A DNA stretch of 64,000 nt from Mycoplasma crocodyli MP145 (GTDB lineage: Bacteria > Bacillota_I > Bacilli_A > Mycoplasmatales > Metamycoplasmataceae), in NCBI RefSeq assembly GCF_000025845.1, contig NC_014014.1, positions 524,832 to 588,831 of the forward strand. Reading direction: 5' to 3'. The translations under genes were made by a program, and so were the position numbers. This document shows, one piece after another, positions 1 to 64,000 of this stretch. The notes beneath the pieces were generated by a model. That model saw nothing but the letters and a program-made list of their open reading frames with translations. It was not told the DNA's origin and ran no database searches. Position 1 is the first letter of the stretch, and each line of letters opens with the position of its first letter.

Positions 1-957
1 GGTAAGATTAACGAAGCAACAAAGTCATTTGAAGTAACATTCACATTAAGTGAAAAAGGCAAAAAACTTACAAGCGATCAAAAGACACTAAACATTACAA
101 AATTTAAAACAAAAGAATCAACAACAGTTAAATATAACAATATATTTATAGAAGCTTTTCAAAGAAATACAAAAGATCTTTTTAAAGCTATAAAAGCAGA
201 AAACGATGATGCAAAACTTACTAAGACAAAAGAATTACAATCCAACCTTGCAAATGGATTAAATGAAGTTCAAAAAGTTATTGTTGATTATCAAAAATCA
301 GCACTAGAAGAAATATCAAAATCATTCCCCGAACTTAGCGTTGATGAATTAGGAGTTACCGGTTCAGCACTTAACTTGCTAGTTGATTCAGTTGAAAAAT
401 GAGTAGTAGGAATTACAAAATCAATAGTAGCAGATTACATTAATACAGAAAAATATGATAATGGTATTGCGGCACTTAAAACAAAAATCACTGAAGAGAA
501 ATTAAAAGAATTATCTACAATGTTAGGCGACAAAATCACTGATTTAGGAACACTTTTAAAACCAGTTACAACAACAGTTTTTAAAACTTTAAATACAAAT
601 GAAACAACAAAGAATATTAAAGATTTAGATAAACAAACAGCAGAATTAGTTAAATATTTTGAAACTGAAGCATTTGCTAATGTATCAAAAAAATTAAATG
701 AAATTGATTTTAAAAATGTGACAAATGGATACAAAGTTAAATTAGAAGAAGTAAAAAAAGTTCTTGTTGATGATTTTAAAAGTCAAATCAAAACTAAACT
801 AGATACTTTATTTACAGATGAAAAAGAAAAAACAGCAATTAAGGAAGCACTTAGAGCAAAATTTGATGTGTTAATGTTGCAAGTTAACAATGCTGCTCAA
901 GCATTATTTACAGGAATGCAAAAACTAGCAACAACACTAGATTTGATTAAAAAATAA
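1..957 (+). CDS. C-terminal part of a large helical surface-type protein (5' end outside window)
   Basis: The reading frame is open from base 1 and ends at TAA 955-957, so the N-terminus lies upstream. The visible 318 residues are rich in Lys, Glu, Thr and Asn, with long amphipathic, coiled-coil-like stretches and no membrane segment. One TGA (about base 400) is read as Trp. The composition matches mycoplasma lipoproteins and other exported proteins rather than an enzyme, and no catalytic motif is visible. It is followed directly by a hairpin/T-tract terminator. Function is not recognised. An exported location is inferred only from composition, since the signal peptide would lie outside the window. 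Confidence 0.75.
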
Positions 958-981
958 TTGTTCTTAAAAATAAACAAAATG

Positions 982-1003
982 TCAGGTTGTCCTGATATTT
1001 TTT
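982..1003 (+). terminator. Terminator of the partial surface-protein gene
   Basis: Stem TCAGG/CCTGA with a 4-nt loop followed by TATTTTTT, 25 bases after the stop codon. It faces a second terminator for the convergent rpsF operon. Confidence 0.75.
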
Positions 1004-1026
1004 AATAACCATCTATTAATAGTAAA

Positions 1027-1050
1027 TAAAAAAATCAGGTTGCCCCGATT
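1027..1050 (-). terminator. Terminator of the rpsF-ssb-rpsR operon
   Basis: Read on the minus strand: ATCGGG, loop GCAA, CCTGAT, then a run of seven T. It lies just downstream of the rpsR stop and uses nearly the same stem sequence as the convergent terminator at 982. Confidence 0.75.
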
Positions 1051-1058
1051 AATTATAT

Positions 1059-1316
1059 TTATTTAGATAAACGAACACGAGATACTGTGTATGGTAAGAA
1101 AGCAATGTATCTTGCTCTCTTAATTGCACTAGCAATTTTTCTTTGATGTTTAGCACAAGCACCTGAGTTTGCCTTAGGTTTAATTTGACCTGTAGCATTA
1201 ATATACTTTTTAAGAGTTTCTACATCTTTGTAATCGATATATTGTACATGGTTTTCGCAGAATTCACATGCTCTTTTTTTGAACTGGAAGTTTTTCTTCT
1301 TTTTAATAAATTTCAT
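1059..1316 (-). CDS. rpsR: 30S ribosomal protein S18
   Basis: 85 residues, a normal S18 length. S18 binds the 30S platform together with S6. The basic N-terminus leads into C17-x2-C20, and C54-x2-H57 follows before the conserved RARYIAFLPY segment. The Cys/His set suggests a zinc-binding form of S18; that is inferred from the residues. An AAGGAAA ribosome-binding site precedes the ATG. It is the last gene of the classic rpsF-ssb-rpsR operon, 20 bases after ssb, and ends at a terminator. Confidence 0.97.
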   Translation of the reverse strand: MKFIKKKKNFQFKKRACEFCENHVQYIDYKDVETLKKYINATGQIKPKANSGACAKHQRKIASAIKRARYIAFLPYTVSRVRLSK

Positions 1317-1336
1317 AATTTATTTTCCTTTCATGA

Positions 1337-1831
1337 CTATAGATTGTCAATATCATTAAATCCAATATCTCAATTATCATTTTTATCATCACTTTCATTT
1401 TTTGAAGTTGGATAGTCTTTGACAAATTGTGGTTTAGGATTTTTATTTTGATTAAAAGAATTATTAATATAATTTGTATTTGTAGATTGTGTTGAACCGT
1501 TATTTCTTGCTTCAATAACTGATTTAGGTTCTAACAAATTAATATTTTCCACAGTAACTTCATAATTTCTTATCATTTTTCCATCACTTCCTTCATAAGA
1601 ACTTGATGTAAATGTTCCTTCAATTGAAACTAAAGAACCTTTTTTAGCGTATCTATTTATAAAATCTGCTGACGATCTTCATGCAACTAATGGAATAAAA
1701 TCTGTTTGTTCCTGAGGTTGTGATTGTCTTCTGGAAACTGCTATTGTAAATCTACAATATGGAATGTTACTTGAAGTAATATTATATCTAATATCACTAG
1801 CTACTCTTCCAATTAATAATACTTTATTCAT
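1337..1831 (-). CDS. ssb: Single-stranded DNA-binding protein
   Basis: 164 residues. An N-terminal OB fold begins MNKVLLIGRV and runs to about residue 105, followed by a low-complexity Asn/Gln-rich linker and an acidic tail ending in D-I-D-N-L. The usual DDDIPF tip is therefore altered. SSB coats single-stranded DNA during replication and repair. Two TGA codons are read as Trp, one of them in the tail. It sits between rpsF and rpsR, the standard arrangement, with 11 bases separating it from rpsF. It is clearly different from the second SSB-like protein inside the ICE (32550-32999). Confidence 0.95.
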
Positions 1832-1842
1832 AAATTCCTCTT

Positions 1843-2355
1843 TTAATTATTATCTGAAGTTTTAACTGTTCTTCTAACTTTAGGTTTGTCACCTTGAACT
1901 TCTGTTTCTTTTTTGTAAACTCTTTTTGTTTTAACGCCATCAACTGCTGTTGAGTTTTCATCGCCAGCAATCCTTGCTCTTGGTGTATATTCTCTTTTGT
2001 GTGTTGATTGTTCATCTTTTCTAAATGATTTTACAAAAGGTTTTTTAACAAATTGTTTCTTGTTTTTAGAAATATTTAAACCTTTTTCTGAATCTAAATT
2101 AACTACTAAATTTCTTCAAACGGTTTTTAAGATGTTTGCTTTTCTTGAAAATTCAGCAATCAATTCTGGTTTAGCTTCAACTTCTGCTAAATAGTAATGA
2201 GCATGCTTAGATTTATTAATTTCATAAGCTAACTCTGTTTTTTCTAATTTTTGTGTCTTCTTAACACCTTTACCAAAAACCTCATCAAGAAGTTTAGTAG
2301 CTGTATTCGCTTCAGCTTTAGGATCAAGAATTAAGACAATTTCATATTTTGCCAT
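1843..2355 (-). CDS. rpsF: 30S ribosomal protein S6, with C-terminal extension
   Basis: 170 residues. The first about 95 match S6 (start MAKYEIVLILDP; middle with the YYLAEV strand), the platform protein that pairs with S18. The remaining about 70 residues are a Lys/Arg-rich tail absent from the roughly 100-residue S6 of most bacteria; extended S6 proteins are known in mycoplasmas. The start ATG has a strong GGAGGAAC ribosome-binding site. First gene of the operon. Its leader holds two small hairpins (2378-2406), a position where S6:S18 autoregulation acts in other bacteria, but I cannot match the known binding motif. Confidence 0.96.
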
Positions 2356-2358
2356 TGT

Positions 2359-2419
2359 TCCTCCTTATGGACTTATGGGCTTACTAGCCAAGGAGTATAA
2401 ATACTCAATGACTATTATA
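2359..2419 (-). promoter_or_regulatory. rpsF: rpsF leader: promoter -10 and two hairpins
   Basis: On the minus strand a TATAAT box lies at 2414-2419. Downstream come a 6-bp perfect stem, GAGTAT/ATACTC (2393-2406), and a 4-bp stem, GGCT/AGCC (2378-2389), before the GGAGGA site. This is a plausible place for S6/S18 feedback control. The structures are seen; the regulatory role is inference. Confidence 0.45.
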
Positions 2420-2579
2420 TATATTTATTTTTAAAGTATAAATATTATTTTAAATATTTTTAGATAAGTATAAATATAACCACTATGTTTAAATCCTTAT
2501 AATTATGTGGTTAGTTGTTGTGTTCACAAAAAAATACTTAAAAATAGTATAATTATCAATATGAAAACAATGGAGAAAA

Positions 2580-4436
2580 ATGAAAAAAAATAAAAAACTT
2601 ATAACACTTTTGCAAGTTTGAAGTGCAGTATCTTTGCCTACTTTTTGCTTAATTTCTTGTGTTAAAAATACTAACGATAAAGATAAAAGTACAAACAACA
2701 AAGACAATGGAACATCTACAGAAGAAGATAATAATAAAATCTTACCAAGTGAAATGAAAGATAAATTTAATTATTTTAAGACTGATAAAATTATTAACAA
2801 TAACTTCAATACCTTCTATCAAGACCTTTTTGATTCGGCAACAAATGAAGTTCCAACCGTTTTAATATCAAGAAATGCATCACAAGCTTACATTGCATTA
2901 TTATTACAAATGATTGGAGATTTAGAAATTAGTAACGGGACAAGTTTTGCAAATATTGAAAACAACGATATTTTATTATTAGTTGATCAAATGACATACA
3001 ATAGTAAAAAAACAGAAAAACAAAAGTTTAATTTTAAGGACATATTAGATAAGTACAAAAACGATAAACAAAAAGATTTAGCAATTTATCATAATCTAAA
3101 TCAAATCGACCCTACTAAAGATGTTCCGTACGAAAGATTCTTAACAAACAAAGAAAACGGAATTGACTCGCTAGTTGAATTAAAAACATATTTAAAAAAA
3201 TGACTAGATAAAAATAATGATCAAAAATTTGACTTTTATATTCCTGAATTGAGTTGATTCGAAACTAAAGATGATACAAAATTATGAGACTTTATAACTA
3301 AGCATGCTAATAAAATTATTTTTATTACGGACGGAAATGCATTAACATGACAAGATGTTTCGGGAACCTTTAATTCATATTTTGATAAGTTAAATAATCA
3401 AATTAGTCCAATAGTGCCAATTCAAGATCTGAAAAAAGATATTGAAAAGAGATACTCTACTTATGCAAAAGAAACAAAACAAGATAAAAAACTTCCTAAG
3501 TGACTTGAAGAATTTAAACTTGATTCTAAAATTAGAATGTATAGTTGAACTAATGGAAGTAAAAATGAAAACAACAAAATAACTATGAATTATTCTCCTG
3601 TTGATTTCTTTGCATTAGACCAAGATATGAACTTAAATGGTAAAGTTATTAATTCAGAGAAAAATATTATAGGTTTTGAAATTAATGATTTTTCAGATTT
3701 ATTAATTTCAAATGCTTCTATGTATGATAAGAAAAAGAAAAATGTAATTTGAAGTGGGTCTTCATTATTTATCTCGAAAGATAGCAACAAAAGAAATGAA
3801 TTTAGATTCAACAATCTTCCTCACGCAAAATATGAATTACAAAATTTAATAAAGGCTTTCCAAGTTAAATTTCCACCAAGTGAATACAACTGATTATTTA
3901 AATTACATCCATATTTTAGAGATGGTGAAGAATCGTTAAACTACATCAAAGAAATTGCACCAGATATAACACATCCAATTGTTATTAAGTCAAGCGCAAG
4001 CATAGAAAACATAATCACCTATGATATACATCAATTAAAAAATGGTAAGGAAGCTTTTTTATTTGATAAAGAAGATCAAAAAAATATTAATTCAATTCCA
4101 AAAACAACATTTATTGGTGGACAACCTTCAACATCGTTATTAAGTTCAGTTATGCATTTAATATCGTCATCACTTAATATTTCGCTTAATCAAGCAAATA
4201 GATATATTAATCCTGCAAACTTCCCATACCCTTCTTCTTATCACACAATAACAAGAGATACAACTTATGTAAAACCAAGTGTAGGTAAATCAATCAACTT
4301 AAAAAGTCTGGAAAAAATATATAAAGATTTAATTGATGCAGAGTTATTCCCAACATTAGATTCGTTTGTTTCAGCTAATGACATAATAGAAAAATATCTT
4401 GGAAAAGAAAAAACAATTAATCCTTTTTTAAAATAA
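2580..4436 (+). CDS. Lipoprotein, possibly a GT80 sialyltransferase-like glycosyltransferase
   Basis: 618 residues. The signal peptide ends in lipobox L-I-S-C (Cys27), so a membrane-anchored, surface-exposed protein is expected. No family is certain. The C-terminal half resembles bacterial GT80 sialyltransferases: F-K-L-H-P (His443-Pro444) followed by a Y-I-x(4)-P-D-I-T segment, and about 70 residues later F-I-G-G-Q-P-S-T-S (Gly513-Ser519), matching in order and spacing the KGHP and VGG-x-A-S-S motifs of GT80 enzymes. I do not see a convincing counterpart of the acidic YDDG motif, so activity is uncertain. Several TGA Trp codons. Start chosen from the GGAGAAA site 5 bases upstream. It is followed by its own terminator and so is probably monocistronic. 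Confidence 0.7.
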
Positions 4437-4443
4437 TTTTATA

Positions 4444-4475
4444 AACAGAAAATGGTAATCACTTTCTGTTTTTTT
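4444..4475 (+). terminator. Terminator after the GT80-like lipoprotein gene
   Basis: Stem AACAGAAA/TTTCTGTT with an 11-nt loop, ending in a run of T. It lies 8 bases after the stop codon. Confidence 0.8.
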
Positions 4476-4527
4476 GTAATTTGAAATAAATTGTTAATAA
4501 AAAAATAAATTGTGATAAATTTAAATT

Positions 4528-6375
4528 ATGAGTAAATTTTTAGTAATAGTTGAATCCCCAAACAAAGTAGCAACAATAAAAAAATATTTGGGTAATGATT
4601 ATGATGTAGAAGCAAGTGTAGGTCACATTGCAAAAATGAAAACATCTGGTCCTTATGGATTAGGTATTGATTTTGAAAATTGAGAACCATTATATTCGCT
4701 TGAATCAGGAAAAAAAGAATTGATAAAAAAATTAAAAGATTTAGCAAAAAATGCTGAATGAGTTTATATATCAACTGACCCCGACCGTGAAGGAGAAGCA
4801 ATCGGTGATCACTTAGTTCAATATCTAAAAATAAGTGATAAATATAATAGAATTAAGTATAATGAAATTACCAAAGATGCTATACTACAAGCAATTTCAA
4901 AACCCGCTAACTTAGATGAAGACTTAGTTAATGCACAAAAGGCAAGAAGAATGCTTGATAGAATAATAGGTTTTAGATTAAGTCAATTAATGAAACAAAA
5001 ATTAGTTAATACACCTACTAATCCCAGTGCTGGAAGAGTACAATCAATAGCTTTAAAATTAGTAATTGATCGCGAAAATGAAATTGAAGCTTTCATACCA
5101 GAAGACTACTATAAATTAGAAGCTCACTTAGGACAAGAATTAATTGCAAATTACATTAATATGGAAAATACTTCAGATAAAAGAGATTGAATTTTTCCTA
5201 ATCAAATTGATGGGTATAAAACATTTTTTACAAATATAAAAAATAATACATTAACTGTTTCAAGTGTTGATGTATCAGAAAAAAGAGTTGGATCTGTTAC
5301 TCCTTTTAAACAAGCTGTACTTTATAGAAGAAGTCAATACAATTCATCAATAACTCAATCTGCTGCTCAAAAACTTTATGAAGGTTATGGAGATGGCGGA
5401 TTAATTTCGTATCCACGTACCGATAGCACAAGACTAAGCCAAACATTTATAGATAACGCAAGAAAATATGTTCTTGATAAATGAGGTCAAGAATATATAG
5501 CTAGTGATGTAAAAGGATTTTCAGGAGATCAAGATGCCCATGAAGCAATAAGACCTACCGATTTACACTTAACACCAGAAATAGCAAAAGCTAAATATTC
5601 TGAAATGACTGATTACGAATATAATGTTTATAAACTAATTTACATTAATACACTACAAGCAATAATGACTCGTCCATTGAGAGTTAACAAAAGTTATACT
5701 TTATTAATTGATAAATATACTTTTAAAATGAATTTTTCAACCGTTAAATTTGATGGATATTATGTAATTACAGGTCAATATGATCAAGATAATAATGATC
5801 CTAATTATGAAATAAACCAAAAAATTAAAGTTAATGAATATAAATTTAGTGATCACCAAACAAAACCAAGACCAAGATATACAGAAGGTTCTTTAATTGA
5901 AGCACTTGATGAAATTAAAGTTGGAAGACCATCCACTTTTGCCACAACAGTTAAAATTTTAAAGGATCGGGAATATGTAATTAATGAAGCAAGCGCACTT
6001 AAACCAACTGAATTTGGAAAGTCAGTTTTAGAAAAATTAATTTTTTCATTCTCAAATATTATTAACGAATCATATACAGCTCTTGTTGAAGAGCAATTAG
6101 ATTTAATTGCTGAAAATAAATTGTCAAAAGAACCTGTAATGCAAGATTTTTGACAAAGATTTGACGAAACTATGAATGAAGCAATTAACACAATGGAAAG
6201 AACTGTTTTACTTCCTATTTCTCTAGATGAAAAATGTCCTGAGGATGCTGCTGATCTGCTTGTAAAAAGAAATAGAAAAGGTCAAAAATTCGCAGGGTGT
6301 GCAAATTATCCAAATTGTACTTATACAAAAAGTATTGAAAAACCAAGAGGATTTTTTAGAAAAAAGGCTGTATAA
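4528..6375 (+). CDS. topA: DNA topoisomerase I (type IA)
   Basis: 615 residues; relaxes negative supercoils. The Toprim domain (about 1-115) contains S-P-N-K and T-D-P-D-R-E-G-E. The strand-passage domain carries the active-site Tyr295 within [10 protein letters not shown]. The C-terminus keeps one zinc-finger-like Cys pair (C-P; C-A-N-Y-P-N-C) and is shorter than in E. coli. Several TGA Trp codons. No Shine-Dalgarno precedes the ATG (upstream is AT-only), so translation may be leaderless or weakly initiated. The stop codon lies inside the terminator hairpin. Confidence 0.97.
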
Positions 6376-6391
6376 GCCTTTTATATTTTTT
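6362..6391 (+). terminator. topA terminator overlapping the stop codon
   Basis: Stem AAAAGGCT/AGCCTTTT with a 5-nt loop and a following T run. The last codons and TAA of topA form the left arm and loop. Confidence 0.75.
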
Positions 6392-6412
6392 TAAAAAATA
6401 TAAAATATTATC

Positions 6413-7663
6413 ATGAATAATATAAAGGAAGAAAAAATAATTTTTCATATTGATTTCGATTCTTATTTCGTAAGTGCTGCAAGAACTTTAAATCCAGAGT
6501 TAATTAACGTACCTGTTGCTATTGGGAGAAATTCAAGTAATGCAATTGCAACATCGGTAAGTTATGAATTAAAGAACTTAAAATTTAAACCTGGCGATAA
6601 AATTTCAGCTATCAAAAAAAAGATTCCAAATCTAAAAGTTGTGGAGCCTCGTTTTGAACTTTATACTTATTTATCTTCATCAATATTTGACTACATTTAT
6701 AATAATTATTCAAAGGTTATGGAAGTAGTTTCTATAGATGAGTGTTTTGTTGATGTTAGTCATTTAGTAAAAAATTACCAAGAAGCAATAACACTTGCAT
6801 ATGAAATTCAAAACGTTATAAATAGAGACTTTAAGATACCACTTACAATAGGAATTTCATATAATAAATTTTTAGCAAAAATGACTACTAATATTAACAA
6901 ACCTTTTGGTGTAGGATTAACTACTGTAAGTGATGTTAAAAAAAATTTTTATCATCTAGATGTAGAAAAATTTTATGGAATAGGTAAAGCAAACGCACTT
7001 AAATTAAAATCCATTGGTATCTATACCATAGGTGATTTAGCAAAAAAAGATCATAATTCTTTTGAATTAAATGATGCTCTTGGAGTCATATCTAGAAACA
7101 TAGTGCTTGAAGCAAGGGGATTAGGCAGCAATATTGTTAATACCAATAAAAATGAAGTTAAAACAATAGGTAACTCACTTACTTTTGAAAGTTTTACTCT
7201 AGATGAAAAAGAAGATATTTTAGTTATTCTAAAATCATTAATTAGAAAAGTTTCAACACGTGCTCAAAATAGAAATTTAGTTGGTAATGTAATTACAGTT
7301 TTAATAAGAACCAATAAAGGAATATGAACAAATAAGCAGAAAAAAATTGATAATTTTGTAAATAGTTATGATGATATTTTTTACTGGTCTAACATTATAA
7401 TGTTTGAATTTTATAATGATGAAGAAATAAAAGGAATTGGTATAAGATTGAGTGGTTTAGCCAATATTTTTGAACTTAATAAAATGAATAATCTTTTTGA
7501 TATGAAACAACCAAAATCTAAACTTGAAAGAGTAATTAATAAAGTTAATTTTAAAACAGGTAATAAAACACTATTAACATTAAAAGAATTTCAAAGTGAC
7601 AAAAGCAAAAAACATAGTCAAAATAAATATTTACATGAAGATAATGTTTTTAAGAAATTTTAA
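6413..7663 (+). CDS. dinB: Y-family DNA polymerase IV
   Basis: 416 residues, close to other DinB proteins. Translesion polymerase of the DNA damage response. Catalytic acidic residues are visible as D14 in H-I-D-F-D-S-Y-F and D109-E110 in S-I-D-E-C-F. Helix-hairpin-helix thumb (F-Y-G-I-G-K-A-N-A), then the little-finger domain from about residue 235. The steric-gate position is aromatic (Tyr18-Phe19), as in the family. TGA Trp at 7324. It starts 22 bases after the topA terminator, with weak Shine-Dalgarno signal. Single gene. Confidence 0.93.
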
Positions 7664-7729
7664 TAAAATTAATTAAGTTTATTAATCAAGAATGTTATAT
7701 TATTATAAAGTAATATACGAAAGGATAAA

Positions 7730-8821
7730 ATGAAGATAGCTATATTTGGGGGATCATTTGATCCTATTCATAAAGGACACACAAAAATTGCAAATTGGTG
7801 TATTAATGAATTAGAACTTGATAAGTTAATTTTTATTCCAGCTTTTAAATCACCATTTAAAACAAACAGAAACTTAGTTGATCAAAATCATAGAATAGAA
7901 ATGATTAAATTGGTATTACCAGAAAAATGTGAAATTAGCGATTTCGAACTAAAAAGACAAGGTGTGAGTTACACAATAGAAACTGTAAAATATTTTAAAA
8001 ACAAGTATCCAAATGATGAGTTATTTTTAATTATAGGAAGTGACAATTTACCAAAATTAAACAAATGAAAAGATATTGATGAGTTGTCTAAAATAACTAA
8101 AATTGCTGCTTTTAAACGTGGTAAAAATATTAATAAATTAAATTTAAAAAGATATAATGGTATCCTATTGAATAATCCACTCTTTAACTATTCTTCAACA
8201 GAATTTAAAAAAGGTTATTTGGATGTTTGTGATGAAAAAGTGATTGAATACATAGGTAAAAACTTTTTATATGCTCAGGAACTTGTAACAAACATGTTAA
8301 GTGCTAAAAGATCAAAACATTCATTTGCAGCAGCCACATTTGCAGCAGAGGTTGCCAAAGGAAATAAATTAAATGCTAAAATTAGTTATTATGCTGCATT
8401 ATTTCATGATATAGCAAAGGAATGAGACGATGAAGAACACAAAAACTTTTTAACTAGATTTGGCTATGATACAGCCAAATATGGAAGACATGAGTATCAT
8501 CAATTATGTGGTGCTTTATGACTTGAACACATATATAAAATTAATAATCAAGAAATTATTAAATCGGTAAGGTATCATACCACAACAAATATTTACGAAC
8601 AAAAAGTAGCTACAGAATTAGAAAAAATCGTGTATATTGCTGATAAAATTTGCGAAGGAAGAAAATTTGAAGGGATTCAAAAACTTAGAGAAATTGCATT
8701 AAGTGATTATAAGGAAGCTTTTAAATTAGTCCTAAAAAGAACATATGATTTTGAAAAAAGTAAAGGAACAATATTTAGTGATGTTCAAGAAAAAACATAT
8801 AAGCTAAATTTAGAAAAATAA
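7730..8821 (+). CDS. nadD: Fusion of nicotinate-nucleotide adenylyltransferase (NadD) and YqeK-type HD hydrolase
   Basis: 363 residues. Residues 1-180 are NadD: G-G-S-F-D-P-I-H-K-G-H with the H14-x-G-H17 nucleotidyltransferase motif and a later S-S-T-E-F near the ISSTxIR position. It makes NaAD from NaMN and ATP. Residues about 185-363 are an HD domain (H197, H226-D227) as in YqeK, the diadenosine tetraphosphate hydrolase that usually follows nadD as a separate gene. The fusion is known in mycoplasmas. TGA Trp at 8068 and 8423. An AAAGGA ribosome-binding site precedes the ATG. The next gene starts one base after the stop. Confidence 0.93.
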
Positions 8822-8822
8822 C

Positions 8823-9536
8823 ATGGAAAGAATACAAAAATTACTCTCTCAAGCAGGTATTGCTTCAAGAAGAAGTTCGGAAGAATTAATTAAAAAAGGT
8901 CTTGTTAAAATAAATGACAAGGTAGCTTTGGTCGGTCAAAAAGCTTCATTTAATGATAAAATAACAGTTAATGGTAAGGAAATATTACAAGAAAAAAAAG
9001 TATATTATATTTTAAATAAACCAGCAAAATACGTTTGTACAAACAAAGATAATTTTGATAGAAAAAAGGTTATTGATTTATTGCCTAATGATGTAAGAAT
9101 TTTTCCGGTAGGACGTCTTGATTATGATACTACAGGTGTTTTATTATTAACAAATGATGGCGAATTAAGCAATAAATTAATTCACCCAAGTTTTAAAATT
9201 TTAAGAAAATATCGCGCAAGATTAGATGAGCCATTAAGTAGACAAGATTTAAATGAATTAAACAAGGATCAAATTATTAATGGAAAACTTTCATCTCAAA
9301 GTGTAGAACAATTAGATAATAAAACATATCTAGTTTCATTACATCAAGGTACTTATCATCATGTTAAAGAACTTTTTTCAAAAGTGGGAAGACTTGTTAT
9401 AAACCTTAAAAGAGTTGAATTTGCAGGACTGGGTGTAGAAAAAATTCCTGTTGGTGAATTTCGCTCCTTAACTATGAAAGAAATTAAATCTCTTCACAAT
9501 TTAGTTAAAGAGGTAAGGAAAAATGAAAAAGAATAA
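8823..9536 (+). CDS. rluB: Pseudouridine synthase, RsuA/RluB family
   Basis: 237 residues. N-terminal S4 RNA-binding domain (about 1-48, S-Q-A-G-I-A-S-R-R), then the synthase domain with catalytic Asp100 in V-G-R-L-D-Y-D-T-T-G. It isomerises uridine in rRNA. Length and the linker make RluB (23S rRNA) more likely than RsuA (16S rRNA), but the sequence alone does not decide. It is translationally coupled to nadD (1-base gap), and its end overlaps the next lipoprotein start by 14 bases, which makes a three-gene operon. Confidence 0.92.
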   Translation: MERIQKLLSQAGIASRRSSEELIKKGLVKINDKVALVGQKASFNDKITVNGKEILQEKKVYYILNKPAKYVCTNKDNFDRKKVIDLLPNDVRIFPVGRLDYDTTGVLLLTNDGELSNKLIHPSFKILRKYRARLDEPLSRQDLNELNKDQIINGKLSSQSVEQLDNKTYLVSLHQGTYHHVKELFSKVGRLVINLKRVEFAGLGVEKIPVGEFRSLTMKEIKSLHNLVKEVRKNEKE

Positions 9537-10665
9537 AATTATATTTTTAGGGTCTTGCTTAAGTTCTGTATTATTAATACCTTTAATCAGTGCATCATGT
9601 GGATCTGATTTTGATAAAGAAAAAAACAAAAAAATCAATGAATTACAAAAAGTGCATAAAAAAATAAGCATTGAATACAAAGAAGGATTTGATTCGTTTG
9701 ATTCGTTCATCAATAATAAAGAATCAGGAACATTAAAATCAATTGATGATTTTTACTTAAAAATTTCCGAAAGTGCAAAGTTGGTTTCTTTTGCATATGA
9801 TGTATTTTATAAAGAACTTAAAGAAAAGTTTGCTTCAGTAAATGATTCTAAACAAAAAGAATTTATAAAGTTTTTTTTCAATAATTTTCAAGAAAATACA
9901 GCAGATGAATTAAATAAAAAAGAAAACCTTTCTCTTAATATTTGAATGAAAAAAATGGAATTAATTAACAACGATTTAATAAAAATTGTAGATGAAAAAC
10001 GTAGAGATTGAAATAACAATTCGAATCAATATAGAAATATATTAAATGATGAATTAAATCTACAAAGTTCAATTATTTTTGATGAAGATGCTAGAAGCAT
10101 AATTAAACAAACAATCGATAATAAAGTAAAACAAATTATAAACCTATGTGAAACATGTCCTAATTCAGATATTAAAATTTATAACCAAATGTGATACAGT
10201 AAAAAATTTAGTATCAACTATAATGACATAAATGTATTAGTTTCAAATCCAGATGATAACAAAGATAAAATTACAAACTTTTGACATACTCATGCACTTG
10301 GTAATGTGCTTAGTGAATGAGCTAACATCTTAGTAAGTGATACATTTGATAGTAATTATTCAGAAACTTTTTCAGTTAATGCAACAAATCAATTAGGAAA
10401 AATGATTGAATATATAAAAGAAAAAAATATTGTCTTTAGTACCATAAATAACAATATTTCTGAATACTACAAATCTCTTAATAAAGCTTATATAAAACTT
10501 AAAAGCGATATAGATGAACTTACCAAAAACAATAGTGGAAAATTTCCTATAGAAACTTTCTTAAGTTATTTCATAGATAAAAAAGACAATTCTTTTTTAC
10601 AAACTCCATATGGAAAAATGAATCATTCTTTAGTAGAATTACATGAGATAGGAAAAAAATTATAG
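9523..10665 (+). CDS. Lipoprotein of unknown function
   Basis: 380 residues. Signal peptide with lipobox S-A-S-C (Cys26), then an almost entirely helical Lys/Glu/Asn-rich body without further membrane segments. The start overlaps rluB by 14 bases and has an AAGGAAA site. Four or more TGA Trp codons show that one frame continues to 10665. It is the last gene of the nadD-rluB-lipoprotein string. Surface location follows from the lipobox; no domain is recognised. Confidence 0.85.
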
Positions 10666-10666
10666 A

Positions 10667-10695
10667 AAAAATTGGAATTGTTAAATTCCAATTTT
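10667..10695. terminator. Bidirectional terminator between lipoprotein and pgk
   Basis: Perfect inverted repeat AAAATTGGAATT/AATTCCAATTTT with a 4-nt loop. The A and T runs make it usable on both strands by the convergent genes. Confidence 0.75.
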
Positions 10696-10701
10696 CTTAC
10701 A

Positions 10702-11892
10702 TTACTTTTTGTCCTCTATTGCAACTACACCAGGCAATTCAAGACCTTGTAATAATTCCAAGCTTGCACCACCACCTGTTGATACATGAGAAAATTTATC
10801 TGCCATTTTTAGGTTTTCAACAGCTGCAACACTGTCTCCGCCACCAACTACTGAATAAACATCTTTAAGTGATGCTATAGCTTTAGCAACCTCAAGGGTT
10901 CCTTTTTTGAAGTTTTCAAACTCTGTAACACCCATTGGTCCGTTTCATACAACAGTTTTTGCTCCTTTAAGAGCTTCTTTAAATGCTTCAATTGTTTTAG
11001 GTCCAATATCAAGTCCCATTTTATCAGCAGGAATTTCAAGACCTGCTAAAGTTCCTTTTTCATCTTTAAATTCAACCGAACATAAATGATCTGTTGGTAA
11101 AATAACTTTTTTTCCATGTTTTGCTAAAAATTCTTTTGCAAGATCGATGAATTCATTTTCAACCAAACTTGTTCCAATTTCATGACCTTGAGCTTTAAGG
11201 AATGTATAAGCCATTCCACCACCTATAATCATTTTATCAGCTATTTTAATCAAGTTTTCTAGAACTTGAATTTTATCTGAGACTTTGGCTCCACCAATGA
11301 TTGCAACATATGGATGAGCCGGTTTATTAATTGCTTTACCTAATGCTGAAACTTCTTTTTCCATTAAGTAACCTAATGCAGATTCTTTAATGTTCTTGCT
11401 AATTCCAACGTTTGAAGCATGAGCTCTATGCGCTGTTCCAAATGCATCATTAACAAATACATCACCTAATGAAGCTCAATATTTTCCTAATTCAAGGTCA
11501 TTTTTTGATTCTGCTTTGTTATTTAGATCTTCATATCTTGTATTTTGCATTAATAAAACATCACCCGGTTTTAAAGTGTTTATGGCAGCTTCAAGTTCTT
11601 TTCCTCTTGTTGCATTAACAAAAATAACATCTTTATTTAATTGTTTCTTTAATTCTATAGCAACAGGAGATAAATCTCTTTTTGCTAAATCTTCTTCGGT
11701 CTTAACCCTTCCTAAGTGAGACATAAGAATTACTTTTCCACCTTCTTTAATAACTTTTTGAATGGTAGGAAGAGCTGCTGTAATACGTTTTGTAGAAGTA
11801 ATTACACCATCTTTAATAGGTACATTAAAGTCAACTCTTAATAAAACTTTTTTATTTGCTAACTTTAAGTCATCAATAGTCTTTTTCATCAT
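10702..11892 (-). CDS. pgk: Phosphoglycerate kinase
   Basis: 396 residues, the usual length. It transfers phosphate between 1,3-bisphosphoglycerate and ADP, an ATP-making step of glycolysis. Family motifs: [11 protein letters not shown] near residue 20, S-H-L-G-R near 62, [10 protein letters not shown], and the C-terminal V-G-G-G-D-S. Two adjacent ATGs are present. AAGGAG lies 4-5 bases before the first and 7-8 before the second, so translation may begin at 11889. TGA Trp codons at 10947 and 11477. Single gene with its own promoter (11930-11959). Confidence 0.97.
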
Positions 11893-11929
11893 TTTTCTCC
11901 TTTATAACAACATTATTATGATTGTTTAA

Positions 11930-11959
11930 ATTATATTATTTTTTGTAAATTATAATCAA
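11930..11959 (-). promoter_or_regulatory. pgk: pgk promoter
   Basis: Minus-strand TTGATT (11954-11959), an 18-bp spacer and TATAAT (11930-11935), about 40 bases before the pgk start. Confidence 0.6.
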
Positions 11960-12024
11960 TAAAAAAATTTAAAATATGGTACTTATTTTATAAGAATTTT
12001 AAAAAGTCATTTAGAAAAAATTAG

Positions 12025-12051
12025 GAACCATTAAATTTAAGTGTGTAATAG
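12025..12051 (+). repeat. ICE terminal repeat, left end of copy A
   Basis: 27 bases starting GAACCATTAAA. They are identical to 16926-16952 and match the reverse complement of 36899-36925 at 20 of 27 positions. Identity with copy B begins two bases earlier, at 12023. Confidence 0.7.
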
Positions 12052-12150
12052 AAAAGGTTTTAAGATTATCTATTTACTCTTTTTTTATTATAACATATTT
12101 TTTATTGAAGCAATTAAATATGAGAATTTTAGTAGGTGTTCAACTCTATT

Positions 12151-13416
12151 TTATATAAAAATAGTTGGTATATTTTTTTGTAGATTAGAAAAAAGAACTT
12201 TCATTTTTGTTGTTTGTTCTGTATAGTGAGCTAAAGAGTTTTTTATAAGTTTTTTATAGTGGTAATTTATGTTGTTTTCAGTGTAAGAAACTATTGCTTT
12301 TCTTGTTTGATTATCTCATATTCCACTATTCTTGCTTTTGAGATATGTTAATAAGCTAGTAATATTTTTTTTGATAGATTTTGATTGAACTGATAATCTT
12401 AAGTCTTCCAATTCATCTAATGTTTCTTTATATAGTTCATAATCATTTTCTTTTATTGATTTTGTAAGTAGGTCTATTCATCTTTCTTTTTTTGTTGGAC
12501 TAAAATAATCAATAAATAAGTTTTTTATAGTGTTTTTTGAGTGTTTTTTATAACCAATGTATTTATCTATGTTTTGTATTAAGTGAAATAAATCAAGATG
12601 ATAGTCCATTCCTAGAATACTTGCTTCTAATTTTAAAGCTCTTGCACCATCACAAACATAAGCCATTTTATTATTAATTAATCCTGTTTGAGAATTGAAT
12701 TCATTTATTACTTTGATTGCCTTGTGATTATCAGCAGATTTTCCTAAGTTTCTTATATCATAAATAGCCACCATACTAATAGGTTTTTTAGGGTTTTGTT
12801 TTTTACCTTTAAGTAGATAGTCATCATTAGCAAATATCCTTATTATTCTTAGTCTAATCATTTTTTTAACAAATTTTCCTTTTACTCTAAATGTGTTATA
12901 TGTATCATCCGAGTCCATTTGCGTTGATATCTTATCTTTGTTTAGCAATTTAATAAATTCCTTAGTTTTATTTAACAATTCTTCATTTTGAATTATAAGT
13001 TGCTCTAAAGCATTCTCTCTTTTTAATCAATATTTAACAAGTTGATTACTTGGATAATTAATCTTTTTTCTAAATGTACCAGCTATATAATCAATCATCG
13101 AATCTTGCATAACTTGAGCTGAATACTTAAATTTGGCCATATATCTATACTCATCATTAGGATAATAAACAAATCTAACCTTCTTATTTGTATTAGGATT
13201 AATGTATTCATATTGAATAACAAGAATATTAATTATTCCACTAGCGGTGTAAAACTTCTTTGTTTTTTGGTATGAAATATATACCTTGTAAGGCTCTTTA
13301 TATCTACCATTATCTCTATATTCTTTTACTAAATCATTAATATAAGTCTCATAAGCTTTTAAAGCATTTAATTCATTGTTTGTTGCTCCTGATACTGTTA
13401 AATTAACTTTATTCAT
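12151..13416 (-). CDS. ICE DDE transposase-like protein (Mbov_0401 family; ISLre2/UPF0236-like)
   Basis: 421 residues, complete once TGA is Trp (two TGA codons between 12478 and 13030). The family moves mycoplasma ICEs by DDE transposition. Catalytic-core features: V-A-I-Y-D-I-R near residue 230, Y-V-C-D-G-A-R-A-L-K near 255, and L-D-L-F-H-L-I-Q-N-I-D about 20 residues later, the pattern of the UPF0236/ISLre2 group. Strong AAGGAG site before the ATG. It lies at the outer end of the element, with its stop 100 bases from the terminal repeat, as in other MICEs. Copy B retains only the two ends of this gene, so this is the sole intact copy in the window. Confidence 0.88.
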
Positions 13417-13561
13417 ATTTAAAATATCTCCTTATTTTTAATATATCTATTTTATTTCGAAAATACAGATATAAAAATAAAACATATACAAAGTATATGC
13501 TCTATATTAATATGATAATTTAAAGTATTGTTAAATTATGGTTTTTGTTTTAAGGTCTTAA

Positions 13562-15187
13562 TTATCTCTCTGGAAAGGCTTCAAAGTCTTTATTATCAGC
13601 CTTGAATTCCCAGTTAAATTCTTTCTTCATTTTATCTACTCAAGCCTTAAATTTATCATTTATTCATTTGTCATCATAAGATTGACCTATTGGATAGCCA
13701 TAGATGCTCTCAAAATTACTTTTAGTAAGGTGTGGAGCTTGAAAATAGGGATTAGGTTGCATATGATTATTTGGATACTCTTTATCTCAATACTTCTTAT
13801 CATATTTTTTAGGGAATGTGGTTTTAATATCTTGGTTTCTTGATAAAATCTCACTTCCTGAGCCAGGAAAGAATGGGTTATGATAGGACATAAATTGATT
13901 GATTATGTTGCGTCTTGGTTGATTTGTTGAAGCTTCTACTTCTAGCAAATTTTTATATGAATCGGCCTTTGTAGCCCCATTAAATTCTTGTGATTTTGAA
14001 TAAAGTGGAGAAAGGAAGTTGTTAGACATTCTTATTATCTCTTCATACATGTCCATAGGTTGGAATGATGAAGTATCATCTGAATTAACAAATATTGTGT
14101 CTGGTGCAGATGAGACATGATAAAGTGGATTAAGATATGAACCAAGGTTTTCAAACATCTTATAGTTATCATTTATAAATGGATTTATGTATTCATTTTT
14201 ATCTGTTGGTGTTTTCTTTGCTTTAAACTCTGTAAATTGTTCTTTTAAAGTCTTTTCTTTGTTGTTTCCAACTGATAATATGAATTCAAGATATTCTAGA
14301 TAGTAATAAATTATTTGGATATGGTAATTAGTCAAATATGCAAATGAGTATTTTTCAGCAAGTGCAAGAACTAATGTGTAATCCATTTGCTCATCATAGT
14401 TTTCATATTTAGCAGTTGCAATATCTTGGAAAAGAAGTTTTGGTCTTATGGTTATAAAATATCTATTTATATTATTGTGTGTTGGATCAAGATTATTATC
14501 ACCTTTCTCAGTAGAGTTTACTAAGAAATCTTCAATGACATAATTAAGATAGTTTCCATATAATGTTTTAACATTAAAGGTCGAATAAACTTCACTAGGA
14601 TTAGGATTTATTTTGGTTGGAGTGACTTCTTTTTTTGTGTTTGGGTCTATATAAGATTCAGCAAGAATCATCGAAGGAGTTACACTATGAATGGATTGAA
14701 ACAAAGGAATTGAATCTTTAAAAGCAGTTTTATCATGTGCTATTTGATATTTTATTTCAGTAATTTTATTTTTTAAGTTAGTTTTATGTTGGTCAGTTCA
14801 AGTGGTTAAATTGTTTTCCTTTTTATATATCTCAGGCAGTCATTTTACTCACTTTCATAATTCATCAGTACCTTGATTCTTTGAAATATCAGGAAAAGGC
14901 ATTTTAGATGTTGTGTGTTCTGCTATGAACTCTTTTTTCATTCTTGATGCTTTTTGTTTTGGTGTTTCTGGAACAATAGGTTCTGTTTTTGGTTTTGTAG
15001 ATTCAGAAGAATTGGAATTAGGTGTTGTTGATATAGGAGTAGTGGTTATAGATGAGTTATTGCTTGGTGGAGTTTGAGGTTTAGGCAAGTTTGGGCTTGG
15101 TTTGGGGAATAAAAAACAAGAACTAACAGCCAAAGGGCTGGTTAGTGCAAGTATTGTTGTTGGTATAAGTATTTTTTTCATTTTCAT
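13562..15187 (-). CDS. ICE surface lipoprotein, copy A
   Basis: 541 residues, five or more TGA Trp codons. Signal peptide with lipobox V-S-S-C (Cys24), then a Pro/Ser/Thr-rich linker (about 27-75) that probably spans the surface, then a large globular domain rich in aromatic residues. No known fold is recognised. In mycoplasma ICEs a lipoprotein is needed for mating; whether this one plays that part is inference. It is almost identical to the copy at 17419-19044 except for a short patch (residues about 460-466: R-N-Q-D-I here, E-K-P-N-A there). An alternative start is Met3. Confidence 0.85.
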
Positions 15188-15234
15188 TTTTTGTCTTTCT
15201 TTTAATTATTGTTAAATAATTATACTATTTAAGT

Positions 15235-15342
15235 TTAGTATTTATTTGTTTTTGATTCTTTTGGTGATGATAGTTTTATAATTAATAAAATCATTATCAA
15301 AAGAAAACTAAGAACTCAGAGAATACAAAAGAAGGTAATCAT
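15235..15342 (-). CDS. 35-residue single-span membrane peptide, copy A
   Basis: ATG preceded by AAAGGA. Sequence starts M-I-T-F-F-C-I-L-W (one TGA Trp) and forms a single hydrophobic helix followed by a polar Lys/Ser tail. Perfectly conserved in the copy at 19092-19199. It lies between the membrane-protein gene and the lipoprotein gene on the same strand. It could be a small coupling or lysis-type peptide, or leader DNA without a product. Confidence 0.45.
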
Positions 15343-15413
15343 TATTGAATTCCTTTCAAGTTAATTATTAAATTCATTTTTTATCCTTTCAGTTGATTAT
15401 AATAAATGATGAT

Positions 15414-16322
15414 TTATTTTTTTCTTCTTTTAAGTTTTCTATAAATTGATAATAGAAGTAAGAAGATTGGTAAAACAATAAAGATACCAACACTTACTAA
15501 ATAAGCTTTTAGAAATGCTTTATTTAAGTTTTGTTTTTGTATTGTTATTGCTTCTGCAATATCTATTGTTTTAGTTCCTAAAAAGTATTGAAAATCATTA
15601 ATTCTTTTTTTATCAATTAAGATGATAATTACATATAAAAATGCAATGATAAGAAGTGAAATTACATTGATTATTGAAAATATTTTAATATCTCCAAAGG
15701 CTTTTTCAAGTAGTAGTTCCTTATTGAATTTGATAGTTATTAATTCAGATTCTGTATTAACTTTTACATATTTAAATGCAAAGATTAACAGAGCAAAATA
15801 ACCATAAAAAGTAAGTATAAAAATAAAAATTCAAGTTGTTTTAATTCCTTTGAGAATTAACTTTTTATACATATCATAAAACTTAAAGTTTGCTGTTGCA
15901 TCATTTATTGAATAAGCATTTCTTAACTTTTTTATAATCGTTTTTCATGAGTTAAATTCTATTGCATTTTTTATTGAGAAGTAAATAGATATAATGGATA
16001 AAATACTAAATAAAATATAATATCCAATATAATTAATTTTTTCTTTTTCTATTGTGGTTAAGCCAAATTGAGCAAAATTAATTATGTTCAAATGTGTTAA
16101 AATCAATGTTGTTGTTGCCAATAATATTAAAACTAAAAAGGTAAATCAAGTGATTGAATTTATCTTTTTTAACCTTCTCTCTTTCCTTATTATTCTATAT
16201 ACCTTTGGGTTAATTTCTTCATTTGTGTCAAAATCCTTTTTGTTGTTAGAAAGGTGTTTTAAAGAAATTACATTAGTTATAACTTGTGTTGGTTCTGGAT
16301 TATTTAAAGGTGTAAATCTCAT
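15414..16322 (-). CDS. ICE multi-spanning membrane protein, copy A
   Basis: 302 residues. Cytosolic N-terminus with a basic R-K-E-R-R-L-K-K segment, then about four hydrophobic spans with a final K-R-R-K-K tail. Same length and nearly the same sequence as 19271-20179 (one visible change swaps a Met for Lys near residue 201). Unknown function; conserved next to the Mbov_0401-type transposase. Its start overlaps the preceding small membrane-protein frame, as in copy B. Confidence 0.78.
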
Positions 16323-16566
16323 TTTGTATTGTCAACTATTAAATTTATTACTTTTAAGAAAACTAGAATTAATAGTGGAGATACAATAAATATTAATGTA
16401 ATAATCACTCCTATGTATCCTAATTTAGTCATTAGTAGATATGATAACCAAAAGTTATTGCAGCAATAATTAAAACCATTAAGACATAAGATATATTAAT
16501 AAATATCTTTTTGTTCTTGGTTTTTTGAGTTTTGCTTTTTTGTTTTGTTTTGTTTTCAAATAACAA
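16304..16566 (-). pseudogene. Frameshifted copy of the 87-aa ICE membrane protein
   Basis: Corresponds to 20161-20424. One A is missing in the run at about 16446 (ATAACC here, ATAAACC in copy B), which shifts the frame in the first membrane span. Otherwise nearly identical. Confidence 0.7.
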
Positions 16567-16588
16567 AAGGTAATCCTATTAGTCAAAT
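16496..16588 (-). pseudogene. 3' remnant of the 94-aa ICE membrane protein
   Basis: Only the last about 30 codons of the gene found intact at 20354-20638. Homology to copy B stops at 16588, which marks the inner breakpoint of copy A. Confidence 0.7.
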
Positions 16589-16641
16589 AAATGAGCCATT
16601 AAATTACCGGTGTGGAAACCTTGAAATTAAAAGGAATTAAA

Positions 16642-16675
16642 AAAACAAACATTATAAGGTGTTTGTTTTTTTTCT
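16642..16675 (+). terminator. Hairpin terminator in the inter-ICE spacer
   Basis: Stem AAAACAAACA/TGTTTGTTTT with an 8-nt loop, followed by more T. No complete gene lies upstream on the plus strand, so its own gene has been lost. Confidence 0.6.
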
Positions 16676-16789
16676 TGTAAATAAATCAAATTTTAAAGAG
16701 GGCAGAAATCCACCCTAAAAACCATTAATAATATAGCACATAATATGTGGATTTGACTTTTTAAAATAAAAAAAATTTGGAGGTAAAAA

Positions 16790-16885
16790 ATGTCTAAGTT
16801 TAAAAAATACTTTTATGAGAGATTTATATATAAAGCTACTGAGAATGAGGTTAAAGTTCAAAATAGAGATAATGTTTTTTGATAG
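16790..16885 (+). CDS. 31-codon ORF, probably the 5' fragment of a truncated gene
   Basis: GGAGG lies 6 bases before an ATG with a basic, aromatic start (M-S-K-F-K-K-Y-F-Y). Ends at TAG after a TGA Trp. The strong ribosome-binding site and upstream promoter-like bases suggest a once real gene cut off by the insertion at 16926. Not recognised. Confidence 0.35.
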
Positions 16886-16925
16886 ATTATGCAATGACAA
16901 GAAAATATGATATGAGGAATATGAG

Positions 16926-16952
16926 GAACCATTAAATTTAAGTGTGTAATAG
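16926..16952 (+). repeat. ICE terminal repeat, left end of copy B
   Basis: Same 27 bases as 12025-12051. Outside it lies AATATGAG, which is not repeated at the right end. Confidence 0.7.
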
Positions 16953-17052
16953 AAAAGGTTTTAAAGTTATCTATATGCTCTTATTTATTATAACATATTT
17001 TTTTATTGAAGTGATTAAATATGAGAATTTTAGTAGGTGTTAAACTCTATTT

Positions 17053-17250
17053 TTATATAAAAATAGTTGGTATATTTTTTTGTAGATTAGAAAAAAAGAA
17101 CTTTCATTAATATTTGTTGTTTGTTCTATATAGTGAACTAAGGAGTTTTTTATAAGTTTTTTATAGTGGTAATTTATGTTGTTCTCAGTGTAAGAAACTA
17201 TTGCTTTTCTTATTCGGTGCTCCTGATACTGTTAAATTAACTTTATTCAT
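17053..17250 (-). pseudogene. Internally deleted transposase-like gene of copy B
   Basis: The first about ten codons (from ATG 17248-17250) are joined near 17217-17221 to the last about 50 codons of the gene that is intact at 12151-13416. About 1.08 kb of catalytic core is missing and small indels have accumulated (for example an extra TAATA near 17110). Confidence 0.8.
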
Positions 17251-17418
17251 ATTTAAAATATCTCCTTATTTTTAATATATCTATTTTATTTCGAAAATAC
17301 AGATATAAAAATAAAACATATACAAAGTATATGCTCTATATTAATATGATAATTTAAAATATTAAATGTGATAATTTAAAAATATTGTTAAATTATGGTT
17401 TTTGTTTTAAGGTCTTAA

Positions 17419-19044
17419 TTATCTCTCTGGAAAGGCTTCAAAGTCTTTATTATCAGCCTTGAATTCCCAGTTAAATTCTTTCTTCATTTTATCTACTCAA
17501 GCCTTAAATTTATCATTTATTCATTTGTCATCATAAGATTGACCTATTGGATAGCCATAGATGCTCTCAAAATTATTTTTAGTAAGGTGTGGAGCTTGAA
17601 AATAGGGATTAGGTTTCATATGATTATTTGGATACTCTTTATCTCAATATTTCTTATCATATTTTTTAGGGAATGTGGTTTTTGCATTTGGTTTTTCTGA
17701 TAAAATCTCACTTCCTGAGCCAGGAAAGAATGGGTTATGATAGGACATAAATTGATTGATTATGTTGCGTCTTGGTTGATTTGTTGAAGCTTCTACTTCT
17801 AGCAAATTTTTATATGAATCAGCCTTTGTAGCCCCATTAAATTCTTGTGATTTTGAATAAAGTGGAGAAAGGAAGTTGTTAGACATTCTTATTATCTCTT
17901 CATACATGTCCATAGGTTGGAATGATGAAGTATCATCTGAATTAACAAATATTGTGTCTGGTGCAGATGAGACATGATAAAGTGGATTAAGATATGAACC
18001 AAGGTTTTCAAACATCTTATAGTTATCATTTATAAATGGATTTATGTATTCATTTTTATCTGTTGGTGTTTTCTTTGCTTTAAACTCTGTAAATTGTTCT
18101 TTTAAAGTCTTTTCTTTGTTGTTTCCAACTGATAATATGAATTCAAGATATTCTAGATAGTAATAAATTATTTGGATATGGTAATTAGTCAAATATGCAA
18201 ATGAGTATTTTTCAGCAAGTGCAAGAACTAATGTGTAATCCATTTGCTCATCATAGTTTTCATATTTAGCAGTTGCAATATCTTGGAAAAGAAGTTTTGG
18301 TCTTATGGTTATAAAATATCTATTTATATTATTGTGTGTTGGATCAAGATTATTATCACCTTTCTCAGTAGAGTTTACTAAGAAATCTTCAATGACATAA
18401 TTAAGATAGTTTCCATATAATGTTTTAACATTAAAGGTCGAATAAACTTCACTAGGATTAGGATTTATTTTGGTTGGAGTGACTTCTTTTTTTGTGTTTG
18501 GGTCTATATAAGATTCAGCAAGAATCATCGAAGGAGTTACACTATGAATGGATTGAAACAAAGGAATTGAATCTTTAAAAGCAGTTTTATCATGTGCTAT
18601 TTGATATTTTATTTCAGTAATTTTATTTTTTAAGTTAGTTTTATGTTGGTCAGTTCAAGTGGTTAAATTGTTTTCCTTTATATATATCTCAGGCAGTCAT
18701 TTTACTCACTTTCATAATTCATCAGTACCTTGATTCTTTGAAATATCAGGAAAAGGCATTTTAGATGTTGTGTGTTCTGCTATGAACTCTTTTTTCATTC
18801 TTGATGCTTTTTGTTTTGGTGTTTCTGGAACAATAGGTTCTGTTTTTGGTTTTGTAGATTCAGAAGAATTGGAATTAGGTGTTGTTGATATAGGAGTAGT
18901 GGTTATAGATGAGTTATTGCTTGGTGGAGTTTGAGGTTTAGGCAAGTTTGGGCTTGGTTTGGGGAATAAAAAACAAGAACTAACAGCCAAAGGGCTGGTT
19001 AGTGCAAGTATTGTTGTTGGTATAAGTATTTTTTTCATTTTCAT
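17419..19044 (-). CDS. ICE surface lipoprotein, copy B
   Basis: 541 residues with lipobox V-S-S-C (Cys24), a Pro/Ser/Thr linker and a large aromatic-rich domain. Paralogous copy of 13562-15187 with very few changes. The main one is a run of consecutive substitutions at residues about 460-466. It is the last intact gene of the leftward ICE string before the deleted transposase. Surface exposure follows from the lipobox. A role in recipient contact is possible but unproven. Confidence 0.85.
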
Positions 19045-19091
19045 TTTTTGTCTTTCTTTTAATTATTGTTAAATAATTATACTATTTAAGT

Positions 19092-19199
19092 TTAGTATTT
19101 ATTTGTTTTTGATTCTTTTGGTGATGATAGTTTTATAATTAATAAAATCATTATCAAAAGAAAACTAAGAACTCAGAGAATACAAAAGAAGGTAATCAT
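19092..19199 (-). CDS. 35-residue single-span membrane peptide, copy B
   Basis: Same sequence and ribosome-binding site as 15235-15342. Conservation between copies is expected from recent duplication, so it adds little proof of coding. Confidence 0.45.
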
Positions 19200-19270
19200 T
19201 ATTGAATTCCTTTCAAGTTAATTATTAAATTCATTTTTTATCCTTTCAGTTGATTATAATAAATGATGAT

Positions 19271-20179
19271 TTATTTTTTTCTTCTTTTAAGTTTTCTATA
19301 AATTGATAATAGAAGTAAGAAGATTGGTAAAACAATAAAGATACCAACACTTACTAAATAAGCTTTTAGAAATGCTTTATTTAAGTTTTGTTTTTGTATT
19401 GTTATTGCTTCTGCAATATCTATTGTTTTAGTTCCTAAAAAGTATTGAAAATCATTAATTCTTTTTTTATCAATTAAGATGATAATTACATATAAAAATG
19501 CAATGATAAGAAGTGAAATTACATTGATTATTGAAAATATTTTAATATCTCCAAAGGCTTTTTCAAGTAGTAGTTCCATATTGAATTTGATAGTTATTAA
19601 TTCAGATTCTGTATTAACTTTTACATATTTAAATGCAAAGATTAACAGAGCAAAATAACCATAAAAAGTAAGTATAAAAATAAAAATTCAAGTTGTTTTA
19701 ATTCCTTTGAGAATTAACTTTTTATACATATCATAAAACTTAAAGTTTGCTGTTGCATCATTTATTGAATAAGCATTTCTTAACTTTTTTATAATCGTTT
19801 TTCATGAGTTAAATTCTATTGCATTTTTTATTGAGAAGTAAATAGATGTAATGGCTAAAATACTAAATAAAATATAATATCCAATATAATTAATTTTTTC
19901 TTTTTCTATTGTGGTTAAGCCAAATTGAGCAGAATTAATTATGTTTAAATGAGTTAAAAGCAATGCTGTTGTAGCCAACGCTATTAAAACTAAAAAGGTA
20001 AATCAAATGATTGAATTTATCTTTTTTAACCTTCTCTCTTTCCTTATTATTCTATATACCTTTGGGTTAATTTCTTCATTTGTGTCAAAATCCTTTTTGT
20101 TGTTAGAAAGGTTTTTTAAAGAAATTACATTAGTTATAACTTGTGTTGGTTCTGGATTATTTAAAGGTGTAAATCTCAT
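19271..20179 (-). CDS. ICE multi-spanning membrane protein, copy B
   Basis: 302 residues, about four membrane spans, basic cytosolic N-terminal segment and a K-R-R-K-K end. Its ATG lies 19 bases inside the preceding small membrane-protein gene, which supports translational coupling. Unknown function within the conserved left part of MICEs. Two spans flank a central soluble segment (about residues 115-165). Confidence 0.8.
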
Positions 20180-20424
20180 TTTGTATTGTCAACTATTAAA
20201 TTTATTACTTTTAAGAAAACTAGAATTAATAGTGGAGATACAATAAATATTAATGTAATAATCACTCCTATGTATCCTAATTTAGTCATTAGTAGATATG
20301 ATAAACCAAAAGTTATTGCAGCAATAATTAAAACCATTAAGACATAAGATATATTAATAAATATCTTTTTGTTCTTGGTTTTTTGAGTTTTGCTTTTTTG
20401 TTTTGTTTTGTTTTCAAATAACAA
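20161..20424 (-). CDS. 87-aa ICE membrane protein with TTG start
   Basis: The frame opens after TAG just upstream and the only early initiator is TTG at 20424; the first internal ATG would remove the basic N-terminus. A Lys/Gln/Thr-rich head of about 25 residues, then two hydrophobic helices. It overlaps the upstream gene by 71 bases and the downstream gene by 19 bases. The copy A version carries a frameshift. Confidence 0.6.
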
Positions 20425-20638
20425 AAGGTAATCCTATTAGTCAAATAAATATTATGGTTCCAAAGGTATAAGGAATAAGGTTAGGTTTAGTAATTGGTAA
20501 ATCTTGATTAGTTAGATTTGTTTTATAAATTGAATCAATTATCAATGCTATTATTGATATAACAAAAATTGCTATGAATATGATGATATATATTTTAGTT
20601 AGTGAAAGTTCTTTTTTGTTCTGTTTTGGTTGTTTCAT
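20354..20638 (-). CDS. 94-aa ICE membrane protein
   Basis: AGGAGAAAA precedes the ATG, 7 bases after the stop of the 1784-aa gene. Basic N-terminus (K-Q-P-K-Q-N-K-K), two membrane spans, a short loop and a charged C-terminus. Two TGA Trp codons. Copy A keeps only the last third. Function unknown; it probably forms part of the membrane complex encoded by the surrounding genes. Confidence 0.7.
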
Positions 20639-20645
20639 TTTTCTC

Positions 20646-23600
20646 CTATTTAAGTTTTTTGGCTTTAATGTATGTGTTTTTATATTTAATAATTCCAAAT
20701 ACTATTGCAGGTAATACAAAAACAAATAAAGCAACTATTCAAATAAGATGTAATGGTTGTTTTTGTATTAAACTAAATTTTGTTGGAGTAATTCCACCTG
20801 GGTTATTTGAAACATTAATAGTTTTATAGTTTATTAATTTTTTAGATAAAGCATCAATTCTAATGATTACTTTATTATCTTTGTTAGGTTCCTTAACGAG
20901 GTTATATAAAAGAATTTTGTTATCAGTTCAATTGTTAGGTGAAACTCTTTTTAATTCTTTAAATTTTGAGCCACTTATTGAATATGTTATTTGATAATCA
21001 ATTCCATTAATTCAAAAAGATTGGTTCATTTGTGTGTTAATATAGTCAATTATTTCATTATTTAATTCACTAAAATATTTATTTTGATATTTTGGCTCAT
21101 CTTTTAAATATTTATGATTAAGAATTAGGTCATCTATCTTAAGATTTGTTAAATCAAAAGAAAATTTGTTAACAAAGTCATTATAATCTTTATCATCTTC
21201 TGAAATATTTAGTTGAATGGTAAATGAAGCAAAATTAGATAATCAACTTTCAATTGGAAGTATTTTTGCATTAATTGGCTGATTAACATTTTGTAATACT
21301 AGCGTTATCAATTTATCAATCTCATTTAATGATATTTTTAGAATTTCTTCTTTTGATTTTGTAATAACAAACTGACTTATTCAATAATTTTTATTGTATA
21401 TAAGTTTAGGTTCAATATTATATTTATCAATCTCATTATTTACAAGATTTATTAATTCTTTAGCCATTTTATGCTTAAAATTTTCATCTTTTAAGTTAGG
21501 TTTACTCAATTTAATATTAAAGTTCTTTATTTTAGACAAGTCAAAAATTTTATTTTTTACAAAATTTAGAACTCTAATTTCAGGATTTTGTACTTCTTGG
21601 TATTTATTAGGTTCTTTTGGTTTAATGTTAAAAATTAAAGGTTCTGGTGGAGTATCTGTTTTATAGTTAAATGTAGGGCTTAATATTAGTTTTTTAAGTT
21701 CCTCTTTTAACTCTTTCTCTGTTAACACTTTTAAATCACTTGAATCGTCATTCGGTATTGTTATATTAATTTCATCATTTGATATATCTGATGCCAATAA
21801 CTTTGCAAGCTCATTTTTAAATAAATTAAGAATTTCTAATTCATCACTTTTATATGTTTGTAAATTTATCTCTCTTCTATCAGTGATGAAAAATATATCC
21901 TTAGCCAAGGCACTAAATGTTAGTTTTAAATCAGTGTTAGTATCTTTCTTTAGTTCATAAATTGATGATTTTAAGGAATTAACTTTTCACTTGATTTCAA
22001 TATGACCTGAATCAATGAGTTTTGTTTTAGGATTTAGTTTTGAACTAATATTCGAATCAAATTCTATAATAGTTTCAAGGTTATCATTAGGCAAATTATT
22101 AATCAACTCTCTTAATGTTTCTTTAGCATTATTTAATATTTCTTGTTGTTTGTTGGTATCAGTTATTTTGGTTCATTCTTCTTTTACTTTTGGAGATTTT
22201 ATATTAAGTTTATTTCAACTATCTAAAATAAATGCAATTTGGCTTTTATTAAGTAAATCATTTTGTTTATACTTTTCTAGTTTATTTGGTAGAGCAATAA
22301 ATACATCTAGTATTTGAAGTAAGGCATTTCAACCTGTTGATGTAGGATTATTAGTATCAAGTTCTAAAATATTTAATAATTCTTGCTCTCTAATAATTGG
22401 CTTGTGTTTAGCCAAGATATCATTAACAAGTCTTTTATAGTTTTTTTTGAAGTTTTGATAATTCATTGATTTTGCTCTATTGTTAAGTTCTATATTTATT
22501 TCTTGTGTTGGTGGAACAATAATAATTTTATCTGTTGAAAGAAGTTGCTTATTATCTGTTATATCACTTAATTTTACTAGAACAGTTTGGTGAAGGAATG
22601 CTTCAGGAATTTCTATACTTTCAATCCTTGGAAAAAAATCAAATTTTATAGCAATAGTTTTACTATTGTTTCTTGTTTCGAGGTTTGTGTTTGCTAAAAC
22701 CTTTGTATGATAATTTGATATCTTATTTAAATCTTCATTCATTAATTTAAGTTCATATAATAAGTCTTGGTCATCAGGAGACTTAAGAAGCAATTCATTG
22801 TGTTTAGTTATCTTGGTTTCAAGTTCTATTTGAGGTAAAGAAGTGTAATAATCATTAATGTTCTCCTTTAAGTGATTTTCAAAATCTTTAAAGTTATTAT
22901 ACCTTGATGCTATTCTAATCAGTTTCTCTTCCCTTACAATTGGTGTAGTAATATTTGAATTAGAAGAATTTTCAGATACATATAGTTTTCAATATTTAAC
23001 TAATATATCATATTCTAAAGAATAAGATTTTTCAGGACTAAAAGAATGAACTTTATATAAATATTCCAAAAGGTTTTTACCTTGAGGGCTTAACCAAAAG
23101 TTTGTTATATCAGGGTGAGTATCTAACTTTGGATATATTTGAACTTTTCTATTTGTTGCTAACAAGTGTGTATTGTATCTATATTCTTCACTTAGTTTTC
23201 ACTTATTAAATTCATTGTTATTGTTTGAATTAGGTAAATCATTGAAAGCTTTAAATTTGTTTCAATAATTAGTGTTGTAATCTTTAGCCATTTCATTTAA
23301 CTTTGTTGTAAAAGTATCAGTTTGTTTAAGATCATCACCAATTAATATAATTTTGAACTTATTTGAAAAATCATTAGGAAGCTTATATGAGTATAATCAC
23401 AAACCAGATGTTGAAAAGTACGATGGATTTTTAGGGTTTAAACTAATATTGGCTCCTGTTTCAGCACCAAATTCTTGTTTTAACCAATATTTACCACCAC
23501 CAGTGTATAAAGTTCTGGTTCAACCAGGTTCACTACTTAAACAGTAAAATCTTTTTAATTCAAGATGGTCATTATTTGGAATTGTTAACAAGACGGCTTT

Positions 23601-26000
23601 AGGTATAACTATGGCTTCTGCAAGAAAACCAAATACTTGTTTATTCTTATCTTCATTAAATATTTTGGGGTCTTGTAAAAAATAAGTGCTTTCAATTTTT
23701 TTGTGTTGTTGATTTGACTTTTTGTTTGAATAATTATAAATAGTTCCTGGTAAATCACTTCATTCATTTGTTGCATTAACTCAAACAATTTCTGTTGTGG
23801 TTCCAGTAGTAGGGTTTATGTTAGGGTTATACTTTGGGTTCTTTATTTCATTGCCTTCTTCATCTTTCAAAGGTTTGTTATCTTTATCTGTTAAAAAAGG
23901 AGAAATTAGAAGTTTTTGTTCTATGTTATTTTCCGGGTCTCAAGCATATCATTTTAAATCTAGTAATGTTGATGAACTATCTTTTATTATGATATTTCTT
24001 GTATATTTACTTTCTATTTTATCTGTTAATAGACCATTTATTCCATTTTTTTCATATCTAATTACTTCTATTTTATAAACATTATCACCAAGTGAACCAT
24101 CATCATTCTTTATGAAAGAAAAATCTTCAAGAGGAATATTTCATTGATGATTAATTAAATCATGTTCCTTATCATTGATTTTAATCTTTATGTTATCTAA
24201 ATCAGTTCCTATAAGGCTAACTTTAACTTGTGAATAAAATTGATATGTATCTTCATCTGGTTTTTCTTCAATATGGTCACCATTATCTTCTTTAACTTCA
24301 AATTCTTGGGTTGTCTTATTTCACTTTTTATACTTTGAACCAGTTGTTTTCAACATTTGTTTTAAGTTTCTTTTCTTAAATCTTTCAGTTGGTATTCAAT
24401 TTACTTTGACATTTGAAAATAATACTTTTGATGTTTTTTGTTTCCTATAAACATCATAGTATTCTAAAATAATGTCAATCTGGTTAGGTATATTAGAATT
24501 ATTTTGAGATTTGGATTGCTGTACTTTAATTTTGGAATTAGTTTCAACATTTTTCATATATTCAAACCCAATTGTTGTTTCAACCATATAATTTCTAAAT
24601 GAAATAATTTTTTCATTTATGTTTTTGGTTATATTTTGTTCCAAATAGTTTCTGAGATAATAATTAATTATTTGCTGATTACTTAATAATTTGTTTTTTT
24701 CATCTGCAAGTTTGTTTAATTTACTTAGATATTCAGAACTATCTGATGTATTCTTAATTATTGTATCTAAATCATTATTTAATATGCTATGTGATTCAGT
24801 GGGTGAATCTGTAATATCTGATGCTCCAACATCAGTAGGTAAATCAATTGTGTTTGATTTATAGTTTAAAATTTTAGGTAGTTCAATAGTTTTTATTAAA
24901 TTAGATAATTCTTTATCTCTATTGTTTGGTTGTGGGTCATCAAAAATAACTTTAAAGTTTTTTAAAAAAATGTGCTTTTCATTTGGTGTTGATTTGTCAT
25001 ATAACAAAATGTTAATTGTGTTTTCATCTACTGTTTCATAATCAAATTTCAGTGGATTATTATCACTATTGAATGATTTTATGTAGTCATTTAACTTCAT
25101 TTTGTTAGTGGTCTTATCAGAATATGAACTGTTGATAGTTGTACCATAGCAGTTATAAAATATTTGTTTTTTTGATTCTGCTTTCTTTTTTCAAGTATTT
25201 ATATGTGTATTTCAATGGTTAAAGTTATTTGGTGTTATGGTTTTGGTTGTTTCTTCAACATAATCAATTGTTCATTTATATTTATTTAAATAATCATATT
25301 TGTTGGGTGATGATGATTTTCAAGTAGAGTCTTTTCATCTTATGACTCACGCTGGGTCAGTGGATAGTATCAATTTAGCACTTATTACTTTTTTATATGG
25401 ACCTATAAATGGTGCATTTGTAGGAAAGTTAGCGCTATATAAAGTTAATGGTCAATAATCTTGTCCTAAACTAAAGCTTTCACTCAATGGTTTTGAACTT
25501 ATTTGGTATTGGTTTATAAAATGAAATTTCATATCTCTTGGGTCTGAATCAAAGTGGTATACATACTCTAAAACAGAATCCATATTTCTATATTCATCAA
25601 ATGTATATGCAGGACAAACTGGTATATTAGCTATTACATTACCAGAAGATGATTTAATTTTAAATCATAAGGATCTGTTGTCTTTTTCATATGTAAAATA
25701 AGTGTATTTATCAGATGATAAATATTGATTTGTCTTTTTTCAGGTTGTGAAGGATTTATCAATTTGATAATTGTAGTGGGTTATAGGAATAGATACCGTG
25801 TTATAAAACATTTCATCTATTGAACCTTCAAGAGTATAAGTTCCAGGTTCTTTATCTTTTCTTGTTGTTTGGCTTCATTGATAAGGAATGGCTTCAAAAT
25901 CATTGTTAGACAATGATGATGAAACTCCAAATGGAATGGTTAATAAAGGTAATGAAACCGATGTTAAAACTAAGGTTGGTTTAATTATTTTCTTTTTCAT
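20646..26000 (-). CDS. Giant ICE exported protein (Mbov_0399-type), 1784 residues
   Basis: One continuous frame when TGA is Trp (more than twenty TGA codons). N-terminal signal-like helix after M-K-K-K-I-I-K-P without a lipobox Cys, a long extracellular part rich in Asn, Tyr and Trp, and one C-terminal membrane helix before K-N-T-Y-I-K-A-K-K. This gives a single-span protein with a roughly 1700-residue ectodomain. It starts within the end of the 92-aa gene (20-base overlap) and is followed closely by two small membrane proteins. Position and size match the large protein next to the conjugation ATPase in MICEs. It may act in mating-pair contact; that is inference. No enzymatic motif seen. Confidence 0.82.
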
Positions 26001-26259
26001 TAATTTCCTTATTATCCTTTACACCAGCACTTTTCATTTCAGCTTGAAATTTAATTATTATCAACTTAATACTTTCTATTACCATTTCATCAAGTGAATC
26101 AGTAATAACTACATTTGATAAAGCATAAGAAATTTGGTTTACTTTAAATCCTAATTTTTTCAATGTTTTACTTAATTGTTTTAATTGAGGATTTAGTTCT
26201 TCTTTTATTTTTATAAATTCATTCGATATCTCTTTATTTGTTAATTGTTTTTTAGTCAT
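25981..26259 (-). CDS. 92-aa ICE protein (Mbov_0398-type)
   Basis: Helical, charged, without membrane segment or signal. GGAGA site before the ATG. Overlaps the ATPase end by 8 bases and the giant gene start by 20 bases, so all three are translated as one unit. Conserved at this place in MICEs. Function unknown; a cytosolic partner of the ATPase is plausible. Confidence 0.75.
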   Translation of the reverse strand: MTKKQLTNKEISNEFIKIKEELNPQLKQLSKTLKKLGFKVNQISYALSNVVITDSLDEMVIESIKLIIIKFQAEMKSAGVKDNKEINEKENN

Positions 26260-28930
26260 TTAATGTCTCCTTATCTTTAAATATTATTTTTCTTTCAAAG
26301 TCATTGTAGTTCATCTTACATCTGATTTTATAACCAGTTGCAGATGAAAAAAGTAATTGACCTTTATGAGCTCTTAATAAATATTCTTGTTCTGGTGCAG
26401 TTATAAATTCATTATCATCTTCAACTTTATTTGAAGGATTATAAAGCCTATTAATATGCCTTATGTCATCTCCGGTTTGTTTAAAGATGAAGTTATATTG
26501 AATATTTTTAAGGATTGCATTTGTTTTGTTTATTAAGTCTTGACTTAATGCAAAGTCAGCTGGATTTTGAGTGGTTAATGTTATTGAACCATTGTATTTT
26601 CTAATAGTTTTTGTGGTTTGGAATAGAAAGTCCAAAGTTGCCATATTATTCTTATCTACAAAGTAATGTGCTTCATCAACTATCAACATTGTTTTAAGTT
26701 TAGAAGTATAAAAGTTGTAATTTATCTTTGTTTGGATATAGTTTAGTAATTGATAAAAAGCCAAGTTAAGTGCTGTTGTTGATTTATTATCAGTTAATAC
26801 TTTTGTATCTATAATAATAAAATCTTTATTAAGGTCAATGTTTGTGTAATTGTTATATGTTTTAGCATATATACCATTATTTAAGAAATTTACAGTTAAA
26901 TAGTTCTTTAATCTTATTCTCTCCGGTTCATAAATAGGAGCTTCAGATTTATTGAATTTCATGTCTATAATGGTTTCTATTAATTCTGTTATTCTTGGGT
27001 ATTCATTATTTTCTAATTTTGATATATCCTTATTTAGATTATAAAAGTTATATTTTTTAGAACCATACAGACTTTTCAATGCAGTTATTATTAAGTATTG
27101 ACTGTCTTGGTTTAATTCTGGATTTAGTATTTTAAATCATTCAATAATTTTGTTTATCTGATTTGATAATAAAACTTCATTTGTTAATGTAGTTTCATTT
27201 GTATTATCATCTCTTATAGCCATATTTATTTGTAATGGATTAAGTGCTGTTTTACCGGTTCCTAAATCTATCCAAGAAGCATTGGTGAGTTCAGTTAAAT
27301 CTCCATACTCTCTTTGTGGATCGATAACAATTATTGAAGCTTTATCATTATAGTAGGAATTAAGCATCAATTTTTTCATTGCTGTTGTTTTACCTGAACC
27401 TGAAAGTCCGAAGAAAACACAGTTTGAATTTATGTGGTTATTATTTCTTTTTCAAATGTTCAAGAGTATAGGGTTTGCATTTCTCATGGCTCATATAAAG
27501 TTATTTTTGTCATCGTATTCTTCATTAATAAAAGGTCAGCCATATGCTAGATTTCTTGATACCATTTCAGTTTGGTTTTTTGAGTGAAAACTTGGTGTAA
27601 AAGTAATCATATTAAGTCCATCAAATTGCTTAAATACCAAATGATTTAAATTACTTTTTAGAGTTGCAATGTTTCTTTTGTTTTGTTTTTCCATTTCCTT
27701 TAAGTTCTGTGGTGTAGCACCATAAGAAATAAAATAGAATGATGTATTAAACAATTTTTGACCTTGTGAAAGAGTTAAATCTGAAGTTTCTTCAATGGCT
27801 TCTAATTCTAATTGTGCTTTTCTTGTTCTGTATGATGACTTATTATCTAAAACCATATTTGTTTCAGCATTTAAAGCTGACTTATCTATTAATTTTGCAT
27901 AGTTTTCACTTGGTATTTGATGAATATTTCATATAACAGTTGATTCTGTATTAAATAAATCTTGTATTCAATAATAAGGAATGTCTAGAGCATATTCATC
28001 TATTGTTTGTATTGAAAAATAATGGTTGTTATATTTAATGTGTGTGTTATTAATTGTGAGATTATTTGGCGCTAAATATTCATGTGGATTTTTAATTAAA
28101 TCTTTGTTTTCAAATTTATTTTGATCTGGTACTGCATCAAAAGGACTATAAATGGTTTTGTGAAAATATAATAACTCTAATGAATTTAATTCACAAGGGT
28201 TAAGGTTTAAACTGTTTAAGTTATGTAATAATTCACCTTCATAATCATTTAATTGTTGCACTGAACTTGCATAAATTATTACATAATAGCAATCTCTAAA
28301 TTCCTTTTCAGATAAAGCAGTAAAGTCTTTTTGAGAGGCAAATTGATATTCTTTATAATCTTTAGACATTCCAGGTTTCTTAATATTTTTTGAAATATCT
28401 TCTAATATATGATTATAGTCAGTTGGCTCTGTTCTTTTAATGAATGTAATAAAAAATGGTGTTTGGTCTAGAATTTGTAGAAAATGATTAATAAAATTTT
28501 CTTTTTCATTTTCGGGTCTATTAACCACATCATAACCTGTAAATTTATATACTTTGTATAACTGTGATGATGATAAATAAACAATATTATTTTTTATTTC
28601 TTTTATTCTAATGAGTGATTTTGTGTTTGCTACTTTTGATGAACTTGTATATTTATTGTTTGATAATATGAATTTAATAAGTCTAACAAGTACCAGCCAT
28701 AATCTTGCACTATGCTTTTTAACATTAATAAATAATGGTAAGAAAAGAATTGTAATTGAGATAAATATTAATGTTGAATATGTTGTATAGTTTTGATTAT
28801 CTTTTGATATTATTGTAAAACCAATTAATGCACTTATTAGTAAAGTCATTAGGAATACAACTAAATCTCATAAATTAAAGTTTTTATAAATTGTAGTTTT
28901 TTGTTTTTTTAAATTTTTTGGTTGTAGCAT
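26252..28930 (-). CDS. traE: Conjugal transfer ATPase, VirB4/TraE family (Mbov_0397-type)
   Basis: 892 residues. Powers assembly of the type IV secretion channel. The N-terminus has two membrane helices (about 24-75). Walker A is G-L-S-G-S-G-K-T-T (about 508-516) and Walker B is M-L-I-V-D-E-A-H-Y-F (748-757), followed by the T-T-Q-N-P sensor segment typical of VirB4. Seven or more TGA Trp codons. GGAGAATAA site before the ATG, 18 bases after the preceding gene. Most conserved MICE gene in the window and the best marker that the element was conjugative. Confidence 0.93.
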
Positions 28931-28948
28931 TTATTCTCCTTAACATAT

Positions 28949-30388
28949 CTATTTCATTTTTGAAATTTTTTTAATTGCTTCATTAAATGTTTTATCTTCT
29001 TTTTCTTTTGCTTTCTTTTGTTTATTTTTATTTATTAATTCTTTCTCTTTTTGAGTTGCTGTTTTAGGTTTTGCTTCTCCTTGTTTTATTCAATTTTTTC
29101 TCAACTGTGATTGATTCTTTAATGAATCATTATCTGTTTTTCCTAATAATTTTGTCATTTCATTGTATGTTTTCTTTCTATCTTTGTTTCAGGTTCCATC
29201 TAGTTTTGCACTTCTTTTTAGATTTTGTAATGTTTTAACATGGTTGAAACTTGCTCCTGTTCTTTTGGCTATAAGTGCTGTGTTTGCACTTCTTAACCCA
29301 GACATGACTGAACTACCTGCTTTTCCTGCAAGTGGTTTTATTCCTTTTGAGGCAATTAAACCAGCTCCAGATGTTAAAGCACCAGCAACAGCTCCTGTTG
29401 CAAATGTTGCAGCTTTTGAAAGTCCTGGAGCCATTCCTTTGACACTCATGTCTTCTCCAATCATTTTTGAAATAAGTTGTTCCAACGCAAATCCTGCTGC
29501 TGTTGAACCAGCTATAATAGCAAGAATAGTTATAAATTTAATTGAAGAATTATCTGATAATGGATTATTTTGAGACATATAATCTATAAGTGGAATGAAT
29601 AACAAAATGAAAACATTTTGAACTAAAACAATAGAATAAATAGCGAAAGTTTTACTTAAAAACAATTGTTTTCATTCAGAAAATTTTTTTCCGTTGTCTA
29701 ATAAAATGGTGGCTGATACAAATGGAGCAAGAATAAATAAAAAGTATTGTTCAAATGATTTAATAAAAACAGTAAGAGTTTGCTTAAAGAGTAAAGATAG
29801 AACAAAGAATACTGCAAAGAATATTGATGTAAATGCAACAAGTCCCTCACCTCAATTCAATTTTGAATAAGCATTTTTATCTAAAACATCAAAACCTGAA
29901 GCATTAATATCTCATTCTTTTCTTATTGTTTCAGTAGGGCAAAGTGATTTATAAATTCTTTCAGCTACATTTAGTTTTCCACCAAGAACCATTTTTAAGA
30001 GTATTTCAAATAAATTAAGTAATGATATTGCTAAAAAGAAGATTACTGGTAGTAAAAAAATTAATGCTATTGCGGGGATACTCTTTTTTAATTTACTAAA
30101 AAATTCAGCTCTATTTTCACCTGTGGATGACTTGGTAAATTGAATGAGTGATATAAAGAAGAACATAAAAAATAATATAATTGTTAATATTCCCATTGCT
30201 ATATATGGCTGTGGTACAAGCATATCCTGCAATGAATTAATCTCAGGTTTACCAAAAAGTATAAGGGTTGGTATTTGTTTTACTATTACATTAAATAATT
30301 TGAATACTGATTGCAATATTAATAAAGGTAATTTAGCAAATATATGCCAGAACATACTAAATATGCCGTGTATTAAGGAATTAAACAT
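28949..30388 (-). CDS. ICE multi-spanning channel protein (Mbov_0396-type, VirB6/TrbL-like)
   Basis: 479 residues with about seven membrane helices up to residue 270, an Ala/Gly-rich segment (about 300-345) and a highly basic, Lys-rich cytosolic tail of about 100 residues. This layout (several spans, Gly/Ala stretch, charged tail) fits VirB6/TrbL-type channel components; assignment rests on layout and position. One base after the pilin-like gene and without its own Shine-Dalgarno, so coupled translation is likely. Confidence 0.85.
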
Positions 30389-30389
30389 A

Positions 30390-30752
30390 TTATAATCTAA
30401 CTAAATTTAGCAGTTCTTTTGGTGAGTTATTAACTAATGCTGTGGCTTTATTTGCTAATGTAACTGATACAGCAATTCCAATACCTACTAAAGCAACATT
30501 AACTCCTATTAATATTCCTATTGTTATAAGATGAGTTTTCTTTTCTGCTCTTACTTGGTGATCACTGGTTCTTGCATAACCGATAGTGTGTCAAATAGCT
30601 AAACCTATTAAAAGTAATAAAACAAGTGAAAGAAATCCTGTTATTACCGATGATAAAATAGGATACAATTGACCTTGAATATCAGTTATTATATTTGTAT
30701 TTGGTAGCTCTTTTGTTGAATCATCAAATAATTTTGTTGCGAATTCTATCAT
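30390..30752 (-). CDS. Pilin-like conjugation protein (Mbov_0395-type)
   Basis: 120 residues with two strongly hydrophobic helices separated by a short charged loop (R-A-E-K-K), the VirB2/TraA pilin pattern. N-terminus about 30 residues, soluble. AAAGGAG lies 8 bases before the ATG. Its start overlaps the preceding 80-aa gene by 7 bases. In a wall-less cell it would form a membrane ring rather than a long pilus (inference). Confidence 0.8.
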
Positions 30753-30988
30753 TGTGCATCTCCTTTCATATATTGTGGGTAATTTGATTTTATGTAGTTT
30801 TCAATGTGAGAATGTAGTAATCCAAATTTAGATTTAACTACATAATCAGCTATATCATCTAAATCTTTAATGTTGTTAATTTCGTATTCATAACTAATTA
30901 AAGCCTTAAGTAACTCAAGATCATTTTGTTTTTGAAGTCATCTTTTGATTTCAAAATAAGTTAAAGTATTTTTTATTTTTTTAGACAT
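30746..30988 (-). CDS. 80-aa ICE protein, unknown
   Basis: Strong AAAGGAGA site before the ATG. Charged, mostly helical, no membrane segment. The last sense codon is TGA (Trp) immediately before TAG. First gene of the transfer string: upstream lies a 130-base AT-rich gap with a TATATATC stretch that could hold the promoter. Not recognised. Confidence 0.7.
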
Positions 30989-31120
30989 TTGTCTCCTTTA
31001 TGTTTTAATTATTTGATATATATCTATATTTTATTTTCATTAATATTTACAATTTTTAAATATTAATTCCTTTACTTAATATGACATTAAGTGATTAAAA
31101 AGATTTTGAAACCTTGTTTA

Positions 31121-31609
31121 TTATTTTAATATTTGTTTTTCTAGATAATATGTTGTTGTATATGTATATTTGTTTTTAGCGTTTATGCAATCATCAAATG
31201 AAGATAAAACTTTTTGTTTAGATTCATCTAACAATTTTGGTAATTCCATAAAGTTCTCAAGAGAAATATATGGAATAAAATCATCTTGCTTTATAACAAA
31301 AACACTTCTATAAACAGGTGCTAATCTGATAAAGTCATAATATTGAAACTCCAATAGATTATTATTGTTGTAATGTGGTTTCTTATCAATTGGTAATAAG
31401 TAAAAATGCTTATCAGGTGCTGGAAAGACAAATAATAAATTTCCAAGTTTTAGTTTATATTCAGATTTATTAATTTTATCTATTAATTCTTGTTTAACTT
31501 TGATTATTTCACCATATGGAAAATTCTTTATTTTATTTGATTTGACTATTTTTTTTAATTGCTTTATTAATGAATTATTTTTTGGTTTATAAGTTATTCT
31601 TAATTTCAT
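31121..31609 (-). CDS. 162-aa ICE protein, unknown
   Basis: ATG at 31607-31609 (a TTG two codons earlier is possible) inside the end of the preceding gene, with a 23-base overlap. Mixed alpha/beta composition with F-V-F-P-A-P-D-K-H-F-Y-L-L-P-I in the middle. No membrane segment. No family recognised. Last gene of the replication-side string before a 130-base gap. Confidence 0.7.
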   Translation of the reverse strand: MKLRITYKPKNNSLIKQLKKIVKSNKIKNFPYGEIIKVKQELIDKINKSEYKLKLGNLLFVFPAPDKHFYLLPIDKKPHYNNNNLLEFQYYDFIRLAPVYRSVFVIKQDDFIPYISLENFMELPKLLDESKQKVLSSFDDCINAKNKYTYTTTYYLEKQILK

Positions 31610-32027
31610 TTTCAACTTGATTTATCTTATCAAGTTTGCAAATTCCAACAGATATTGCATTAATACCTTGCTTAGGAATTTGTAGAGATAAATTAGAACT
31701 TTGCAATGAACGCAATACTTTGTTAGATTTTAAGCCTGAATTAATTCAATAATTTGAAGCTATAATTAAATAGCCAGGTTCTACAATCATTCAATATTCC
31801 AATCACTTGGACTTAGTTGTTTTTGCTTTAAAACTATTCACCTTGTTTATAGGCCTAAAAGTTTCATTTTGTTTTTTCAAATAGTTTTCTAAAAGTATAT
31901 TTGTTATCTTTTTTAATAATGTTTTATTGTTGATTTTTGTAGGTGTAATATCTTGATTTGGGAATTCTCAAGTGAATAATAAATCAAAATTTCCTTGTAT
32001 TAAATCTTGTTTTTTTATTTTAGTCAT
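31587..32027 (-). CDS. 146-aa ICE protein, unknown
   Basis: Four TGA Trp codons, three clustered around residues 77-97 (S-K-W-L-E-Y-W; S-N-Y-W). Basic N-terminus (M-T-K-I-K-K-Q). Start chosen because it gives the long frame; another ATG 5 bases upstream ends after a few codons. Overlaps the following gene by 23 bases. Function not recognised. Confidence 0.7.
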
Positions 32028-32038
32028 TTCATTCTCCT

Positions 32039-32478
32039 TTAAGTTGTTGGTCTTGGTATCATATTTAACAATATTGGTAGTTTATTATTTCATGGTTCTA
32101 ATACTTCAATTTCTTTCATAAGAACTTGGTATTCAGAATGTGGAGTAATTTCATAGTAATTTATTTCTTGTTCTCCATTATTCGTTATGTGATTAAAGAA
32201 TTTAGCACTATTTATTTTAATCATGTAATTAAAATCAACAAATTCCTTAGGATTATCAGGGCTTGAAAGGGCTCTTTCAATTTCAATAATCTCTTTTGAA
32301 TCATCTTTTTCATTGCAAACATTAAACAAATAACAAACATTTTTTTGTTTAGAATTACAATTACTTTATTAGTAAGTTGTAAGTTTGCTTTTTTATTTAT
32401 GGTTTCTATTAGATTTGATTCTTTAGGAATTTCTATAATAGATAAAATTGGTATTATGTTTTTGTTTTTTGCAGCCAT
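32039..32478 (-). pseudogene. ICE gene with a frameshift at an A7 run
   Basis: An AAAGGA-preceded frame starting M-A-A-K-N-K-N-I-I-P runs to a run of seven A at 32340-32346. The natural continuation (N-V-C-Y-L-F-N-V-C-N-E-K-D-D) is in the -1 frame and extends to TAA 32039-32041. Joined product about 146 residues. Could be a broken gene, a phase-variable gene, a transcriptional or ribosomal slip site, or a sequencing error. Both halves look coding and fit the spacing to their neighbours. Confidence 0.65.
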
Positions 32479-32549
32479 CTGCTTCCTTTACTATTCTTGT
32501 TTGTTTAATTATCTGTTTCAAATAATTTTGGTTGTTAATTTGATTTGTC

Positions 32550-32999
32550 TTATTTTGGTAGTTTGTTAGTAATATTGCTTTGCTCTTGTGGTTCTCAGTC
32601 CATTTGAGCTGAGTCTATAAATTGATTATTGGATTCTGGTGGTAAATTAAATTCTTCTACATTATCAAAAATTGAAGTTTCATCAATTTCTTTAAGACTT
32701 AAACAATTAAATGCTTTCACAATAAAGCCATATTTTTTAATTGTTGTATCACTATTTTCTATAGTCTTAAAATATGATGTAAATGCTGCTTCAATTGCAA
32801 CAATACTTCTCGGTTTTGCTTCTGAAATGTTTCTTGCTAAGTGTCCCCAAGCAATGCAAGGAACAAAATCAACAATGTTTTTGTTATAACCTTTTGTTAT
32901 AACTTCTAAATTAAAATTTACATAGTCAGCTCCATTAGTTGCTATTTTTAATTTAATGTTCTTTGGTAAAATACCTAAAAAGATTGATTTATTAATCAT
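32550..32999 (-). CDS. ssb: ICE-encoded single-stranded DNA-binding protein
   Basis: 149 residues with an N-terminal OB fold (starts M-I-N-K-S-I-F-L-G; F-V-P-C-I-A-W-G-H-L-A-R near residue 50) and an acidic tail. It would protect single-stranded DNA during transfer or replication. Chromosomal SSB is separate (1337). Start chosen at 32999, which has GAAGG 6 bases upstream; a frame extension of six codons exists. Overlaps the preceding gene by 8 bases. SSB genes are standard MICE cargo. Confidence 0.85.
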
Positions 33000-33801
33000 T
33001 TTTGCCTTCTTTCTCATTTTTTGCTATTTGATTTGTTAAAGGGAAACTATCAAGTAATTCATTTCTAATTTTGGTTCTTAAATTTTCTATAATATGAGAA
33101 TCCATTTTTATTCTTTCTCTTGTAGCTCAATAATTTTCAAATTCAATATCTTTTAATTTTGGGTTATCTCTGTTTGGTGGGAAAATAATAAGAAATTTAA
33201 TATAAATTGGTAATTTTTTCTTACTGAATGTTTGAGAAATTTGTTTTAATATCTTTATTTGATCTGCTAAGGTTAGCGAAGCTGCAATTGCTTCTTTTTC
33301 ATCTTGGTGCAAGTCAACCATTCTCTTAAACGCTTCTGTTGAGATTGAGAAAACAGAGTTTACATAAAGTTGTTTTCTAATCCTTGCTTTACTATTAAAT
33401 ATTTGATTAGATTTAACTGGGTTTTTAGGAACTCTTGGTGAGAATTTAATAGGTATAAAGTAAGTTGTTCCTTTTTCTTCACCTATTACTAAAACACTTG
33501 AATTTTGAAGGAAAAGTTCACTTGTTTGTCCATTGTGTTTCATAACTATTGTTTGAGTAAATGTTTGATTTATTTTTTCTAATGTTTTTGGTATTCATGA
33601 AACTTGTTTTGGTGCTCCATAAGTATTTTCGTTAGTAATATCTTTTTCTATAATGTTATTTATAGCCAAAAGACTTTTGTTGTTTAATCTCAATATTTTA
33701 TAAATTGGGATGTTTTGTGCTTGTTTTGATGGTAATTCAGGGTCAAAAACAATTAAATCTTTGCTCTTGCTACCACTTAAAATATTTTCAATGTTATCCA
33801 T
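32992..33801 (-). CDS. 269-aa ICE protein, unknown
   Basis: Continuous across two TGA Trp codons. Soluble. Central part contains G-E-E-K-G-T-T-Y-F-I-P-I and a basic P-R-V-P-K-N-P-V-K-S segment; C-terminus is highly charged. Overlaps the SSB by 8 bases and the preceding gene by 8, so SSB and this protein are probably made together. It could be a DNA-handling partner, but no motif proves this. Confidence 0.72.
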
Positions 33802-34312
33802 TGTTTGTCTCCTTTTGTAGTTTTTTAATTTTTGTTTTAAGTATGTTAAATTCAGCTTGTGCTTGAATCTTTATTGGTTCAGGGAATATATTTTTTGGAT
33901 AATAATCATTAATATATTCACCTGTAAATTTAAGATTATTTAGTTTAAAGATTTTCTCTAAAATAAGCTCATCTCTTAAATGGTTATTTCTATAATTTTG
34001 GTAATATAATTCACCAGTAATAGTTAAATAATTAATTAAATGTTCTACTTCATTGCTTACTAATTCAGCAAAATAGTCATCAATTAATCAGCATATTTTT
34101 TTATTTATCTCTAAATTTTCTGGGTAGCCAGGTATTTCAGCTAATTCATTTATTTCATTTGGTGAAAACTCAAGATATTCAAGATATTTATTAATAATTC
34201 TATGTGGGTTATATTCTAATGAATATGCAACTGATTCAATGTGATTAATATTATTGTTTGTATCGATATCCTTAAAATACTTTGCATATTCTTTAATATT
34301 TTTTTTGGGCAT
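33794..34312 (-). CDS. 172-aa ICE protein, unknown
   Basis: Acidic to neutral helical protein starting M-P-K-K-N-I-K-E-Y, one TGA Trp at about residue 75. No signal or membrane span. Overlaps the 269-aa gene by 8 bases. Lies 17 bases after the DprA-like gene. Not recognised. Confidence 0.7.
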
Positions 34313-34329
34313 ATAAATTTTTCTCTTTC

Positions 34330-35088
34330 TTAATTTGTTTTGTTATCAATAAGATTCAACATACTAATTGAAGTTATCAAGTTTGCTCCTTGTTTAATAA
34401 GCATATTATTTCCATCATCAATTTCTATACCAGGAAAACAATCAACTTCTTTTCCTATATTCATAAAACAACCAGCAAGGTTAAAAATTTTGCTTTCTTT
34501 TTTAGATGAAAATACTATAAGTTCATTAGCTAATGCTGCTAATAGTAAATTTCTTTCCTTAAAACTTATTATTTTAGGTTTTGTAAGTGGTGGATATTGT
34601 GATATCCATAAATCATTGTCAACTTCATTATTTTTGTTTAATTCATCATTTCAACAAAATCCATTTGCAAAAATTCTTATTATTGGTTTATTAAATTTTT
34701 TATATTCATCAACAATTCTTTCATCAAAACCTTTGAAGCCATTTGTAATTAATTGAATATTTTTAATAGCAACATCCTTATTAATTATGAAATGTGCTAA
34801 AGATTTTTTATTAACAAGATCTCCTGTCAAACAGTAAATATTTTTCTTTTTAATTAATTCATAATCACCTTTGTAAAATAATACATATGGTGGATATTTA
34901 TAAATTAATAACTTGTCTGGATAGCCTGAATCAATAAAAGTTATATATTTAATGTCTTTTTGTTTTAAGTATTCCTTAATTTCTTTAAGTTTTTCATTAT
35001 CAATTGGAATGGTATTTTTTATAGACATAAATACCTTGAAATTGTCCCCGTTATTTAATCATGAGTAGTAAAGTAAATAATCATTCAT
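34330..35088 (-). CDS. DprA/Smf-like DNA-processing protein of the ICE
   Basis: 252 residues. D-S-G-Y-P-D-K-L-L followed by Y-P-P-Y-V-L-F-Y-K-G-D is the entry signature of the DprA Rossmann-like domain, and N-L-A-G-C-F-M-N-I-G-K-E-V-D-C-F-P-G matches its later A-x-P-G region. DprA loads RecA on single-stranded DNA. Here it may process incoming ICE DNA (inference). The true start is 35088 (AGGAGAAAA site); an internal Met 20 codons later would lose the N-terminus. Two TGA Trp codons. Confidence 0.82.
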
Positions 35089-35378
35089 TATTTTTCTCCT
35101 TTTGTTGTTTTTATTGCGCTTCCAGCGCAGCAATCAAGTTAGATTTAGAGAATTGCTAAGTTATAACAAAGTCATATCTATTAGTAAAGTGGGTGATTGA
35201 AAGTTTTTTTATAGAAGAGAATGAGATGTTTTTTTAAATCCCTTACCACACCTAACCACTATCTTAGGTGCTAAACCACCATAATATGTTTCCATAAGGT
35301 TTGTTAGCATTCTTCTATTTTTTATATCTTTATCAATGTTGTTATTAAATATAGGCTACTTGTTAGCCCAGTTGATAA
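35089..35378. other. Hairpin-rich non-coding region inside the ICE (candidate oriT, origin or RNA)
   Basis: 290 bases without an ORF between the polymerase-like and DprA-like genes, otherwise tightly packed. Three stems are visible: GCGCT/AGCGC with loop TCC (35116-35128), CACCTAA/TTAGGTG with an 8-nt loop (35249-35270), and GGCT/AGCC with a 7-nt loop (35354-35368). GC-rich islands contrast with surroundings. None is followed by a T tract, so these are not ordinary terminators. Confidence 0.5.
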
Positions 35379-36851
35379 TTACTTTCTTTCAATAACATTC
35401 CTATTTGTAAATTGTGTTGGTTCAGGAGTAAGGTGTGAATATTTTCCTGTAAGTTTAATCCCTTTTTTTCTTGCTTCATTTTGAAGGTATATCTCAAAAC
35501 TTGACTTGATTAAGGACCTATCTTTTTCATCACCATCTAGAGGCTTAGGTATGCCTGTTGGCACTTCCTTATAAATTCCCTTTGCTTCTAACTTGTAGTA
35601 ATTAGCAATTGCATGGTGGAACTTTGGTGTTATTGATGTTTGAAAGTATTCTTTTATATTTAATATTAGTTTTTCATCAAATGGTATCATTACACTGTCA
35701 AATATTGTTATGCAGTTATATTGGGTTGCTGTATCATTAATGTGATCAGCTTCTATTTCTTGTAATAAACTATTTTGCATCTTCTTATCTGGGTTTCTTT
35801 TGTATTTAATAATGAAGTCATAGAAATCCTTGTGATATTCCTTAAAGTACTGCATTATAGGTAATTTAAGCACAGCAGAAATGTTTTGTTGATATAAAAT
35901 ATTTGCTATAAAATGTGTTTTAAATTTGCTTCTAGACCAAGGTTGTTTTTTGGTCATAAAGTTATGTCTAAAATTCGGATTATTAATTAATTTATTTAAT
36001 AAATTATCATAAAAACCTTCATTTTTAAATAACTTTGCAAATTCTTCATCAGCACCTTTTTCTTTAAAAAAGGCATTAGTAAAAAGGATTACCTGGCTTG
36101 ATTTTAAATCAAGTTCAATAACCATTTTGTTGTCTATCAATACAGTTTGTCTCATTAATTTAGGCATTGATGTAAATAATGAGTATCTTCTTTTCTTAAT
36201 TCCTATTGTGTGGTATTTGAATGAATTGGTACCAGAAATTTGATCTAACTTTCTTAGGTTAATTAATCAACTATCTAATCTTCTATTGATTACTCTATAA
36301 TCAGAATAAGCCAAATCTATTAATTCTTCAAATGTTTTAAAGTTCTTAATACCCTCAAATTTTTTGTTAAATGTTTTAAGCATTAGCTTTTCATCATATG
36401 ATATTGTTCCAATTGTTTGTGTACAAACAGTTCTCTTCTTTGATGTAGAAATAATTTTGTGTTTCTTATCAAGGTTAAAGGTCATAATAGTATCTATATA
36501 TCAGTCAGGAGTAAAGTAAATATACTTTGTTCTTCCCATTCTTCCATAGAAACCTTCTGAAATATAGTGTTTGCTTCTAAAAATTAATTTTCTTTCAATA
36601 AAAAAATCTAGTAAATCTAAGTAAGATAATTTAGAACTTTTATATTTATTAAATTTCTTTGAAGAAATAGAACATTTAGATACTAATAATCTTTTTTCTT
36701 TTTGCTTTCCTTTAACTTTATTGTTTATATTTTTTTCAGCAAGTCAATATAAAAGTGCACCAAATTCAAGTAATTTGGTTTTTTTCTTTTCATCTAAATC
36801 ACTATTTTCGATTATTTTATAAATATGCAATGGTAGTTTAGCTTTAGTCAT
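35379..36851 (-). CDS. ICE end protein, replication-type, with family-A-polymerase-like motifs
   Basis: 490 residues. First gene of the ICE at its right end, behind an AAAGG site. N-terminal about 215 residues are basic with helix-turn-helix-like segments. From residue 229 on there are motifs in polymerase-A order: V-I-E-L-D-L-K-S-S-Q (D248, Q253; compare motif A D-Y-S-Q), a basic helix R307-S-K-F-K-T-H-F-I-A-N-I-L-Y320 (compare the O helix ending in Y-G), and T-I-F-D-S-V-M-I-P (D385; compare motif C H-D-E). This suggests a divergent palm-domain polymerase or initiator. Motif reading is mine; no family is confirmed. Position resembles CDS1 of other MICEs. Confidence 0.7.
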
Positions 36852-36898
36852 TTTCTTGCCTTTCAGAGCAAATAAAAAAACAATTGGTTTTCCAATTG

Positions 36899-36925
36899 CT
36901 ATCACACATTTTGTTTTAATCATTC
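36899..36925 (-). repeat. ICE terminal inverted repeat, right end
   Basis: Reverse complement begins GAATGATTAAAAC and ends GTGTGATAG. It matches the left terminal repeat at 20 of 27 positions, with the outer GAA, ATTAAA and TGTG blocks conserved. Confidence 0.65.
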
Positions 36926-36970
36926 TAAATATTAAATATTCTAAATATAAATATCTAAATATTAAATATT
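36924..36970. repeat. 17-bp direct repeat just outside the ICE
   Basis: A 17-bp sequence beginning TCTAAATATT occurs at 36924-36940 and 36954-36970 with a 13-bp spacer. Very AT-rich, so it may be chance or a target-site feature. Confidence 0.45.
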
Positions 36971-37100
36971 ATAAAAAATGTAAATTATTTAATTTCTATA
37001 ATAAAAATAAAGATGATTTTTCTAGAAATTAAATTGACTTAGTAAATAGATTTTATTCAATTTACTAATATATTACTTAAAAGTTGTATATAATAAAACT

Positions 37101-37472
37101 ATGAAAACATCAGACAAATTAATAATGACTTTTTTAACTATTGCAACCTTTGGTTTAATATGAATTAAATGAAATAAAGATAAAAAACATTCAAAAAATA
37201 CAATTTATCAAGTAAATAAAATACCTTGTGATGCAAACAAAATAATTGAGTATGTAGGTAATGGAAATATTACTGGTTTAAGCAAAACTTCAACAAGATT
37301 AATTATCGGAATTAAGGACCCTAATGAAATCAAACAAGAAGAATTAAAAAATTTAAAAGGTGTTAGTGGATTATTTATTTCATCAAAAACTATTTCATTA
37401 ATTTTTGGCGAATACACAAGCGCTATCCTAGAAGAACTTAAAAAAATCAGAGGTTAGAATGAAAACAATAGA
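37101..37472 (+). CDS. Membrane-anchored PTS EIIB-like protein lacking the active cysteine
   Basis: 123 residues. One membrane helix (about 7-22) precedes an EIIB fold: N-I-T-G-L-S-K-T-S-T-R-L corresponds to N-I-x4-H-C-A-T-R-L of glucose-type EIIB, but the phosphorylated Cys is Thr63 here. It therefore cannot carry phosphate in the usual way and may be a sensor or scaffold (inference). Three or four TGA Trp codons. A run of eight A near 37440 sets the C-terminal frame, so the protein ends at TAG 37470-37472, inside the helicase start (14-base overlap). A one-base change there would end it earlier. Confidence 0.75.
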
Positions 37473-40400
37473 TGAAAGATATAAAGCAATTTTAGATAAT
37501 TTATTGGAGGTTACAAGTAATGATCCTTCAATTTTTACTACAATAAATAATAGGCATTTTTTTGATGTTTATAAGTTATTTAATCCAACACATTTTGAAA
37601 CAATTTACAAAAACAAAGTTTTTGAAATCCCTATAATTGAAACTTCTTTACTAAAACTTGTTGGTCTTGTAGAAAAGGCGGAAACAAAAGAAGAATTAGA
37701 AAATTTATTGAAAGAAAATGAATATATTATAAGTGATTATAACGCTAGAATGCTTAATAATAATTTTGCAGAAACAAAGACTAAAATAAGAGAGTCTATT
37801 AATGCAAGTTTTCAAAAATCAACTATTAAATGAAAACTTCTTTTAAGCAAAGCAAATGAAATTAACGATGAGATTAATATATGACCACTTCATCTTTCAT
37901 TTATGTATGTATCCTTAGTTTTGGATGATAACAAGGTAATTTATGCCCCTTTATTTTTTAAAGAAGTTTTCATAAAATTTAGAAACGGAATACCTAATTT
38001 AATAAGTAATGGTGAGATTCACCTAAATGAAAAATTAATTTTTATTTTAAATAATCAAGGTTTTAACTTTTCTATAGATTTTGATATATCAAACTATAGC
38101 ATAGATGAATTAGTTAAAAAATTAAGTGTAGAATGGAATACATATTATCCAGAAATTCTTAACAATATTGGTAGTGTTTTTGATAAAAAAACTAATGAAA
38201 CCATTTTAAATCAATCTCTTCAATTTCATACCGGAATTGTTCTTGGAACATTTTTACCAGCCGGAGGATATAGCAGAAATAGAATGAAAGAAATAATTGA
38301 TAACGATGAAATCGATGACATTATTAGCGTAGATTTTAATAAAAACACATATAAAAATAAAGTTAAAAATTCAATTTTTAGTAAGGATTTAGCTCTATTT
38401 AAAATTACTCCAACCAACTACTCACAAGATAAAGCAATAATATCATCATTATGTCAAAATACCATAATATGAGGTCCGCCGGGAACTGGAAAATCTCAAA
38501 CAATTGTTAATATATTAACAAATGTTTTAGTATATGGAAAAAGTGCAATAGTGGCATCACAAAAAAAAGCTGCTTTAGAAGTTATTAGAAATAGATTAGG
38601 ATCTTTAAGTTGTTTTGGACTATTTATTTTAACATCAAAAGACATGAAAAAAAGATCATTTTTTGCTCCAATTAAACAGTATTTAGACTTTTTAGAAAAC
38701 TATGATAATGAAGTAAAAATTGATTATTTAAAAATAATAACAGACAAGGAAAAATTATGAGTTGATACACTTGTTGAAATTCAAAACAATGAAAAAGCAA
38801 ATGAAATTATTCAAGCATATTTTTACTTATACAATAACATTGATAAATTGGAAGATGAACAAATTAAATTTATTTTATCTCTACCAAAGAATATTATTTA
38901 TCCAGAAACAAACATTGAAAAAAGAATGGATAAAGTACTCATTAAAATCAATAAAGTATTTCCTCTTCCATTTCTAAAACGTTATAAATCAATTAAATTA
39001 CTAGGTGTAGAAATCAATAAAAACTTAAATGATTTCAAAGCAAATCTTGCAGAATTAGTTCGTGCTTTTAGAAATTTAGATACATATGATATTGAATGAT
39101 TAAATAAAATATTTGATCTCATGCCTAACTATGATTTAGCATCAATATCTAATGAAGAAATGATAAAAAATATAGCAGCATCAAGAATTATCAATAAGAT
39201 AAAAGTTTTTGATAAAGCAATGACAAGAAGATATAGAGAATTTGCTTCATCAGTAAGAATAGGAAATTTAGAACCTTATAAATTCGTTAAAGAATATGCA
39301 GATATGATTAAAGTTCTGTTCCCAATTATAATTGCAACACCAGACACCGATTTAAGTAAATGAAATAAGAATGAATTTGATTTTGGAATAATGGATGAAT
39401 CATCACAAATATTTATTGAAAAAGGACTTCCAATTTTATATCTTTCAAACATAAAAATTCTTGCCGGTGATGATAAACAAATGAAACCTTCAAATTGATT
39501 TGGTACAAGAAGTACAGACGATTCTATTTTTGGAAACGTTGAATCTTTACTCGATTATGCAACGTCTCTTGGTGTATATAATATACTATTAGATAAAAAC
39601 TATAGATCAAATTACGCATCATTAATGACTTTTTCAAGTAAATATTTTTATAATTCAAGCCTTGATGTTATTGATATTGCAACCGCTATAAAAGACAGTG
39701 CAATTGAAGTGATACAAGTTGATGGTGAATGATTGGATAATAAAAATATTAAAGAAGCTAAAAAAGCTCTTGAATTATGTAATGGATATATTGATAAATA
39801 CAAAAAAATTATTTTACTTGCCTTTAATGCAAAACAACGTGAGTATTTAACGGATTTAATTTATGAAGCATATCCTAAGTTAGAAGCTGCCATTAACGAA
39901 AGAAGATTAATGCTAAGAAATATTGAAAATATTCAGGGAGATGAAGCTGATTTAGTTATTTGTACAATTGCATATGATAAAAACTCTAAAATCAACTCTA
40001 CATATGTAGGTCGCTCTGGAGGAATGAACGCACTAAACGTTGCAATTTCAAGAGCAAAAGATAAGATGATAGTTATTAAAACAATTAAATCAGAGGATGT
40101 AAGTAATTTAACAAATAGTGAAGATACAAAGATTTTTAAGGAATGATTAAAGTTCCTTGAACTGGATGAAAACCAAAGAAAAACTATTTCAGTAGTTAAT
40201 GCTAATTATAATGAAGAAGACGAATTAAAAATAATTAAAAATCACTCAGAACTTGAACAAAATTTGCTTGATTATCTTGATAATATTATAAAATTAAATC
40301 CTTCTATAAAATACATAAAAGACTATACCATAGGAACATTGAACATTGATATAGCAACATTTATTGATGATAAAATTTATAAATGTTTTATATTTGATGA

Positions 40401-40791
40401 ATTTGAGTATGAAAATGACTATGAAGCTTTTGTAATTTTAAAAGATAAATTAAACTTCTTAAGATCAAAAAAATACGACATGATAATTCTTAATAGTATT
40501 AATTGATTAAGAGATAAAAATAAAATAGATGAACATTACTCACAAGAAAGTATTGATATGTTTAAAGAACAATACAATCAAATGATTGAAAATGAAAAAA
40601 TAGATCTTTTAAATTATAAACATACTAAAGAAGTAGAACTCAAAGATGAAAATCAAGATGCTAACGAAGAATTTGATGATGATATAAATAATAATCAAAT
40701 AGTAACTAAGGAACAATTCATAAAAGAACTTACTAAAGAAATCAATATTATAGAGGCTCTTGAAGGAGATATTCAAAATGAAACTGAATAA
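37459..40791 (+). CDS. Large SF1 helicase (Upf1/Dna2-like, AAA_11/AAA_12)
   Basis: 1110 residues. Walker A G-P-P-G-T-G-K-S (339-346), Walker B D-E-S-S-Q (646-650), Q-G-D-E-A-D-L (826-832) and motif VI N-V-A-I-S-R-A-K (860-867) give the full Upf1/Dna2-type set. The first about 330 residues contain no known domain. A helical insertion separates motifs Ia and II. The C-terminus beyond 950 looks nuclease-like in position but I see no catalytic set. At least six TGA Trp codons. Overlaps the EIIB-like gene and the ArsR gene. Such helicases occur in repair and in defence systems; which applies is open. Confidence 0.9.
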
Positions 40792-41137
40792 TTTTTTCAA
40801 ACTTTGTTCTTCTGATGTTAAGTTAAAAATTATGATTCATTTGTATTCATGTGATAAAAATGAATGTGATGTAAATGAATTTGTAAGATTATTTAATGAA
40901 AAACAAGCAAATATTTCAAAACACTTTATGGATCTAAGAAAGAACAAAGTTGTAACAACTAAAAAAACAGCACAAAATGTATTTTATAAAATGTCAAATA
41001 CATTTAAAAATCAATTTAATGATTACTTACATTTAATGTCTCATGATCATTGCTATAAAGATTTTTCTTGTTCTTGTTCATCAATAACAAACAATGAAGA
41101 TCAACATTGTGTACATGATTGTTGTGTTGAAAAATAG
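40778..41137 (+). CDS. ArsR-type HTH regulator with Cys/His-rich C-terminus
   Basis: 119 residues. A winged-helix segment (about 13-75, with N-E-K-Q-A-N-I-S-K-H-F-M-D-L-R as the recognition part) and a tail holding H89, H91, C92, C98, C100, H110, C111, H113, C115 and C116. ArsR proteins leave DNA when they bind metals or lose redox state; this cluster suggests metal or thiol sensing. Start at the ATG with AAGGAGAT upstream, overlapping the helicase by 14 bases. Probably autoregulates the operon; target sites were not identified. Confidence 0.85.
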   Translation: MKLNNFFKLCSSDVKLKIMIHLYSCDKNECDVNEFVRLFNEKQANISKHFMDLRKNKVVTTKKTAQNVFYKMSNTFKNQFNDYLHLMSHDHCYKDFSCSCSSITNNEDQHCVHDCCVEK

Positions 41138-41146
41138 TATTATTTC

Positions 41147-41170
41147 AAGTAGGTTATACCTACTTTTTTT
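41147..41170 (+). terminator. Terminator of the EIIB-like/helicase/ArsR operon
   Basis: Stem AAGTAGG/CCTACTT with a short loop and a T run, 10 bases after the ArsR stop. Confidence 0.8.
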
Positions 41171-41424
41171 TACACAAAATTATTAAAAAACAAAACTAAG
41201 TTTAAAACTATAAATAATAATCAAAAAATACAACTTTTTAGCAAAAATTATCCAATAAATTTTGCCCAATTTGAAATTTTATATTAAAATTAATAACAAA
41301 TTTTTTAAAACATAGCAAATAATGAAAAAAAAGATATAAAATATTGTTTTTTACAATTAGCATATCTTAAAAATTAATATTTTGGTTATATTTATATAGC
41401 AAAACATAGATAAAGCGAGGAAAA
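41171..41424. other. AT-rich intergenic region upstream of the giant surface protein
   Basis: No ORF or structured element seen. Plausible -10 sequences TATATT and TATATA lie about 30-40 bases before the GCGAGGAAAA ribosome-binding site. The rest is poly-A/T-rich. Confidence 0.4.
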
Positions 41425-44400
41425 ATGAAAATTAGTAAAAAAACTAAAACAATTTTTATAACACAAACAATATCATTAAGTGCGGTTTTGGCTGCTAGTG
41501 CAGTATCAATAAGTGCAGAAAATAATAATGAATCTGGAAATACAAACAAACCCTATAATGAACAACTTATTGAAATAATTGATAAATGATACAAAGAAGA
41601 TTTAAGTGAATATGATTACGAAGAAGCAAAAAATTATAAAATAAGATTAAAAAATATTGAATATAATGAATTGCAAAATGAAATAACAAAAGAAAAATAT
41701 GATGAATTACATGCTAAACTACTCAAATTAAAGTCGGATCTTGAAAAAATACGTTATAAGACAACTGTTTTAGAAAAAATAAAAAATCTTATTGAAAGTG
41801 CAGAAAAAGATTATGCAATAAAATCTATAGATTCTAAAATAACTTTTTATAAACAAGAATTAACTAAAATAAAAGAAGGTGTGGAAAAGTTCACTGGCGT
41901 TTATAATATGGCAGAAGATTCAAAAACTCAGATCTTAATAACCAAAGCAAAAAACGATGTAGAGAACTTTCTTGTTGAATTAACAGAGTATAGAAACAAT
42001 GTTAAATCTTCTCTAGTTGGAAAAAATCATTTATCAGAAAATAGTGTTAAAAGCTTCGAAAATAGTGTTGATACAATATTTGAAAGATTTAACTATAATC
42101 CCTTAATAACAAAATTGTTATATGAAGAATATGTAAAAACCATTGAAACTTTAAAAGAAAATATTGATACTTATAAGGAAAAGATGGCAGAAATATTTAA
42201 AAGTGCAATAGAAAACAATAATAACTATCCTGATAAAAATACTGAATTAACCTTATGAACTGATATGGAACTTAAGAAAATACTTGCCGAATTTAATAAT
42301 GAAATATCAGAACAGTTTACAAAAGAGAAGATTGATATTTATGATAAAAAAATAGATGATGTGTTTTTCAAAGGGAAAGTAAAGTTAATACAAGAACTAT
42401 GTGCAGAAGTTGAGTCTAAAGATTTCTTAAAAATATATACTCCAGAAAGCCAAACTAAGTTTCTAGAAGCTATTAACGATATAAAGAACAATCCAGCAAA
42501 AATGCCTACAAAACGACTTTATTTGAGTGCTAGAAGTAATATTCGTCAAGCCATTAATAATAATAGACATTTTCTTGAAGGATGTAAATTAAAAATTACT
42601 AGAAAAATTAAATATAATGAGGAGAAAAAAAATCCTCATTATGTTAAAGAAAAAGCACAAAAAGCACAAAAAATGTTAATCGAATTAAAAACAAGAGTTG
42701 ATTCGCTAAAGGAAAATGAATATTTTGAAGATTCATATATTGAAGATTTAAAAATAATTAAAGAAATAGAAGAATTATTTATCTATTATAGAGATCAAGC
42801 AATTTTAGATTTAGAAAACGCTAAAACATTTTTAAGTGGAGTTACTAGAGAATTTACAAAAGAGTATTTTTTATCCGTTATAAATAAAAGAATATCATCA
42901 TTAAAAACTAACGATATTGGTGAGGACAGTTATCAAAATGAAGTATGATATCTAAAAGAACAAATAGTAAAGAACATAAAAAATGAAATTGAAAATCAGA
43001 CATTTCTAAAAAACTTTATTAAAACAATTAATTTTGATAACTATTCAAAGGAAGAAGAAGAAAAGTTTAACAAACTTGTAAAAGATTACAACAACCTATA
43101 CGATACAACAACTATTCCTGGACCTGAATCCTTTCAAAATAGTATAAAGGAATTTTTAAGTGAGACAATAAGTAACAGAGATAGAATTATAGAATACCTT
43201 AACAAAAAAGTTCTTGCAATATACACTAGAATTAAATCTTATTCAAAAATAGTTCAAAACAGATTTGAAACAGCAAGACAAGTACTTGTTAGAAAAATTT
43301 TTATACCTAAAAATATTACAAGACAAGAATATAATAATTTAGAAATTGAAGTTAATAATTTAGAAAAAATATTAACCAACTCATCCGAACCTAATGATGT
43401 TGAGTTATATCTAGAATTAATCAATCTCGATATATATACAGAATTTAGTACAAATGTTTTTGTATCAAAAGTATTAGAAATCAGAAAAAAACTTTTACTT
43501 GAAGAAAATAAAGTTCCTGATAAGTTAGCAGAAATCAAAAATGAAGTTAAAGAACTTGAAAAAGAACTTGTGTACAATAAAAAAGAACTACTTGATGAAT
43601 TAAATAAATTTGAAACATTCATAAATGATACTTCAGATTATGTTAGACCCGATTCTATTACCCTAGCAAGATTAGAAGCTGACAAACTTAAAGATTTAAT
43701 AAACGAAAACGAAAATGCCTTTTATACAAAGAATGTTCAAAGAACATGATTAATAAAAATTGGTGACCTTAAAAAAATACTTATATATAATAAAGCGTTT
43801 TTAAAAGAAGAACTTAAGAAATTATTGAATGAATATAATAAACTAAAACCTACATTAGATAGTACGATTAATGAAACATTTAAGATTAAATATGACTATA
43901 TCGATAACAATATAAATAAAGAGACAAATATAGGTAGCATTAAGTTTGATGAATACATAAAGGAAATTGATAAACTTTATGAATATTTCATTGATTATAA
44001 AACAAAATTACTAAATCAAATTAAAACTACTTTGGATGCTAATTATGATATTTATACAGAAGAATCGGTTAATGACTTAAATAAATACCTTGTAAGTTTA
44101 AACTCGAAAATCACAGTATTAGATTTTGTTTCAAAGAAAACTTGTGAAACAAATATTATTGAAATCAATGAAAAAGTAAAAAATTCATTAATAAAAAATA
44201 AAGATGCTATCAATAATTATTTAACATCGATAAATACAACCATTGAAAACGAAAAAGATTATTACACACCTGAATCGTTGAGTTTATTTATAAAAGAAAC
44301 CGCTAATATATCAACCAATATCAATAAAAATGATGAAGTTTCAAGAGTTAAATACAAAACATTTAAAAATGAGATAGATAAATCATTAGAGCTACTCAAA

Positions 44401-46134
44401 AAATACAAAAATATTCTTCTAGAAACAATAGAATCTATGAAAGTTCAAGATGAAAGTAAATATACTAAAGAATCTATAGACAAGATGATTATAGAACTAG
44501 AGAAAATCAATACACAAGTTTTCTCAATGGATAAAATTAGTAGTAAAGAATATCAAGATTTTGATAGCAAAATTAGAGATTTATTAAAAATATTAGAATG
44601 AAAAATCAATTCAAAAGACGATTTATTACTATATATTAATAGTATTAACTTAGATATTTATACGGTTTCTAGTACAAATGAATTCAATGAGAAAATAGTT
44701 ATTATTAAAAACAAATTGAATCTTGATGAAAATAACAATATTGAAAAATTAAAATCTATCAAAACAGAAGTTAGTCTATTAAAAGAAAAATTAGTACTTA
44801 ATCAAAAAGAACTATTGGATAATCTAAATGTAAAAAGAAATGAAATAACTCTCGATGAGCAATACTATACATCAGAATCATTTAATAACGTAGAAAACGA
44901 ATTCATTAAATTGCAAGATGATATCAATAAAAAAGGTAAATATTACTTTACAAAAGATAAACAACAACCACTTCTCGAAAAAATAAATAATATTAGCAAA
45001 AAATTAATCTCTAATAAAAACTTTTTGGTTCAAGAACTTGAAAAATTAAATGAGGAATTTAAAAAACAAGAAGCTAAATTAGATGCAAATATAAAAAACT
45101 TATATAAGACCGGTTATAATGTTCTAGAACCAAAGATCAACCACGAAGAGAAATTTAACAGAATACAAACTAATGAATACAAACTAAAAATTGATGAATT
45201 GTATGATTTATTTATGAATTTTAAGGAACAATTATTATTAGAAATTAAAAAAGCATTAGAAAGTGATTATGATATTTTCTCAGAAGAATCATTTAATGAA
45301 TTAAATAAATACTTAAACACTTACAATGAAATAATCAAATCTAAGGATCACATTTCTAAAAAATCTTATGACGATTCAATTAAGGATATTAACAAAAGTG
45401 TTCAAAATCTTTTAATAAGAAACAAGGAAAATATCATCAAACACTTTAATGAAACAACATTATTAGTAGAAAATGAAAAAGATTTTTATACAAACGATTC
45501 ACTTCAAACATTCAAGAATGAAGTTAAGATAATTTCAGAAAATATTGAAAATAAAGATGAATTAACAAGAAGTGAATTCAAAACATATAAACAAAGAATT
45601 GATAACAGTTTAAACTTGCTAAAAAGATTTAAAGATATTCTACTTAAAACAATTTCATCAATGAGAACTCAAGATGAAAGTAAATTTACTAAAACATCTA
45701 TAGAAAAGATGATTATGCAATTAAATAAAATCAATAATCAAGTAAATGACCACGAAAAAATAAACAATTCTCAATACAATGATTATGATAAAAAATTGAG
45801 AGATTTATCAAAACTATTATTAACATATAAAGATCAATTATTAGATGATATTGAAAAACTAAAATCTGATAAGAAAGAGAATGATTATAAGAAAAAAGCT
45901 TTTCAAAAATTTACTAAACATATTAACAAAAAAGAAAGTCAAATAAGAAAATTGGGAGACTTAACACCTTCATCTTATATTGATGAAAAAACTTCTTTAG
46001 ATAAAATTGCTAATATGCTTAACGATGGTGCTGGTACACCTAAAAATGCTTTACTTGCATTTTCGATGTTAAGTACAATTGGTGCTATAATCACATTAAT
46101 ATTAATGATTATCAAAAAGAAAACAAAACATTAA
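41425..46134 (+). CDS. Giant surface protein with FIVAR-like repeats and C-terminal membrane anchor
   Basis: 1569 residues. Signal-like helix (about 8-31, no lipobox Cys), a roughly 1500-residue helical ectodomain, then a membrane helix near the end (A-L-L-A-F-S-M-L-S-T-I-G-A-I) and a K-K-K-T-K-H tail. At least eight copies of a module of about 70 residues carry Y-x-x-E-S-(F/L/I/V) followed by a helix (for example bases 42430, 44041, 44260, 44452, 44860, 45265, 45478, 45676), like FIVAR domains of adhesins. Three modules in a row are duplicated about 1.2 kb apart (43.8-44.6 and 45.0-45.8 kb). Likely an extracellular adhesin or fibril; ligand unknown. Confidence 0.85.
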
Positions 46135-46147
46135 TTATAAAATATGT

Positions 46148-46180
46148 AAACAAAGTCAAAGTAAACGACTTTGTTTTTTA
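46148..46180 (+). terminator. Terminator of the FIVAR-like surface protein
   Basis: Perfect 8-bp stem ACAAAGTC/GACTTTGT with a 9-nt loop followed by TTTTTTA. Confidence 0.85.
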
Positions 46181-46298
46181 TAATTTTTATGCTTATAATA
46201 ATAATGTAATACAATATAAATAAGTATTATATAAGAAGAAAAAATGACTAAAAAAGTGTTAATTAATCAAATTAACTAATGCAACAAGGAATATTTCA

Positions 46299-46385
46299 AT
46301 GAAGATTAAAAACGGATTTAAGAAAATAATTAGTAATGTTGAAAGCAAACTTTTTGATAGTTTTTACTTTATAGACGACAATTAA
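46299..46385 (+). CDS. 28-codon ORF in its own small transcription unit
   Basis: AAGGA lies 8 bases before an ATG; the peptide starts M-K-I-K-N-G-F-K-K-I-I. It is bracketed by terminators at 46148 and 46393, with TATAAT-like sequences near 46195-46230. Two even shorter ORFs (10 and 16 codons) precede it. Could encode a small peptide or just be part of a small RNA. Confidence 0.35.
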   Translation: MKIKNGFKKIISNVESKLFDSFYFIDDN

Positions 46386-46392
46386 GATCAAT

Positions 46393-46430
46393 AATATAAA
46401 ACCAGGAAAAGATCCCGGTTTTATATTTTG
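46393..46430. terminator. Strong bidirectional terminator
   Basis: 11-bp perfect stem AATATAAAACC/GGTTTTATATT with an inner GG/CC pair and flanking T and A runs. Serves the small unit at 46299 and could also stop the leftward operon ending at 46534. Confidence 0.75.
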
Positions 46431-46533
46431 ATTTTTAAAATTTTGTCATCAAATGAAATACTTTGACTTCTTTTTTTTACCTTTGTTTAAGGCTTTTTAG
46501 TTTTTTCATTATTTCTTATATATCATATTTTTA

Positions 46534-46950
46534 TTAGTTAAATTTATCGATATTTTTATAATATTTAACTAATATTAATCATTCAGACAATGTGGTAATT
46601 ATGCTTAAAAATAAAATTATTGAATTTATAATATAAGAGTTAAATATTTCTTTATCATAAATTACAAAATAAATTACATTAATTAAGCTAACTGAAATTA
46701 ACAGTATCGAAAATACAATAAGACTTACTAATGAAAATATTTTATATCAGAATAATCTATATTTCCCATCTAGTGAGCAATAAATATTTATCGCTAAATA
46801 AATCATTATTACACTAATTATGATTGCTATTATCGAACCAACTAGATTTTGCAATATTAAATTAACAATGAAAAATATTACAAATATAGAAGATGAAATT
46901 ACATTGAACATTATAGGCCATAAATCTTTTTTACTGTTTTTAGTCTTCAT
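46534..46950 (-). CDS. 138-aa membrane protein, last gene of the nucleotidyltransferase operon
   Basis: About four hydrophobic helices after a basic start (M-K-T-K-N-S-K-K), one TGA Trp in the last helix region. Overlaps the preceding gene by 11 bases, so made with it. Unknown. It may form a membrane complex with the upstream gene product, which also has two membrane spans. Confidence 0.7.
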
Positions 46951-48274
46951 ATGATTCCTTTAAGATTTGTAGAATAATGATATTTCTAATATCAACTTTA
47001 ACTTCTTTTTCTTTTGCTTCTATTTTAAATAGAACAAAAAGATTTGATAAATTATTTTTTTTCATTTCTGTTAATTCATTTTTATAATAATTAAAATAAT
47101 TATCATAATTAATTTTTACATTTAAATTTTTGATATCCGAGTAATCTAAAACAATTTTTTTGTCAACTAATGATAAGACGCTTTTATCTCACGAACCCGA
47201 TATTCTATTTATAGATTTATTAAATTGTAAAAATTTTTGTGATGAAGTTAACTTTTTAGTTATTAATTCTAGTCACAAGAATACTTCATGCATATTTTTT
47301 TGTTTTCATTGATAATCTTTTAAAAAATTGTTTAGTTTTAAAATAGTATCTTCATCATATAAATTGAATAATTTGCTTTGATTAATTAACATTTCAAAGA
47401 ATGAATTAGATAAGATTAATAACTCAAAATTTTCATAAAATTTCTTGAAACTAAATACACGTTTTTTTGATAAAAGAAACGCAATATCAGCCAATGTATT
47501 ATTCATTTTTTTAATGATTAAATCATTGTTAAAGTCTTTATTTACCTGAAGAATTTTAAAGAATTGAGAATACTTCATAGCCAACATTCAATAGTAATTA
47601 GGAATATTAACATCATTATAATTACAATATGACTTTTTAGTGATTGTTTTAACATTTAACACTTCAATTGGATGATTAGTATACTTGCCTTTTCCTAAAT
47701 TTAAATTATTACTTTCAAAGGTAAAATTTTCAAATTTTAATTTTTCTGTATCTAGCCTTTTATTAGAATTACCTAAGAAATCAATATCATTAAACTCTCT
47801 ATAATAATCTTTATATTTATACGCAATAGAACAACTACCTTGTAAAACAAGATTATTTGAATTCATGAATTTAATAAACTTAACTAAGTCAGTTTTAAAT
47901 ACATTTTTATTGACTTTTAAATCGGTTATGTTTGAGTATTGAAACTTAATAAAGTAATAACATTTTAATCACTTTATTCCTTTAAAAATATTTTTTTGAT
48001 ATTGATATTGAACTCCTAGAATAGTTATATTAATAAGTATCAATCAAATTAATGGAATTACTATAATGGAAAAAATAATACAACTATTTAAAATGAATTT
48101 GATAGTTTTACTATATGACTCTTCGTTTTTATATGAATAAATAATCAATGCAACACAAAGCATTATGAAAAATACAACAAATAATGAAGATACAATTACT
48201 TCAAAATGTATTCTATTTCTCTTTATATTATTTAATTGTTTAAATTTGTTTTCTGTTTTATTGTTTAGTAGCAT
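46940..48274 (-). CDS. Membrane-anchored nucleotidyltransferase-like protein (AbiEii-type)
   Basis: 444 residues. Two membrane helices (about 27-50 and 62-82), then a cytosolic domain with V-L-Q-G-S-C-S-I-A-Y near residue 140 and R-E-F-N-D-I-D-F about 17 residues later: the G-S and D-x-D motifs of the nucleotidyltransferase superfamily. H-P-I-E-V-L could give the third acidic residue, and Y-W-M-L-A-M-K-Y-S-Q resembles the conserved Lys helix of AbiEii toxins. It would transfer a nucleotide to an unknown target. Start at ATG 48274, 10 bases inside the upstream gene. Seven or more TGA Trp codons. Family reading is inference from motifs. Confidence 0.72.
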
Positions 48275-49149
48275 ATGTTTGGTAAAGTTCCTCAATCATT
48301 TTTATTATCATATTCCATTTTTAATTTTGTTGCTTTGAGATATAACTCTGTAATGTAATTTCTAAATTTTCTAACATCCCATTTAATTGTAAATTTAGTT
48401 CATATGTTAATTCCAAAATCTAAATTACAAATATTATCATAAGACTTTTTTACAATATTATCAATTACATCAATATCATATTTACCTTTATGAAAAGCAC
48501 TACCAATATTTTCTAATGAATTTATAACTCCGTCAACAAATTTTAATACCGTATTATTTCCATAATTATTTATTGCTTTAATTATCTCACCAACACCAGC
48601 TATTATAGTAGCTGATTGATCTACAAAATCATTCCCTGTATTAATGCCAGACATAGCATCAGACAATCACTGACCACTCGTTAGAAAAGCCTCATCAAAA
48701 GCAACTTTAAATATTGATCTTCAAGCTTTAAATGAATATATATTGTTTCGTATTCTTCAATTATATGATTTTATCATACCATTTCATTCATCATCAGTAA
48801 TAAAATCTCCAAGCGACATTTGCTGACTATTGCTCATAAGAATAACTTGTCGATTATTAATTTCGCTTTCAATAACGTTTGTGTTAAATGTTTTTGTTTT
48901 CAATATTTTTTCATCAATCCATTTTAAAACCTGGTTGATATCTTCGTTTAACTTTTTATTTATTAATAAATATGAAGCTAAATCACTATGATTTTTTTTG
49001 TATTTATTAATAAATAAAAAGTCATCTTTAACCAAATTATTTTTTTGCAATAATTTTTTATATAAAACGTTGTTTTCAAAATTAAAAACAAAATTTATTT
49101 TTTCATCAATTTCTTGATTTTTTACTATGTTTTGATTATTTATCATCAT
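48265..49149 (-). CDS. 294-aa protein, first gene of the nucleotidyltransferase operon
   Basis: Soluble, helical first half (starts M-M-I-N-N-Q-N-I), a Gly/Ala-containing weakly hydrophobic segment near 160-195, charged second half. Several TGA Trp codons around residues 123-142. No family recognised. AGGAGA is only one base from the first ATG, so the second ATG (49146) may be used. An 18-bp perfect palindrome sits just upstream (49155-49172) where an operator would act. Confidence 0.7.
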
Positions 49150-49154
49150 TCTCC

Positions 49155-49172
49155 TATAGTATTAATACTATA
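49155..49172. promoter_or_regulatory. 18-bp palindrome, likely operator
   Basis: Perfect inverted repeat centred on AGTATTAATACT with no loop, directly before the AGGAGA site of the 294-aa gene. A dimeric repressor could bind here and control the three-gene operon. Role is inferred. Confidence 0.5.
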
Positions 49173-49308
49173 ATAAGTATATATAAATTTAAGTTATATT
49201 ATTAAATTAAATAAAAATATAAATTGATTATATAAATAAGTAGTGAATTTTATACTTACAAAAACTTTCATACAATCTTAATAGAAATAACCACTAATCA
49301 TTAATATA

Positions 49309-49336
49309 AAAAACCAGGAATTGAACCTAGTTTTAA
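49309..49336 (-). terminator. pfkA terminator
   Basis: Minus strand: stem AAAACtAGG/CCTgGTTTT with one mismatch, then TTTT. Lies immediately after the pfkA stop. Confidence 0.65.
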
Positions 49337-49337
49337 A

Positions 49338-50315
49338 TTATAAAATTTTATTTAATTTATTATATTTTTGAAGTTTTACTCTTGCTTTTTCTTTTGCTTT
49401 ATTAACCATGCTTAACGCTTCAAGTATTGGTGTCCCAACAATATCATTATTAATTACTCCTATAGCTAAACCCGATTTACCTTCAAGAATTAATTCAACT
49501 GCTTTTATACCAAATAACGATGAAAGGATTCTTTCTTGTGCAGTTGGTCTTCCACCTCTTTGAACATGGGCCAAAGAAGTTGCTCTTGTAGTTCATTTTG
49601 TTTTTTCTTCAATTGCTTTTTCAAGATATTTTAAGTCATATCTCTTTTCTGAAACAATGATAATAACACTTCTTCTTTTTTCTTGTAAGGTTAATTCATA
49701 AGCTAGATTTGCCATATCAGGAATTGAAATAACATGGTCACTTGTTGCTATAATTTCAGCACCAGTTGCTAGACCACTATAAAGAGCTAAATCACCACAT
49801 TCATTCCCCATTACTTCAACAATCATAATTCTTTTATGTGAAGTTGCTGTATCTCTAATTTTGTCAATAGAATCAACGATTGTATTAAGTGCTGTATCAT
49901 ATCCTATAGTATAATCACTTGATGCTATATCGTTATCAATTGTTCCAGGAATTCCAATTGTTTTGAAACCTTTTTCATGCAACAATTGAGCACCCATATA
50001 ACTTCCATCTCCACCAATTACTATTAGTGAATCAATACCTTTTTTCATTAGATTTTCTATGGCTACATTTCTTACTTCTTCATTCTTAAATTCTGGAAAA
50101 CGAGCTGAATAGATAGCTGTTCCACCTTGTGATTGAACGTGGTCTAAATCTAGATCATCTGTTAATTTAATATTATTCTCATACAACCCTTTAAAACCTT
50201 CATAAACAATATAAGGAGTTAATCCATTACTTTTTGCACATCTAATAATTGCGCATAAAGCAGGGTTCATTCCTGGTGCATCTCCACCTGAAGTTAAAAT
50301 CGCTATTTTTTTCAT
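49338..50315 (-). CDS. pfkA: 6-phosphofructokinase
   Basis: 325 residues. Phosphorylates fructose 6-phosphate with ATP in glycolysis. Visible motifs: T-S-G-G-D-A-P-G-M-N (8-17), V-I-G-G-D-G-S-Y-M-G-A (ATP/Mg), G-I-P-G-T-I-D-N-D with the catalytic Asp, and V-Q-R-G-G-R-P-T. The Gly of G-G-D-G-S indicates ATP rather than pyrophosphate as donor. Start at the ATG with TGGAGGT upstream; an in-frame TTG overlapping that site is not used. One TGA Trp. Not followed by pyk here. Confidence 0.97.
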
Positions 50316-50393
50316 ATTGACCTCCAATTAATATAAGCATTATTTGTATTTAATTTTATATTTTTTTATGAAAAATACAATAAAATATTTATT

Positions 50394-52028
50394 ATGATAA
50401 AAAATAATAAAATTGATAATGAAAACTATTGAAATTTTAGTCATTTATTCCCAAAAGATATATTAGAAAATATTTGAGATGTTGAATTTTTATCGTACGG
50501 GTATCACAATATTTCTTTTAAAGCAAAATATCAAAATTCTAAAGTAATTATTAGAGTTCCTTTTAAATCATTTAAACTTGAAAAGTTACTTGAAAATGAA
50601 GAAAAATATAATGTAACTTTTGTCGGTTCTGCTCAAGATGATTACTTAGTTAACCATAAAAATGAAGGAAATTTTTACAAACAAAGTTATGATCTTATAT
50701 ACTACAAAAACGGTGTATATATTAAAAAATTTATAGAAGGTAGCACACTTGAAACAATTGATTTTTCAAAACAAGAAAATGATTGAATAAAAGAAAAAGT
50801 TATTAAGAAACTTAAAGAATTTCACTCTAAAAAACTTGAAAATATTGATAATTTTGATTGATTTACTTACAGGAGTGATGATCCTAAATTTAAAGAACTT
50901 GTTGAAAAATATAAAGATGATGAATTAAATCTTATTCATGGAGATCTTGCTGCTAAAAATATTATTCTTGATAAAAATAATAATATTCACTTTATTGACT
51001 ATGAATGAGTAAGATATGGAAATAGAGCTTTTGATATAATTTCACTTAAAAATCTTTTGAAGCTCACAAACATACAACTATCAAAAGAATTCGGTATTGA
51101 AATGGAAGTACTCAAGGACTTTGAGTATCTCAAAAAAATCTTTGATAAAGATGCATATAAAAAGGTTTATGACAAATTAAATGAATATAATACAACTTCA
51201 TTAAGTAAATATAAGAGAGTTTATAAACTTGGACAATATCTTTTTAAAGTCTTGAGAGAAAGTGATAGATATACTTTTGATACAACTTTAATAGAAAGTT
51301 ATAACCTTACGCCAATTATTTATTATAGAGATAAAAACTATGAAATAAGCGAATTTATTTATAAGAAACAATTTGGTAGATATGTTGACATGACAACTCC
51401 GGTATGAAATGCTGTTTTAAAGTTAAGCCAAATAAGAGTTAAGTCTCTTGAAGGAGTTAAATTTGACGAATTGCCAGTTGTTATCTACATAAATAATTAT
51501 TATAAAGATAAACCAAAAAAAAGGTTAATTGCCTTTATCTTAAATCAAGTTAGATTGCACACAAACTTAACTCATTTAGTTCATTATGACATCAAATATG
51601 GTAATCATATTTATACAGAAAATAAAAAGGTTAAATTTGTTGATTTTACTTATGCAAGCATTGGAGATATTTCATACAATTATGCAAATATAGCAAGTAG
51701 TTTAAGAAATCATAGTTATGACCAAGCATCCATAAAAAAATTAACTGATGAAATGAAGGAAACTTTTACAAATATAAGTTATATGGCTTGTTTGGTTCTA
51801 TCAAGTTTATTCAACTATGTTAAAACAAAAACATTAGAACCTAAAAACAAAAAATTCACATCGATGTATTTTCAATTAATGATTTTTGGACTAGAACAAA
51901 TTAGAGATTTTCAAATGCAAAGTGCTCTTAAACTTAAAGAAGAAACGGGTGATGAACTTTATTCGCTTTATGTTAAACATCAGTGATCAAAGTTTAATTG
52001 AGATGACCTTAGAAAAAAGGCTATTTAA
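50394..52028 (+). CDS. Tandem two-domain APH/choline-kinase-like phosphotransferase
   Basis: 544 residues with two kinase-fold halves. First half: catalytic loop L-I-H182-G-D184-L-A-A-K-N and H-F-I-D-Y-E-W, as in choline/ethanolamine and aminoglycoside kinases. Second half: L-V-H397-Y-D399-I-K-Y-G-N404 with V-D-F-T-Y, where the usual D-x-E/D is weaker. It may phosphorylate choline, ethanolamine, a sugar or a related small molecule; the substrate cannot be read. Six or more TGA Trp codons. No clear Shine-Dalgarno before the ATG. Monocistronic, divergent from pfkA with only 78 bases between starts. Confidence 0.82.
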
Positions 52029-52061
52029 AAAACGTACAGCTAATTAACTGCATGTTTTTAT
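52029..52061. terminator. Convergent terminator between kinase and permease genes
   Basis: Imperfect stem AAAACGTACAG/CTGCATGTTTT with a TAATTAA loop and T run. It overlaps the 3' end of the permease gene on the other strand. Confidence 0.6.
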
Positions 52062-53798
52062 TTTGTTATAAATGGTTGTTGTTTTTTTCTTAATGAAATC
52101 ATAATTTTTATAGATTTCTGAAAATAAATTAATTACAATTATACTAATAGAAGAAATTCAAATATAAGCCATCGCTCTGTTTGGTTGATATTTAATTTGA
52201 TTCATGTTTTGATTAATAAAAGATCCTATTCGTAATTCACCTGAACTAAAAGCTGAATACGTAATAGCATTTCTAAAACCTAATTCAAAATAAAGTACAA
52301 GAAGCAGGATTAATTCTTTTTTTATAGATGGAATTAAATAACTTTTATAAATTTTAAAATTACTTATATTTTGTATTTTTAAATTTTCAATAAATGCAAA
52401 ATCTAATGTATCAATTGTTTCGTAAAGTCTTTTAGTAAATGAAGATGATGAATGTAACGATAATACAAAAATAAGTAAGGTTATTTTGCTGTTTAATATT
52501 GGATTAAATATATAAATTAACATAACACTTGGAATAACTCTAATTAAAGTATTGATAAATTTAAATATAAAACTTGTTCTTATCCCCTTTAATTTATATA
52601 AGCTCATATATAAAATATAAAAACTAAATATGATCATAATAATTAGGCTATAAAGTGAAAATTTAAGAGCTTGATATATTTGAAGAAACGGATTATAATC
52701 CAACGAATTATTTAATTTAATTACACTTCAGTCAACATTAAAAACACTTTTAAAAAAATCTTTAGTTTGTTGAATTGATGTTCTAGAAATATTGATTGTT
52801 GAAACAACAACTATGCTACTTATAATTAAAATAATAAACAATGTTATTTTTAAAATTTTTTTAACATCTTTTTTTGAAACTAACTTTTTAAAATCCGTCT
52901 CTTTATTAATTTTACTTACATCATCAAATAAATATTTTTTAAGGATGAAGTTTAAAATTTCAAGCATAATAATGAATATAAATAATATTAATAACGGAAT
53001 TGAAATCTGAGAAAAATATTGATCGCTGCTACCCGAAAAGTTAATTAAAATTCCTATTCCACTAAGCCCTAATATTGATATTATTGAGCCTCATCTTATA
53101 TTAGATTCAAATGAATAAATAAATAACGAAGCAAATCTGCTAAATAATCTCTTGAAAATATGATTATAAAAAGAAATTATTTTTATATCACCTTGTTTTA
53201 TTGAATCATAGTAATCTTTAATATTAAAAGAGTCGATAGCATCTATAAAATACTTATGTAATCAAAGTCATGAAAATCACATAAAGACCATAACCATAGC
53301 CATTTCCGGATAAAAACCAATCATAAATAAATTTATAAAAACAAGTTCTGGAATAGATCTTAAAAATAAAATAATTGATTTTACTATGATTGAAAAATAT
53401 TTGTTAACTGAATATTTACTAGAAAAAAATGATGTTAATAATGCTAGTAAAAATCCTATAAAAGTTCCTGATAAAGTAGTTTTTATTGTAATAAAAAGAT
53501 ATTTAAATGAAAGAGATCAGTTGTTAGTTTTTCCAAGTAAATAAGTGCTTTCACTATCAAAAGAAAATAATTTTTTTAAGTTTTTTGCAAATAATTTAAA
53601 ACCGAATTTATCTGCAAAAGAATAATCTAAGAATGCAAAAAAAGTAATTATTAATACTATTGTTAAAAATAGAAATATATACTTCCAAAAACTTCTTAGT
53701 TGTTTTTTTGTGCTTTGATTTTTAGATGAAACATTATAAAAAAAAAGGTTTGAATTTATTGAGATATTTTTTAGTCTAGTAGTTTTTTTAATTTTCAT
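52044..53798 (-). CDS. ABC transporter permease, two PhnE-like halves fused (P69 type)
   Basis: 584 residues, about twelve membrane helices in two similar halves joined near residue 290-330 by a basic linker. Each half holds a permease EAA-like loop: S-F-E-S-N-I-R-W-G near residue 213, and F-E-L-G-F-R-N-A in the second half. Matches the P69 permease of the mycoplasma P37-P29-P69 system. It forms the channel for the ATPase (53771) and binding protein (54523). The start overlaps the ATPase gene by 28 bases. Under TPP riboswitch control through the operon leader. Many TGA Trp codons. Confidence 0.88.
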
Positions 53799-54514
53799 AA
53801 ATCTAGTTTCTTAGTATCTTCATGGACTAAGATTTTTCCATTTTTTATTGCTATTATTTCATCAAACTTTTCTAAGGCTAAGTTTAAATCATGAATATTT
53901 ACTATGACACTTATATTTTTTTCTTGATTCAATTTTCTTAATAAATCTAAAACATCATTAGAATTTTTAAAATCTAAATTAGATGTAGGTTCATCAGCTA
54001 GAATTAATTCAACATCTTTTAATAATAATTTTGCTATTTCAACTCTTTGTTGTTGCCCACCACTAAGCTCATCAACCCTTACAAAAGATTTGTTTAAAAT
54101 TTTTAGTTCGTCTAATACTTCAAAGATTTTTATTTTTTGTTGTTTGGTTAAAATATTAAATAATTTATAAAATCAATTTTTATAATTATTAAAACTCTTT
54201 GTTATATTGTGGAAAACATTTTGACTATCTATTAAGTTTGGTTTCTGACTTAAAAAACCAACTTTTTTTATTATATTTTTTCATTCTTTTTTTGTTATCT
54301 TACCTATATCAGAACCAAATAACTCAACTAATCCTTTTGTAGGTAAAAAGTATTTGGTTAAAATTTTAAAAACGGTCGTTTTACCAGAGCCACTTTGCCC
54401 TACGACAGCAACCATTTTCCCCTTGTTTATAGTTAAATTAAAATTTTCATACAGCAAAAATTCATCATTAATTTTTAATGAGACATCTTTTAATTTAACT
54501 ATATTTTGATCCAT
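53771..54514 (-). CDS. ABC transporter ATPase (P29 type)
   Basis: 247 residues. Walker A G-Q-S-G-S-G-K-T-T (39-47), signature L-S-G-G-Q (150-154), Walker B L-I-L-A-D-E-P-T (170-177), and the switch His in N-I-H-D-L. Energises the import system with P37 and P69. AAAGGAAAA site before the ATG, 8 bases after the binding-protein stop. Similar to PhnC-type ATPases. The gene end overlaps the permease start, so the three genes are tightly coupled. Confidence 0.93.
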
Positions 54515-54522
54515 ATTTTCCT

Positions 54523-55746
54523 TTATTTTTTAATGCCTTCAGCATTTTTTTGAACATCTATTAATTCTAATAACTTATAATCTTTATTAGATGAAAAGTA
54601 ATTATAACCCGTGTATTTTCCTAATGTGTTTTCATTTATTTTCAATGAATTTAACACTTTTGAAATTAAATCGACTTGTTCTTTACTTAACCCTACTCTA
54701 CCTAATATCGCATCATAAGGTGCTTTATTTGTAACTGTTAGAACTCTTACAAATGAGTTAGGTTTCGAAGGAACATATGAAGAAGTTCCTCATGCTTTTG
54801 GAGTTCAATTAAATGCACCTTCATCATCAAAAGCAATATTAAAAGTTCTTTTGTCTTTTTGTTCTTGACCAATAATTGAAGCATTTTTACCACTTAAAAC
54901 ATACTCTTTATTTTTTGGATCATCCAATCAAGTTACAACTTCGTTTTCATTTTTAAATGTATTGCTAAAATGCTTAGCAATTAACGAAATTTGATATTTG
55001 AATTTACCGCCACTGGTTTTATTTTTATAAACAATTCCATTTTTAGAGAATTCTGCTCAATTTTTGTCTTCTCAGCTTTTAATAATAGCTGCTCTTTCTT
55101 GGTCTGTTCCTGATATTAAAATACTTCCGTGATAAAAAATTGTTGTCTTGTCTAAATTATAAAAAGCTTCATACTTAGAACCATCTCAACCATAAATTTC
55201 TTTAGTGTCTTTTCAATCTTTAAACTCTCCAAATGGAGCTGAAAATTGCAATTGATTTTCTTTGTTTGCAATTTTTCTAAGTGGATCAGTTGCTGAACCA
55301 TCTAAATAGTTTGGATTAGTATCATCATTTCATTTGAATTGTAATGTTCCTGAAGTTCCTACAAAATGGGGGAAACTATCATCAATTGTTTCATTAACAA
55401 AAGTTGAATAAGATATTAATGCAACATCAGCATCTTTTTTATTGCTTTTTAAATCCTGTAACATTTGGTTCTTTGATTCATTAACTTTTAAATCAAATTT
55501 TACATTTTTATAATCCTTTAGTTTAGGATCAGCGTTTTTTAATTCATTAAATCTTTGGTTTAATAAATTTGTAAATGATTCTTTGTCTCATTTACTGTCA
55601 TTTTCCCAATTATAAACAATCGAAATGCTTTCATCTCAATCTATTTTTTTATTTGTTTCATTATTACACGAAACCGATAATAAAACTGGACTCATTAATG
55701 CTAATGAAGCACTAAATAATCCTATTTTTTTCATATTGATTTTCAT
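54523..55746 (-). CDS. Substrate-binding lipoprotein P37/Cypl-like (thiamine/TPP transport)
   Basis: 407 residues, one uninterrupted frame with twelve or so TGA Trp codons. Lipobox V-S-C (Cys27). Periplasmic-binding-protein type II body with Y-S-T-F-V-N near residue 114 and Y-H-G-S-I-L-I-S-G near 205, as in the P37/PhnD group. M. hyorhinis P37 (Cypl) binds thiamine pyrophosphate; the TPP riboswitch in front of this gene supports the same ligand. AAGGAG lies 5 bases before the chosen ATG. First gene of the operon. Confidence 0.92.
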
Positions 55747-55790
55747 TTTTACTCCTTGCGTAACAAAATAGGAGTCAAGAATATATAAAA

Positions 55791-55873
55791 ATAACTTGCA
55801 ACGCGAGCATTATCTCGATCTGCTTTAAGGTATATTCTCAGCCTTAATAAAAATATTAAAGCACCCTTGTTAC
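55791..55873 (-). ncRNA. TPP (THI-box) riboswitch
   Basis: Minus strand contains the conserved parts in order: GGGTGC near 55866-55860, GGCTGAGA near 55845-55838, ACC-TTAAA-C-GATC, then TAAT-GC-GCG ending at 55797. P1 closes with TAACAAG and GTTGCAA-side pairs. About 45 bases lie between it and the P37 start codon. A region around the ribosome-binding site (ACTCC in the leader against GGAGT) can pair, suggesting control of translation start. Confidence 0.92.
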
Positions 55874-55880
55874 ATATAAA

Positions 55881-55886
55881 ATTATA
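55881..55886 (-). promoter_or_regulatory. -10 box of the TPP-controlled transporter operon
   Basis: Minus-strand TATAAT, 8 bases before the riboswitch. No clear -35 in the AT-rich upstream part. Confidence 0.5.
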
Positions 55887-55955
55887 ACTTAAAATACTTT
55901 TTTTGAAATCAATCAATTTACTTTATTGTTGTGTTTTTCTAATAATTAATAATTT

Positions 55956-55988
55956 AAAAATTCCACTAATAAAACTAGTGGAATTTTT
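55956..55988 (-). terminator. Terminator of the upstream giant lipoprotein
   Basis: Perfect 12-bp stem AAAAATTCCACT/AGTGGAATTTTT with a 9-nt loop, immediately after the stop at 55992. Symmetric, so usable in both directions. Confidence 0.85.
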
Positions 55989-55991
55989 AAA

Positions 55992-58900
55992 TTATTCTTT
56001 AATATAACTATCGTATAGTCAATTCATTGTATCAGTTAACGAAACTAATTCACCATATAAGTATGCTATATGGAACGGTTGGAAACCTTGATTATTATAA
56101 TCTTCATAATTGGTATATTTAGAAGCAAGTTGTCTTATTTCACTGTTACGTTCTATTGAAAAATCACTACTATTTAAATAATCATAATATGCTTTTCTAG
56201 AAGTTGTAAGGGCTTCTTTAGCACTTGTTTTAAGTTCTTGTGTTGAAGATTGATCCTTAAATACTTTTAAAGCATTTAGTGAAGCTTGTGCATAAGCTAA
56301 TTCAAGTTCTTTAATTTTTGCTATAACTTCACCTTGTTTTCCATCATTTTTAGGGTCAGTAAATGATATAAATGAAGGTTGTATGTCATTTAAATTTCTA
56401 AACAATTGATTTTTAGATCTAATTGCTTCAAAAGCACCTGTTAATAATTTATAAGTTTCTTTATCATCATGTTTATCGGAAATTAATCTAGCTGATAATT
56501 GTGCAGATTCATTTTTTACTCATAAACGAATTAAAGCATAGAGTTCTTGACCTGGTACAATTTTAGTAAGTTTTTCAATTTGAGTTTTCTTTCTTTGATA
56601 TCCAGAAATGTTATTGTTTGAATCCTCAATATATGTAAGAATTTTTCCTTTGCTCGATTTATTAAACCCAGTATCATCAAAACCAAATGTTTCTAATTGT
56701 TCTTTTGATTTATTATTTAACAATATTAATAATGGATTAATTACTGCTAATTCAGCATCTTTTTGAGCAACCAAAGTATTTCAAACAACTTTGTATTCGT
56801 TCAATAATTTGTCAAAATTATTAGTAAATTCATTTGTATCGCCTATACCAGTAAATACTTCTGCTGTTTTTGCAGCTATTACATCTGTTTCAAATTTTTT
56901 GAAAATTAAGTCTTGTTTCTCAATAAATGTTTTTGCTTCATCTTTAGTAGAAAATAAATTTGATTTTGTTGCTTCGATTACTTTTTGTAATTCTATTACT
57001 AATTTACTGATTTTAGTATAAGTTTCATCGGTTTCATTATATCCTTCTTGGAAAGCATTATCATTTAATCTTTCAAATAATAATGTCTTTTTGCCTTCGT
57101 TTTCATGACCTACTTTTTTGTTTAATTCTACAAATTTAGTTTGCAATATTGAAGCCATATTTTTTAGTTGTTCAATCGATTTATCTTTGGCTTCACTATT
57201 GAGTTTTATTACTTCATTAACATAAAGATTAATAGAGTTAATTAACAAAGTCTTAAAATCATCTGCATAATTTTCAAATTTTCCTGCCTCTGCTACTTCT
57301 TTTTCTATAAGTGTTTTAAATGTTGTTGCTTTATTTAATGAGTCTACAAAATATTTTTTAAGATTAACTTCATCTTGAGTAGACGGCATGATTTCTACAA
57401 CCTTTTTAAGTTCAACACTTAAAAAGGTATTATTTGTTTTATATTCATCGATTATTTTATTTTCATCAGCTATACTTTTATCATATTTAGATAAATCTTT
57501 ATCATAACTTAACAATGATTTTAATTCAGGGGAATTTGGGTCTTCTTTCAATGTAGTTCAATAATTCATATAGTCATATATTGTTTTAATATGTGTTTCA
57601 ATTTTTTTAATAGCTACATGTTTATGAAATGCATTTACAAATGAATCTTCTTTCAATCTATCTAATTTAGTCAATTCTTTTTTAGCTCATAACTCAAATA
57701 ATTCATAGTTTTTATTTTCATCTTTTTTTGGTGTAATATTTGAATTTACAAATTTTCTTACGCTGTTTGCTTCAGTTGCACTCAATAAAGAAGCATTCTT
57801 TGTTTTGTATTCATCTCTTAGTTTAATGTAATCAACTTTTTCAAGATCAAACAAAATAGATCTAGCTTTTTCAATATAATATAAAACTTCTTTTTTAGTG
57901 TTTGCTTCACTTGTATATCTTACATTTTTAAGGAATTGTATGTTTTCCTTAAAAATGTAAAGTTTTTTAGTGAAGTAAACAGATGTTAAAAAGTATTGTG
58001 CTTTTGTACCAAAAAATGCACTGTATTCATCGTATATTTTTGAAGTTAATATATTAAGTTCATCTAGTAGTTTTTTATTATTTATTTGCTTATAAACCGG
58101 AAATTCATTACTTTCAAATGTTAATTTATATTCACCTCTATAAGTATGATATTTATTCGGATCTAATAAAAGTTTGTAAATAATGTTTTCTTCTAAATAT
58201 TTAAATTTAAATGTTTGACTAGGAAAATCAACACTTTGTTTCATTATTACTTCATATTCAGTTTTAGCATCATTAAGTATCTTAATATGTTCATCTTTTT
58301 TTGGGTTTTCAGTAGTTTTTTGTTTTGAAATAGCATTAATAGCCTTAGTTATGTCGTTAACTCTTCATTCAAATAAAGCCGTCATAAATTTCTCTTTAGC
58401 ATGAACTAATTCAACTTTCTTTTCACCTTCTAGATAGTCTTGTAAAACAGCTAATTTGTCAATAAAGTGTAATACTAGTCTTTCAAAGTATTTTACATTT
58501 GTAAAATCTTCTGGTTCTTTATTGATAAGTTCTTTTGATTCAAGTACACCTTTAATCATACTTTCTCAAAAAGTATGATTTTCTTTATATTTATCGGGTT
58601 GTTGTTTTTTTCAAGCATCATGAAATTCTACTTCAATAAAATTAAATATTGTATTAAGGGCTTCTTTAGCACTGATATCATTTCTTGGCAATTCGTCAGC
58701 TGACATTTTTGCCTTAGCTTCGTCAAGCATTTTTTGAAGTTCCTTAATGCTTTTATCATAATCACTTTTCATTTTATCTAATAATTTTTTTGTTTTATCT
58801 AATTCTGCAGCACTATTAGGATCTGCTTCAGAAGAATTTTTAGCTAGTTTTGATACTTCATAAGTAATTTGTCTAAATTGATTATCTTGTGCAGTAGAAA

Positions 58901-59165
58901 CAGTTTGATAAAAATCAGAAGTTATATTTTCAATTTGATTCGCTTTTTCTACCAATGCTTTAATTTGTTTATCTAAAGCATCATAAAGACTATTCAATTG
59001 TTTAATGTCTTTAACTTGATTTAAAGTTGTTCTCATTTGATTTAGTTTCAAATCAATGTTTTCTTTAAAATTTTCATTCTTTACTTCTTTGTTGCATGCA
59101 GTAAGTGCTATAACAGGACTTATTGCTAATGGTAAACTTAGTAACATCATTTTAATTTTTTTCAT
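55992..59165 (-). CDS. Giant lipoprotein, 1057 residues (paralogue 1)
   Basis: Lipobox L-T-A-C (Cys24), then about 1030 residues of Lys/Glu/Asn-rich helical sequence with coiled-coil stretches (strongest at about 100-165). About seven TGA Trp codons. Overall layout and several blocks match the next gene, 59269-62409, including a final Y-Y-D-Y-L-N-S block. It has an ACCTC-like complement GAGGTAAAA before the ATG. Own terminator. Surface-exposed, probably antigenic; no domain recognised. Confidence 0.87.
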
Positions 59166-59231
59166 TTTTACCTCATTGTGAATAATTAATGTTAATATTA
59201 TATATTAATATTTTATTTAAGCTAATAAAGA

Positions 59232-59255
59232 AAATCAGCTACATTAAGCTGATTT
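59232..59255 (-). terminator. Terminator of giant lipoprotein paralogue 2
   Basis: 9-bp stem AAATCAGCT/AGCTGATTT with a 6-nt loop followed by TTCTTT on the minus strand. Confidence 0.75.
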
Positions 59256-59268
59256 AAAGAATAATTAG

Positions 59269-62200
59269 TTATTCGAAGTATTCTTTAAGAACAAAGTTTG
59301 ACACATCATTTCTTCCATCAATTCTTCCTAGTAAGTCAGCGAAGAAATATGGTATATTATCACTAAAATCTTCGTTTAAGAAATTAGCTAAATCAAAACG
59401 AATTGCACTTTTCTTATCTATTTCGATAAAATCGCTATTTAAGAATTTGTAATATTCAACACGTGCTTGAACAATTTTTGTTTTAGAATCATCTAATAAA
59501 GATTGAGCTGAGTTAGTATTTACTAATTCAAAATGATATCTTAATAATTCTGAGTATTTTTTCTCAAGTTCGTTAATTTTGTCAAACGCTTGTTGTTGAT
59601 TATATCCTTTTGAAGGATCTAATATTTTTATATCTTCAATCTTGTTTAATAATTTTAAACTTTCAATTTTTGTTTTTTGATTATTCATAAAGTCAGAGAA
59701 CAATATTTCTCTTGAAATCATATCTTGTTCAAAATCTTTTTCAAACATTTTGTTTAATATTGCTTCAAGATTTGGATATGTATTGCGTATTAAGATTAGG
59801 ATTTCTTGTAGTGGGACAATGGTTAGAGTTTCTTTTAATTTTGGAATACTATCTTCAAGAGTTTTTGTTTCTTTTTTAAGATCATAAATTTTTATTCCCA
59901 TATTTTTTGCTATGAATAAATTATCAATATCTTCAATCGTTCCAAATTCAGGAAGAAGTTTTCTTGTTGAAGCAACAAGCACATCAAGTAATGGTTTTTG
60001 TACATTAAGCTCATCATTTCTCTTATCGTATGCTTTTAACAATTCAACTTTATATGAATTTAACACTTTCTTTAGTGGTGTAATTGCATCAAAATTAGTT
60101 GATGTCGCAACAGAAAAGAATGTCGATTCACCTTCTGTAATTTTTTGTTCTAAACTATCTAATTTAGTTTTTTGAGTTTCGAGATATGTTTTTACTACAT
60201 CTTTTGAAGTAAAATCGTTTTTAGATTGATTAATAAATTCTTTTATATTCTTGATTAATGCAATAGATTCTTTAGCTTCTTCAGAGTCTAGTTGAATTTG
60301 GTTTTCTTTAAATGATTGATTTAGTATTTCAAAAACATGTATCCTTTGCCCTTGATCTTTAGAACCAACAATTTTTACAAATTCATCTAATTCTTTTTTG
60401 ACTAAATCAAACTTTGCTTTTTTAGCATCTAATTCTGTTGATGTTATACCTTGGTCGCAAAGTGTATCAATTTTAGACTTGAATAAATTATTGAAATCTG
60501 TTAGTAATTTATTTGAAGATTCTTTACTTATTAACACAGGATCCAACTTCTTATCTTTAACTATTTCAGCTTTAACATTTAGTTCAAAGGTTTTCATATC
60601 TGCCTTAACTTTAGCGAAAAAAGCATCTAGTTTTTCTGCCGTTGTATCCACTGGTGTAAATAATAATTTATTTGTTTCATTTAAAACAAATTCTTCAGCA
60701 TCAATGATTTTTGCAATTTGAGCTTTATTTTTTGTTACTAAATTTGTTATTTCAGCAACTGATTTTGTTAAACCAATTAAATCTGCTACAGTTCCGGTTT
60801 TAGGATCTTCATTCATTAAAACTTCATAAAACTTAAATAAATTATTTGTAGTTATCAATCTTTCATGCAACTCTTTAAGTTTTAAGAATTTGTGAAATTT
60901 TGAAACAAAATTACTTTCATCCAAAGATTTTACAGCTGAATATGTTTGAGTAGATTCATTAAAGAATTTAATGTAAGCTGAATTTTTATCTTTATTTGGT
61001 TTAATCTTAGTTTCGATAAAATCTTCAATACTATTTTTCTTGGTTTTAGTAGTGAATTCATTAATTTTGTCTGATAACTTGTTGTTATCATCAGCAAAAT
61101 TTATTTTTTCTAAAATTACTAAATTATCTTTAATTTTTTCTAATTCATATCTGAATTCTTTTGTGGTTTTAACATCAGTAACATACTCTACATTTTTTAA
61201 TAATCCAAAACTTTTCTCAAAGTATTTTTTGTAATCCATGTAGTAATATAATGATTTTATTTGTTGATTATTCTTTAAAAAATTATTAAATGTATTTTCT
61301 ATATCTTTACTAATATCTTTAAATTCTTCTATCTTTTTTGCATCCACAATGTGCTTGTATATAGTCATATAAGGTGATTTTGATATTCCTGGTATATACT
61401 CAAATCTAAAGTATCTACTTGACCCAGGAGCTAAGACATATTTAAAAATTTCTTCTTTTTCAAGTTTTTCAAATGTAATTAGTTGATCAACAAAATGTTT
61501 GATTGCATTTTTTTGTTCAGTATATCTTGTTTTACTTGCCGAAATATCTGTTAAATACTTTGCCTTATTAGCATTTGTATCTGGTAATTTTTTAACCAAT
61601 TCTGAAGCCATATCAAATTGCGAAAGCCTTCAGTTAAACATTTCGTTCATAAAGTCTTCACTTTTCGAACTTGTTAGAGCATTTTGACCAACAAAATATT
61701 TTGAATAAGCATCGACTAAGTTAATTAATCCGAGAATAGAGTTTTCAAAATTAATCATATTTGTATAATCTTCATCTTTGTCTTTGATTAAATCATAATA
61801 TTGATTTGCTTGATTCAGCAGTTTACCAAGTGATTCTTTATCTGTATTATAAATATCAACATGGTTAGTTTTTAGTTTATCTATAACATCTTTATTAATA
61901 AAATCTAATAATATTTTAGCTGATTCTTTTGCACTGAATTTACTTAGTTCAATAGTGACCATCTTAAGTTCATTAGCAAGTTTTTCTGTTTTTTCATTCG
62001 CTTTTTCTAAATTATTTTTTAATTCTTCAATTGTTTTTTTAGCATCAGCTAATTGTTTAGCTTCATCTGAATTGTTATTATTTTTTGATAAATCAACAAT
62101 AGCCTCAACTATTTTATTTATTTGAGTTTCTTGAGCAACAATAACAAGATTTAGAAAGTCACCAGTTTGATTGTTCTTACTTTGAGATTTTTCTTTAAAA

Positions 62201-62409
62201 TCATTTATTTCTGTATTAAGAGATTTGTAAAGAACATTCAATTTTTCAATATTTTTTATCTTACTTACAGCAGAAGTCATACTTTCAAGTCTTTTATCAA
62301 TTTTTAATTTAATATCTTCTTTTTTTTCAGTTGTATTACATGAGCTTACAATTAAAGCCGGTGTAATTGCTAAAGGAAAAGATATTAGCAATAGTTTATT
62401 TTTTTTCAT
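59269..62409 (-). CDS. Giant lipoprotein, 1046 residues (paralogue 2)
   Basis: Lipobox V-S-S-C (Cys24) and a long helical body, mostly without Trp (one TGA at about 61628). Coiled-coil-like region at about 115-160. Paralogous to 55992-59165: same length, same start pattern (M-K-K-x-K then P-L-A-I-x-P) and a matching C-terminal block (Y-Y-K-F-L-N-S-D-F). GAGGAAAAC ribosome-binding site. Separated from its paralogue by a terminator, so expressed separately. Confidence 0.88.
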
Positions 62410-62681
62410 GTTTTCCTCTTTTATTTTGCAATTTATTGCTAATTTAATTATACAAAAATTAATTTAATATTAAAAATATTAAAATTTTTATTATAAGAAA
62501 AGCACAAATAAAAATAATAGTTATAAAGATGCTTATATTATCATTTCTATTAAAATTAATATCAAAATTTTGATAAATTAAATAATTGAAGATATACAAA
62601 ATTCAAGATAAACAGAAATAATTTTTATTCATATCAATTTAATGTTTTATAATAGATTAATAAATAAAAAAAGGAGTAATA
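62410..62681. other. Divergent promoter region between lipoprotein and azoreductase
   Basis: About 270 AT-rich bases with no ORF. AAGGAGTAAT sits before the azoreductase start and a TATAAT (around 62648) lies about 30 bases further upstream. Confidence 0.45.
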
Positions 62682-63284
62682 ATGAGTAAAACATTAATTT
62701 TATACGGTGAATTATTTGATCAAGAAAAATCAATTTCACATCTTGCAACAAAAGAATTTTTAGAAAAGTATAAGTTACAAAACAAAACAGAAGAAATCGA
62801 AGAAATTAACTTAAATGAAACAGAATTAAGTTCAGTCTTTCTTACAAATCAAAATTTTGCGACTTATTATAAAGAAGTAAAAAGTGACTTTTGAATAGAA
62901 AAGTTAAAAAATGTAGATAAAGTGGTTATCTCTGTTCCGATGATAAATTTTGGACCAAGTGTAATTGTTAAAAATTTCATAGATGCTATTGCAGTTGCTA
63001 ACAAAACATTTTCATACAAATATTCTAAAAAAGGCGATGCAATCGGTTTATTAGATAACATAAAAAAAGTTTTAATAGTAGGTTCACAAGGAGCACCTGC
63101 TGATTGATATTTATGAGGAAGTCACACTTTGTGATTAGAAGGAACTTGAAAATTCTTTGGTGCAAAAAACGTTGAAACCTTGCTTCTAAGCGGAGTTAAA
63201 ACACCAGTTTTTTCTAATATGACACCAAAAGAAATAGTAGGTAAATTTGATAAAGAAATCGAATCAAGTGCAAAAAAATTCTAA
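62682..63284 (+). CDS. azoR: FMN-dependent NADH-azoreductase (AcpD/AzoR family)
   Basis: 200 residues, normal length. Flavodoxin-like fold: [10 protein letters not shown] for the FMN contact, I-V-G-S-Q-G-A in the second site, and a Trp-rich W-Y-L-W-G-S-H segment (three TGA Trp codons). Reduces azo dyes and quinones with NADH in vitro; in mycoplasmas the physiological substrate is unclear. AAGGAG before the ATG. Overlaps the next gene by 38 bases. Confidence 0.92.
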
Positions 63285-63708
63285 CAAGTTTTATTACTTA
63301 GCTTACGGAAGTAACTTAAGCACAAAACACATGAAAAGTATTTGCCCTAGTGCTCAATTTGTAAAAACTTTAAACCTTTTAGGTTTTAAATTAGAGTTTA
63401 GAGGAAGAGAACAAAATAACGGATATTTAACTATAGCAGATTCGGAAAATGGATATGTAAGATCAGTTATATACTTAATTGATAAAAAAGATTTACCAAA
63501 ATTAGATGAATACGAAGATTATCCTAACCTTTATGAAAAAGAAGAATTTGAATTAAAAATTGATGATGTTAGTCGTGATGTTTTAACGTATATAATGAAA
63601 GATAATTTTAAACATTATTATCCTTCAAAAGAATATTTAGAAATTCTTCATGAAGGCTATAAAGAACACGGATATAGTACCTTTACAATAGATAGAATGC
63701 TTAAATAA
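63247..63708 (+). CDS. Gamma-glutamylcyclotransferase-like protein
   Basis: About 146-153 residues. N-terminal Y-L-A-Y-G-S-N-L is the AIG2/GGCT nucleotide-less fold signature, and L-D-E-Y-E-D-Y-P-N-L-Y-E carries the catalytic Glu region. It would release 5-oxoproline from gamma-glutamyl compounds. No ATG precedes the Y-G-S-N motif: TTG (63247) has TAGG upstream, GTG (63268) is the alternative. It overlaps azoR by 38 or 17 bases. Confidence 0.82.
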   Translation: MIKKSNQVQKNSNKFYYLAYGSNLSTKHMKSICPSAQFVKTLNLLGFKLEFRGREQNNGYLTIADSENGYVRSVIYLIDKKDLPKLDEYEDYPNLYEKEEFELKIDDVSRDVLTYIMKDNFKHYYPSKEYLEILHEGYKEHGYSTFTIDRMLK

Positions 63709-63716
63709 AGAGAAAA

Positions 63717-63755
63717 AAAGCAATAATGATTTTTTAATCTTATTGCTTTTAATTT
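63717..63755. terminator. Bidirectional terminator between GGCT-like gene and obg
   Basis: Stem AAAGCAATAA/TTATTGCTTT with a 13-nt loop, A run before and T run after. Confidence 0.8.
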
Positions 63756-64000
63756 TCGTTTTCTCATTCAAATTGATATTCAAATATTGATACAGTATTT
63801 CCTGGTTTAATATCCATTTTTATCAATTCATCTCATACACCAATCTTCTTTAAAATGTTGTTAAATCTTAGTAAATTGTCATATGAATTTATTGGAATTT
63901 TATGATAAAGTTCTTCAATTTTTTTACCACTTATTTCGAAGTGTCCTTTGTATGGACTAAAGACTTTAAAGTCAGGTTCATAAGTTATTAATAATTCCTT
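63749..64000 (-). CDS. obg: Obg GTPase, C-terminal part (5' end outside window)
   Basis: 83 residues visible, ending at TAA 63749-63751. They form the OCT domain: V-F-S-P-Y-K-G-H-F-E-I-S-G, then L-L-R-F-N-N-I-L-K-K-I-G-V-W, then K-P-G-N-T-V-S-I and a final F-E-W, which matches the C-terminus of Obg/CgtA, the essential ribosome-assembly GTPase. The G domain lies beyond the window. Two TGA Trp codons. Ends at the shared terminator. Confidence 0.85.

What the first reader, a model, noticed from the sequence alone, without database searches (positions are those of the whole stretch)
35379..36851. ICE end protein resembling a family-A polymerase palm
D-L-K-S-S-Q, a basic helix ending in I-L-Y, and I-F-D-S-V appear in the order and approximate spacing of polymerase motifs A, B and C. 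No polymerase has been assigned to MICEs. It could be the replication initiator/primase-polymerase of the element.
Basis: inference. Interest (0 to 1): 0.6.

Follow-up and report, generated by a model that had tools for sequence, protein, structure and literature searches.

The report
Small family-A polymerase in mycoplasma ICE
The first gene of a conjugative DNA element in a mycoplasma encodes a stripped-down relative of DNA polymerase I, of a short type so far described only in phages, and it is a good candidate for the unknown enzyme that copies the element's DNA.

Summary
With TGA read as Trp, window 35379-36851 on the minus strand encodes a 490-aa protein (P0001), the first gene of a mycoplasma ICE, starting about 70 bp inside its end. 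DLKSSQ (D248), the basic helix (R307/K311) and IFDSV (D385) are present as described.

They are not a chance pattern. Residues at these motifs are among the few invariant positions of a real family: a Mycoplasmopsis agassizii ICE protein (32% identity, same gene position), about 70 huge-phage proteins and two Hymenobacter plasmid proteins (hhalign 95.6, best of 100 shuffles 22.1). That family links by significant profile steps to the phage proteins divPolA2 and on to DNA polymerase I. A well-predicted phage homologue (pLDDT 89) matches DNA polymerase I (Z 14.8). For the P0001 model itself, 49 of the top 50 PDB matches are family-A DNA or RNA polymerases (best Z 6.4, modest).

So the palm idea is supported. 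The proposed role (initiator or primase-polymerase) is untested: DNA or RNA product, primer need and DNA target are unknown. It is not the classical MICE CDS1 but occupies its position. Novelty: a new variant of a known kind, a divPolA2-like short PolA now seen in conjugative elements.

The parts
35379..36851 (-). P0001, 490-aa divergent family-A polymerase-like protein, first gene of the ICE (TGA = Trp)
36198..36851 (-). N-terminal region (residues 1-218): basic, winged-helix-like sequence pattern around residues 62-115; no detectable homology to the phage N-termini; low model confidence
   Evidence: winged-helix reading is inference
35607..36197 (-). Palm/fingers region, residues 219-415
   Evidence: VIA-align range 219..415 on T7 DNA polymerase; hhalign range 221-411
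36093..36116 (-). Motif A, E246-L-D248-L-K-S-S-Q253 (metal-binding Asp; Gln at the steric-gate position D+5)
   Evidence: invariant in family
35892..35936 (-). Motif B / O helix, S306-R307-x3-K311 ... Y320
35748..35768 (-). Helix with Q364 and E367 (counterpart of PolA Q849 helix)
35691..35705 (-). Motif C, I383-F-D385-S386-V (HDS in phage relatives)
34330..35133 (-). Next gene of the element: DprA-like protein (PF02481)
32550..33017 (-). Single-strand binding protein (PF00436) in the same operon
26252..28930 (-). TraE/VirB4 (CDS17) of the element
12151..13416 (-). Putative DDE-type transposase position (CDS22), right end of the element (by position only; no Pfam transposase match)
12022..36919 (.). 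Approximate extent of the ICE; imperfect terminal inverted repeats (..ATTAAATTTAAGTGTGTAATAG / ..ATTAAAACAAAATGTGTGATAG)
   Evidence: boundaries from the deleted second copy in the same genome

Best explanation
P0001 is a divergent, exonuclease-less family-A nucleic acid polymerase of the short divPolA2-like type, carried as the first gene of a mycoplasma ICE. Its palm holds two metal ions through D248 and D385 and binds the incoming nucleotide through R307/K311 on an O-helix-like helix (inferred by homology). Its N-terminal region probably binds DNA or stands in for the thumb (inferred). Most likely it makes DNA on the element's own single-stranded or excised form, for example priming or completing the second strand after excision or transfer, next to the element's own SSB and DprA (inferred). 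My estimates: palm fold 0.93; active polymerase 0.75; acting on ICE DNA as described 0.45.
For: Fold and family: hhalign chain P0001/P0002 to phage-plasmid family (95.6 vs shuffled max 22.1), family to divPolA2 (68.8 vs 21.0), divPolA2 to DNA polymerase I (P 7e-7), direct P0001/P0002 to divPolA2 33.1 vs 21.7. Structure: phage homologue pLDDT 89, Foldseek E 1.8e-5 to apicoplast PolA, VIA Z 14.8 over 256 residues to Bst Pol I; P0001 model 49 of top 50 family-A polymerases, T7 DNA polymerase Z 6.4 over 178 residues. Activity: both Asp, the motif B Lys and the Q/E helix are conserved across all members despite 17-25% identity. Role: first gene of the ICE, in the same place in two distantly related ICEs; in M. 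agassizii directly upstream of a relaxase-like gene in an otherwise complete MICE; SSB and DprA in the same operon; the host genome has no PF00476 match.
Against: No biochemical data. P0001's own model is modest (pLDDT 57.6 overall, Z 6.4, below the level the tool calls safe) and was built with phage sequences. The family does not match PolA directly by sequence above chance (22-26 vs shuffled max 25-26). Canonical positions are altered: Glu steric gate to Gln, motif C His to Phe/Tyr, O-helix Phe/Tyr-Gly not kept in the mycoplasma proteins. No iterons or origin were found near the gene. Most MICEs lack the protein, so it is not essential to MICE biology in general.
Confidence: 0.6

Rival explanations
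1. It is a single-subunit RNA polymerase (or RNA primer maker) that transcribes the element or lays primers, rather than a DNA polymerase.
For: Motif C reads HDS in phage relatives as in T7-like RNA polymerases; mitochondrial RNA polymerase appears among the matches of both models (Z 5.6-5.9 for P0001, tied with DNA polymerases); the divPolA2 authors raised the same option (PMC11348598).
Against: For the better phage model the best 50 structural matches are all DNA polymerases; no N-terminal domain like those of known single-subunit RNA polymerases was recognised.
Confidence: 0.2
2. It is a repair or lesion-bypass polymerase carried as cargo, unconnected with copying the ICE.
For: Phage divPolA2 genes lie in variable neighbourhoods beside a normal replicative polymerase (PMC11348598); the neighbours of the huge-phage genes that could be named are not replication genes.
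Against: In both ICEs it is the first gene of the conserved operon, not in a cargo region.
Confidence: 0.15
3. It keeps a polymerase fold but no activity and acts only as a DNA-binding regulator or initiator, like the unrelated classical CDS1 whose position it takes.
For: Several canonical PolA residues are altered in the mycoplasma proteins; classical CDS1 at the same place shows a helix-turn-helix-like pattern (inference).
Against: The two catalytic Asp, motif B Lys and Q/E stay invariant; no sequence relation to CDS1 (hhalign P 0.83-0.87).
Confidence: 0.13
4. The motif resemblance is chance and the fold is something else.
For: Single-sequence searches of Pfam, PDB and NCBIfam find nothing meaningful.
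Against: Profile, shuffle and fold results.
Confidence: 0.03

Closest known systems
divPolA2 (Barbavirus, Vibrio and Aeromonas phages; 'DNA polymerase swapping in Caudoviricetes bacteriophages' 2024, PMC11348598)
   Same: About 420-435 aa, palm with motifs A, B, C, no exonuclease, no recognisable PolA thumb, unrelated N-terminal domain, function unknown; profile link to this family
   Different: Phage-borne; about 14% identity to the family; motif C varies (HDS, FDE); N-terminal domains not alignable
DNA polymerase I (family A, Klenow/Bst/T7 gp5)
   Same: Palm fold, order of motif A Asp, R-x3-K helix, Q helix, motif C Asp
   Different: No exonuclease domain found here, shorter fingers, Gln in place of the steric-gate Glu, FDS/YDS for HDE
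Single-subunit RNA polymerases (T7, POLRMT)
   Same: Same fold superfamily; HDS-type motif C in phage relatives
   Different: Much longer proteins; no counterpart of their N-terminal domain seen here
MICE CDS1 (ICEA, ICEF, ICEHo)
   Same: Same position, first gene, upstream of the relaxase gene
   Different: 233-310 aa, no palm motifs, no detectable homology to P0001
PrimPol-type plasmid replicases (pRN1 ORF904) and RepA_N initiators
   Same: Possible role of an element-encoded initiator with polymerase
   Different: Different folds and motifs (comparison from general knowledge)

Membership tests
Family-A polymerase fold (PolA palm) | Palm with motif A Asp on a strand and motif C Asp in a beta-hairpin, O-helix between | tested here: met
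   Secondary structure order and placement; VIA and Foldseek matches. Distance between the Asp not measured.
Family-A polymerase fold (PolA palm) | Motif B R-x3-K on the O helix | tested here: met
   R307/K311 in P0001; the Lys is invariant in the family, the Arg common
Family-A polymerase fold (PolA palm) | Match to Pfam DNA_pol_A (PF00476) or direct profile match to PolA | tested here: not met
   No Pfam match; direct hhalign score within shuffle range; link only via divPolA2
Canonical DNA polymerase I | Motif A DYSQIE with Glu steric gate; motif C HDE; exonuclease domain | tested here: not met
   DLKSSQ, FDS/YDS, 490 aa with no exonuclease match
divPolA2 | Short PolA-like palm protein without exonuclease, with its own N-terminal domain | tested here: met
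   Length, layout, profile link 68.8 vs shuffled 21.0; direct P0001/P0002 33.1 vs 21.7
divPolA2 | Same N-terminal domain | tested here: inconclusive
   No N-terminal alignment above chance
MICE CDS1 | Sequence homology to the CDS1 cluster | tested here: not met
   hhalign P 0.83 and 0.87
Replication initiator / primase-polymerase | Origin binding, de novo synthesis | not testable with these tools
   Needs biochemistry; no iterons found
Single-subunit RNA polymerase | Uses rNTPs without primer | not testable with these tools
   Fold comparison ties DNA and RNA polymerases for P0001

The most novel reading that the evidence does not exclude
A conjugative element encodes its own DNA-binding, self-priming minimal family-A polymerase that starts second-strand synthesis of the transferred strand at the element end: a kind of initiator-polymerase not known for any ICE, and the first function for the divPolA2-like group.
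Probability: 0.2. Interest if true: 0.85.

Novelty: new variant of a known kind. Interest (0 to 1): 0.55.

Why it matters
How mycoplasma ICEs copy their DNA after excision and transfer is not known, and in the papers read neither a relaxase nor a polymerase is assigned to them. A PolA-like enzyme at the element end gives a single, testable candidate in a host with no other PolA polymerase. It also extends divPolA2-like proteins, until now reported in phages with unknown function, to conjugative elements and plasmids, where their task may be easier to find out.

Tried and rejected
Pfam, NCBIfam, PADLOC and PDB sequence searches of P0001: nothing useful (BaeR and methionine aminopeptidase matches are chance). 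PHROG 19907 matched the motif A region only (E 0.0013, unknown function). G136 hits in an order-wide search lay beside ATPase genes and were judged chance. P0001 against other MICE genes: no match; CDS1 homology rejected. Direct PolA profile match: not above shuffles. Iterons near the gene: none. The genome-collection scan with the P0001/P0002 alignment found nothing; with P0002 it gave the M. agassizii record. A viral-contig scan with a divPolA2 protein found nothing.

Full report
What is in the window. The window lies in a single-contig 934-kb genome of a mycoplasma that reads TGA as Trp. Window 35379-36851, minus strand, is an open frame of 490 codons under table 4. It is the first gene of an integrative conjugative element whose right end lies near 12022 and left end near 36919. 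The ends were located with a second, internally deleted copy elsewhere in the same genome, which keeps both termini and about 100 codons of this gene. Downstream of P0001, in the same direction, come a DprA-like gene, two unknown genes, SSB, the CDS15/16-like membrane proteins, TraE/VirB4 and CDS19-like and lipoprotein genes.

The motifs are real. In single-sequence searches P0001 is an orphan, and it is absent from 60 other genomes of its genus although 28 of those carry TraE-bearing elements. One homologue turned up in another genus of the family (E 2e-25), identified as Mycoplasmopsis agassizii strain PS6. It keeps all three motifs. A weak hit in a 735-kb phage (E 0.6) led to a family of 387-422 aa proteins in huge phages (66 loci in IMG/VR; 6 database records) and two Hymenobacter plasmid proteins. 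All share the R of the GR..T stretch, R, D(I/L)..SQ, Y, K, K, Q..E and DS. The two mycoplasma proteins match this family over residues 221-411 with score 95.6; 100 column-shuffled versions reached at most 22.1.

The fold. AlphaFold2 of the phage representative (34 sequences) gave pLDDT 89. Foldseek finds family-A polymerases (apicoplast DNA polymerase E 1.8e-5, probability 1.00), and VIA-align gives Z 14.8 over 256 residues with Bacillus DNA polymerase I, spanning residues 126-397. P0001, modelled with 31 phage relatives, is poor overall (57.6) but good in most of 231-350 and 381-410. Of its top 50 VIA matches 49 are family-A DNA polymerases or mitochondrial RNA polymerase, best Z 6.4 with T7 DNA polymerase over 178 residues. 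That Z is modest and the phage sequences in the alignment help it, so the weight rests on the phage model plus the sequence link. Direct sequence comparison to DNA polymerase I is not above shuffles. The gap is closed by divPolA2, a phage protein group described in 2024 (PMC11348598): the family matches divPolA2 at 68.8 against a shuffled maximum of 21.0, P0001/P0002 match it directly at 33.1 against 21.7, and divPolA2 matches DNA polymerase I with P 7e-7, with motif A Asp, R-x3-K and motif C Asp in register. A structure search of viral models also returns a protein named putative DNA polymerase I (E 4e-38) and several phage proteins of 400-450 aa, one from a Barba phage.

Setting. In M. agassizii the homologue P0002 is likewise the first gene, directly upstream of a gene with a PHSHIYFFEK stretch and followed by ArdC, TraG, SSB, CDS16, TraE and CDS19-type genes. 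In classical MICEs the same slot, directly upstream of the MobL-type relaxase gene, is held by CDS1 (233-310 aa), which shows no homology to P0001. CDS1 is reported essential for ICEA transfer and of unknown function (PMC6030558). The window element lacks detectable TraG/VirD4 and MobL genes, and TraG was not found elsewhere in its genome, so whether it is self-transmissible is open.

Mechanism. Shown: fold family, conserved catalytic positions, gene position. Inferred by homology: two-metal catalysis through D248 and D385, nucleotide binding through R307/K311. Inferred from setting: synthesis on ICE DNA, with SSB and DprA handling single strands. Gln253 takes the place of the Glu that excludes ribonucleotides in DNA polymerase I (position from general knowledge, not tested), so choice of dNTP or rNTP cannot be predicted. 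The N-terminal 218 residues look like a winged helix by pattern only; no homology was found, and no iterons.

Novelty. Short, exonuclease-less PolA relatives are already described in phages, without known function. Their presence as the lead gene of conjugative elements, and in plasmids, appears unreported in the library searched. I therefore call it a new variant of a known kind.

Noticed in passing
L055:10970-12244(-), L037:14724-16019(-), L060, L036, L064 and others; L075:17441-18634(-): The gene directly downstream of classical MICE CDS1 (17-18 loci) has a conserved H.N...PHxHL.F.EK stretch, and several members pass the Pfam MobL relaxase cut-off (best E 1.4e-16). This looks like the relaxase that the MICE papers read do not assign.
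   Followed up: partly
window 12022-36919: The window's ICE has no detectable TraG/VirD4 or MobL gene; TraG was not found elsewhere in the genome.
   Followed up: partly
window 12016-12312 and 16918-17214; 13562-16322 and 17419-20179: The ICE right end and a lipoprotein plus membrane-protein gene pair are duplicated inside the element, as if a second ICE end were nested or tandem.
   Followed up: no
G000:C1 about 347097-349761 (L077:7098-9762): Second ICE copy with large internal deletions, keeping both ends and the start of the P0001 gene.
   Followed up: yes
window 34330-35133(-): DprA-like gene (PF02481, E 5e-18) as second gene of the ICE.
   Followed up: no
L143:1281-2510: A RuBisCO large-chain gene (PF00016, E 8e-32) lies near the polymerase-like gene in a 174-kb phage contig.
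   Followed up: no
window 37459-40791(+): Large AAA_11/AAA_12 helicase-like gene just outside the ICE left end.
   Followed up: no

What the first reader, a model, noticed from the sequence alone, without database searches (positions are those of the whole stretch)
46534..49149. Undescribed three-gene membrane nucleotidyltransferase system
Seen: overlapping genes for a 294-aa soluble protein, a 444-aa protein with two membrane helices plus G-S and D-I-D nucleotidyltransferase motifs, and a 138-aa multi-span protein, behind a perfect palindrome. Known: AbiEii-type nucleotidyltransferases are toxins of toxin-antitoxin and abortive-infection systems. Inference: a membrane-tethered toxin or modifying enzyme, with the 294-aa gene as antitoxin, repressor or substrate. 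Membrane anchoring is unusual for this family.
Basis: partly seen in the sequence, partly recalled or inferred. Interest (0 to 1): 0.65.

Follow-up and report, generated by a model that had tools for sequence, protein, structure and literature searches.

The report
Membrane nucleotidyltransferase and tyrosine-ended partner operon
A small mycoplasma operon pairs a membrane-anchored nucleotide-adding enzyme with a helical protein that almost always ends in the same amino acid (tyrosine), which suggests the enzyme switches that protein on or off by tagging its tail.

Summary
Read with the mycoplasma code (TGA=Trp), window 46534-49149 (minus strand) holds three overlapping genes: g1 (294 aa, helical, soluble), g2 (444 aa, two TM helices plus a nucleotidyltransferase) and g3 (138 aa, 4 TM). 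g2 is NCBIfam NF045994 'MAG4530 family', uncharacterised. Its model matches JHP933, MenT1 and ANT(2'')-Ia (Foldseek probability 1.0), with the GS...DxD...E motif. g1 and g3 match no family. The unit is kept: across 135 genomes of the family g1 occurs in 24, always beside g2. The palindrome is real but expected by chance and not conserved.

New here: across very divergent g1 proteins (mean column identity 22%) the only invariant residue is the C-terminal tyrosine. It persists where no gene overlap could impose it, in held-out loci, and in three internally deleted g1 genes. Where g1 is lost, the NTase active site is often lost too (9/17 versus 2/21 collapsed loci, p=0.005), although dead copies stay under purifying selection.

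Best reading: g2 nucleotidylates g1's C-terminal tyrosine, as MntA does to HepT in type VII toxin-antitoxin pairs; g1 is probably the harmful, membrane-active partner. No biochemistry exists; the modification is inferred.

The parts
48265..49149 (-). g1: 294-aa all-helical soluble protein, proposed substrate/effector
   Evidence: Table 4 ORF; family alignment A3; AF2 helical, mean pLDDT 58.6, tail 286-294 below 50; no Pfam, NCBIfam, PADLOC or PHROG family
48268..48270 (-). TAC codon of the C-terminal tyrosine Y294 of g1, the only invariant column of the g1 family
48577..48627 (-). most hydrophobic stretch of g1 (FVDQSATIIAGVGEIIK, from aa 175); central position typical of full-length g1; absent from the internally deleted forms
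48289..48294 (-). TGAGGA inside the end of g1 (Trp-Gly codons), likely ribosome-binding site of g2
   Evidence: sequence
46940..48274 (-). g2: 444-aa membrane nucleotidyltransferase, NCBIfam NF045994 MAG4530 family
   Evidence: E 7.9e-142; AF2 mean pLDDT 72.8; Foldseek hits JHP933, MenT1, ANT(2'')-Ia
48020..48217 (-). N-terminal two-TM region of g2 (aa 20-85); a separate gene in some relatives
   Evidence: hydropathy and AF2 helices; split in L073, L074, L076, L078, L085, L086
47375..47893 (-). nucleotidyltransferase core of g2 (aa 128-300)
47834..47839 (-). GS motif (G146-S147)
47780..47788 (-). D-I-D motif (D163, D165)
47663..47665 (-). E204, presumed third carboxylate
46534..46950 (-). g3: 138-aa four-TM protein overlapping the end of g2
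49155..49172 (.). 18-nt perfect palindrome abutting the g1 ribosome-binding site; not above chance, not conserved

Best explanation
A membrane-anchored regulatory operon of the toxin-antitoxin or controlled-effector type. g2 is a nucleotidyltransferase (shown by motif, fold model and family conservation) held at the inner face of the membrane by two helices (predicted). Its substrate is g1, a helical protein with a flexible C-terminal tail. g2 transfers a nucleotide (AMP or another NMP) to the hydroxyl of the C-terminal tyrosine of g1 (inferred). This switches off g1, which is probably a membrane-active, growth-inhibiting protein acting through its often glycine-rich hydrophobic middle (inferred). 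g3, a four-helix membrane protein, is the third partner, perhaps the scaffold or target of g1 in the membrane (weakest step). Overlapping frames couple translation of g1, g2 and g3.
For: NTase fold and motifs. g1 lies beside g2: all 24 of 135 genomes with g1 have g2, and the coordinates place them next to each other. C-terminal Tyr is the sole invariant column among 18 g1 proteins at 22% mean identity: last residue in 16, second-last in 2. Among other ORFs of 150 aa or more, 14 of 293 end in Tyr, and that count includes some g1-like proteins. It holds where g1 is followed by a membrane gene instead of the NTase (tails EFGGY, NFGGY, NGGY, LGGY, SSGY, FGVY) and where g2 starts in another register (L066), so the overlap does not impose it; both TAT and TAC are used. 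Loci not used in the alignment also end in Tyr: L108, L110, L135-L138. The g1 tail is predicted disordered. NTase core residues are intact in 19 of 21 collapsed loci with g1 but lost in 9 of 17 without (p=0.005); one case is recent (GS to GP in L144-L148, while their g1-bearing sisters L108 and L137 keep GS). Polarity: three g1 genes carry in-frame internal deletions of the hydrophobic middle while the NTase stays intact; dead NTase with full-length g1 occurs twice, once beside a live tandem copy (L066). Precedent: MntA uses GSx10DxD to add AMPs to Tyr104 of HepT (PMC7641770).
Against: No direct evidence of modification, of toxicity, or of which nucleotide. In L110 a dead NTase sits beside a full-length g1 ending in Tyr. 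Two g1 proteins end in YR and YH, so a free terminal Tyr is not strictly required. Some intact NTases have no detectable g1 (L140, L141, L149; L057b is a tandem copy). In close relatives the tail codons also carry the ribosome-binding site and start codon of g2. The g1 model is low-confidence and has no structural match. g3 similarity across clades is mostly undetectable by sequence. One close g1 pair (L108/L137) has dN/dS 1.08, so g1 may evolve under little constraint there.
Confidence: 0.45

Rival explanations
1. The NTase is the toxin, like AbiEii or MenT modifying tRNA or another cell component, and g1 is its antitoxin, whose C-terminal tyrosine tail plugs the active site as a pseudo-substrate.
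For: Closest structural neighbours include the toxin MenT1. A tail entering the active site would also explain the invariant Tyr and the loss of active site when g1 is lost.
Against: If the NTase were toxic, g1 should be kept while the NTase is live. Instead g1 is internally deleted or absent beside intact NTases (L051, L062, L070, L140, L141). g1 has no AbiEi or MenA match.
Confidence: 0.2
2. The Tyr tail is a docking or stability signal read by g3 or another membrane protein, and the NTase acts on something else such as a lipid head group, glycan or tRNA.
For: In split systems g1 is followed by a membrane gene, not the NTase, and keeps its tail. g3 is usually retained, including beside dead NTases (L053, L063, L139).
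Against: Does not predict that the NTase active site decays when g1 is lost. g3 is missing next to several g1 genes that keep the Tyr (L072, L074, L081).
Confidence: 0.2
3. A CBASS-like signalling unit: the NTase makes a nucleotide second messenger that opens a membrane pore formed by its own two-TM part and g3.
For: NTase plus two-TM architecture recalls SMODS/SLATT associations (recalled, not tested).
Against: Listed structural neighbours are AbiEii-like and aminoglycoside/lincosamide NTases, poly(A) polymerases and CCA enzymes; no cGAS/DncV-type enzyme appears in the top 50. No SMODS, SLATT or PADLOC match. Gives no role to the g1 tail.
Confidence: 0.08
4. An ordinary housekeeping membrane complex of unknown role, with no conflict or regulatory function.
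For: Dead and g1-less copies remain under purifying selection (dN/dS 0.1-0.28), so some copies do a non-catalytic job.
Against: Patchy: 47 of 135 genomes have g2 and 24 have g1; frameshifted, truncated and internally deleted copies are common.
Confidence: 0.07

Closest known systems
Type VII toxin-antitoxin HepT/MntA (HEPN/MNT)
   Same: Two-gene unit of a helical protein and a Pol-beta-type NTase with a GS...DxD motif; a conserved tyrosine on the helical partner is nucleotidylated there and proposed here.
   Different: g1 has no HEPN match and no HEPN RX4H motif was recognised; the tyrosine is C-terminal; the NTase is larger, membrane-anchored and closer to AbiEii/MenT than to the minimal MNT; an extra four-TM protein is present.
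AbiE / MenAT (type IV toxin-antitoxin, AbiEii-like NTase toxins)
   Same: NTase fold; MenT1 is among the best structural matches.
   Different: No AbiEi- or MenA-type antitoxin; not above the AbiEii Pfam cut-off; membrane anchor; loss pattern argues that the NTase is not the toxin.
NCBIfam NF045994, MAG4530 family protein
   Same: g2 is a full-length member (E 7.9e-142).
   Different: The family is only a name; neither the NTase identity, the partner g1, its C-terminal Tyr nor g3 was found described in the sources searched.
Aminoglycoside and lincosamide nucleotidyltransferases ANT(2'')-Ia, LnuA
   Same: Core NTase fold.
   Different: Soluble antibiotic-modifying enzymes; no partner operon.

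Membership tests
MAG4530 family (NF045994) | score above the curated 50 bits over the full length | tested here: met
   473 bits, residues 1-439 of 444
AbiE type IV toxin-antitoxin | toxin matches AbiEii (PF08843) | tested here: not met
   No match for P0002; 1 of 29 relatives at E 0.064; none in the own genome
AbiE type IV toxin-antitoxin | AbiEi-type antitoxin next to it | tested here: not met
   g1 family has no AbiEi match
AbiE type IV toxin-antitoxin | NTase fold with catalytic carboxylates | tested here: met
   AF2 and Foldseek; GS, DxD and E conserved
Type VII HepT/MntA | toxin is a HEPN protein with RX4HXY | tested here: not met
   no HEPN match; no RX4HXY seen in the alignment
Type VII HepT/MntA | antitoxin is a minimal NTase (PF01909) with GSX10DXD | tested here: not met
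   GS-x15-DxD in a 444-aa membrane protein, no PF01909 match
Type VII HepT/MntA | tyrosine of the partner is nucleotidylated by the NTase | not testable with these tools
   needs mass spectrometry; an invariant Tyr is present
CBASS / SMODS-SLATT | CD-NTase match and known effector | tested here: not met
   no PADLOC or Pfam match; no such enzyme among the top structural neighbours

The most novel reading that the evidence does not exclude
A new class of toxin-antitoxin or effector-control system in which a membrane-anchored AbiEii-type nucleotidyltransferase disarms a membrane-active helical protein by adding a nucleotide to its C-terminal tyrosine, with a four-TM third partner. Pseudoenzyme versions were later recruited to another job after losing their substrate gene.
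Probability: 0.3. Interest if true: 0.8.

Novelty: new variant of a known kind. Interest (0 to 1): 0.6.

Why it matters
If right, the way one toxin family is silenced (nucleotidylating a tyrosine, so far HEPN/MNT) would extend to an unrelated partner, a different NTase branch and the membrane, with the C-terminal residue as target. It gives an uncharacterised family of mycoplasmas, animal pathogens such as Mycoplasmopsis bovis among them, a concrete one-residue prediction (Y294 with D163/D165). The natural set of active, tandem, split and dead-enzyme copies is ready-made material for asking how a regulatory enzyme becomes a pseudoenzyme.

Tried and rejected
Palindrome as operator: real, but about 2 expected per 64 kb and not conserved. 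Tail conservation as a by-product of overlap with the g2 start: rejected because it holds in non-overlapping and split loci. The same motif in viral contigs: none. g1 against solved structures: only coiled-coil-type chance hits. The g1-like paralogues of L077/L081 against Pfam and PDB: nothing. Literature on MAG4530, or on NTases in mycoplasma toxin-antitoxin: nothing relevant found. The window's species was not identified.

Full report
Observation. The window is from a mollicute (934-kb contig; TGA codes for Trp). With table 4 the three genes are open at the stated coordinates on the minus strand, with 10-nt and 11-nt overlaps. A TGAGGA inside the end of g1 is a likely ribosome-binding site for g2. 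The palindrome at 49155-49172 exists, but a Markov model of the window expects about two perfect palindromes of that length and three are found; none occurs upstream of other g1 genes.

What g2 is. g2 is a full-length member of NCBIfam NF045994, 'MAG4530 family protein', which has no assigned function. Pfam, PADLOC and PHROGs give nothing. The alignment of 29 relatives keeps a GS, a DxD, a later E/D, a KxxQ and a D. A model from seven sequences has mean pLDDT 72.8, with the core around residues 128-300 mostly 70-93 and two long N-terminal helices. Its best matches in the PDB are nucleotidyltransferases: H. pylori JHP933, M. tuberculosis MenT1, ANT(2'')-Ia, TM1012, LnuA (probability about 0.93-1.00; best E 1.7e-3). 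The NTase fold is therefore well supported. AbiEii membership in the Pfam sense is not.

Conservation of the unit. A search of 135 genomes of the family finds g2 in 47 genomes of three genera and g1 in 24; every genome with g1 also has g2, and the coordinates lie next to each other. Two g1 genes found by profile outside the first set (L108, L110) both turned out to be followed by a g2 homologue. A small multi-TM gene overlaps or abuts the end of g2 in 22 of 31 loci examined; the three-gene order g1-g2-g3 is seen in L052, L054, L056, L057, L060, L064, L066 (twice), L083, L135 and L136. g3 sequences are alike only between near relatives. In some species the TM part and the NTase are separate genes flanked by further TM proteins (L073, L074, L076, L078, L085, L086). 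The own genome has a second copy (L051), with an internally shortened g1.

The tail of g1. In an alignment of 18 g1 proteins with mean column identity of 22% the only invariant column is a tyrosine at the C-terminus: last residue in 16, followed by one residue in two (...GYYR...AWYH). Typical tails are WGSSWY, WGTTCY, EFGGY, NGGY, LGGY, SSGY and, in the window, WGTLPNICY. Among 293 other ORFs of 150 aa or more in the same loci 14 end in Tyr, a count that includes several g1-like proteins. Three controls argue for protein-level selection. First, in split systems g1 is followed by a TM gene and still ends in Tyr. Second, in L066 the g2 frame starts in a different register and the tail is still GSWY or GTWY. 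Third, both TAT and TAC are used. Loci not used for the alignment agree: L108 (PSYY), L110 (RLKY), L135 (SSSWY), L136 (GGGCY), L137 (RTYY), L138 (FGGY). Two unaligned helical proteins beside NTases also end this way: L077 (FGPGY) and L081 (YDTRY). In the structure model the tail is disordered.

Link between tail and enzyme. I scored the NTase core (G146, S147, D163, D165, E204) in 38 loci after collapsing near-identical ones. It is intact in 19 of 21 loci with g1 and lost in 9 of 17 without (Fisher p=0.005; with Tyr-ended positional candidates counted, 23/25 versus 4/13, p=0.0002). Collapsed loci are not fully independent, so these p values are optimistic. The losses lie on several branches of the tree, including a recent one: L144-L148 have lost g1 and carry GP instead of GS, while their sisters L108 and L137 keep both g1 and GS. 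The dead copies are not decaying: dN/dS is 0.10-0.28, so they appear to have become pseudoenzymes with another role.

Polarity. In three loci g1 carries a large in-frame deletion that removes the middle and keeps both ends, the terminal Tyr and an intact NTase (L051, L062, L070). Full-length g1 has its most hydrophobic, often glycine-rich stretch mostly in the middle (0.40-0.71 of the length in all but one of the full-length proteins); it is lost in the deleted forms. A dead NTase with full-length g1 is seen only in L066b, beside a live tandem copy, and in L110. This order of loss is what one expects if g1 is the harmful part and the NTase its silencer. It rests on few events.

Mechanism. The nearest precedent is type VII toxin-antitoxin: MntA uses a GSx10DxD motif to put three AMPs on Tyr104 of HepT (PMC7641770). 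By analogy g2 would nucleotidylate g1 on its terminal Tyr. Shown here: fold, motif, pairing, tail conservation, co-loss. Inferred: the reaction, the nucleotide, the harmful nature of g1, the role of g3. A CBASS-like reading has no support from fold or family searches.

Novelty. No paper in the held library mentions MAG4530, and none found links mycoplasma NTases of this kind to toxin-antitoxin; most subscription journals are not held. The system fails defining features of AbiE and of HEPN/MNT and is filed as a new variant of a known kind.

Noticed in passing
window 12000-37000: Probable mycoplasma integrative conjugative element: HerA/VirB4-like ATPase at 26252-28930, a 1784-aa membrane protein at 20646-26000 and SSB-like and DprA-like genes (by eye).
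   Followed up: partly
window 13562-16322 and 17419-20179: Near-identical tandem duplication of a 541-aa lipoprotein gene plus a 302-aa membrane protein gene inside the conjugative element region.
   Followed up: no
window 41425-46134: 1569-aa repetitive coiled protein with signal-like N-terminus and C-terminal TM, no Pfam match, directly beside the cassette.
   Followed up: no
window 37459-40791: 1110-aa SF1-type helicase (AAA_11/AAA_12) followed by a small Cys/His-rich ORF at 40760-41137 with no Pfam match.
   Followed up: no
window 50394-52028: 544-aa protein with an APH-type kinase domain and a second kinase-like half.
   Followed up: no
L055, L059, L061, L084, L065, L068, L144-L148: Catalytically dead relatives of g2 without g1, kept under purifying selection; apparent pseudoenzymes of unknown role.
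   Followed up: partly
L108 1402-2397 versus L137 g1: Close g1 pair with dN/dS about 1.08 while the neighbouring g2 pair has 0.26; relaxed or diversifying selection on g1.
   Followed up: no
L077 3667-4566 and L081 2171-3121: Helical proteins next to the NTase with a central hydrophobic hairpin resembling alpha-pore-forming proteins by eye; no family match.
   Followed up: partly
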